Assembly: GCA_018711385.1 (NCBI GenBank)
Contig: DVIK01000009.1
Coordinates: 1 to 34,698, forward strand
Origin: Candidatus Coproplasma avistercoris
GTDB lineage: Bacteria; Bacillota; Clostridia; Christensenellales; Borkfalkiaceae
Reading direction: 5' to 3'
Length of the DNA: 34,698 nucleotides
Positions 1 through 34,698 of the stretch are shown in pieces. The notes below the pieces were generated by a model. It searched no databases and had not been told where the DNA came from. It was given only the letters and a program-made list of their open reading frames with translations. Both the position numbers and the translations under genes were made by a program. Positions within the stretch are counted from its first letter, which is position 1, and each line of letters opens with the position of its first letter.

Positions 1-100
1 TGCAGTTTCTGCACGCGGCGCGCCTTTCTGTTTTGTACATGTTTATTGTGTGCGCCGGCACGTGCCCGTAAAATTTTTCTCAAAAACTTCTCCCGGACGC

Positions 101-129
101 TTGACATTTACAAAACAAGATATTATCAT
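101..129 (+). promoter_or_regulatory. Promoter of the metal-efflux operon
   Basis: A perfect -35 box TTGACA (101-106) is followed after 17 bp by TATCAT (124-129), five of six matches to the -10 consensus. It lies 35 bp upstream of the repressor start and overlaps the operator palindrome, so repression by steric block is the natural reading. Confidence 0.85.
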
Positions 130-147
130 ATGATTAAACATTCATAT
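128..147. promoter_or_regulatory. ArsR/SmtB-type operator palindrome
   Basis: ATATGATTAAACATTCATAT is an imperfect inverted repeat (outer ATATGA / TCATAT perfect, 14 of 20 positions symmetric). It has the AT-rich imperfect dyad typical of ArsR/SmtB operators and overlaps the -10 box. The Shine-Dalgarno AGGAGG follows at 151-156. Binding by the adjacent repressor is inferred from position and form. Confidence 0.75.
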
Positions 148-164
148 ATAAGGAGGCAGGCGAC

Positions 165-518
165 ATGCAAAACACCTGCAATACGCCCGAACGGCACGAG
201 GGCGTCATGAAGGCGGCGCTGGCCGCCATGCCGTCGGAGGAGGGTATCGCCGTGATGGCTGCGCGCTTCAAGGCGATAAGCGAACCTTCGCGGCTGAAGA
301 TCCTGCTTGCGCTCTCGGCGGGGGAGCTGTGCGTGGAGCACATCTGCGCCGCGGTGGGCGGGCAGCAGAGCGCCGTTTCGCACCAGCTGAAGACGCTTAA
401 GGACAACAGGATAATCAAGAGCCGCCGCGACGGGAAGAATATCCTCTACTCCGTCGACGACGAGCATATCATGACCATGATCAGGGTGGCAAAGGAGCAT
501 CTGCACGGCGATGATTAA
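165..518 (+). CDS. ArsR/SmtB-family metal-sensing repressor
   Basis: A 117-residue winged-helix repressor. The segment from about residue 30 (ARFKAISEPSRLKILLAL) is the classic ArsR N-terminal helix pair, followed by ELCVEHICAAVGGQQSAVSHQLKTL, the helix-turn-helix with the SxxSHQLK recognition helix. The C-terminal helix carries Asp/Glu and three His (DDEHIMTMIRVAKEHLH), which fits an alpha-5 type Zn/Co/Cd site of the SmtB/CzrA kind; Cys in ELC and HIC could form an alpha-3-type site instead. The start has AGGAGG nine bases upstream. The stop overlaps the efflux ATPase start by 8 nt, so the two are translationally coupled. It presumably represses its own operon and releases DNA when Zn/Cd/Pb binds; the exact metal cannot be told from sequence. 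Confidence 0.93.
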   Translation: MQNTCNTPERHEGVMKAALAAMPSEEGIAVMAARFKAISEPSRLKILLALSAGELCVEHICAAVGGQQSAVSHQLKTLKDNRIIKSRRDGKNILYSVDDEHIMTMIRVAKEHLHGDD

Positions 519-3048
519 GGTATTCAGGCTTGAGGGGCTGGACTGCGCCGCATGCGCGTCCGAGCTGGAGCAGATAATTTCGAAGGTCGGAGGCGTAAAG
601 AACGCCTCTGTGGATTTCATCGCGCAGAAGGCGCGATTCGAGTGCGGCGACGAGCGTGCCGCCGAAGAGGTGCGCGCAAAGTGCAACGCGTTCGAGGACG
701 TGAAGGTGATCGGCGAGGAGAACGAAGGCTGCGGCAGAAGGGAGATACAGCTGGAAAATATCGACTGCGCGTCGTGCGCGGCGGAGCTGGAAGAGCTGGT
801 CTCCGGAGTAAGGGGCGTAAAGAACGCCTCTGTGGATTTTATCGCGCAGAAGGTATATTTCGACTGTGACAGCGAGGACACTGTCGAAGCGGTAAAGAGG
901 TGCTGCAACGGGTTCGAGGAGGTGCGCGTAGTCGAGCCTGCCGTCCCCGCCCCCGGCACGGAAAAGCTGAAGATTGAGGGACTAGACTGTGCCAACTGCG
1001 CGCGGGAGCTCGAAGAGATACTCAACGGTACCGAGGGCGTGACGGCGGCGGTGGATTTCATGAACATGACGGTCACGCTCAGCTGCGAAAGCCCCGCCGC
1101 GCGCGAGAGGGCGATATACGCCATAAATCATTTCGAGGACGTCAGGGTGGCGGAAGACCTGCCCGGAAAGCCCGCGGCAAAGGGGCTGCTGAGGCAGCAC
1201 CTGCGCGAGATCGTTCAGGTGATGGTTTCGGTGGCGTGTTTCATCCCTGCAATGATATTATACTTCGCGGGCGGAAACACGGGCAGAATCATTTCCTATC
1301 CGCTGTTTGCGGTATCCTACCTCTCGGTGGGGTGGGAGGTGCTCGCAAATACCGTCAAAAACATCTCCAAGGGCAGGATATTCGACGAAAATTTTCTGAT
1401 GATGGTGGCTTCGGTGGCCGCGGTCGTACTCGGCATAGTTTCCGGCGACGGCCTTTACGAGGGTGTGGCGGTCATGCTGCTGTATCAGATCGGCGAGCTG
1501 CTGCAGTCGGTCGCCGTGGGTTCCTCGCGCAATTCCATTACAAAGCTGATGGATCTCAGGAGCGATACCGCCACTTTGCTTAAGGGCGGCGAACAGGTGA
1601 CTGTAAGGCCGGAGGAGCTGGAGGCCGGGGACGTCATCCTAATAAAGGCGGGCGAAAAGGTGCCCGTCGACGGCGTGATAGTAAAGGGAGAGAGCGCGCT
1701 GGATATGCGCTCGCTCAACGGCGAATCGTTGCCCGTAGAAGTCGGGGAAGGGCAGGAGATACTCTCAGGCGCTATAAACGTCTCCGGGGCGTTAGAGGTA
1801 AAGGTGCTGCGCAGGTACTGCGATTCGGCGGTGGCAAAGATACTCGACCTCGTGGAAAATTCCACTGCAAAGAAGGCGAAGCCCGAAAAGTTCATAACAA
1901 AGTTCGCCCGATACTACACCCCTGCGGTGTGCGCCGCCGCGCTCGTCGTGGCCGCGCTGGTGCCCACGGTCATCTGCGCGGCGAACGGAGCGTTCGGCTG
2001 GCCGACATATTCGGAGTGGATCTCGAGGGCGCTTTCGTTCCTCGTAATAAGCTGCCCGTGCGCGCTGGTCATTTCGGTGCCGCTCTCCTACTTCGGCGGC
2101 ATAGGCCGCGCGGCAAGGTCGGGCATACTCGTAAAGGGTTCCACCTGCCTGGACGAACTCGCGCAGTGCAAGGTGGCGGCGTTCGATAAGACCGGCACGC
2201 TTACCGAAGGTTCATTCAAAATAATCTCATCCGATTCCGACATGGCAGTGCAGCTTGCCGCTGCGGCGGAAAAATATTCCTCCCATCCGATAGCCGCGGC
2301 GTTCGCGGATGCGGCTACGCCGTATGCGGCCGAAAGCGCCGAAGAGGTGGCCGGGCGCGGCATCAGGTGCCTGGCGGACGGAAAGGCGCTGCTGTGCGGC
2401 AACGCTAAGCTGCTCAGTGAAAACGGCATAGCTTTTCCCGAAAAGGACAGCATATATACAGTGATCTACGTCGCTTACGACGGCGGATACGTCGGCTGCA
2501 TAGAGATAGGCGACGGCGTTAAGGCGGACGCGAAGCGCGCCGTTGCGGAGCTGAAGCGGCAGGGTGTTGAGTACTGCACCATGCTCACCGGCGACAATTC
2601 CGCGCGCGCGGCGGCGGTAGCCGGAGAGGTCGGGCTGGACGGCTTCGAAGCGGGCCTGCTGCCCGACGGAAAGCTGGAATGCGCCGAACGGCTGAGACGG
2701 CGCGGCAAGCTGATCTATGTCGGCGACGGCATAAACGACGCGCCCGTCATGGCTGCGGCGGACTGCGCGGTGTCCATGGGCAAGGTCGGCTCCGACGCGG
2801 CCATAGAGGCAAGCGACATGGTGCTCGTCACCGACAATCTGGAACTGCTGCCCAAGGCCGTGCGGATAGCGAGGGGCACGCGCTCGATAGTCTTCCAGAA
2901 CATTGCGGGCTCGCTCGCGATAAAGCTGGCCGTCATGGTGCTCGGCGTTGCGGTGCAGGGCTTTCCGCTGATCGCCGCGGTGGCCGCGGACGTCGGCGTG
3001 ATGCTGATCGCCGTGCTCAACTCCATGCGCACGAAACTCATAAAATAA
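511..3048 (+). CDS. cadA: Zn/Cd/Pb-exporting P1B-type ATPase with three N-terminal HMA domains
   Basis: An 845-residue heavy-metal P-type ATPase that pumps soft divalent metals out of the cytoplasm. Three ferredoxin-like HMA domains carry CxxC pairs at Cys12/15, Cys86/89 and Cys160/163. The transport helix has SCPCALVISVP with CPC at about 515-517, the Zn/Cd/Pb (P1B-2) signature rather than the copper one. Further landmarks are the phosphorylation site DKTGT (Asp559), the HP motif (His592-Pro593) and GDGIND (739-744). CadA/ZntA proteins usually have one or two HMA domains, so three is high, and domains 1 and 2 share a nearly identical block, indicating recent duplication. It sits directly behind an ArsR-type repressor (8-nt overlap) and is closed by a terminator. 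The metal is predicted from the CPC helix and regulator; a copper pump is unlikely. Confidence 0.93.
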   Translation: MIKVFRLEGLDCAACASELEQIISKVGGVKNASVDFIAQKARFECGDERAAEEVRAKCNAFEDVKVIGEENEGCGRREIQLENIDCASCAAELEELVSGVRGVKNASVDFIAQKVYFDCDSEDTVEAVKRCCNGFEEVRVVEPAVPAPGTEKLKIEGLDCANCARELEEILNGTEGVTAAVDFMNMTVTLSCESPAARERAIYAINHFEDVRVAEDLPGKPAAKGLLRQHLREIVQVMVSVACFIPAMILYFAGGNTGRIISYPLFAVSYLSVGWEVLANTVKNISKGRIFDENFLMMVASVAAVVLGIVSGDGLYEGVAVMLLYQIGELLQSVAVGSSRNSITKLMDLRSDTATLLKGGEQVTVRPEELEAGDVILIKAGEKVPVDGVIVKGESALDMRSLNGESLPVEVGEGQEILSGAINVSGALEVKVLRRYCDSAVAKILDLVENSTAKKAKPEKFITKFARYYTPAVCAAALVVAALVPTVICAANGAFGWPTYSEWISRALSFLVISCPCALVISVPLSYFGGIGRAARSGILVKGSTCLDELAQCKVAAFDKTGTLTEGSFKIISSDSDMAVQLAAAAEKYSSHPIAAAFADAATPYAAESAEEVAGRGIRCLADGKALLCGNAKLLSENGIAFPEKDSIYTVIYVAYDGGYVGCIEIGDGVKADAKRAVAELKRQGVEYCTMLTGDNSARAAAVAGEVGLDGFEAGLLPDGKLECAERLRRRGKLIYVGDGINDAPVMAAADCAVSMGKVGSDAAIEASDMVLVTDNLELLPKAVRIARGTRSIVFQNIAGSLAIKLAVMVLGVAVQGFPLIAAVAADVGVMLIAVLNSMRTKLIK

Positions 3049-3063
3049 GACCGGCACACGGTG

Positions 3064-3097
3064 CGGGGCGGGCTTCGGCCCGTCCCTGTTTTTTTGC
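3064..3097 (+). terminator. Intrinsic terminator of the efflux operon
   Basis: A GC-rich stem GGGCGGGC / GCCCGTCC (one G-U pair) around a TTCG tetraloop, followed by CTG and seven T residues, starting 15 bp after the ATPase stop. Confidence 0.9.
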
Positions 3098-3188
3098 GCG
3101 GTCCTGCCGCGTTGCCGAAAAAAGCCGCCGGAGCCGCCTGCGTTTTACCGTAAAAAACAAAATATTTGATTTTTTTGCAGAAAAGCGA

Positions 3189-3218
3189 TTGCAAATATAC
3201 CCTTCGATGTAGTAAAAT
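3189..3218 (+). promoter_or_regulatory. Promoter of secA
   Basis: TTGCAA (3189-3194), 18-bp spacer, TAAAAT (3213-3218), about 80 bp before the secA start and downstream of the previous terminator. Confidence 0.6.
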
Positions 3219-3298
3219 ATTAAACGGATTATAACGCTCCGCTTGCGGGGCCTGCCAAAAAATATTCCGTTTTCTATCGGTTTGTTCAAGGAGTATAA

Positions 3299-6200
3299 AT
3301 GGGACTTATCAGCTACATTCTCGGTTCCGACAGCAGGGCTGCGGTTAAAAAGCTCAACAAACTCGCCGTTAAGGTCGAGGAGCTCGAACCAAAGTACCAG
3401 AGCATGTCGGACGAGCAGCTCAAAGATCAGACGCGCGTGCTCAAAGAGAGGCTTGCAAAGGGCGAGACGCTCGACGACATAATGTTCGACGCCTTTGCCG
3501 CCCTGCGCGAGGCAAGCTGGCGCGTGCTCAAAATGAAGCATTTCCACGTTCAGATAATGGGCGGCATCTGCCTGCATCAGGGCCGTATCGCAGAGATGCG
3601 CACGGGCGAAGGCAAGACGCTCGTCTCTACCCTTCCCGCCTACCTCAACGCGCTCACCGGCAAGGGCGTGCACATTGTCACCGTAAACGATTATCTTGCA
3701 AGGCGCGACGCCGAGTGGATGGGAAAGGTGCATAAATTCATGGGACTCACCGTGGGCGTCGTCGTGCCCGGCATGGACGACAGGCAGAAGAAGGAGGCCT
3801 ATGCGTGCGACATAGTTTACGGCACCAACAACGAGCTTGGCTTCGACTACCTGCGCGACAACCTCAAAGTTTCGCTCGCCTCCATGGTGCAGCGCGAACT
3901 CAACTTTTGCATAATCGACGAAGTGGACTCCATTCTCATCGACGAGGCGCGCACCCCGCTCATCATCTCGGGCAGGGGCGGCGAAAGTTCGAGGCTGTAC
4001 GAGGACGTCGACAGGTTCGTGCGCACGCTGACGGGCGGATTCGACGATGACAAGAAGGACGCCGAAAAGAAAGCGCCCTCCCGCCGCAAAAAGGAGCTCA
4101 CCGCAGAGGAGCAGGAGGCAAACGCACGCCTTGCGGCCATCCTCGAAGAGATGGAGAACTGGGACTACATCATAGACCGCAAGGAAAAGTCGGTGACCAT
4201 AACCGAAAAGGGCGCCGAAAAGGCCGAGCGTTTCTTCGGCATAGCCAACCTTGCCGATATAGAGAACGCCGACCTCAACCACCACATACAGCAGGCGCTC
4301 AAAGCGCACGAACTGTTCAAGCGCGACGAGGACTACATCGTCTCCAACGACGGCGAGATACTCATAGTGGACGAATTCACGGGCCGACTGATGAACGGCA
4401 GGCGTTATTCCGACGGCCTGCACCAGGCCATAGAGGCCAAGGAACACGTAAAGGTGCGCAACGAAAACAAGACGCACGCAACGGTAACGTTCCAGAACTA
4501 CTTCCGCCTGTATAACAAGCTCTCCGGCATGACGGGTACCGCCAAGACGGAGGAGGCGGAGTTCCGCACCATCTATTCGCTCGACGTGGTGGAAATACCC
4601 ACCAACAAGCCCGTGCAGCGCAAGGACTACGCCGACATGATCTATTCCACCGAGGACGGCAAAAAGCGCGCCATCGTGAACGAGATAGTCGAGCGCCACG
4701 CCAAGGGCCAGCCCATACTTATCGGTACGGTGACGGTGGATAAGTCGGAGGAACTTTCCAGGCTGCTGCACCGCAACGGCGTAAAGCACAATATCTTAAA
4801 CGCCAAGAACCACGAGCGCGAGGCCGAGATAGTCGCCCAGGCGGGCCGTTACGGCGCGGTGACCATCGCCACCAACATGGCGGGCCGCGGCACCGATATC
4901 CTTTTGGGCGGCAACCCCGAATATCTTGCCAAAAAGCGCATGAGGGAGGAGGGTTTCGACCACGACATGATAGAGGTCGCCATCTCCTATGCCGACAGGG
5001 AGTTCAACGAGGAGGAGATAAAGGCGCGCGAGCGCTATGCCGAACTGTATGCCAAGTTCAAGGCGGAGACGGACGCCGAAAAGGTGAAGGTCATCGAGGC
5101 GGGCGGCCTGTGCATCATAGGCACCGAGCGCCACGAAAGCCGCCGCATAGACAACCAGCTGCGCGGCCGTTCGGGCCGTCAGGGCGACCCCGGCGTTTCC
5201 ATATTCTATATCTCGCTGGAGGACGACCTTGCAAAGCGCTTCGGCGGCGAGAGGATAAAGTCCATCTACAACGCATTCAAGCTGGACGAGGACCAGTGCC
5301 TGCAGTCCAAGATGCTCTCCCGCGCGATAGAGAACGCGCAGAAGGCCATCGAGGGCCGTAACTTCGCCATCCGCAAGCGCACGCTGCAGTATGACGAGGT
5401 GATGAACGAACAGCGAAAGACGATCTACGGCGAGCGCCTCAAAGTGCTCAAGGGCGAGGACGTGCACGAGCAGATGCTCAAATATATCCCCGACTATATA
5501 GAAAAGGTAGTGGGCGAAACGGTGAACACCGAGGCCATGCCCGAAAAGTGGGACGAGGACGCGCTCAACGAGGCGCTTAAAACGAGGATATATCCCGATG
5601 AATGCACCTTCACCATAACGCGCGACATGCTCGAGCGCTGGGATTACCAGAAGGCGATAAATAAGATCTCCAAGGAGGTCATCGCCGCCTACGAACAGAA
5701 GATAGTCAACATCAAAAACGAAACTCACGGCCAGGTGGACTACCACCAGATAGAGCGCAACGAACTGCTCCGCTCGGTCGACAGGAACTGGATAGACCAT
5801 ATCGACGCAATGGATCAGCTCCGCAAGGGCATCGGCCTGCGCGGCTATGCCCAGCAGGATCCCGTAATAGCCTACAAGCAGGAAGGCTACGAGATGTTCA
5901 CCGACATGATAGACCGCGTGCAGACGACCACCATCTCCCGTCTGCTCAAGGGCAGGATAGTGCGCGTCCGTCCCGGCCAGCAGCCCGGCAGGCCCGCACC
6001 CGCCGCCCGCCCCGCGGCGCCCGCGCAGGCTCCCGCCGGGGAGAAGTCGGAAGCTCCCGAAAAGGCCGAAGGCGACACGGCGCCCGCAGCTCAGTCCGTT
6101 CCCGCGGCCCGTTCGGCACCCGCCGGCCCCGTGAACATGCAGGCTGCATCCGCAGGCGGGCTTGCGATGCGTCCGCAGGAATTCACTCCCAATCCCGTCG

Positions 6201-6316
6201 GGCCGCAGGCTCCGCTCGTAAGGGGCAAAAAGAAGGAGCCCGGCCGCAACGATCCCTGTCCCTGCGGCAGCGGAAAGAAGTATAAGGACTGCTGCTACTG
6301 GAAGGATCACAGATAA
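3299..6316 (+). CDS. secA: Preprotein translocase ATPase SecA
   Basis: The 1005-residue motor that drives unfolded preproteins through SecYEG at the cytoplasmic membrane. Visible are Walker A MRTGEGKTL (about 100-108), the DEVDSILIDEARTPL Walker B segment in NBD1, the preprotein-crosslinking domain, MTGTAKTE, the NBD2 motif MAGRGTDILLGGNP and RRIDNQLRGRSGRQGDPG. The last 20 residues are a complete SEC-C zinc motif (CPCGSGKKYKDCC), which binds SecB or ribosomes in other species. It is longer than the roughly 840 residues of Bacillus SecA because of a charged Lys/Glu insertion near residues 250-285 and a Pro/Ala-rich linker of about 90 residues before the zinc motif. The start ATG has AAGGAG eight bases upstream. 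prfB follows, the usual Bacillota gene pair. Confidence 0.98.
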   Translation: MGLISYILGSDSRAAVKKLNKLAVKVEELEPKYQSMSDEQLKDQTRVLKERLAKGETLDDIMFDAFAALREASWRVLKMKHFHVQIMGGICLHQGRIAEMRTGEGKTLVSTLPAYLNALTGKGVHIVTVNDYLARRDAEWMGKVHKFMGLTVGVVVPGMDDRQKKEAYACDIVYGTNNELGFDYLRDNLKVSLASMVQRELNFCIIDEVDSILIDEARTPLIISGRGGESSRLYEDVDRFVRTLTGGFDDDKKDAEKKAPSRRKKELTAEEQEANARLAAILEEMENWDYIIDRKEKSVTITEKGAEKAERFFGIANLADIENADLNHHIQQALKAHELFKRDEDYIVSNDGEILIVDEFTGRLMNGRRYSDGLHQAIEAKEHVKVRNENKTHATVTFQNYFRLYNKLSGMTGTAKTEEAEFRTIYSLDVVEIPTNKPVQRKDYADMIYSTEDGKKRAIVNEIVERHAKGQPILIGTVTVDKSEELSRLLHRNGVKHNILNAKNHEREAEIVAQAGRYGAVTIATNMAGRGTDILLGGNPEYLAKKRMREEGFDHDMIEVAISYADREFNEEEIKARERYAELYAKFKAETDAEKVKVIEAGGLCIIGTERHESRRIDNQLRGRSGRQGDPGVSIFYISLEDDLAKRFGGERIKSIYNAFKLDEDQCLQSKMLSRAIENAQKAIEGRNFAIRKRTLQYDEVMNEQRKTIYGERLKVLKGEDVHEQMLKYIPDYIEKVVGETVNTEAMPEKWDEDALNEALKTRIYPDECTFTITRDMLERWDYQKAINKISKEVIAAYEQKIVNIKNETHGQVDYHQIERNELLRSVDRNWIDHIDAMDQLRKGIGLRGYAQQDPVIAYKQEGYEMFTDMIDRVQTTTISRLLKGRIVRVRPGQQPGRPAPAARPAAPAQAPAGEKSEAPEKAEGDTAPAAQSVPAARSAPAGPVNMQAASAGGLAMRPQEFTPNPVGPQAPLVRGKKKEPGRNDPCPCGSGKKYKDCCYWKDHR

Positions 6317-6331
6317 TCAGGCCCAATAGTT

Positions 6332-6347
6332 GCGGCATATATGCCGC
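6332..6347. repeat. 16-bp perfect palindrome between secA and prfB
   Basis: GCGGCATATATGCCGC is exactly self-complementary and lies 16 bp after the secA stop. There is no U-tract, so it is not a standard terminator. Related CATATG-centred motifs recur in other intergenic gaps of this window (see findings). Confidence 0.6.
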
Positions 6348-6394
6348 CTTATCGCGGTAAGCGCCGCTTGCTGCGGTACCTTAAAGGAAAATTT

Positions 6395-7495
6395 ATGTTC
6401 AAAGCAGACGATTACAGATTAAGGCTCAAGTCGCTTTCGGAGACGCTCGCGGAGGCAAAATATGCCCTCGACATAGACAACATCGGCGATAAGCTGAAGG
6501 AGCTGCGCGCCGAACAGGAGAAGCCCGAGGTGTGGAACGACCTTGAAAAGTCCAAACACATCGGCAGGGAGATCTCGGTCATCGAAGGCAAGATAGCCGC
6601 ATACAACAAGGGCGAGAGTGCGCTCAAAGACGCGCAGGCATTTGTAGACCTCATCGAGGAGGCCGACGACGAGAGCCTCGTGCCCGAGCTGGAGAAGATG
6701 ATAAATTCGGCGGAGTCCGACATAGAGGAGATGCGCATTAAGGCGCTGCTCAAAGGCAAGTATGACGCCAACAATGCGATTTTGAGCCTGCATGCGGGCG
6801 CGGGCGGCACAGAGGCGTGCGACTGGACGCAGATGCTCTACCGCATGTACCAGCGCTACTGCGAAAAAGAGGGCTTCAAAGTGACCGAACTCGACCGTGA
6901 GGACGGCGACGAGGCCGGCATCAAGAGCGTGAGCTTCAAGGTGGAGGGCGAAAACGCCTACGGCTTCCTCAAAGCCGAAAAGGGCGTGCACAGGCTGGTG
7001 CGCATCTCGCCCTTCGACAGCAACAAGCGCCGCCACACCTCGTTTGCCTCGCTCGAGGTTATGCCCGAGGTCGACGACGAGGGCGAAGTTGAGATCCGCG
7101 ACGAGGACATAAGGATAGACGTCTACCGCTCCTCGGGCGCGGGCGGGCAGAAAGTAAACAAGACCGAGACCGCCATAAGGATAACGCACTTCCCCACGGG
7201 CATAGTCGTGACCTGCCAGAACGAGCGCAGCCAGCTGCAGAACAAGGCGATGGCGTTCCAGTACCTGCGCGCAAAGCTGGTGGAAAGGCAGATCGCCGAG
7301 CGCGAGGCTGCCGACGCAGAGCTCAAGGGCGAGATAAAGAAGATAGAGTGGGGCAGTCAGATACGCTCTTATGTGTTCTGCCCGTACACCCTGGTAAAGG
7401 ATCACCGCACGGGATATGAAATGACCGACATCCAGGCTGTGATGGACGGCGACATTCAGGGATTTATCATCGACTACCTCAAAAAGACGGGCTGA
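6395..7495 (+). CDS. prfB: Peptide chain release factor 2
   Basis: RF2 recognises UGA and UAA stop codons and triggers peptide release on the ribosome. The 366-residue protein has the domain 1 helices, the stop-codon recognition tripeptide SPF within [15 protein letters not shown], and the catalytic GGQ in [13 protein letters not shown]. The start at 6395 is chosen because AAAGGAAA lies five bases upstream and the MFKADDYRL beginning matches RF2 N-termini; the reading frame extends to 6341 but without a ribosome site. Most bacterial prfB genes need a +1 frameshift at an in-frame UGA around codon 25. Here the equivalent place (6461-6472, encoding YALD) reads CTC GAC with no stop, so autoregulatory frameshifting is absent. 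Downstream of secA, probably cotranscribed. Confidence 0.97.
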
Positions 7496-7576
7496 TATGC
7501 CCTGTTCATTGCAATTTCTGCTTAAAAATCAAAGCGCCGCAGGCGCGGTAATAGTTCCATTAAAGGAGGGAAAAAC

Positions 7577-8062
7577 ATGGCTGCAACTTTAAGCGTTGCC
7601 GAAAGGTGTATGGCACTTTCGCGCAAGGTGCTCACACTGGGCATAGGCATCAACAGCAGGAGGAGCGCGCAGGAGATCTTCAGGCAGCTGAGCGAATGCG
7701 CCAACGAGTTCGGTTCGGACATGATAGCGCTGAACTATCTGCCCAACCGCTCTATGCGCGCACAGCAGGCCGTGGAATGCGTAAAGTGCGGGCAGAAGGT
7801 GATATATCTGCTCAATCTTGCGTTGCGCGAGGGAATGTTCGACGGCAAGGCGGTAAGCGAGGCGCTCCAGATGGCGATCGTGCTCGAAAACGAGGCCAAC
7901 GCGCTCGTAAAGGCGTATGTGCCCGGTCCCGCGCCGGAGCCTGCAAAGCCCGAGCCTGAACCCGCACCCGAACCCGAGCCCGAGGCGGTGGCGGAGCCCG
8001 AACCCGAGCCCGATCCTGACCCCGACGGCTTCGACGCGCCCTTCGAAGGCGACCTCAACTGA
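7577..8062 (+). CDS. Hypothetical helical protein with Pro/Glu repeat tail
   Basis: A 161-residue protein I do not recognise. Residues 1-115 look entirely helical, with a CVKCGQ segment near residue 70. This part is vaguely like small four-helix-bundle proteins, but I cannot assign a family. The tail from about residue 118 is a Pro-Glu run (PEPEP units passing into DPDPD) ending in FEGDLN, probably an extended acidic linker or spacer. There is no signal peptide or membrane helix, so it is likely cytoplasmic. The start has a strong GGAGG eight bases upstream. It stands alone between prfB and tsaD and is followed by a hairpin. A small structural or binding role is possible, but nothing in the sequence shows it. 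Confidence 0.75.
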   Translation: MAATLSVAERCMALSRKVLTLGIGINSRRSAQEIFRQLSECANEFGSDMIALNYLPNRSMRAQQAVECVKCGQKVIYLLNLALREGMFDGKAVSEALQMAIVLENEANALVKAYVPGPAPEPAKPEPEPAPEPEPEAVAEPEPEPDPDPDGFDAPFEGDLN

Positions 8063-8137
8063 GGGGGTGCTGCAACTTTTGGCTGCAGGGCAGTGACCTG
8101 CGGCGGGATAAGTGCGGCAAAATACATAAAAAAATAT

Positions 8138-8165
8138 GTGCGGCGCCATGCGCCGCACTTGCATT
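8138..8165 (+). terminator. Hairpin, probable terminator
   Basis: A perfect 9-bp stem GTGCGGCGC / GCGCCGCAC with loop CAT, followed by the weak tail TTGCATTT. The stretch before it is AAAAAAAT, so it could also act on the other strand. It lies only 20 bp before tsaD. Confidence 0.5.
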
Positions 8166-8178
8166 TCTGCGAACGGAT

Positions 8179-9213
8179 ATGTACGATATAAGCAAGTTTG
8201 AAATCAAAAATGAGCCGATAATACTCGGCATCGAATCGAGCTGCGACGAAACGGCGTGCGCGGTGCTGCGCGGCAGGAAGATACTCTCCGACAGGATAAT
8301 CTCCTCCGCAAGCGAACAGGCCAGGTACGGCGGAGTGGTGCCGGAGATCGCCTCGCGCATGCACACGGAGGCGGTGGACGAAGTGTGCCGTCTGGCCCTT
8401 GCCGATGCGGGGCTGTCCCCGCGCGACGTAGACTGCGTGGCGGCTACTTACGGGGCGGGCCTTTTGGGCGCGCTGCTCGTGGGGCTGTCGTTTGCCAAGG
8501 CGTTCGCGTTCGCCCTGAACGTTCCATTCATAGCCGTGAATCACATCCGCGGGCACATATCCGCCGCCTATCTGGATAAGCCCGACTTAAAGCCGCCGTT
8601 TATAACGCTGCTTGCGAGCGGCGGGCATACCGCCATACTGCGCACCAAGACGTTCACCGAGTTCGACGTGCTCGCAGCTACCTCCGACGACGCCGCGGGC
8701 GAGGCGTTCGACAAGTGCGCGCGCGTGCTCGGACTGCCGTACCCGGGCGGGCCCTCTGTGCAGCGGCTGGCGGCGCAGGGCAGTCCCGTCATAAAGCTGC
8801 CCTCCGCGCTCGTGAAAAATTCCGAGCGGCTGCGCTTTTCTTACAGCGGATTAAAGACGGCCGTGCTCAACACCGTGCACAACGCGCGCCAGCGCGGCGA
8901 GCAGCTTAACTTTGCAGATCTGGCAGCCTCATTCCAGTGCGCCGCCATAGACCCGCTCGTAAAAAAGACGGTGGAGCTGGCAAAAAAATGCGGCATAGGC
9001 ACCGTTACGGCGGGCGGAGGGGTCGTAGCAAACGACTACCTGCGCGAAACACTCTCGGCCGCCTGCCGCCGCGAGGGCCTCACGCTCGTGCTGCCCGAAA
9101 AGCGCTACTGCACCGACAACGCCGCCATGATAGCTTCCGAGGGGCTCAACAGATATATGGCGGGCGATTTCAGCGCGCTGGATGTAAACGCCGCCGCGGC
9201 GATTCCATTGTAA
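8179..9213 (+). CDS. tsaD: tRNA N6-threonylcarbamoyladenosine synthase subunit TsaD
   Basis: The 344-residue Kae1/Gcp-family ASKHA protein transfers the threonylcarbamoyl group to A37 of ANN-decoding tRNAs, together with TsaB and TsaE. The N-terminal strand ILGIESSCDETACAV is the family hallmark. Metal ligands are His122 and His126 in NHIRGH, and the nucleotide-binding GGxxA signature is seen as LASGGHTA and TAGGGVVANDYLR. Length matches the family (about 335-345). The only plausible start is the ATG at 8179; no good Shine-Dalgarno is visible before it. tsaB and tsaE are not in the window. It is followed by the ileS T-box promoter, so it is a separate transcription unit. Confidence 0.96.
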   Translation: MYDISKFEIKNEPIILGIESSCDETACAVLRGRKILSDRIISSASEQARYGGVVPEIASRMHTEAVDEVCRLALADAGLSPRDVDCVAATYGAGLLGALLVGLSFAKAFAFALNVPFIAVNHIRGHISAAYLDKPDLKPPFITLLASGGHTAILRTKTFTEFDVLAATSDDAAGEAFDKCARVLGLPYPGGPSVQRLAAQGSPVIKLPSALVKNSERLRFSYSGLKTAVLNTVHNARQRGEQLNFADLAASFQCAAIDPLVKKTVELAKKCGIGTVTAGGGVVANDYLRETLSAACRREGLTLVLPEKRYCTDNAAMIASEGLNRYMAGDFSALDVNAAAAIPL

Positions 9214-9263
9214 GCGTTCACAAAATCCGCCGTTCAGCGTGCCGCCAAACGGCAGAAAAACGC

Positions 9264-9292
9264 TTTACTTTCGCGAGGGGTTTGGTTATAAT
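9264..9292 (+). promoter_or_regulatory. Promoter of the ileS T-box leader
   Basis: TTTACT (9264-9269), 17-bp spacer, perfect TATAAT (9287-9292). The predicted transcript start near 9300 gives a leader of about 285 nt. Confidence 0.8.
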
Positions 9293-9309
9293 TATATTGC
9301 AGAACTGAA

Positions 9310-9550
9310 TATAAAGGCTACAACGGAGGACAACCGCCGCTGCGCCCGCCCTTCAAGAGAGCTTCCGGCAGGTGAAAGGAGGCAGGAGCGCGCAGGGGAT
9401 ATCACCTCCCAGCTTATTTTCCGAACGCTTGCGCTATTAAGAAAATACGGAGTCATGACCCGTTACAACTCATGGCAAATAATAGTTTGTTTTGGTGGTA
9501 TAAAAGCACTCGTTTTCGGTGTCCGAAATAACGCGGGTGCTTTATTTTTT
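9310..9550 (+). promoter_or_regulatory. Isoleucine T-box riboswitch
   Basis: The leader has the parts of a tRNA-sensing T-box. The Stem I AGAGAG motif (9356-9361) is followed by GGCAGGTGAAAGGAGGC, resembling the distal Stem I region. A specifier ATC (Ile) at 9401-9403 is followed by ACCTCCCAGC. A T-box-like TGGTGGTA (9493-9500) comes before a terminator stem AAAGCACTCG / CGGGTGCTTT that encloses TTTCGG-TGT-CCGAAA and ends in ATTTTTT (9544-9550). Uncharged tRNA-Ile should pair with ATC and the TGG bulge and favour antitermination, raising ileS expression when isoleucyl-tRNA is short. The T-box core is diverged from the usual GGGTGGTACCGCG. Confidence 0.9.
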
Positions 9551-9584
9551 ACCTTTACAGGTTGCCGCCGCAAGGAGTGAAATT

Positions 9585-12500
9585 ATGTATAAGAAGGTTG
9601 ACACAACCCTCAACTTCCCCGCAAGGGAGCAGGAGGTCATCGACTTCTGGAAGGAGAACGAAGTCTTTGAAAAGTCGGTGAAGAGCAACGAGGGTGCCGA
9701 GGAGTTTTCGTTTTACGACGGCCCCCCTACGGCAAACGGCAAGCCGCACATCGGGCATATTTTAACGCGCGTAATGAAAGACCTCATTCCCCGTTACCAG
9801 ACCATGAAGGGCAAGCACGTTTTAAGGAAGGCGGGCTGGGACACGCACGGCCTGCCCGTGGAGCTCGAAGTGGAAAAGATGCTCGGCATGGACGGCAAGC
9901 AGGACATCGAAAAGTACGGCATAGAGCCGTTCATAAAGCAGTGCAAACAGTCCGTGTGGAAGTACAAGGGCGAATGGGAGCGCATGTCGGAACGCGTCGG
10001 CTACTGGGCGGACATGAAGCACCCCTACGTCACCTACGACGACAACTATATCGAGTCGGAGTGGTGGGCGCTCAAAACCATGCACGAAAAGGGACTGCTG
10101 TATAAGGGGCACAAGATAGTTCCCTACTGCCCGCGCTGCGGCACGGCGCTCTCCTCGCACGAGGTGGCGCAGGGATATAAACTTGTAAAGGAAAATTCGG
10201 TGGTCGTCCGCTTTAAGGTAAAGGGGGCGGAAAACCGCTACATCCTCGCGTGGACGACCACGCCGTGGACGCTGCCTTCCAACGTGGCGCTGTGCATGAA
10301 CCCCGACGAACCCTATGTCGAGATAGAGAGCGACGGCGTGCGCTACATCCTTGCAAAGGCGCTGGTGGGCAACTTCTTCGAAGATCATAAAGTGATCGCC
10401 GAAAAGCCCGGCAGGGAGTGGGAGGGGCTGGAATACGAGCCGCTGTTCAAAGAGACTTCCGAAGAGATAAAGCGCATATCGCCCGCAAGCGCGCCCGCAA
10501 AGGCGCACTATGTGGTGTGCGACACCTACGTCACCATGGGCGACGGCACGGGCGTGGTGCACATTGCGCCCGCCTTCGGCGAGGACGACTATAAGGTGGG
10601 CAAGCGCTACGGCCTGCCCGTGGTGCAGCTTGTAAACGAGCGCGGCTGCTTCGATAAGCGCTTTCCCGCGGTGGACGGCGTGTTTGCCAAAAAGGCGGAC
10701 AAGACGATAATAGAGATGCTCGAAAAGCAGGGCAGCCTGTTCAGGGTAGTGCCCTTCGAGCACGACTATCCCCACTGCTGGCGCTGCGACACGCCGCTTT
10801 TATACTACGCGCGCTCGAGCTGGTTCATCGAAGTCACCAAGGTAAAGGAGGAGATAAAGGCCGCCAACCGCTCGGTCAACTGGATGCCCGAGACCATAAA
10901 GGAAGGACGCATGGGCAACTTCCTGGATAACGTCATCGACTGGGGCCTCTCGCGCGACAGGTACTGGGGCACTCCGCTGCCCGTGTGGGTATGCCCCGAC
11001 TGCGGCGAGATAGAGGTGATGGGCTCCAAAAAGGAACTCAAGGAGAAGTGCGGCATACCTGCAGACAGGGACATAGAGCTGCACCGCCCCTATCTCGACG
11101 ATCTCACCTGCACCTGCCCCGGGTGCGGCGGAAAGATGAAGCGCACGCCCGAAGTCATAGACTGCTGGTTCGACTCCGGCTCCATGCCCTTTGCGCAGTA
11201 TCACTACCCGTTCGAAAACGAGGACCTCTTCAAGGAGACCTTCCCCGCCGACTTCATCTCGGAGGCGGTCGACCAGACGCGCGGCTGGTTCTACACCCTG
11301 CTCGTCGTCAATACCATCCTCTTCGGCAGGGCGCCCTTCAAAAACTGCATAGTTCTGGGGCACGTCAACGACAAGAACGGCATAAAGATGTCCAAACACA
11401 AGGGCAACGTCGTCGACCCCTGGTCGGTGCTCGACAAGCAGGGCGCCGACGCGGTGCGCTGGTACTTCTATACCTCGTCCGCACCCTGGCTGCCCTCGCG
11501 CTTCTATGAAGAGGCGGTATCCGAGGCGCAGCGCAAATACCTCGGCACGCTGTGGAACACCTATGCGTTCTTCACGCTCTATGCCGAGATAGACAAATAC
11601 GACCCTTCGAAGTATTCGCTCAAAGAATGCAGACTGTCGCTGATGGACAGGTGGATACTCTCCAGACTCAACAGCCTTGTAAAGTTGGTGGACGAGCACC
11701 TCGCGCGGTACGAGATAACCGAAAGTTCGCGCGCCATACAGGACTTTGCCGATATCCTTTCAAACTGGTACGTCCGCCGCTGCCGCGACCGCTTCTGGGG
11801 CAGCGACATGACGGAGGATAAGGCCGCCGCCTACACCACGCTGTACGCCGTGCTCGTGACGCTGGCAAAGGTGACGGCGCCATATACGCCCTTCGTTGCC
11901 GAGATGATGTACCGAAACCTTGTGCCGCAGTTCTATAATGACGCACCCGTATCCGTGCATCTCTGCCGCTTCCCCGAGGCCGACGAATCGCTCATAGACG
12001 GCGGGCTCGAGCGCGGAATGGAAAACGTGCTGAGCATCGTGGTGAACGGTCGCTCGGCGCGCAACGCGGGCAACCTCAAAAACCGCCAGCCTCTTGCCGA
12101 GATGGTGGTGGTCTCCGAAAGGCCGCTCGAACTTTCCGAAGAGGAAAAGGCGATAGTGCTCGAGGAGCTCAACGTCAAGAAGATGACCGTTGCGGACGAC
12201 GCTTCGAAATATATAAAGTACCGCTTAAAGCCGCAGCTCAAGACGCTCGGCCCCAAGTACGGCAAGCAGCTGGGCGCCATATCCAAATTCATCGCCGGCT
12301 GCAACGCCGAAGAGGTGCTGGCCGCCATCCGCAGGGACGGCAGCTTTGCCGTGCCCGGGCTCGACGGGGTAAGCCTTTCGCTCGAGGATCTGCAGGTGTT
12401 TTCCGACAGCGCCGAGGGCTTCGTCGCCCAGTCGGACAGGGGCATAACCGTGGCGCTCTCCGCCACGCTCACCGAGGAGCTGCTCGACGAGGGCGCCGAG

Positions 12501-12737
12501 CGCGAGATAGTTTCCAGGATACAGAACATGCGCAAGGAGGCGGGCTTCGAGGTCACCGACCGCATAGCCGTATATTTTACCGCCGAGGGGCGCGCGCGGC
12601 GCGTGCTCAAAGCGGGAGGGTTTGCCGCCGACGTGCTCGCGGACGGTATTGCCGAGGGCGCAGCACCCGAGGGCGCATACGTAAAAGAGCAGAACATCAA
12701 CGGTGAAAAGGCGGTAATAGCCATAGTCCGCAAATAG
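9585..12737 (+). CDS. ileS: Isoleucyl-tRNA synthetase, type 2
   Basis: A 1050-residue class I synthetase that charges tRNA-Ile with isoleucine. The active-site motifs are HIGH (residues 55-58, in PHIGH) and KMSKH (about 601-605), separated by a full CP1 editing domain (GYKLVKENSVVVRF, WTTTPWTLPSN). Cys pairs in CPRCG, CPDCG and CPGCG point to bound zinc. The KMSKHKGN form, FYDGPPTANGKPHIGH and the long C-terminal region without the terminal zinc finger fit the IleS2 subfamily, which resembles eukaryotic enzymes and is commonly less sensitive to mupirocin. The start at 9585 is chosen over an open extension to 9519 because AAGGAG lies seven bases upstream and the extension runs into the terminator. 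Controlled by the upstream T-box. Confidence 0.97.
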   Translation: MYKKVDTTLNFPAREQEVIDFWKENEVFEKSVKSNEGAEEFSFYDGPPTANGKPHIGHILTRVMKDLIPRYQTMKGKHVLRKAGWDTHGLPVELEVEKMLGMDGKQDIEKYGIEPFIKQCKQSVWKYKGEWERMSERVGYWADMKHPYVTYDDNYIESEWWALKTMHEKGLLYKGHKIVPYCPRCGTALSSHEVAQGYKLVKENSVVVRFKVKGAENRYILAWTTTPWTLPSNVALCMNPDEPYVEIESDGVRYILAKALVGNFFEDHKVIAEKPGREWEGLEYEPLFKETSEEIKRISPASAPAKAHYVVCDTYVTMGDGTGVVHIAPAFGEDDYKVGKRYGLPVVQLVNERGCFDKRFPAVDGVFAKKADKTIIEMLEKQGSLFRVVPFEHDYPHCWRCDTPLLYYARSSWFIEVTKVKEEIKAANRSVNWMPETIKEGRMGNFLDNVIDWGLSRDRYWGTPLPVWVCPDCGEIEVMGSKKELKEKCGIPADRDIELHRPYLDDLTCTCPGCGGKMKRTPEVIDCWFDSGSMPFAQYHYPFENEDLFKETFPADFISEAVDQTRGWFYTLLVVNTILFGRAPFKNCIVLGHVNDKNGIKMSKHKGNVVDPWSVLDKQGADAVRWYFYTSSAPWLPSRFYEEAVSEAQRKYLGTLWNTYAFFTLYAEIDKYDPSKYSLKECRLSLMDRWILSRLNSLVKLVDEHLARYEITESSRAIQDFADILSNWYVRRCRDRFWGSDMTEDKAAAYTTLYAVLVTLAKVTAPYTPFVAEMMYRNLVPQFYNDAPVSVHLCRFPEADESLIDGGLERGMENVLSIVVNGRSARNAGNLKNRQPLAEMVVVSERPLELSEEEKAIVLEELNVKKMTVADDASKYIKYRLKPQLKTLGPKYGKQLGAISKFIAGCNAEEVLAAIRRDGSFAVPGLDGVSLSLEDLQVFSDSAEGFVAQSDRGITVALSATLTEELLDEGAEREIVSRIQNMRKEAGFEVTDRIAVYFTAEGRARRVLKAGGFAADVLADGIAEGAAPEGAYVKEQNINGEKAVIAIVRK

Positions 12738-12762
12738 GCCCGTTGCAAATTCCGTTATTGCC

Positions 12763-12787
12763 GCCGCGCAGGCATAGCCTGCGCGGC
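12763..12787 (+). terminator. Hairpin after ileS
   Basis: A perfect 11-bp stem GCCGCGCAGGC / GCCTGCGCGGC with ATA loop, 25 bp after the ileS stop. The tail (GCCTTCATACCTT) is not a clean U-tract, so termination may be partial and feoAB may receive read-through. Confidence 0.5.
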
Positions 12788-12806
12788 GCCTTCATACCTT
12801 ATAAGT

Positions 12807-13034
12807 ATGACGGCTTACGATCTTAAAGAGGGCGAAAGCGCCCGCATATCGCGGGTGGACATCTTGGGCGGGGCGGGCGAACGGCTGTGCGCGCTCGGCT
12901 TTGTAAGGGGCAGAACGGTGACGGCGCTCGGCTTTTCGCTGCTCAAAAGCTGCGTGCTGCTCGGCTGCGGCGCGGTGCGGCTGGCGGTGGGCAGGCCGCT
13001 GGCCGAAAAGATATTTGTGGAGCGCGCGGCATGA
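12807..13034 (+). CDS. feoA: Ferrous iron transport protein A (FeoA)
   Basis: A 75-residue SH3-like cytoplasmic protein that supports FeoB. The pattern LKEGESARISRVDILGGAGERLCALGFVRGRTVTAL, ending in a beta strand with LAVGRPLAEKIFVE, is the FeoA domain with its conserved Gly and LGF. No Shine-Dalgarno is visible before the ATG, and TATAAG lies directly in front of it. The stop overlaps the feoB start as ATGA, so the two are coupled. No Fur- or DtxR-like box is evident. Confidence 0.9.
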   Translation: MTAYDLKEGESARISRVDILGGAGERLCALGFVRGRTVTALGFSLLKSCVLLGCGAVRLAVGRPLAEKIFVERAA

Positions 13035-14680
13035 AGGTGGTGCTGGCGGGCAACCCCAATGCGGGCAAGACCACGCTGTTCAACGCGCTCACCCGAGGCA
13101 GACTGCCCACGGGCAACTGGCACGGCGTGACCACCCGCCCCGCATATAAAACGGTAAAGGGCGTAACGTATGCCGACGTGCCCGGCATGTATTCCTTCAA
13201 CGGCTATTCGATGGAGGAGGCCTCCGCCGCAGAGGAGATAAAGTCGGCGGACATAGTGGTGAACGTGGTCGACGGGCTCACGCTCGAACAGTCGCTCTCG
13301 CTCACGCGGGCGCTGCTCGCCCTCAACGGGCGGGTGGTGCTCTATATAACAAAGCTCGGGCAGCTGAAAAGGCGGGGCGGCAGGCTGGACAAAGATAAAC
13401 TCTCCGCTGCGCTGGGCGTGCCGGTAGCCACCGACGTAAAGCAGTTAAAGCGGCTGCTTTGCGCCCTTCCGTCCGCCGCGCCCCGACGGGAAAATATTGA
13501 AAAACTTTCGTTGAACGGGGCATATTACGGGGGCAATTGCTCGCTCACCCGCGCGGAAAGGCTGTTCTATAACCGCGCGTTCGCGCCGGCGTTTTTCATA
13601 GCCTCGGTACTGGCGATGTTCTTTCTGGCGTTCTTCCCGCATATGCCGGGTGACGCGCTCAAAACGCTGTGCGAAGACCTGATGACGCAAAAATTCGGCG
13701 GGTTTGTAAGGGCGGGGCTGCCCGACGGCAAGTTCCGTTCGTTCGTGTGCGACGGGCTGATAGGCGGCGCGGGCGGGGTGCTCGCGTTCGTGCCGCAGCT
13801 TGCGGTGCTCTACCTATTTTTAATACTGCTCGACGAGAGCGGCGTGATGTCTGCCCTGTCGTTCGTCACCGACGGCATATTCGGCAAAGCGGGCCTTTCG
13901 GGAAGGGCGGCGTTTTCGCTCATCTCGGGATTCGGCTGCACCGCCGCCGCCATACTCACCACCCGCGGCTTCTCCTCGCGCGCGGCGCAGCGGCGCACCG
14001 TGGCGGTGCTTGCCTACATACCCTGCGGCGCAAAGCTGCCAGTGTTTTTGACGCTGCTCTCGCCGCTGTTTTCCGACCCGTTCCCCGCGGTGTGCGCGCT
14101 GTACTTCGCGGGCATAACGCTGGCGCTCGTAATTTCGTCGGCAATGGGAGGCCGCGGCGAGGTCATGCTGTCCGAAGTCACGCCCGTCGGGCTGCCTTCG
14201 CCCCGCGCGGTGCTTAAAAAGTTGTATTTTCACATAAAAGGGTTTATAATCAAAGTGGCGACGGCAGTGCTCATATTCTGCGCGGTCAGCTGGCTGCTTT
14301 CAAACTATACTTTCACGCTCCGCCCCTGCGCGGTGGAAGACAGCATGCTCGCGGCGCTCAGCCGCGCCGCGCTTCCGCTGTTCGTGCCCATGGGCATAGC
14401 CGACTGGCGGCTGGCGTACGCCATGATCTCCGGCTTTGCCGCCAAGGAGAACATCGCGGCCACCATCTCGATGCTTATGCCTGGCGGCACGGGGCTGGGC
14501 ATGGCGGCGGGACTTGCCGCCGCGGCGTTCGTGCTCGCCTGCCCCGCGTGCATATCGGCGTTTTCCGCGGCCTGCAAAGAGGTGGGTTTCAAGTACGCGG
14601 CAAAGATATTCGCGCTGCAGCTTGCGTTTGCCTTTGCCTGCGGATATGTGGTCCGCTTTGTTGCGGGCATTTTTGATTGA
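13031..14680 (+). CDS. feoB: Ferrous iron transporter B (FeoB), short form with abnormal G4 motif
   Basis: A 549-residue membrane protein for Fe(II) uptake with an N-terminal G domain. G1 is GNPNAGKTT (7-15) and G3 is DVPG (49-52). The core has the two gate motifs (GFGCTAAAILTTRG and IPCGAKLPVF) within hydrophobic segments. It is shorter than the usual 650-770 residues, mainly because the helical linker after the G domain is reduced. The G4 position, normally NxxD, reads TKLG (107-110), losing both residues that give guanine specificity. The start at 13031 overlaps feoA as ATGA; the frame is open further upstream, but that part is out-of-frame feoA. Transport of iron is inferred from the gate motifs and feoA; nucleotide preference is open. 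Confidence 0.9.
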   Translation: MKVVLAGNPNAGKTTLFNALTRGRLPTGNWHGVTTRPAYKTVKGVTYADVPGMYSFNGYSMEEASAAEEIKSADIVVNVVDGLTLEQSLSLTRALLALNGRVVLYITKLGQLKRRGGRLDKDKLSAALGVPVATDVKQLKRLLCALPSAAPRRENIEKLSLNGAYYGGNCSLTRAERLFYNRAFAPAFFIASVLAMFFLAFFPHMPGDALKTLCEDLMTQKFGGFVRAGLPDGKFRSFVCDGLIGGAGGVLAFVPQLAVLYLFLILLDESGVMSALSFVTDGIFGKAGLSGRAAFSLISGFGCTAAAILTTRGFSSRAAQRRTVAVLAYIPCGAKLPVFLTLLSPLFSDPFPAVCALYFAGITLALVISSAMGGRGEVMLSEVTPVGLPSPRAVLKKLYFHIKGFIIKVATAVLIFCAVSWLLSNYTFTLRPCAVEDSMLAALSRAALPLFVPMGIADWRLAYAMISGFAAKENIAATISMLMPGGTGLGMAAGLAAAAFVLACPACISAFSAACKEVGFKYAAKIFALQLAFAFACGYVVRFVAGIFD

Positions 14681-14722
14681 ACGGCACATATGCCTTAAAT
14701 ATTTCCTTTTACGGGGTCACGC

Positions 14723-15532
14723 ATGAAAAAATTTGTAGCGCGCGGCGCGTGCGATCTGAAAACTTTCACCGACGAGAACTATCCGCAGGGCAGCTTTGCC
14801 TTTGCGGCGCTGCTGCGTGCGCGCGATATAAGGGTCAACGGCGTGCGCACGGGCGCAAACGTGCGGCTGAACGCCGGCGACGAGGTGACCTACTACACCA
14901 CTCCCGCGCAGGAGGCAAAGCGCAGTCACGACGTCATATATGCCGACGAAAACGTGATGGTGTGCGATAAATATTCGGGCGTCTCCTCGGAAGGGCTGGC
15001 TTCGGAACTCTGCCATTTGGGCGCGCTGCCCGTGCACAGGCTGGACAGGAACACCGAGGGGCTGATAGTCTATGCGCTAGGCGGCGCGGCGGAGGAGGAA
15101 CTGCTTCGCGCATTCAGGCAAAGGCGGGTGCATAAGACCTACCTTGCGCTGTGTAAAGACGCGTTCGCGCAGCCGTGCGGCACGCTTACCGCATACATCA
15201 AAAAGGGGGAAGGCGGCGTAAAGGTGTACGGCTTTCCCTGCGCGGGCGCGTTGACCGCCGTGACCGAGTACCGCGTGGAGGAACGCACGGACGGGATTGC
15301 ACTGGTGAACATAACGCTGCACACCGGCAGGACGCACCAGATACGCGCGCACATGGCGTTCATCGGCTGCCCCGTGCTCGGGGACGAAAAGTACGGCGAC
15401 GGCGCGCTCAACAAAAAATACGGCGCGCGCAGGCAGCGGCTGGTTTCAAAGACGCTGCAATTTGAGCTCGAAGGGCCGCTGAAATACCTGAACGATATAA
15501 AATTCATAAGCAGGTTCGTGCCGCACATTTAG
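14723..15532 (+). CDS. RluA-family RNA pseudouridine synthase with S4 domain
   Basis: A 269-residue pseudouridine synthase that isomerises uridines in rRNA or tRNA. The N-terminal region (GSFAFAALLRARDIRVNGVRT) is an S4-like RNA-binding fold. The catalytic motif HRLDRNTEG places the nucleophile at Asp108, and the later HTGRTHQIRAHMAFIGCPVLGD is typical of RluA/RluD. The exact target base cannot be predicted. It lies 43 bp after feoB with no clear promoter in the gap. The stop codon lies within the loop and start of the 3' arm of the terminator hairpin. A second, shorter RluA-type gene stands at 33.9 kb. Confidence 0.93.
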   Translation: MKKFVARGACDLKTFTDENYPQGSFAFAALLRARDIRVNGVRTGANVRLNAGDEVTYYTTPAQEAKRSHDVIYADENVMVCDKYSGVSSEGLASELCHLGALPVHRLDRNTEGLIVYALGGAAEEELLRAFRQRRVHKTYLALCKDAFAQPCGTLTAYIKKGEGGVKVYGFPCAGALTAVTEYRVEERTDGIALVNITLHTGRTHQIRAHMAFIGCPVLGDEKYGDGALNKKYGARRQRLVSKTLQFELEGPLKYLNDIKFISRFVPHI

Positions 15533-15543
15533 CGGCACTTTTT
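15518..15543 (+). terminator. Terminator overlapping the pseudouridine synthase stop codon
   Basis: A perfect 7-bp stem GTGCCGC / GCGGCAC with loop ACATTTA and a TTTTT tail. The TAG stop (15530-15532) lies in the loop and first base of the 3' arm. Confidence 0.85.
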
Positions 15544-15571
15544 AATTGTTTGCGACATATGCGGGCACCAA

Positions 15572-15712
15572 TTGCCCATAGCCGGCTTGCCCGTGACAAA
15601 CAGCCCCGAAAGGAACCTTCATGGTTTCGGCATGCGCAGCATACGCGCCTCGGTCGAGCGCTACAACGGCTGCGTGCTCGCGGAGATGAGGGACGGCAGT
15701 TTCTGCATATTT
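15572..15712 (+). pseudogene. Fragment of a GHKL-type sensor histidine kinase C-terminus
   Basis: The frame from 15572 encodes LPVTNSPERNLHGFGMRSI, then ASVERYNGC and a short beta segment DGSFCIF. This is the G2-box end of a GHKL ATPase domain as in LytTR-linked sensor kinases (usual form HGxGLxSI then YxG). Everything upstream (dimerisation helices, N box, sensor) is missing, because the frame starts just after the previous terminator, and the frame is lost after CIF at about 15712. It is a remnant with no likely function. The assignment rests on about 45 residues. Confidence 0.6.
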
Positions 15713-15713
15713 C

Positions 15714-15884
15714 GGCATCATAGGCGAGGTCACCGTAACGCTCGGCGCGCACGAAAGCAAGACGGTCCTTCTTGTGCAGAGCGTCGCGCGCGAAGATAGT
15801 GCCGCGCCCTATCATCAGATGGAAGTGACGGCCGGCGGCGCCGATGGCTACGACATAACCGTATACGGCTATCGCGCGGTATAA
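15714..15884 (+). pseudogene. Decayed open frame of unknown origin
   Basis: Fifty-seven open codons without a start, beginning where the kinase remnant loses frame. They encode GIIGEVTVTLGAHESKTVLL and end in DITVYGYRAV before TAA. The codon use looks coding (strand-rich, Ser/Val/Gly). It may be the end of a second lost gene fused to the kinase fragment, or the same decayed gene shifted by one base (a single extra C at 15713 would join them). I cannot name the family. Confidence 0.4.
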
Positions 15885-15928
15885 AAAGTTAAAAGGTGCA
15901 CACATATGGCGCAACCGAACTATACTTT

Positions 15929-15959
15929 CCCCTCGGGCAGTTCTGCCCGAGGGGTTTTT
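15929..15959 (+). terminator. Strong intrinsic terminator
   Basis: A perfect 12-bp stem CCCCTCGGGCAG / CTGCCCGAGGGG with a TT loop and TTTTT. It insulates the decayed region from the collagen-like gene. Lying 45 bp after the unknown fragment, it suggests that a real gene once ended here. Confidence 0.93.
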
Positions 15960-16029
15960 GCCGCCTGTTTTGCCGTGCGCCTTGCATGACGCCGTTGCAC
16001 GCGGCGCACGCTCTTTTGCGTATGATGAA

Positions 16030-16049
16030 GTGAGCGCAGATGCGCTCAC
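16030..16049 (+). other. 5'-UTR hairpin abutting the ribosome site of the collagen-like gene
   Basis: A perfect 9-bp stem GTGAGCGCA / TGCGCTCAC with loop GA. It ends directly before the GAGG ribosome site (16050-16053) and the ATG at 16059. A role in mRNA stability or translation control is possible. A similar arrangement is seen before the phage gp4-like gene. Confidence 0.55.
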
Positions 16050-16058
16050 GAGGTCAAA

Positions 16059-16355
16059 ATGATTTATTTCAAAAGATTTTGCTGCCCGTGCGCTTTCACG
16101 GGCTTGACAATTCAGAGGATAGTTTATCCCACGGGTACTCTCTGCATTTGTCCTACCGGCCCTACGGGTGCTACGGGGCCTGCGGGTGCAACGGGGCCTG
16201 CGGGGGCAACGGGGCCTGCGGGTGCAACGGGCCCGACGGGTGCAACGGGGCCGACGGGTGCAACGGGCCCGACGGGGGCTACTGAGCAGGTGGTTTATGG
16301 GGATCTGCGCCCGCAGGCGGCATGCATAATTTTTATTGGCTTAAATTTGCGCTGA
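16059..16355 (+). CDS. Collagen-like protein, 5' half (truncated)
   Basis: A 98-residue open frame. Residues 1-34 form a Cys-rich leader ([13 protein letters not shown], later CICPTG). About 15 Gly-X-Y triplets of the PTG/ATG/PAG type follow, then ATEQVV and an apparently unrelated end (YGDLRPQ to GLNLR). Bacillota proteins of this kind (BclA-like) are surface or exosporium fibres with a globular C-terminal domain, which is missing here. A matching start-less 3' half lies at 20.6-21.3 kb, joined to this one by a 46-bp identical repeat. The ATG has a hairpin and GAGG just upstream. It may be translated as a short fibre stub, be a pseudogene, or be the start of a gene rejoined by DNA rearrangement. 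Confidence 0.7.
16159..16204 (+). repeat. Direct repeat copy 1 (46 bp, collagen-coding)
   Basis: Identical over 46 bp to 20662-20707 in the same orientation and the same codon phase. It encodes [15 protein letters not shown]. Part of the identity is expected from repetitive Gly-X-Y codons, but the exact codon choice also matches. Confidence 0.85.
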
Positions 16356-16359
16356 CCTG

Positions 16360-16388
16360 TTGCAACATTCAAAACAATGTGTTATAGT
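16360..16388 (+). promoter_or_regulatory. Promoter of the uracil salvage operon
   Basis: TTGCAA (16360-16365), 17-bp spacer, TATAGT (16383-16388). The predicted leader is about 70 nt; no PyrR-type attenuator hairpin with U-tract is visible in it. Confidence 0.75.
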
Positions 16389-16466
16389 TATACAGGTGTA
16401 TAAAATTTAACAGAGCAATCAGCGGAGATGTCCGTAAGAAATATACAAAAGAGAGGGAATTTTACG

Positions 16467-17942
16467 ATGAAATTGATTTACGGCGTGAAAGACAGGCCAA
16501 AAGCCGGACAGCTTATTCTGTTTGCTTTGCAGCAGCTGCTTGCCATTCTTGCGGCAACAATAGCTGTTCCGATGATAATAGGCAACGGCATGTCTGTCTC
16601 TGCGGCGCTTTTCGGCGCGGGCGTGGGCACTATCGTTTACCTGCTTTTCACCAAATTCAAAAGCCCTGTGTTCCTCGGCAGTTCGTTTGCGTTCATAGGC
16701 TCTATGTCCGCGGCGTTTGCGGGTGCGGCATCCGTCTCGTTCCTGGGCTATTTCGGGCTGATAATCGGCGCAATATTTGCAGGGCTTGTATATGTGATCA
16801 TTGCCGTGATAATCAGGTTCGTCGGCGTAAACTGGATAGATAAAGTCATGCCCGCCGTGGTCATAGGCCCTACTGTGGCGCTAATAGGCCTGTCGCTTGC
16901 CGGCAATGCCGTAGGCAACGTTGCAGGCAACGTCATCGATCCGGGTACGGGCGCTTACCTTATGGATGCGCACGGCATAATCTGCCTTGTCTGCGGCCTT
17001 ATCACTCTTGCGGTCACCATGGTCTGCTCCATTTACGGCAAAAAGCTGTTAAAGATGATCCCCTTTATTATCGGCATTCTTTCCGGCTATGTTGTGGCGG
17101 CAATATTCACGGGATTCAGCTATATAGAAGGCGCCGAGGCTCTGAGGATAATAGACTTTTCAAAGTTTACCCAAATGGAGTGGTATCCCGAGTTTACCTT
17201 TCTGGATCTGTTCAAGATAGATTATGGCGCGGCCGATATGGGCGCATACATAGGCACGGTGGCCGTTGCTTATATTCCCGTTGCGTTTGTGGTGTTCGCC
17301 GAACACCTCGCCGACCATAAAAATATATCTTCGATCATAGAGACAGACCTGTTAAAAGATCCGGGCCTTTCAAGAACGCTGCTTGGCGACGGAGTGGGCT
17401 CGATGGTGGGCGCGTTCTTCGGCGGCTGCCCCAATACGACGTACGGCGAGTCGGTCGGCTGCGTGGCCATTTCGGGCAACGCCTCTGTGATAACGATTTT
17501 TATGACTGCCGTCCTGGCCGTTGTGGCGTCGTTTATAGCGCCCTTCGTTACATTCCTTGCAACGATCCCCGACTGCGTGATGGGCGGCGTCTGCATAGCT
17601 CTGTACGGCTTCATTGCCGTGTCGGGACTTAAAATGATACAGCAGGTGGATCTCAACGAAAACAAGAACCTGTTTGTAGTTTCAATAATTCTTATAACGG
17701 GCGTGGGCGGGATGGCCCTTCAGTTCGGCAAAGTTACTATAACGGCCATTGCGTGCGCTCTTATACTTGGAATACTTGCAAATGTTCTGGTGAATATACG
17801 CGCCAAAAAGAAGGGCGGCGCTGCCTCCGGAGACGACGCGGCGCAGGCTGAAGGAGTCAAGGAAGAGGGGGACAGGCTTACCGCCGAACCTTCGGCCATG
17901 GCAAACGTACAGGCAGAGGAGAATAACAATGGAACGTTATGA
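16467..17942 (+). CDS. uraA: Uracil permease, NCS2 family
   Basis: A 491-residue nucleobase:cation symporter in the cytoplasmic membrane, predicted to import uracil. The opening [11 protein letters not shown], followed by [17 protein letters not shown], and [10 protein letters not shown] closely follow UraA/PyrP. About 12-14 hydrophobic segments are seen, with the family segments [10 protein letters not shown] (substrate-binding Glu) and [11 protein letters not shown] hydrophilic acidic tail of about 50 residues closes it. The start at 16467 is preferred to 16428 because GAGGG lies nine bases upstream and YGVKDRPK is where UraA proteins begin. The 3' end overlaps upp by 14 nt, and this pairing with upp argues for uracil rather than xanthine. 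Confidence 0.93.
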
Positions 17943-18567
17943 AAATGTATTTATCTTCGATCATCCGCTGATAAAGCACAAGATATCCATACTGCGCGAT
18001 AAGAAAACGGGGATGAAGGAGTTCCGCGAACTTATCGAAGAGATCACAACCATAATGACCTACGAGAGCATGAGGGACGTGGAGCTTGTTCCCGTAGAGG
18101 TCGAAACTCCGCTGGAGACCACGATTCAGTACAGAATAGCTGAAGACAGCATTGCCATAGTGCCCATACTCCGCGCGGGTCTGGGTATGGTAAACGGCGT
18201 GCACAGAGTTTTTCCCAACGCAAAAGTGGGGCACATAGGCATGTACCGCGACGAGGAAACTCTTGAACCTCACGAATATTACTGCAAATTGCCCGAGGGC
18301 ATAGAAAATAAGACGGTTTTTCTTATAGACCCCATGCTGGCGACGGGCGGTTCCGCCTGCGACGCTCTAAATGCGCTCAAAAAACGGGGTTGCAAAAAAA
18401 TCAAGCTGATGTCTGTTATCGCCGCTCCCCAGGGCGTAAAGGCGGTGGCGGAGGCGCATCCCGATGTCCCTGTGTATGTGTCCACGCTCGACAGGGGGCT
18501 CAACGAACACGGCTACATTCTCCCCGGATTGGGCGACGCCGGCGACAGATTGTACGGCACAAAGTAA
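17929..18567 (+). CDS. upp: Uracil phosphoribosyltransferase
   Basis: A 212-residue type I phosphoribosyltransferase that makes UMP from uracil and PRPP, trapping imported uracil. The PRPP loop [10 protein letters not shown] is intact, with the upstream ILRAGLGM and the C-terminal uracil-binding [10 protein letters not shown]. Length matches the family (about 208-212). The start overlaps the permease end by 14 nt, giving coupled translation. Start site GAGGAG lies nine bases upstream. The operon ends at the terminator 30 bp downstream. Whether this operon belongs to the recombinase element or is native is unresolved. Confidence 0.97.
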
Positions 18568-18595
18568 ATAACTGCCTGCATTTAAGGTAAAACGA

Positions 18596-18624
18596 GGCAG
18601 CGGCTTTTTAAGCCGCTGCCTTTT
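18596..18624 (+). terminator. Terminator of the uraA-upp operon
   Basis: A perfect 11-bp stem GGCAGCGGCTT / AAGCCGCTGCC with TTT loop and TTTT tail, 28 bp after the upp stop. Confidence 0.92.
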
Positions 18625-18764
18625 GTAATCAAACCCCGAAGAGCGGTAACAGAGAATTCCAATGAACGGCAGTGCGCGCATAGGGAATGAGGATCATATC
18701 ATGATAAAGGAGATAAAACGGCAGCCTGCATTTTAATTCGGGGGATAAAACGATCAGACAGTCA

Positions 18765-18986
18765 TTGCAACAATTACAGGCAAAATATACAAATTGCCCT
18801 AAAACCGCCGCGAACCGTGATGTCGAGGGAGCAAGATATATCATCACAAGGCATTTTACGGGAGAAAAAGACATATCGAGCTGCATTTTGCAACTTGCGG
18901 TAAGTCGTGCCGACAGGGAGGCGGGTATAACTTCCGGAGAAGTTTTGAAATGCCCGTCGGGGTGTGCCGGATATGACAACCTTTAA
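18765..18986 (+). CDS. TnpW-like small transposon protein
   Basis: Seventy-three codons from a TTG start (no ATG is available; the frame is open upstream to a TAA near 18712). The core ARYIITRHFTGEKDISSCIL resembles the short TnpW family carried next to TnpX-type recombinases in Clostridia transposons, whose function is unknown. It lies 27 bp before the recombinase, in the same direction, and probably in one transcript. The TTG lacks a good ribosome site, so the exact start and even expression are uncertain. The preceding 140 bp hold only a 24-codon frame from 18661 and no recognisable gene. Confidence 0.5.
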   Translation: MQQLQAKYTNCPKTAANRDVEGARYIITRHFTGEKDISSCILQLAVSRADREAGITSGEVLKCPSGCAGYDNL

Positions 18987-19013
18987 TACAGCTTTGGCAA
19001 AAGAGGAGGTCAT

Positions 19014-20645
19014 ATGTCAAAGCTCAGAAAACTGAACAGAACGGCTCTTTACATGCGGCTTTCGCGCGACGACGAAAAGGCGGGCGAGAGCATGTCGATA
19101 GAAAACCAGCGCGCTATCCTTCGCAAATTCGTATCGGAAAACGACGGCGCGATAACAGACGAGTACATAGACGACGGCTGGTCTGGCACCGACTTCGACC
19201 GCCCCGGCGTTAAAAGGCTTTTGGACGACGCAAAGGGCGGGAAGATCGACACTATCGTCGTAAAGGACTTGTCGCGCTTCGGGAGGAATTACATTCAGGT
19301 CGGGCAATATATCGACTATATCTTCCCAGCCTACGGCATACGCTTTATCGCGCTTTCGGACAACGTGGACACGGCGGACAGAACGAGCGCGGGCATGGAT
19401 ATGATGCCTATAATGAACGTCTTTAACGAGTGGCACGCGGCGAACACCTCAAAGAAGATACGCGCCGTGCTGGAGGCAAACTGGCGGCAGGGCAGGTGCA
19501 CCAACTGGGCTTATCCGTATGGTTATAAGGCAGGGACGGACGAAAACCGCACGGCTGTAATAGACGAACCTGCCGCAAAGGTCGTAAGGCGCATATACGA
19601 TATGCGGTTGCAGGGCAACTCCGCATGCGCGATTGCGCGGGCGCTCACCGACGAAGGCATACCCACCCCTGCGGCATACTATACCCGCCTCGACGGCAAA
19701 AAGGCAAACCGCAGAAGTTCGCCCTGGTGGTCGCCCAAGACGGTGGCGGACATTCTAAAAGACACAACTTACACGGGCACGCTCACCCAGCACCGCACTA
19801 CGCGCTTTTCCTATAAAAACCACAAGGTGCTGAATGTTCCCGAAAGCGAGCGTATAGTCAGGGAGAACGCGCACGAGGCGATCATCGACAGGCAAACGTG
19901 GGATAAAGTGCAGGCGATAAACAACTCCGTTTCCCGCGGCAGACACGACAAAGCCAACATGGTTCACCCATTATCGGGGCTGCTCATCTGCCCCGATTGC
20001 GGCAAAAAGCTCAAAGGCAAAAGCGGCGGGCGAGATAGGATTTATATGTACTGTTGCCGCACTTATGTAGATCTCGGCAAAAGATATTGCACTTCACATT
20101 CCATCACCGAAAAGCAGATAGAGAGCATTGTCTTGCAGGACATTCGCTCTATGCTCGGCAGGGTGGAAATTGACGAGGAGAGGGCAAAGGAGCATTTCTT
20201 CAAAGAACGCGCAAAGTGCGGCGAGCGCAACAGACTGTCGGACGAAAAGCGGTTGCACTCATTCAACGACAGGCTTGCGGAGTTGGATAAGCTTATTCAA
20301 TCGGCTTTTGAAGAAAAAGTCCTCGGTAATTTACCCGAAAGTATGTGCAAGAGCCTTTTCGAAAAGTATCAAGTGGAAAAAGAAAGCGCGCAAAGGCAAA
20401 TTAACATGCTTGAAGAGCAGATTGCCGCAGTAAATGAAATGGACGCGGAAGTCGAGGAATATATAGCGCAGCTGAAGCGGTATGCGAATTGCGAGGAGCT
20501 GACGCGCGAGATGTGTCTGCAACTTATCGAGTTCATCACCATAGGCGAACGACCTTCGGACGATACCCCGCGCGAAATCCACATTTACTACAAATTTATA
20601 TCTTACCAAACGCTTGCGGAATACCGCGGGCAAACTACAAAATAA
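19014..20645 (+). CDS. Large serine recombinase (TnpX/TndX type)
   Basis: A 543-residue site-specific recombinase that can integrate or excise DNA between attachment sites. The resolvase domain spans about residues 10-155, with the nucleophile Ser17 in YMRLSRDDE and the VKDLSRFGRN segment. A Recombinase domain follows (about 165-290), then a zinc ribbon (CPDCG, CC, YC; about 325-365), a coiled coil rich in Glu/Lys (about 400-475) and a C-terminal DUF4368-like segment (REIHIYYKF). All catalytic parts are intact, so activity is plausible. AGAGGAGGT lies four bases before the ATG. The stop TAA is followed in the same frame by the Cys-rich start of the collagen-like 3' half, so the gene lies right at the junction. 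Confidence 0.95.
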   Translation: MSKLRKLNRTALYMRLSRDDEKAGESMSIENQRAILRKFVSENDGAITDEYIDDGWSGTDFDRPGVKRLLDDAKGGKIDTIVVKDLSRFGRNYIQVGQYIDYIFPAYGIRFIALSDNVDTADRTSAGMDMMPIMNVFNEWHAANTSKKIRAVLEANWRQGRCTNWAYPYGYKAGTDENRTAVIDEPAAKVVRRIYDMRLQGNSACAIARALTDEGIPTPAAYYTRLDGKKANRRSSPWWSPKTVADILKDTTYTGTLTQHRTTRFSYKNHKVLNVPESERIVRENAHEAIIDRQTWDKVQAINNSVSRGRHDKANMVHPLSGLLICPDCGKKLKGKSGGRDRIYMYCCRTYVDLGKRYCTSHSITEKQIESIVLQDIRSMLGRVEIDEERAKEHFFKERAKCGERNRLSDEKRLHSFNDRLAELDKLIQSAFEEKVLGNLPESMCKSLFEKYQVEKESAQRQINMLEEQIAAVNEMDAEVEEYIAQLKRYANCEELTREMCLQLIEFITIGERPSDDTPREIHIYYKFISYQTLAEYRGQTTK

Positions 20646-21269
20646 TTCCCGTATTGCACCTGCCCTACGGGTGCTACGGGGCCTGCGGGTGCAACGGGGC
20701 CTGCGGGTGCCACCGGTCCTACGGGCGTAACGGGGCCTACGGGGGCAACGGGGCCGACGGGTGCGACCGGGCCGACGGGGGCAACTGGGCCTGCGGGTGC
20801 GACCGGGCCGACGGGTGCGACCGGGCCGACGGGCGTTACGGAGCCGGTGCAGGCGCAGGGGCTGGCCGCTTACTCTTTGCCCGCGGCGTCGGTGGCAAGC
20901 GGAGGTCAGGTGATCTTCGACCGCAATGCGACCCAGGCGGGTACCGCCGTTTCGCATACGCAGAATACCGCGCCGGTCACTATTTCGCAGACGGGCACAT
21001 ACTTCGTGCACTATGCCGCCACAATCACGCCTACGTCGTCGACGTTTCCCGTAAGCAATCTGACCAATTTTACCATAAACGGACAGACGCAGAGCGCGGG
21101 CACTTCGCAGATAGTATTCAGCGCAAACTCCCCGCAGCGTACGGTTGCGTCGCTGTTGTTCAATGTGACTTCAGTGCCTGCAACGCTCGCGGTCGTTTCC
21201 AGCGGCGGAACGTTCCTTTATTCCGACGCTTCGCTCAATGTGTTCAGGGTGGGGGATAGCTCTTCGTAA
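20646..21269 (+). pseudogene. Collagen-like protein, 3' half with BclA-like C-terminal domain (no start codon)
   Basis: The open frame begins directly after the recombinase stop (FPYCTCPTG), has about 19 Gly-X-Y triplets, then VTEPVQAQ and a globular domain of about 140 residues ([49 protein letters not shown]). This matches the jelly-roll C-terminal domain of BclA-like exosporium/surface proteins. There is no ATG or ribosome site before the repeats, so it cannot be made as it stands except by recombination with the 16-kb half or by translation restart. The coding frame is undamaged for over 200 codons, which argues for recent disruption or for maintained function. Confidence 0.75.
20662..20707 (+). 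repeat. Direct repeat copy 2 (46 bp, collagen-coding)
   Basis: Identical to 16159-16204, offset 4503 bp, same orientation. In both copies the first base is codon position 2, so a crossover keeps the frame and would join 33 upstream codons to 202 downstream codons. Confidence 0.85.
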
Positions 21270-21305
21270 CAAAAGGAGCATGCATATGCCCTGAATAACG
21301 TAAAA

Positions 21306-21340
21306 CAGGCGCCCCGCAGCATAATGCTGCGGGGCGCCTG
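21306..21340 (-). terminator. Terminator of the minus-strand surface protein
   Basis: A perfect 16-bp stem CAGGCGCCCCGCAGCA / TGCTGCGGGGCGCCTG with a 3-nt loop. On the minus strand it is followed by TTTTA; on the plus strand by AAAATTG. It therefore serves mainly the gene at 21358-22755, 17 bp after its stop, though its stability may also stop plus-strand transcripts. Confidence 0.85.
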
Positions 21341-21357
21341 AAAATTGAGATTTCCGG

Positions 21358-22755
21358 TTATTCTTCTTCGTCGTCCTCGCGATCTTCGGCGGTCCGCTCG
21401 CGCTCCTTTTTGCGCTTGCCGGAATTGCTCGTGTATGCCAGGTATGCAACGCCCGCTATCACGAGCACCACTATCACAAGCACGAGCACAACGGTGAGCA
21501 CGGCGTTCTCTTCGCTGTAATCTTCGGGGGTCTGGGGCTCGCCGAATTGCCCGTCTTCGCCCGAAAAGTCGTAGGCGGTAATAAAGCCGGATGCCACGTA
21601 GCCCTCTGTAGCGGCGCCGTTTTCATCGGTGTAGCTCACCCGGCAGAAATCTGCAGTGAGCGCGGCGTTATTCTGAACCGTAAGTTCGTACAGCACCTCC
21701 AGTTTTGCTCCCGGTTCAAGCACAGTAAGTTCAGTTGCGCCGCACATATAGGGGGAAGAATATATTCCCGCCGAATAGTTCAGCTGGCCGTGCCCGAACG
21801 GCGCGGGGGATATCGAGGCTGCGGAAGTTACGCCAACCGTATCCGTGATGTACGTCTTGCCGTCGGCCGTAACAATTATGTCGGCATCGCCGCTGGTGCA
21901 CAGCAACAGCGCGCTCATGCTGCCTGAAGTCATGAATGTGCCGCCTTCTCCCACGGCAAAATATTCGCTACCGATGTCGCCGAGGTCTATTTCGGTCACA
22001 TACTTCCTTGCCGCAACGGTTACAAACTGTGCCTCGGCGCTCACATGTCTGAGTAGCGCCGCGCTGTCGCCAACGGCGATCTGCGTCTCGTGCGATTTGT
22101 CTATGAATCTGAACTCTAAGGGCAAAACTTCAAGCTCTTCAAGCGTGTCGCCGGAAATAATGCACAGCAGGCCGTCCCTTATTGCCAGCGCTCCGTCAAA
22201 GGCGGCCGTCACTTGAGAATATGCGCCGTCTTCATACACTTTCGACTCGCCTGAAACGGTGGTGTCGATTATGTTCAGCTTGCCGTCGGCGGAGATGAAC
22301 GCCGTAAAATTGCCGAAGTCCACGGTGTTGTCGGGCGTGAATTTTGCGCTGCTCTCAGCGACCGTCCCGTCGGAGTAAGTATAGGACTGCCCCGTCGCGT
22401 CGGCAAACAGCAGATCGCTGCCCTCGTGCCACAGCTGCGTGATGTCCGTGCCGTGGCGGTAGGCGTACAGCCCCTCGTCGGAGGCGAGCAGCGTGCCGCC
22501 CTCGATGACCGCGCCGTCGCCCTCTTCGGCGAGCGTGCCGTCCGAGTATATATACAGTTCCCTTGCGGAATTATCGCCTATAAGCGCGAACTGTCCGTCA
22601 GAGCACGAATAGCACTCTATCGCGCCTATATCGAGCGTGGACACAAAGTCGGGGTATGAGGTGCCGCCCGCGGCTTCGGCGTATTCGGTTTTCAGGCCCG
22701 CGGGCACGGCAAGCAGCAGCGCCGCGCCCGCTATTGCGGCTGCAACTCTGTTCAT
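21358..22755 (-). CDS. Membrane-anchored surface protein with repeated YSDGT units
   Basis: A 465-residue exported protein of unknown function. The N-terminus MNRVAAAIAGAALLLAVPAG is a signal peptide. The extracellular part has related strands (IYSDGTLAEEG, TYSDGTVAESS, VYEDGAYSQV), suggesting a beta-propeller or stacked-sheet fold, then an SH3-like segment (FCRVSYTDENG, EGYVASGF). A single membrane helix near residues 415-440 (VVLVLVIVVLVIAGVAYLAY) is followed by a short, highly charged Lys/Arg/Glu/Asp cytoplasmic tail. The frame is open to 22794, but the promoter -35 box lies in that stretch, so the ATG at 22755 is chosen; it is only 7 nt from the -10 box. The gene at 24696 has the same SH3-helix-charged-tail layout. 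Confidence 0.8.
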   Translation of the reverse strand: MNRVAAAIAGAALLLAVPAGLKTEYAEAAGGTSYPDFVSTLDIGAIECYSCSDGQFALIGDNSARELYIYSDGTLAEEGDGAVIEGGTLLASDEGLYAYRHGTDITQLWHEGSDLLFADATGQSYTYSDGTVAESSAKFTPDNTVDFGNFTAFISADGKLNIIDTTVSGESKVYEDGAYSQVTAAFDGALAIRDGLLCIISGDTLEELEVLPLEFRFIDKSHETQIAVGDSAALLRHVSAEAQFVTVAARKYVTEIDLGDIGSEYFAVGEGGTFMTSGSMSALLLCTSGDADIIVTADGKTYITDTVGVTSAASISPAPFGHGQLNYSAGIYSSPYMCGATELTVLEPGAKLEVLYELTVQNNAALTADFCRVSYTDENGAATEGYVASGFITAYDFSGEDGQFGEPQTPEDYSEENAVLTVVLVLVIVVLVIAGVAYLAYTSNSGKRKKERERTAEDREDDEEE

Positions 22756-22762
22756 ATATAAA

Positions 22763-22791
22763 ATTATAGCACACTGCGGCGCGATTGTAAA
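22763..22791 (-). promoter_or_regulatory. Promoter of the surface protein, leaderless geometry
   Basis: On the minus strand TTTACA (22791-22786), 17-bp spacer, perfect TATAAT (22768-22763), then 7 nt and the ATG at 22755. Transcription should start at or next to the A of the start codon, and no ribosome site exists. Confidence 0.8.
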
Positions 22792-22894
22792 CATTTTTGA
22801 AAGTTTGCCCGCAATTTTAAGTTGCGCATAAGGGCGATCGCTGTCGCAACCCGTCGCAAAAGGCGGAAAAGTGCGGCCTTCGCGTGCGCGCGTA

Positions 22895-22923
22895 TTGACA
22901 ATCTTATAGGTCGGTGCTAAAAT
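22895..22923 (+). promoter_or_regulatory. Promoter of the lipoprotein pair
   Basis: Perfect TTGACA (22895-22900), 17-bp spacer, TAAAAT (22918-22923). The leader is about 55 nt and ends in a strong GGAGGGG site. Confidence 0.85.
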
Positions 22924-22982
22924 TTAAGCGGATAAAACGTTTCGCCGCTGTTTTCTGCGGCGCGGCGTAAGCGGAGGGGATA

Positions 22983-23666
22983 ATGGCAAAAATATCTGTA
23001 AGGCGCATTTTGTTCGCCGCCCTTTGCGTATGCATCGCCTGCGTTCCGCCGTCTGCGGCGGGCTGCAGCGACGAGCGCACCGAACTTGAAGAGCAGCTTG
23101 CGGCGCTGACGGAGCGGAACGAGCAGCTCAGAGAGGAGAATGCCGAGCTGGAGGACGACAACGCAAGGCTGATAGAGCTGTACGAAGAGCTGCACGACGA
23201 GGCGCTGCCCCTGCGCGAGGAGTACGGCGTTTCGGAAGAGCAACTTTCGGGTCTTCTGGACAAGGTGGATAAGCTGATCGGGGTAGACTGGCTGAGCGAT
23301 TACAGCCTGATCGGGCTTTATGCGTATGTCGATCCCGCTTGCGGCGGCACTGCGTTGCAGCCCGTCGATTTCTTGCCGGTTGAGGCGAGCGCCGCGCAGT
23401 TCACGAGCGTGCGTGACGGGTATCTGTGCTACCGGCTCACTCTGGAAGAGCCCGGATTGGAGGAGCTGATCTATTCTGTAATACAGCTTTACGGTATGGA
23501 TTTTGTGGCCTATGCCGACCTGATCTATTTGCATCCGGGGCGGGGAGCGGCGAAGGCGAGGTGGTATTATGAAGTGCAGGTCTTTTATCGTCGTATTAGT
23601 CGGCGCGCTGGCGGGCTGCGCGGCGCTGTTTGCGGCGGGCTGCGCCGAAGAGCAGGGCGGGCTTGA
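22983..23666 (+). CDS. Coiled-coil lipoprotein, first of a tandem pair (3' end frameshifted)
   Basis: As read, 227 residues. A signal peptide ends in a lipobox SAAGC with Cys about residue 28, then a charged coiled coil (ELEEQLAALTERNEQLREEN, about 32-75) and a small C-terminal domain (VDWLSDYSL, LIYSVIQLYGMDFV). The next gene is a paralogue with the same layout. After YLHPG the frame runs on for about 98 nt over the start of that gene, giving an Arg-rich nonsense end. One extra G in the GGGG run near 23537-23540 would restore AGSGEGEVVL and a stop forming an ATGA overlap with gene 2. A frameshift or base-calling error is therefore likely, and the true end is near 23572. Function unknown; exported and membrane-anchored. 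Confidence 0.75.
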   Translation: MAKISVRRILFAALCVCIACVPPSAAGCSDERTELEEQLAALTERNEQLREENAELEDDNARLIELYEELHDEALPLREEYGVSEEQLSGLLDKVDKLIGVDWLSDYSLIGLYAYVDPACGGTALQPVDFLPVEASAAQFTSVRDGYLCYRLTLEEPGLEELIYSVIQLYGMDFVAYADLIYLHPGRGAAKARWYYEVQVFYRRISRRAGGLRGAVCGGLRRRAGRA

Positions 23667-24117
23667 GGATTACATCGCCGCCCTCGGGAGGGAGAATCAA
23701 CTGCTCGAGGAGAGGAACGCAGAGCTGAAAACCGAACACGATTGGCTTGAGGGCCGCTGCGAGGAGTGGCGGCAGGAGATAGACGCCCTGACGGAGGGGA
23801 AGACTTACAACGAGGAGCAGATCGCCGAGATAGAGAGCAAGTCTGAAAACCTGTTTGCAATAGACTGGCGGCATGAAAATTATTCGATGAGCTCGTTCTA
23901 TGTATTCATAAAACAGGAATTTGCAGACAGGCAGTATACGGCGGAGGACTTTCTGCCCGCCGAAATAAGGGAGGTCGAACGCGCGGGTGACGCGTGCTGG
24001 CGGCTCACGCTGAAAAGAGGTGTGACGGAAGAGCTTGTGAACGCCATGATCCGGGTGCTCTGCCTGGATTTCGTGGAAAGCGTGGAGCCCGAATACACCG
24101 GCGAAACGGAGGTTTAA
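23569..24117 (+). CDS. Coiled-coil lipoprotein, second of a tandem pair
   Basis: 182 residues with a signal peptide and a good lipobox (LFAAGC, Cys about residue 25), then a coiled coil (GLEDYIAALGRENQLLEERN onward) and a C-terminal domain (AIDWRHENYSMSSFYVFI, DFLPAEI, RLTLKRGVTEELVNAMIRVL). It is clearly paralogous to the preceding protein (VDWLSDYSL, DFLPVEA, RLTLEEPGLEELIYSVIQL). No function is known to me; anchored helical rods of this sort act as spacers or sensors outside the membrane. The operon ends with the terminator 36 bp downstream. Confidence 0.8.
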   Translation: MKCRSFIVVLVGALAGCAALFAAGCAEEQGGLEDYIAALGRENQLLEERNAELKTEHDWLEGRCEEWRQEIDALTEGKTYNEEQIAEIESKSENLFAIDWRHENYSMSSFYVFIKQEFADRQYTAEDFLPAEIREVERAGDACWRLTLKRGVTEELVNAMIRVLCLDFVESVEPEYTGETEV

Positions 24118-24152
24118 GCATTTCCCCGCCGCGCTGCAACATAAAAATATAA

Positions 24153-24186
24153 GGGCAGGAGCCGCTTTGCGGCGCCTGCCCTTTTT
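24153..24186 (+). terminator. Terminator of the lipoprotein operon
   Basis: A 12-13 bp stem beginning GGGCAGG and ending CCTGCCC with one mismatch, TTT loop, and a TTTTT tail. Confidence 0.92.
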
Positions 24187-24326
24187 GCGTCGTTCTGTTT
24201 TGTAACGACGATTTTTATTAAAAAAGTTAAAAAAATTTTTTAATTATGCGTATTCTGTCATATTTTGCGGGTATAATCAAACTACAAAACACAAACAAAT
24301 GTTTGTTTTTTATGGACGGGAGAGAA

Positions 24327-24692
24327 ATGAAGGTAAAGAAGCTGCTCAGATTTTACTTTACCGCAGAGCGCGCGGAGAGATTGCTTGACGATCTGATAAT
24401 AAGCAAGGCGGTGCGCGCGGAGTTCGCGCGCGGGGCGCAGGACTGTGCGGAGGAGGTGGCGGCGCTCGTTAAAAAGAAGGCGGACATGTGCGCGTTTTAC
24501 GGTTGCCTTGAAGGGGTGATGAATACCTTTCGCGAGGGCGAGCGCGCCGTGCTGGAAAACTATGCTCTCCGCGCGGGAGGGAGGGACGGCGAGTCGCATA
24601 GGCTGGCGGTGGCGTTCGCGCGCAGGCTGAGGGGCAAAATCACTCTGCACGACGAGGGACTTGCGGCGGCAATGGAATACGGGATGTTCTGA
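24327..24692 (+). CDS. Small helical protein of unknown function
   Basis: 121 residues from the ATG at 24327, chosen for the GGGAGA site just before it (an in-frame ATG at 24312 has none). All-helical and charged: FYFTAERAERLLDDLIISKA, CAEEVAALVKKKADMCAFYG, FREGERAVLENYALRAGG. The pattern faintly recalls small phage-encoded sigma-like or late-control proteins found ahead of terminase genes, but I cannot assign it. A perfect TATAAT at 24272-24277 has no good -35 box. It lies alone, converging on the minus-strand surface protein with a 3-bp gap and no visible terminator. Confidence 0.65.
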   Translation: MKVKKLLRFYFTAERAERLLDDLIISKAVRAEFARGAQDCAEEVAALVKKKADMCAFYGCLEGVMNTFREGERAVLENYALRAGGRDGESHRLAVAFARRLRGKITLHDEGLAAAMEYGMF

Positions 24693-24695
24693 AAT

Positions 24696-25364
24696 TTACC
24701 TTTCGCCGGAGTGACGGCGGCGCCTGCCGGAGAGCGCAAACAGCGCCACGGCAAGCGCGGCGAGGATGCCGAGAGCTACGAATACGGCGACTACGGCGCC
24801 CGATGGCCGGGGTGAGGGAGAGGAGGGTTCGGGAGCGACCTCAATTATCGGGTAATTTTCATTTGCCCCGCTGATATAGCCGAACGAATCATCGTACAGT
24901 ACATACGAATAGCCTGCGCCGCCGCTGTAAAAATTGCCGTAAAACGCCGCCGTCACCGTTATGTCGCCTATGGCGGGCAGTCCGCCCGCGGGTGGCTGGG
25001 AATAGGTCACGTTTACAGGCATATATAAAAAAGTCGTCTCGGGCTTGCTGTCCAGAACGGCAAAGTCCTCTGCACGCACATATCCGTATACGGCGCTGTA
25101 TATTCCGCTGTCCTCGGCGTATTTTACGCGGTACCAGTCGTCCTCCCGCGCGAGCACCTGCACGCAGTATGTATAGGGCACGGCGAACAGTCCGCTCGAT
25201 TGCTGTTTTTCCGAACAGAGATAGGCCTCGCGCGAGAGCGCGCGGGCGTAAACGGCCTGCGCTTCCCCGTATTCCGTTGTGGGTGCCGACGTGCTTTTCA
25301 TATTAAGGTAAAGTATAGGCGGCGCGGAGGCGAAAAGAATAGAACAATATGGCATATTTTGCAA
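24696..25364 (-). CDS. Membrane-anchored SH3-like surface protein, N-terminus uncertain
   Basis: Up to 222 residues. An SH3-like region (VPYTYCVQVLAREDDWYRVK, YGYVRAEDF) and a Ser/Pro-rich stretch are followed by one membrane helix (GAVVAVFVALGILAALAVAL) and an Arg-rich tail, the same layout as the protein at 21358-22755. The start is unclear: a TTG at 25364, ATG at 25355 and ATG at 25301 are all possible, none with a ribosome site, and the N-terminus lacks a normal signal peptide although the anchor implies export. The phage cassette begins 11 bp away in the opposite direction, so the 5' end may have been lost when that DNA arrived. Confidence 0.65.
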   Translation of the reverse strand: MQNMPYCSILFASAPPILYLNMKSTSAPTTEYGEAQAVYARALSREAYLCSEKQQSSGLFAVPYTYCVQVLAREDDWYRVKYAEDSGIYSAVYGYVRAEDFAVLDSKPETTFLYMPVNVTYSQPPAGGLPAIGDITVTAAFYGNFYSGGAGYSYVLYDDSFGYISGANENYPIIEVAPEPSSPSPRPSGAVVAVFVALGILAALAVALFALSGRRRRHSGER

Positions 25365-25375
25365 TAGTTTGAGGT

Positions 25376-26809
25376 ATGGACGAGGAAATTTTAAGCGAGA
25401 TAGCCCTCATAGACGGCGAGCTGGAGCGGCGCAGGAAGCAGAATGTGCTTGCGCGCTACAATGCGGGCAGAAGAAAGCACAAAAAGCAGATGGCCTTCCA
25501 CAGGTGCAAAAAGCGCAACAGATGGGTGTTCGGCGGCAACCGTTCGGGCAAGACGGAGTGCGGCGCGGTGGAGGCTATATGGATGGCGCGCGGCATACAT
25601 CCCTACCGCAGGAACAGAAAGGACGTGTTCGGCTGGGTGGTATCCCTTTCGCAGCAGGTGCAGCGCGACGTGGCTCAGAGCAAGATACTGCACTACCTGC
25701 CGAAGAACTGGATTGCCGACATAGTAATGCTGTCCGGCAGGAAGGACAGCCCTGCCTCGGGCATAATCGACCAGATAAAGCTTAAAAACGTGTTCGGAGG
25801 GATATCCACGATAGGCTTCAAGAGCTGCGACCAGGGCAGGGAAAAGTTCCAGGGCGCTTCGCTCGACTTCGTGTGGTTCGACGAAGAGCCCCCGCGCGAC
25901 ATATACGAAGAGTGCCTGATGAGGGTGATGGACAGGAAGGGCGACATCTTCGGCACCATGACGCCGCTCAAGGGCCGCACCTTCGTCTATAACGAGATCT
26001 ACCTGAACGCCAGGCGCAACCCCGAGGTCTGGTACGAATTCATGAACTGGGAGGACAATCCGTTTCTCTCGGCAAGCGAGGTAAAGCTGCTCGAAGGCGC
26101 CCTCGACCAAAGTTCGCTCGACAGCCGCAAGTACGGCCGCTTTTCCGAGGGGTACGGGCTGGTATATCCCGAATTCGACGAAAGCGTGCACGTCGTAAAG
26201 CCCTTTTCCGTGCCGTCCGAATGGCAGGAGAACGTCTCCATCGACCCGGGTCTGCACAACCCGCTCTCCGCGCACTGGTACTGTGTGGACTGGGACGGGA
26301 ATATCTACGTCGTGGCGGAGCACTACGAAAAGGGCAGGGACATAGATTTTCACGCCGCCGCCATAGACGAAATAAGCCGCAGGCTGGGCTGGAAGCGCGA
26401 CGGCAGCGGCCGCATATCCGCCCTTATAGACAGCGCCGCGGGCCAGCGCACGCTGGCCTCTTCCAAGTCGGTCTCCGAGCTGTTCTACGAACGCGGCATC
26501 GCCGTCAATCCCAACGTGGATAAGGACGTTTTTTCGGGCATATCCCGCGTCAAAAGCTATCTTGCGCGCGGCAACGGGCAGCCGGATATCTACATATTCG
26601 ACTGCTGCGAAAACATGATAGCAGAGTTCAAAAGCTACAGCTGGGGCGCCGGCGACAGGCCGATAAAGGCGGGCGACCACGCCATGGACGAGCTGAGATA
26701 TTTCGTGATGTCGCGGCCGCACGCACCCGAGCGGGCAAAGGAGCAGGGCGCGCTTGCGCGGGACAAGGCGCGCAGGATAAGGAGGTTGAACAGAAAAATT
26801 GAACGATGA
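25376..26809 (+). CDS. terL: Phage terminase large subunit
   Basis: A 477-residue packaging motor that pumps and cuts DNA at the portal. The ATPase domain has Walker A GGNRSGKT (53-60) and Walker B LDFVWFDEE (163-171). The RNase-H-like nuclease domain has acidic residues at Asp290 (SIDPG), Asp352 (LIDSAAG) and near GDHAMDEL, the usual three-metal-ligand set. All key residues are present. The start ATG has only a weak GAGG ahead, and no convincing promoter lies in the 11-bp gap or just inside the divergent gene. It heads a gene string in P22 order. No small-terminase gene is recognisable upstream. Confidence 0.93.
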   Translation: MDEEILSEIALIDGELERRRKQNVLARYNAGRRKHKKQMAFHRCKKRNRWVFGGNRSGKTECGAVEAIWMARGIHPYRRNRKDVFGWVVSLSQQVQRDVAQSKILHYLPKNWIADIVMLSGRKDSPASGIIDQIKLKNVFGGISTIGFKSCDQGREKFQGASLDFVWFDEEPPRDIYEECLMRVMDRKGDIFGTMTPLKGRTFVYNEIYLNARRNPEVWYEFMNWEDNPFLSASEVKLLEGALDQSSLDSRKYGRFSEGYGLVYPEFDESVHVVKPFSVPSEWQENVSIDPGLHNPLSAHWYCVDWDGNIYVVAEHYEKGRDIDFHAAAIDEISRRLGWKRDGSGRISALIDSAAGQRTLASSKSVSELFYERGIAVNPNVDKDVFSGISRVKSYLARGNGQPDIYIFDCCENMIAEFKSYSWGAGDRPIKAGDHAMDELRYFVMSRPHAPERAKEQGALARDKARRIRRLNRKIER

Positions 26810-27068
26810 TGGCGTTAAGAAGGCACTGGTGAGGTGCGCCGTCGGCTTCGATACCAGCGAGGTTGTGGAGGAATATACCATGGCCGACGGCGAGCTGAAA
26901 CTGGTAAAGCGCAAAGTGACGCGGCGGGACGTCCCGCCCGACATAAAGGCGGTGAAGATGCTGCTGGACGGAGAGGCCGACATCGGCGGCATGAGCGACG
27001 AGGAGCTGGAAGAGCGGCGCAAAAAGCTGCTCGCAATGTTGGAAAACAATGCTGAAAAGAAGGACTGA
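26799..27068 (+). CDS. Small phage protein next to terminase
   Basis: 89 residues overlapping the terminase end by 11 nt, so coupled. DTSEVVEEYTMADGELKLVK leads into a charged linker and KRKVTRRDVPPDIKAVKMLL, then a helical Glu/Lys end. Small proteins of this type often sit beside terminase genes in Clostridia phages; a small-terminase or packaging-adaptor role is possible but not shown by any motif, and a DNA-binding helix-turn-helix is not evident. Confidence 0.75.
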   Translation: MNDDGVKKALVRCAVGFDTSEVVEEYTMADGELKLVKRKVTRRDVPPDIKAVKMLLDGEADIGGMSDEELEERRKKLLAMLENNAEKKD

Positions 27069-27129
27069 AAGCGCATTGGTTGCGGTATATATGCGGACAA
27101 ACGCGCTTTAATAAACATACGGAGGTATT

Positions 27130-28902
27130 ATGCGGAAAAATTCGGTCGACGAAAAACTTGCAGCCGAACGCAAGCTTGCCGAGCAGGTGGAGGCGGATTT
27201 CATGGCAAGGCGCGCGGCGCGCAAAATGCTGGAGAGGACGTGGCAGCTCAATGCCGAGTTCATTGCCGGCAGGCAGTACTGCGGCATAAACGCCGCCGGC
27301 GAGATCGAGGAGGAGGAAAAGAGCTACGGCTGGCAGCCGCGAAGGGTGTTCAACCGCATCGCGCCCACCGTGGAGCTGCGGTGCGCCAAACTTTCAAGGA
27401 TGAGGCCCGCCCTCTCGGTCCGCTCCCCCTCGGAGGACGAATGCGGAAAGGCGGCTGCCGCGCTCTCGGCCGCCATACTTGCCACCGCCGCGCAGACGGG
27501 AGGACTGGACGAGGCGCTCACCCGCGCGATCAACTGGTCCGAAACGTGCGGTACGGCCTTTTACAAGGTGGTGTGGGACAACGGCGGCGGGGCGGTCGTG
27601 GGGGAGTCGGACGGCGGCCCCGTGTTCGAAGGCGGCGTAAAGGTGATCGCGGTGCCGCCCGGAGAAATTTACCCCTACTCGCCCGATGAGGAGAGCGTGC
27701 AGGCGCAGCCCTCTATAATCCAGGCGCGCGCCCTGCCCGTGCAGGACATATATTCGGCATACGGCGTAAAACTTGCGGGCGGCGGCGACAGGCTGGGCGT
27801 AAAACTTGCCGAGGGCTATGAACTGCTGATAGAGCGCTATGAAAGGCCCGGCGCGGCCCGCAGCGACGGCCGGTTCACCGTGGTGGCGGGCGGCAGACTG
27901 CTCTACGACGGCGCGCTGCCCTATAAAAACGGCGTAAACGGCATACGCGGCTATCCGTTCGTCAAGCAGACGTGCATGCCGCTTGCCGGCAGCTTCTTCG
28001 GAACGAGCGTCGTGGAGAGGATGATCCCCGTACAGCGAGCCTATAACGCCGTGCGCAACCGCAAGCATGAGTTTCTCAACCGCATATCCATGGGCACAAT
28101 AGCCGTGGAGGAAGGTTCGGTGGACGCCGACGACCTTGCGGAGGACGGTCTGCGCCCGGGCAAGGTGATAATTTACAGGCAGGGCTCAAAGCCGCCCGAA
28201 ATGCTCACCATGGGCAGCCTGCCGGAGGCTTTCGAGAGGGAGGAGGAGACCCTGCGCGACGAGTTTGCCGCCATATCGGGCACGGGCGACATCACGCAGA
28301 ACGGCGACGCCTTTTCTTCGGTGACGTCGGCAACCGGCCTGCAGTTGCTCGTCGAACAGGACGAGGCCCGCCTGAACGTATGTTACGAAAGCATAAAGCA
28401 GGCGCTTAAAGAGGTGGGCAGGCATATACTTCGCCTTTACAGGCAGTTTGCAACCGAAACGCGGCTGGTAAGAGAGGGCGACGGCATGCGCTGTTTTAAG
28501 GGGTGCGAAATCACCGCCGACGACGTCGTGCTCGAATCGGACGGCGACGTCAACCTCACTCCCGCAGAGCGCAGAAACGTCATCTACGAGCTGATAGACA
28601 GGGGCCTGCTCAGCGACGAGGACGGAAAGCTCGGACGCGCGGCGCGCAACAGGGCGCTGGAATATATAGGCTACGGCTCGTTTGCCGAGGACGACTTGGC
28701 GCAGCTGCATGCGCGCAGGGCGGAGGAGGAGAACGCCGCGTTTGCAAGCGGAGAGGTGCCGGTGAAAGATTACGACGACCATGCCGTGCACATCGAGCGG
28801 CACACTGCATACCTGCTTTCGGGCAGGTGCCCCGCAGGCGAAGAGGAGCAGGTGGAAGCGCATATCGCGCTGCATAAAGATAAATCGAAGGAGGAAAAGT
28901 AA
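27130..28902 (+). CDS. Phage portal protein (P22 gp1-like)
   Basis: 590 residues; forms the twelve-subunit DNA channel at one head vertex. Recognised by position after terminase, size and portal-like segments: an N-terminal helical wing (RTWQLNAEFIAGRQY), FNRIAPTVELRCAKL, GTAFYKVVWD, FGTSVVERMIPVQRAYNAVRN, the long helix GLQLLVEQDEARLNVCYES and a terminal Glu-rich region. ACGGAGGT lies six bases before the ATG. Its stop overlaps the scaffold start as TAATG. Shorter than P22 gp1 (725) because the long C-terminal barrel is absent, as in many Gram-positive relatives. Confidence 0.85.
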   Translation: MRKNSVDEKLAAERKLAEQVEADFMARRAARKMLERTWQLNAEFIAGRQYCGINAAGEIEEEEKSYGWQPRRVFNRIAPTVELRCAKLSRMRPALSVRSPSEDECGKAAAALSAAILATAAQTGGLDEALTRAINWSETCGTAFYKVVWDNGGGAVVGESDGGPVFEGGVKVIAVPPGEIYPYSPDEESVQAQPSIIQARALPVQDIYSAYGVKLAGGGDRLGVKLAEGYELLIERYERPGAARSDGRFTVVAGGRLLYDGALPYKNGVNGIRGYPFVKQTCMPLAGSFFGTSVVERMIPVQRAYNAVRNRKHEFLNRISMGTIAVEEGSVDADDLAEDGLRPGKVIIYRQGSKPPEMLTMGSLPEAFEREEETLRDEFAAISGTGDITQNGDAFSSVTSATGLQLLVEQDEARLNVCYESIKQALKEVGRHILRLYRQFATETRLVREGDGMRCFKGCEITADDVVLESDGDVNLTPAERRNVIYELIDRGLLSDEDGKLGRAARNRALEYIGYGSFAEDDLAQLHARRAEEENAAFASGEVPVKDYDDHAVHIERHTAYLLSGRCPAGEEEQVEAHIALHKDKSKEEK

Positions 28903-29345
28903 TGGATAACCTGACGGACGAGAAGAGAGGCACGGCAGACACCGCGCAGGCGGAAGAGGAGAAGGAAGCTGCGGCAGGCCTCGGCAAGTTCAAGGACGTA
29001 AAGGCCCTTATGAATGCGTACGCCAGCCTGGAGGCCGAGTTCACCCGACGCAGCCAGAGGCTGAAGGAGCTGGAGGAGAAGAGCAAGGCGGAGGCGGTGC
29101 ATGCGCAGCAAGACGCCGCGCCCTCTTCTGCGCAGGACGGACGCAGCCTGTACGAGCGGGCCGCCGGCGACGAGGAGGTAAAAAATGCCATAATCGCCGA
29201 CTATCTTAAGGCGGTATGCTCGGGCAGGGGCGCACCCATGGCGACGGGCGGCGTTGCGGTGCCGTCGCCCAAAAACAAGCCTGCAAGCATAAAGGAAGCG
29301 GGCAGGCTCGCACGGCAATTTCTCAAAAATGACACGGAGGACTGA
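28902..29345 (+). CDS. Probable phage scaffolding protein
   Basis: 147 residues, acidic and helical (GLGKFKDVKALMNAYASLEA, then RLKELEEKSKAEA), Ala/Gln-rich middle, and a basic C-terminal helix (KEAGRLARQFLKND) as scaffolds use to bind coat protein. Identity rests on composition and on lying exactly between portal and coat, as P22 gp8 does. Start and portal stop overlap by one base (TAATG), and coat follows after 3 bp. Half the size of P22 gp8 (303). Confidence 0.75.
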   Translation: MDNLTDEKRGTADTAQAEEEKEAAAGLGKFKDVKALMNAYASLEAEFTRRSQRLKELEEKSKAEAVHAQQDAAPSSAQDGRSLYERAAGDEEVKNAIIADYLKAVCSGRGAPMATGGVAVPSPKNKPASIKEAGRLARQFLKNDTED

Positions 29346-29348
29346 AAA

Positions 29349-30494
29349 TTGATCACAATAGCTAACGCCGATAAGGCGCTCAAGACCTACTACCTTGACG
29401 CGGTAACGACCGCGTTGGACGGCATTTCGCCCTTTTACGCCGCCATCGACAAGAACAGCGCGGAAGTTTACGGCAAGGAAGTAAAAGTCGCCGTCGTGAG
29501 GGGCGACAATTCGCGCGTGATGGCAGGCACGGAGGACGGCGCCCTGCCCGCGGCAGGCAAGAACAGGTACATAACGCTTACGGGCGCGCTCAAAAACATC
29601 TACGGCACCATCGAGATCTCCGATAAGGCGATGAGGGCTTCGAAGAGCGCCGAGGGAGCGTTCGTGAACCTTGTCAACGCCGAAATGGAGGGGCTGGTCG
29701 CCAGCGCCAAGGCAAACTTTTCGCGCATGCTCTACGGCGACGGCAACGGCTTTCTTGCAACCATAACCGACACCGAAGACGGCATCGTGGTGGACGAGGC
29801 GTGCAGGCTCTCCGAGGGCATGCACGTCGATATCCGCAGCTCCACGGGCATAGTCGACGGCGGCACGGACATCACCGTCACTTCGGTAGACTATGCCACC
29901 AAGACCATAACGCTCAGCAGCACCCCCTCCGGCGTGCTCGCAAGCAAGGATATCTACGTTCACGGCGCCTACGGCAACGAACTTACGGGCTTTGCTGCGC
30001 TGTTCGGCACGGGCGACATCTACGGCGTCACGCGCAGCACCGAAAGCTACCTGAAGCCCAACGTGTTCACCGTAAGCTCGCTCACCGAAGAGGCGATAGC
30101 CGAAAAGATCGGCTACCTCGAACAGTACTACAACGACCGTCCCGACATGATCCTTTGCTCGTACAAGACCAGGGCAAAGATAGGCGAGCTGCTCGCACAG
30201 TCGCGCATGCAGGTGAATACCGAGATGCTCGCCGGCGGCTATCCCGCAATAATGTTCGACGGCATACCCGTGGTGGCGGACAAGTACTGCGGCGACGACG
30301 AGCTGTATCTGGTGAACACCGCCGACTTCTGCCTTGCGCAGCTGTGCGACTGGGCATGGCTCGAGGATGAGGACGGCAAGATACTCAAGCAGGTGCCCGG
30401 CAAGGCCGCTTACAGCGCTACGCTCGTGAAGTATGCCGAGCTTATCTGCAAAAAGCCCTGCGGCCAGGCGAAGATAACGGGATTTGCTTCCTGA
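29349..30494 (+). CDS. Major capsid (coat) protein
   Basis: 381 residues, starting at TTG with GGAGG nine bases upstream. It is the coat of an HK97-fold head: ITIANADKALKTYYLDAVTT, a E-loop-like region with PAAGKNRYITLTGALKNIYG, NAEMEGLVASAKANFSRMLYGDG, and later DRPDMILCSYKTRAKIGEL, AGGYPAIMFDGIPVVADKYC, the common beta-sheet end of Clostridia phage coats. No linked protease gene is present, so processing is not expected. The frame is intact and follows the scaffold by 3 bp. Codon use (ATA, GGC, CTC) is like the host genes. Confidence 0.9.
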   Translation: MITIANADKALKTYYLDAVTTALDGISPFYAAIDKNSAEVYGKEVKVAVVRGDNSRVMAGTEDGALPAAGKNRYITLTGALKNIYGTIEISDKAMRASKSAEGAFVNLVNAEMEGLVASAKANFSRMLYGDGNGFLATITDTEDGIVVDEACRLSEGMHVDIRSSTGIVDGGTDITVTSVDYATKTITLSSTPSGVLASKDIYVHGAYGNELTGFAALFGTGDIYGVTRSTESYLKPNVFTVSSLTEEAIAEKIGYLEQYYNDRPDMILCSYKTRAKIGELLAQSRMQVNTEMLAGGYPAIMFDGIPVVADKYCGDDELYLVNTADFCLAQLCDWAWLEDEDGKILKQVPGKAAYSATLVKYAELICKKPCGQAKITGFAS

Positions 30495-30547
30495 AAACTG
30501 CGCCGCACGCGGCATACTGCCGCACCGATCCAAACAACTTAATGCAT

Positions 30548-30570
30548 GCGCGCGGGCTTTGCCCGCGCGC
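30548..30570 (+). other. Hairpin between coat and neck genes
   Basis: A perfect 10-bp stem GCGCGCGGGC / GCCCGCGCGC with TTT loop, directly followed by the GGAGGAGG ribosome site of the next gene. There is no U-tract. It could stabilise the coat mRNA 3' end or reduce expression of the downstream neck genes. Confidence 0.6.
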
Positions 30571-30585
30571 GGAGGAGGTAAAAAT

Positions 30586-31146
30586 ATGCTCGTTTCCGAC
30601 ATTGTGAAGACGGCGCTCTGCCTCGTGGGCAGAAAGGACGCCGCCGACGCCATAGATTCGGACGATTACGAGGACGACAGGGAGCTTTCGCACGCCGTGA
30701 AGGCCATGCTGCACTGTTTCAACGCCGCCGAAGACGAGCTTGCGCGCGCATATTTCCCGCTGACGTGCGAAGAGAGTTTTACGCCCGTGCAGGGCAAAAT
30801 TTACTATACTTCTTTCGGGCGCATGCCCGTCAGGATACTCTCCGTCACCCGCGGCAAAAGAGCGGTTGCATATAACATATGTCCCGAATATCTTGAGATG
30901 GAGGGCGGCGAGGCGACCGTAAAATATGCCTATTGCCCGCAGAAGAAACAGCTTTCGGACGACAGTGATTTCGACGGCTACCCCGTGGGCGAACGCATGC
31001 TCGGTTACGGGGCGGCTTCGGAATACTGCCTTATAGAGGGCGCCTATGAGGAGGCGGAAAACTGGGAAGCGCGCTACCGCGCCGAGATCGAGCGCTTCCG
31101 CCCCTATAAAAAGGTGCGCCCGGTCCCCGCGAGGGCGTGGATATGA
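30586..31146 (+). CDS. Phage head-completion/adaptor protein (P22 gp4-like)
   Basis: 186 residues. An opening helix MLVSDIVKTALCLVGRKDAA and helical AVKAMLHCFNAAEDELARAY, then a beta-rich middle (FTPVQGKIYYTSF) and GYPVGERMLGYGAASEYCLI with a long helix RYRAEIERF. Helix-sheet-helix layout, size (P22 gp4: 166) and place behind coat support an adaptor that seals the portal. The start is chosen at ATG 30586 for its GGAGGAGG site. Its stop overlaps the next start as ATGA. Confidence 0.75.
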   Translation: MLVSDIVKTALCLVGRKDAADAIDSDDYEDDRELSHAVKAMLHCFNAAEDELARAYFPLTCEESFTPVQGKIYYTSFGRMPVRILSVTRGKRAVAYNICPEYLEMEGGEATVKYAYCPQKKQLSDDSDFDGYPVGERMLGYGAASEYCLIEGAYEEAENWEARYRAEIERFRPYKKVRPVPARAWI

Positions 31147-32345
31147 GCGGGTTCTCGCGCGTGCGGACGCAGCGGCGCGAGCTGCTCGCTTCCGGCAGGC
31201 TGTTCGGGCTGAGGCGCTCGGGCGGGGCCCTTGTGCCCGCCTTTTCCCGCGTGACCGTGCAGACGGCGGGCGTGCCGGCCGAGGCAAAGCGGATGGTCGT
31301 CTCTGCTTCGGGCGACCTCTATCTCTCCTCGGGGAGCATGATATACCGCTCGACCGCCTCGGTGAACACCATGTTCATGTTCAGCAGCGGATTTGCCGTT
31401 CCGCCGTATTTCGTAAAATTATACGACGACGGCAATTATATGCTGGCGGTCGACGGGGTAAAGGCGCTGGAGATAAGGACGAATTCCGCCCAGCTCGCCG
31501 AACTCCCCGCCCTTGTGGCGCCGGCGCTGCACTATTCGCGCATGTTCGCCGTGGACAACGACGACCGCTATACCGTGCGCTGGTCGCAGCCGGGCGACGC
31601 GCTTGGCTGGGAATACGGGCTGAACGGCGCCGGTTACGTAAAAGTCGACGCTTCGCGCGGGGAAATAAAGCGCCTGATATCCTGCGACAACCGGCTGTAT
31701 ATCGTGTGCGGCAAGGGGCTGTTCGTAATGCGCGCCTATGGCGACGCCGAGGATTTCAGGCTGGAAAACACCGATACCGACACGGATGAGATTATAGAGG
31801 ACACCGCGGCGGCGTGCGCGGGCAAGCTGTTCTTTTTCACGCAGTCGGGGCTGTGGACGTACGACGGAACGCTGAGACGGTTCGAAGCCGACGGGCTGGA
31901 GGGATTTTCCGCGCCCGTATGCGCGGCCGCGGTCGGCAGCGACTACTTCGTGTGCGGGCAGCTCGACGGCAGCGGTGCGATAGCCTGCATAGACGGCAGG
32001 GACGGCAGCGTGAGCTACATAGACGAGCCGGCCGATTGCTGCTGCCTCTCGGAAGAGCTGCTCTTTCACAAAAGCGGCGAGATATTCAGGCTTGCCGCCG
32101 GCGGCACGGGCAGGTGGGAGAGCGGTGCGACCGACTTCGGCTGCAGCGGAGTGAAGTATCTCGACGGAATAGAGGTGAACGGCGCGGCGGAAAAGCTGAC
32201 CGTTACTTCGGGCGGCAGGACGCGCGTCTTTACCGATGTGCGCGGCCGCGTAAAGGTGGGGCTGGAAGGCGGCTTTTTTGAAATTACAGCCGAAACAAGC
32301 TCCGCGCTGCGCGGGATAACGGCGTGCTTCGCCGCACGCGGCTGA
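31143..32345 (+). CDS. Phage neck/hub beta-propeller protein (P22 gp10-like)
   Basis: 400 residues from ATG 31143 (ATGA overlap; a GTG at 31137 is the alternative). Repeated strand units (VVSASGDLYLSSGSMIYRS, LISCDNRLYIVCGKGLFVMR, FFFTQSGLWTYDGTLRRF, CLSEELLFHKSGEIFRL) give a six- to seven-blade propeller, and RWSQPGDALGWEYG and the end strands fit packaged-DNA-stabilisation hub proteins. P22 gp10 (472 residues) occupies the same position after gp4. Function by analogy: plugs the portal and carries the tail. No enzymatic motif seen. Confidence 0.75.
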   Translation: MSGFSRVRTQRRELLASGRLFGLRRSGGALVPAFSRVTVQTAGVPAEAKRMVVSASGDLYLSSGSMIYRSTASVNTMFMFSSGFAVPPYFVKLYDDGNYMLAVDGVKALEIRTNSAQLAELPALVAPALHYSRMFAVDNDDRYTVRWSQPGDALGWEYGLNGAGYVKVDASRGEIKRLISCDNRLYIVCGKGLFVMRAYGDAEDFRLENTDTDTDEIIEDTAAACAGKLFFFTQSGLWTYDGTLRRFEADGLEGFSAPVCAAAVGSDYFVCGQLDGSGAIACIDGRDGSVSYIDEPADCCCLSEELLFHKSGEIFRLAAGGTGRWESGATDFGCSGVKYLDGIEVNGAAEKLTVTSGGRTRVFTDVRGRVKVGLEGGFFEITAETSSALRGITACFAARG

Positions 32346-32358
32346 AGGGAGGTCATAT

Positions 32359-32853
32359 ATGCAATTCGACATAATCGAACTTACGCAGGACGAGCTGATA
32401 GCTCTCTCCACCGTGCAGATGAGGCTGCTGCGTTCAGCCCAGCGCGAAAAAGACGAGCTGACGGCGGAGCTTGCGCGCGACAAGCAGACATATTACAACA
32501 TAGCGGTCACCAACGGCATGCTCGGCTCGGGCGTGTACGAGGACAAGTGCGGGGAGCTGGAGGCCGAATGCGAGCGCCGTGTGGACATAATACGCGACGA
32601 CCTCATCTACAACATGTCGCTCAACGTGCCCACCGGCGACGACGGTGACGATCCGCCTTCAGGCGGCGAGGCCGGTTACATAGTCGACTATTCGCTCTCC
32701 TATCTCGACCGATACCAGATCGTGCGCAGCTATTACATGGCGATAGCCGACCCCGCCGAACGGCTTGCCGTCTACACGGCGGACGAGACCGCCAAAGCTT
32801 ACCTCGGAATGTATTACACCACGCTCTATAACGTGCTCTATCAGTACATCTGA
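32359..32853 (+). CDS. Last gene of the phage cassette, unknown
   Basis: 164 residues with a coiled coil in the first half (TVQMRLLRSAQREKDELTAE to about residue 80), an acidic Gly/Pro linker (GDDGDDPPSGGE) and a Tyr-rich helical end (YLGMYYTTLYNVLYQYI). GGGAGG lies nine bases before the ATG. Position after the gp10-like gene would suit a tail needle or head-injected protein, but nothing in the sequence proves it. The terminator begins 4 bp after its stop. Confidence 0.7.
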   Translation: MQFDIIELTQDELIALSTVQMRLLRSAQREKDELTAELARDKQTYYNIAVTNGMLGSGVYEDKCGELEAECERRVDIIRDDLIYNMSLNVPTGDDGDDPPSGGEAGYIVDYSLSYLDRYQIVRSYYMAIADPAERLAVYTADETAKAYLGMYYTTLYNVLYQYI

Positions 32854-32857
32854 AGGC

Positions 32858-32897
32858 GCGGCGGGCCGCATGCTTGCGGCCCGCCGCCTATTTTTTT
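32858..32897 (+). terminator. Strong terminator closing the phage cassette
   Basis: A perfect 13-bp stem GCGGCGGGCCGCA / TGCGGCCCGCCGC with TGCT loop, then CTA and seven T residues. Confidence 0.95.
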
Positions 32898-32926
32898 GCG
32901 CCCTGCGTACAGCGGCGGCTTTTTAC

Positions 32927-32955
32927 TTTACTTTTGCTGCGAAATATTATATAAT
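32927..32955 (+). promoter_or_regulatory. Promoter of the methyltransferase, leaderless geometry
   Basis: TTTACT (32927-32932), 17-bp spacer, perfect TATAAT (32950-32955), then exactly 7 nt to the ATG at 32963. No Shine-Dalgarno exists. Confidence 0.8.
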
Positions 32956-32962
32956 TCTGCAC

Positions 32963-33832
32963 ATGAAAATCGCGGACGGATGGAAGGACTATAAAATAAT
33001 CGCAACGGGCGACGGCATGAAGCTCGAACGCTGGGGCGACGTCGTTCTGCTGCGCCCCGACCCGCAGGTGATATGGCGTTCCTCGCGCGATCTGTATGCG
33101 TACGGGGGCATAGACGCCGTATACCGCCGCAGCGCAAAGGGCGGGGGCGGATGGGAATACCGCAGGCCCATGCCCGAAGAATGGCAGGTCGGCTACCGCG
33201 ATCTTAAATTTGTCGTAAAGCCGATGGGTTTCAAACATACGGGGCTGTTCCCCGAACAGGCCGCCAACTGGGACGGCATGCGCAGGCTCATCGAAGGCCG
33301 CCTCGCCGCCTCGCCCGAAGGGCAGGTAAAGGTGCTCAACCTGTTTGCCTATACGGGCGGCGCCTCTGTGGCGTGCGCAAAGAGCGGCGCGCTGGTGACG
33401 CACGTCGACGCGGCCAGGGGCATGGTGGAGCGCGCGGGAAGGAACGCCCGTCTTTCCGGTATAGAGAGCGGCATACGCTACATAGTTGACGACTGCTTCA
33501 AGTTCGTGAAAAAGGAGATCCGCCGCGGCAACCGATACGACGCGATAATAATGGACCCTCCCAGCTACGGCAGGGGGCCTTCGGGCGAGATATGGAAGAT
33601 AGAGGACGACATCTTCGACTTCGTTTGTACCTGCTCGCAGGTGCTCTGCGAAAACCCGCTGTTCGTGCTCGTGAACAGTTACACCACGGGGCTGCAGCCC
33701 GCGGTGATAAAGAACATCCTCTCCATCGCTCTGAAAGATCGGTCGGCGCGCACCGACGCCTACGAGCTTGGGCTGCCCACCGACGAGGGCATCTGCCTGC
33801 CGTGCGGGGCGAGCGGCCTTGCCGCTTTCTGA
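32963..33832 (+). CDS. Class I SAM-dependent RNA methyltransferase (RlmI-like)
   Basis: A 289-residue methyltransferase of the group that includes the 23S rRNA m5C enzyme RlmI and related SAM-dependent proteins. The SAM-binding motif NLFAYTGGASVACAKSG (about 129-145), acidic HVDAARGMVE and catalytic-site MDPPSYGRGPSGE are present; the N-terminal beta region is short and lacks a full PUA domain. The exact RNA target is unknown. The frame is open upstream to 32765 across the phage terminator, but the promoter places the start at 32963, with a predicted leaderless mRNA. It lies 80 bp before another RNA-modifying enzyme. Confidence 0.88.
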   Translation: MKIADGWKDYKIIATGDGMKLERWGDVVLLRPDPQVIWRSSRDLYAYGGIDAVYRRSAKGGGGWEYRRPMPEEWQVGYRDLKFVVKPMGFKHTGLFPEQAANWDGMRRLIEGRLAASPEGQVKVLNLFAYTGGASVACAKSGALVTHVDAARGMVERAGRNARLSGIESGIRYIVDDCFKFVKKEIRRGNRYDAIIMDPPSYGRGPSGEIWKIEDDIFDFVCTCSQVLCENPLFVLVNSYTTGLQPAVIKNILSIALKDRSARTDAYELGLPTDEGICLPCGASGLAAF

Positions 33833-33912
33833 CGCGCGGGCGGATATATCGCAATTCACCGCCACATATGCCCCTTTCAGCGGGCACAAATCACACAATT
33901 ACGGTATCGGAT

Positions 33913-34608
33913 ATGACCAACGAAGAACTTGTGATCCTGTATGAAGACAACCACATAATAGTTGTGCTCAAACCGCAGAATATTGCCTGCTGCCCCGACG
34001 AGAGCGGCGACGACAACCTCTTCGACTGCGTGAAGCGCTACATAAAGGAGAAGTATGCGAAGCCCGGGAACGTGTTCCTCGGACTGGTGCACAGGCTGGA
34101 CAGGCCCACGGGCGGAGTGATGGTGTATGCCAAGACCTCCAAGGCGGCCGCCCGACTCTCCGAACAGCTGCGCGGAGGCGGGTTCGAAAAGAGGTACCTC
34201 GCCGTGCTCTGCGGCACGTTCAACAGAAAGAGCGGCACGCTGGAAAACTACCTGCGCAAGAACTCCGTCAATAACATGGTGTACGTCTGCACGCAGACGG
34301 AGGAGGGCGCAAAATTCGCCTCGCTCGACTATAACATATTGCAGGAGGCGCGCGGGCTCAGTCTTGCCGAGATCAAGCTGCACACCGGCAGGACGCATCA
34401 GATCAGGGTCCAGACGGCGGCGGTCAACGCGCCCGTCTACGGCGACATGCGCTACGGCGGCGAACGCGCCGTAAAGGGCAGGCTGGCGCTGTGGGCGTAT
34501 TCGCTCGCTTTCCCCCATCCCGTCACCGGCGAAAAGCTGCGGTTCATGGCCGAACCTCCCCTTTCGGAGGCGCCGTGGAAGCTGTTCGATATAAAGATCG
34601 GCGGCTGA
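33913..34608 (+). CDS. RluA-family pseudouridine synthase without S4 domain
   Basis: 231 residues from ATG 33913 (ATG 33868 is an in-frame alternative that adds 15 residues; neither has a clear ribosome site). It isomerises uridine in RNA. LVILYEDNHIIVVLKPQNIA is the usual start of the catalytic domain, HRLDRPTGG gives catalytic Asp63, and LHTGRTHQIRVQ is the second motif. The S4 domain of larger RluD-type enzymes is absent, as in RluA/TruC. Target unknown. Possibly cotranscribed with the methyltransferase. Confidence 0.92.
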   Translation: MTNEELVILYEDNHIIVVLKPQNIACCPDESGDDNLFDCVKRYIKEKYAKPGNVFLGLVHRLDRPTGGVMVYAKTSKAAARLSEQLRGGGFEKRYLAVLCGTFNRKSGTLENYLRKNSVNNMVYVCTQTEEGAKFASLDYNILQEARGLSLAEIKLHTGRTHQIRVQTAAVNAPVYGDMRYGGERAVKGRLALWAYSLAFPHPVTGEKLRFMAEPPLSEAPWKLFDIKIGG

Positions 34609-34656
34609 ACGGCCGCCCGAACGCGCATTCTTGTCAATGTTTTGTGAAAAATTGAA

Positions 34657-34698
34657 AAGTATTTGCCGGGCGCAAACAAAAGCGTTTGACAAATACTT
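34657..34698. promoter_or_regulatory. Inverted repeat and -35 box at the window edge
   Basis: AAGTATTTG (34657-34665) and CAAATACTT (34690-34698) are perfect inverted arms around an inner CAAAC / GTTTG pair, and TTGACA lies at 34686-34691. This looks like the operator-promoter of a gene beyond the window. The right part is cut off. Confidence 0.45.

Follow-up and report, generated by a model that had tools for sequence, protein, structure and literature searches.

The DNA between an rluA-type pseudouridine synthase gene (14723..15532, plus strand; Pfam PF00849) and a conserved gene without a Pfam match, denoted m1 (21358..22794, minus strand), in Candidatus Coproplasma avistercoris most likely holds a single collagen-like gene that is interrupted by a 4,386-bp element (coordinates refer to the entire stretch analysed, 34,698 nucleotides of contig DVIK01000009.1, hereafter the window). 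The segment 16281 to 20666 (~4.4 kb) is very probably an integrative element belonging to a DUF4368-type (TndX/TnpX-like) clade of large serine recombinases (LSRs), for which DNA coding for Gly-X-Thr repeats serves as attB. We favor this interpretation because the ends of the segment carry inverted arms, each next to an AC dinucleotide in the same phase of a threonine (ACN) codon, with an uninterrupted LSR gene at the right end and, furthermore, because relatives possess an intact gene and other members of the recombinase clade are docked in collagen-like genes with different cargo. The central proposal of the initial annotation, namely, a single collagen-like gene broken by an element that carries a serine recombinase and uracil-salvage genes, the precise removal of which is predicted to restore the frame, is thus upheld, with revised boundaries.

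The gene is split into two halves, as originally described. The 5' half (16059..16282, plus strand) comprises the start, a Cys-rich leader and, as far as the AC core, 14 Gly-X-Y triplets; the 3' half (20667..21269, plus strand) contains 19 triplets and a C-terminal domain but no start. The 5' half matches the collagen repeat above cut-off (PF01391, 32 bits against the Pfam cut-off of 27.2); the C-terminal domain matches BclA_C below cut-off (PF18573, 29 bits against a cut-off of 38, E = 1.1e-6) and is therefore called BclA-like only. The gene is convergent with m1, which adjoins collagen genes in several relatives. Joining the halves at the AC yields, by computation, an in-frame gene of 274 codons, instead of the 235-residue product predicted earlier.

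The uraA, upp and LSR genes, all on the plus strand, are located between the two halves, as the initial annotation had it. The first encodes an NCS2-type uracil permease (16428..17942; PF00860, 7.1e-73; likely start, judged by eye, at 16467), with ncs2 and uracil permease as the top NCBIfam matches, both below cut-off, and the second, a uracil phosphoribosyltransferase (17929..18567; PF14681, 1.4e-78; TIGR01091 above cut-off); these two genes comprise the cargo. The uninterrupted 543-aa LSR (19014..20645) combines the Resolvase, Recombinase, Zn ribbon and DUF4368 domains of Pfam in one protein, all above cut-off, and its matches to CcrA, CcrB and CcrC are far below theirs (135 bits against 900 for CcrB). 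Directly 5' of the LSR gene lies a small ORF with an uncertain start (18744..18986, plus strand) that is a candidate accessory factor; similar ORFs are present in some relatives, and a crude motif screen detected a counterpart in 13 of 32 clade members, the window's own included. Scanning copies from relatives produced no NCBIfam match for any of three and no PHROG match for two of these, and a role as a directionality factor is a lead. No mobilisation gene was seen between the ends, where uraA, upp, the small ORF and the LSR were the genes recognized.

The left end of the element (attL, 16281..16303, plus strand) consists of the AC core (16281-16282) and a 21-bp arm at 16283-16303, TGAGCAGGTGGTTTATGGGGA, which reads in frame as TEQVVYG; the right end (attR, 20646..20668, plus strand) consists of a 21-bp arm at 20646-20666, TTCCCGTATTGCACCTGCCCT, and the AC core at 20667-20668. 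The arms are inverted, and each lies beside the AC of a Thr codon within the Gly-X-Y repeats, in equal codon phase on both sides. When everything upstream of the LSR was searched, without collagen as a criterion, the left arm was the top inverted match to the right arm, with 14 of 21 positions identical and 12 for the runner-up; it shows a single mismatch to the general end motif and was also recovered by a pattern scan. The agreement of 14/21 is no better than the top chance match (up to 14/21) at loci for which no left end was found, and the assignment of the window's left end draws on the general motif and the position in the repeats. Across 11 elements, the two arms of the same element agree at 15.7 of 21 positions versus 12.8 between different elements (permutation p = 2e-5), a comparison favored by the fact that two of these elements (L233 and L243) were first found by matching their own arms; in the remaining nine pairs, the values are 15.7 and 13.5 (p = 8e-4). 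Thus, the pairing of inverted ends exceeds chance. Moreover, the codon phase is identical in all 11 end pairs; the paired elements span 2.4 to 34.5 kb.

These ends displace the boundaries that were originally placed at a 46-bp direct repeat (copy 1, 16159..16204, and copy 2, 20662..20707, both on the plus strand). The exact identity of the copies is confirmed; the left boundary, however, is at 16281-16283 rather than at 16159, and the inverted arms with the AC core mark boundaries other than the proposed crossover. The repeat was accordingly rejected as an att core, the end arms being located elsewhere, and is listed here as Gly-X-Y-coding homology. Its evidential value is ambiguous: in eight Gly-X-Y tracts from relatives, some of them incomplete or at other loci, the longest exact internal repeat measures 14 to 47 bp, yet the two halves of three other split genes have only 11, 16 and 11 bp in common. 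The element explanation does not account for this identity between the halves, which was counted against it.

Docking next to collagen-coding DNA, defined as at least three Gly-X-Y triplets at the right end, is characteristic of a distinct group of recombinases. Among the LSRs with downstream sequence, 32 of the 37 that are at least 56% identical abut such DNA, as do none of the 59 more distant ones; the 56% threshold was chosen after the table was seen, and the clade is supported by the tree. These counts come from 135 loci, after leaving out 34 copies, three loci whose alignments were broken (L247, next to collagen DNA; L090, away from it; L299, without downstream sequence) and two more without downstream sequence. 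No collagen DNA adjoins five of the 37 LSRs or the omitted L090, which was counted against the element explanation. In the phylogenetic tree, a single clade of 36 rows with 100/100 support includes 31 collagen-adjacent rows, two that are unassigned and three that are not adjacent, and none of the other 32 rows used is collagen-adjacent. The clade is seen mostly in gut bacteria, and the collagen-adjacent loci are from draft metagenome-assembled genomes (MAGs). Related LSRs occupy more than one target gene, the collagen genes differing in their leaders and C-termini, and two of the 32 elements are antisense to the collagen gene, one of them (L249) only marginally. The right-end pattern, with at most two mismatches, was found in 16 of 201 genomes of the family versus two for the reversed control; several of the 16 matches (G002, G214 and G061) are away from collagen DNA, and the adjacency is doubtful in G127. 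An exact degenerate pattern for a free attP joint had no matches in viral contigs; with the LSR alignment, a pattern was matched there by 53 stretches, none of which was confirmed, and this negative outcome also weighs against the element explanation. Phage and plasmid matches were all below 60% identity (30-37% among the matches listed).

The 11 end pairs enclose differing cargo, including amylase-type and GH2 enzymes (G149), the Gabija defence genes GajA and GajB (G220), a tyrosine integrase (G163), a sigma factor (G004), and a rhamnosidase, GH35, fucose isomerase and sugar transport genes (G169); no conjugation or virion gene was found among the cargo ORFs scanned. Some units depart from this organization. 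G016 carries a uraA-upp unit without an LSR, with arms that match weakly (11/21). For a right end in G124 that has no LSR nearby, no convincing left end was detected within 28 kb upstream (best match, 12/21) and, in G251, a left end precedes uraA, with no right end or LSR detected within the 10 kb covered. The element in G030 lies beside m1, with the collagen gene oriented to m1 the opposite way compared to G002, G015, G268 and G270, and another left end is located after the 3' tract.

A comparison with related genomes for an uninterrupted gene, suggested by the initial annotation, reveals an intact collagen gene convergent with m1 in the latter four genomes, out of 11 relatives examined. In the nearest relative compared, G266 (SecA 94% identical), the rluA-type gene precedes a collagen gene that has 37 triplets and a similar leader, and the rlu-collagen and collagen-m1 arrangements are on two contigs, the ends of which share 56 bp within the repeats. 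A search with rlu failed to detect a collagen gene in 11 of 12 relatives within the stretch covered. Among the 12 genomes with SecA at least 88% identical over (nearly) the whole protein, out of 29 compared, upp is present only in the window's genome, G016 and G030, and all three have an element left end situated 143-154 bp ahead of the coordinate used for uraA. Between G016 and G251, Upp is 99.1%, UraA 90.8% and SecA 80.8% identical; between G251 and G267, SecA is 87.3% and UraA 84.4% identical. At the DNA level, the identity of uraA-upp is 84.8% for the window and G016, 83.0% for the window and G251, 85.7% for G016 and G251, and 79.5% for the window and G030, and that of secA (with G030 left out) is 84.0, 80.5 and 80.6% for the first three pairs, respectively. 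The excess of uraA-upp over secA is only modest, and this was counted against the element explanation. The uraA-upp genes were probably spread horizontally by elements of this kind.

An alternative, in our estimate an unlikely one, is a programmed gene-intervening element of the skin, SPbeta/spsM or gin type, whose timed excision would rebuild a collagen gene that the host needs only then. The interruption of one gene in codon phase, the uninterrupted LSR at the end, the predicted in-frame restoration and the presence of Spo0A_C in the window's genome are all compatible with this scenario. It sits poorly, however, with sister elements that occupy different collagen genes and carry unrelated cargo, with the intact gene beside m1 in relatives, with the antisense elements, and with the weakly bounded LSR-less unit of G016; moreover, SpoIVA was not found in the window's genome (an 85% complete MAG), G001, G002, G015 or G016, and G003 has only a sub-cut-off match.

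Less probable still are two other scenarios. The initial annotation offered as its main alternative two tandem collagen-like genes around native uraA-upp, one of which lost the C-terminus and the other its leader, with the LSR inserted separately. The presence of the 46-bp repeat at both starts, where it exceeds in length any repeat shared by the halves of the three other split genes, fits this history, as does G267, in which no element ends are seen and an intact collagen gene is located ~167 bp downstream of uraA-upp. The ATEQVV sequence, though, taken as a sign of the second gene, is the left arm read through, that is, the end of the element that was recovered as the top inverted match without reference to collagen, and this alternative therefore fails; it is also contradicted by like end pairs flanking quite different cargo at other loci, by the G266 arrangement, which fits a single gene, and by the intact genes in four other relatives, and a scan of the DNA between upp and the LSR with the general motif detected no arm with three or fewer mismatches. 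Equally slight is the probability that repeat-rich collagen DNA led to a false join in the MAG. Gly-X-Y repeats do break contigs (those of G004 and G266 end in repeats), and the mostly fruitless rlu search could be read in the same way, but a similar architecture in MAGs from several projects, together with the arms and identical codon phase in every pair, argues against an artefact.

Under the preferred interpretation, an integrative LSR element, recombination by the LSR would take place between attP (arm-AC-arm) and attB. A collagen repeat that follows the pattern GGN-NCN-AC-NGG-NNC is expected to be near-palindromic around AC, so that each gene would offer both half-sites many times over; the AC itself, not being a palindrome, would explain why nearly all elements are in the sense orientation relative to the collagen gene. 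With the element in place, the host would lack the collagen protein but would have gained uraA-upp; precise excision would regain the in-frame gene. More speculatively, collagen-coding repeats might constitute a shared docking platform, intermediate between an integron and a surface-protein switch, such that the codon repeat as such is recognized as attB by the recombinase clade, and cassettes, whether or not they bring a recombinase of their own, dock there in tandem, are mobilized in trans and switch the surface protein off and on again in frame. Cassettes without their own recombinase could be the uraA-upp unit of G016 and, perhaps, another unit at the m1 locus of the same genome, the left end of which is outside the sequence covered.

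Parallels for parts of this arrangement exist. The staphylococcal cassette chromosome (SCC) elements are also LSR-moved cassettes with changing cargo, tandem units and units lacking a recombinase, but the LSR described here is far below the Ccr cut-offs and the target gene gets broken. The domain architecture, the several target genes and the dinucleotide core are shared with the 'multi-targeting' LSR clade of the DUF4368 type, to which TndX-like transposases belong, as outlined by Durrant et al. 2022 (PMC10083194), whereas the subclade described here occurs mostly at a single type of target, namely, the codon repeat in genes for collagen-like proteins; the word collagen does not occur in the main text of that article, where such a target is not named. 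Nor did the titles and abstract openings listed by searches of an open-access library point to serine recombinases targeting collagen-like genes. Mobilisable transposons of the Tn4451/Tn6104 type, as described in PMC3158075, similarly combine a TnpX-like LSR, variable cargo, insertion within genes and a 2-bp site, but the window's element has no mobilisation gene and differs in the AC core, long inverted arms and collagen target. Like skin, SPbeta/spsM and gin, in the accounts given in PMC4191935, PMC5025042 and PMC5595907, the element interrupts one gene that excision would restore; here, however, there are many target genes and varied cargo.

It would be unusual for a recombinase clade to use a low-complexity coding repeat as its attB. 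Such a target would provide numerous sites in each genome, within possibly dispensable surface genes, with each precise excision restoring the frame, and would account for some of the broken collagen-like genes in these MAGs. If so, the elements would represent a route for the exchange of uracil salvage, sugar use and Gabija defence genes, and LSRs with a codon-repeat target would become available for study in a laboratory host. The end motif is a handle for finding further elements of this kind.

In the window (contig C60, 34,698 bp, of an 84-contig, 1.38-Mb MAG that is 85% complete), the split collagen-like gene lies between an rluA-type gene (rlu, 14723-15532) and a conserved gene of unassigned function on the minus strand (m1, 21358-22794), with the order, from rlu to m1, of collagen-like 5' half, uraA, upp, a small ORF, a 543-amino acid large serine recombinase (LSR) and collagen-like 3' half. 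The coordinates of the initial annotation are correct, and the 46-bp repeat that it proposed as the crossover is indeed exact. At the right end, the LSR stop codon is followed by TTCCCGTATTGCACCTGCCCT and then by ACGGGT..., which encodes one Thr-Gly step of the repeats; at the left end, the 5' half reads ...GGGGGCT AC TGAGCAGGTGGTTTATGGGGA, where the left arm matches the right arm in inverted orientation. With inverted arms at both AC sites, the element (16281-20666) is thus arm-cargo-arm, flanked by two AC dinucleotides spaced 4,386 bp apart, and the TEQVV that had been read as the natural tail of the 5' half is actually the left arm translated in frame. Between rlu and the collagen start, 15560-15880 is, as judged by eye, a possible coding-sequence remnant.

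The pairing of the arms was examined blind to collagen: for each LSR, its right arm was compared in inverted orientation with all the upstream sequence available, the best match that follows an AC was taken, and the flank was inspected only afterwards. In the window and in G149, L233, G004 (L240), G163, L243 and G220 (L244), the best match (14-19/21) directly abuts Gly-X-Y DNA; at the remaining loci with a result, it reached 4-14/21 with at most two adjoining triplets, the available sequence often stopping short of the left end. Agreement within own pairs was 15.7/21 vs 12.8/21 otherwise (permutation p = 2e-5; n = 11 pairs, namely these seven loci plus G030, G169, G181 and the uraA-upp unit of G016, a weak pair at 11/21), and it persisted once L233 and L243, originally identified through their own-arm match, were removed (n = 9, p = 8e-4). 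The best explanation, and on these sequence comparisons a highly probable one, is that DUF4368-type elements with predicted LSR activity use collagen-coding repeats as attB; our confidence is slightly tempered because the window's own arm match (14/21, as in G220) does not on its own exceed background, so that the position of the match is what counts.

LSRs were drawn from a search of 201 genomes of the family (with a match at 1e-100 in 39 of them), from loci of relatives gathered earlier and from 84,980 species genomes scanned with a 12-sequence alignment (at least 565 relatives, 79 loci kept). In that scan, the closest LSRs among the matches listed came mostly from uncultured Clostridia or Firmicutes MAGs, with one from Gastranaerophilales and one from Bacilli. 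Removal of three broken alignments and 34 copies from 135 loci with a match left 98, some of them near-copies; 39 showed at least 56% identity, of which the 37 with downstream sequence were scored. In 32 of the 37, at least three Gly-X-Y triplets lay in the first 120 bases past the best end motif (the exceptions being L035, L237, L241, L248 and L085), as against none of the 59 LSRs below 56% (260 bases after the stop, both strands); among the dropped loci, L247 (84% and 70%, in two pieces) had five triplets, L090 none and L299 no downstream sequence. In a maximum-likelihood tree of 68 rows, which included 30 of the 59 distant LSRs and omitted L179 and other short rows, a clade of 36 with 100/100 support comprised 31 collagen-adjacent LSRs, two undetermined (L229, L230) and three exceptions, with L248 and L085 branching just outside. 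Two of the 32 elements lie in antisense orientation to the collagen gene, clearly so for L238 and marginally for L249. At G124:C1:392378, an element right end abuts the 3' part of a collagen gene, and neither an LSR nor a left end was found in the vicinity; the matching LSR of this genome, about 20 kb upstream, is not collagen-adjacent. Passages of Durrant et al. (PMC10083194) deal with a multi-targeting LSR clade in which DUF4368 is abundant and to which TndX-like transposases belong, and passages of a 2026 paper (PMC13137831) the use of such LSRs with dinucleotide cores. The word 'collagen' is absent from both main texts, and the titles and abstract openings of the open-access papers retrieved yielded nothing on serine recombinases targeting collagen-like genes.

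By inference from established serine-integrase biology, attP would be the symmetrical 21+AC+21 site that an excised circle would carry, and attB would be the Gly-X-Thr DNA of the repeats, the consensus of which (GG--C-AC-GG--C-AC-GG--CT|AC-GG--C-ACGGG) repeats itself and is nearly palindromic about AC. Since the crossover falls within an ACN codon at either end in all 11 pairs, insertion and excision would preserve the reading frame.

The uninterrupted gene that the initial annotation suggested seeking in related genomes exists: among 11 relatives with an m1 match of at least 45%, it is intact and convergent with m1 in G002, G015, G268 and G270, with leader, repeats and BclA-like C-terminus. 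Elsewhere, its C-terminal part contains a frame break (G230), or it is truncated by contig ends (G266, G288) or carries element ends (G016, G030); no collagen gene was detected within 4 kb of m1 in G250, and the G003 contig stops about 120 bp past m1. In G030, the orientation of the collagen gene with respect to m1 is opposite to that at the four intact loci. G266 is the nearest genome by SecA (94%) among 29 compared. Its rlu precedes a collagen gene that has a comparable leader (MFFYDKFCCLCPVQGIKVEKIVYPTG vs a 26-letter protein stretch) and 37 triplets before the contig breaks off; on the contig with m1, the terminal sequence consists of repeats, then the C-terminal domain, and the two contig ends have 56 identical bases in common. 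This arrangement fits a single uninterrupted gene, although the overlap itself is repeat DNA.

The upp gene occurs in 39 of 93 genomes of the genus, and its surroundings were inspected in 19 of the 39. Within the group of 12 genomes, among the 29, with SecA identity of at least 88% over (nearly) the whole protein, upp is confined to the window's genome (G000), G016 and G030, and in all three it has an element left end a short way upstream. Outside this group, G251 also has a left end, in a different collagen gene near tsaD, prfB and secA. At twelve other uraA-upp loci (one of another family), the left-end candidates all had 4-6 mismatches and none adjoined Gly-X-Y DNA, and no element end was found in G269, G267, G277 and G278 (with little upstream sequence for G267 and G278). 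The UraA of G251 is 90.8% identical to that of G016, 89.2% to G000 and 84.4% to G267 (comparison without G269 UraA), whereas its SecA is 87.3% identical to G267, 80.8% to G016 and 76.5% to G000. From this conflict between protein identities, milder at the DNA level, and the element left ends, we infer that the uraA-upp cassette spread horizontally. In G267, a collagen-like gene with a BclA-like C-terminus and without element ends (L221, 2481-3268) lies shortly downstream of uraA-upp, possibly a hint at how the cassette arose.

Paired ends span 2.4-34.5 kb, and the cargo, annotated for part of the ORFs, is diverse: two amylase-family proteins, one GH2 protein and one YitT-family membrane protein (G149); Gabija GajA and GajB (657 and 527 bits) and two DUF2589 proteins (G220); a tyrosine integrase and a 1,884-amino acid protein with an N-methylation motif (G163); a sigma factor plus a weak HTH match under the cut-off (G004); alpha-L-rhamnosidase, GH35, L-fucose isomerase, PfkB kinase, sugar transport and LacI (G169). 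The collagen-docked Gabija system lies at 4116-7875 of L084 (G220). The uraA-upp unit of G016 (2.4 kb) lacks an LSR, and a short repeat tract separates it from the preceding LSR end; at the m1 locus of this genome, a right end, recognised by eye, follows a lipoprotein-like gene, and the 1.2 kb from the contig start to this end contains no LSR. The first 170 bp or so of G016:C18 (L170, 1-170) and G016:C41 (L023, 1-170) are nearly identical, so both contigs break at a common repeat. Another left end occurs in G030 (L024, oriented position 13386 on the minus strand), after a stretch of Gly-X-Y DNA of about 190 bp; thus, elements seem to dock in tandem.

The skin-like role in the initial annotation would make the element a sporulation or developmental switch, a type represented by skin, SPbeta/spsM and gin. 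Spo0A_C was detected in 34 of 37 genomes, the window's included, and SpoIVA exceeded the cut-off in 26 of 37; SpoIVA was not found in G000, G001, G002, G010, G015, G016, G020, G039, G040 and G046 and was under the cut-off in G003, so that none of the five members tested of the 12-genome SecA group (G000, G002, G003, G015, G016) exceeded it. Together with the variable targets and cargo, these results favor a mobile element over a developmental switch; the element may conceivably be put to programmed or phase-variable use. That the split is an assembly artefact appears most improbable; in its favor, the rlu-collagen adjacency rests on one relative, being found only in G266 and the window among the 12 genomes in which rlu was searched, with no collagen gene detected up to 1.5 kb beyond rlu in the other 11.

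Outside the collagen-docked element, a minus-strand ORF used as a marker (25391-27118) overlaps the terminase large subunit gene (25376-26809) and is probably no gene. The latter belongs to the phage head genes at 25376-34608, with portal (27130-28902) and major head protein (29349-30494), a stretch that looks like a conserved phage-like block because a portal gene of 64-81% identity lies near m1 in several relatives.
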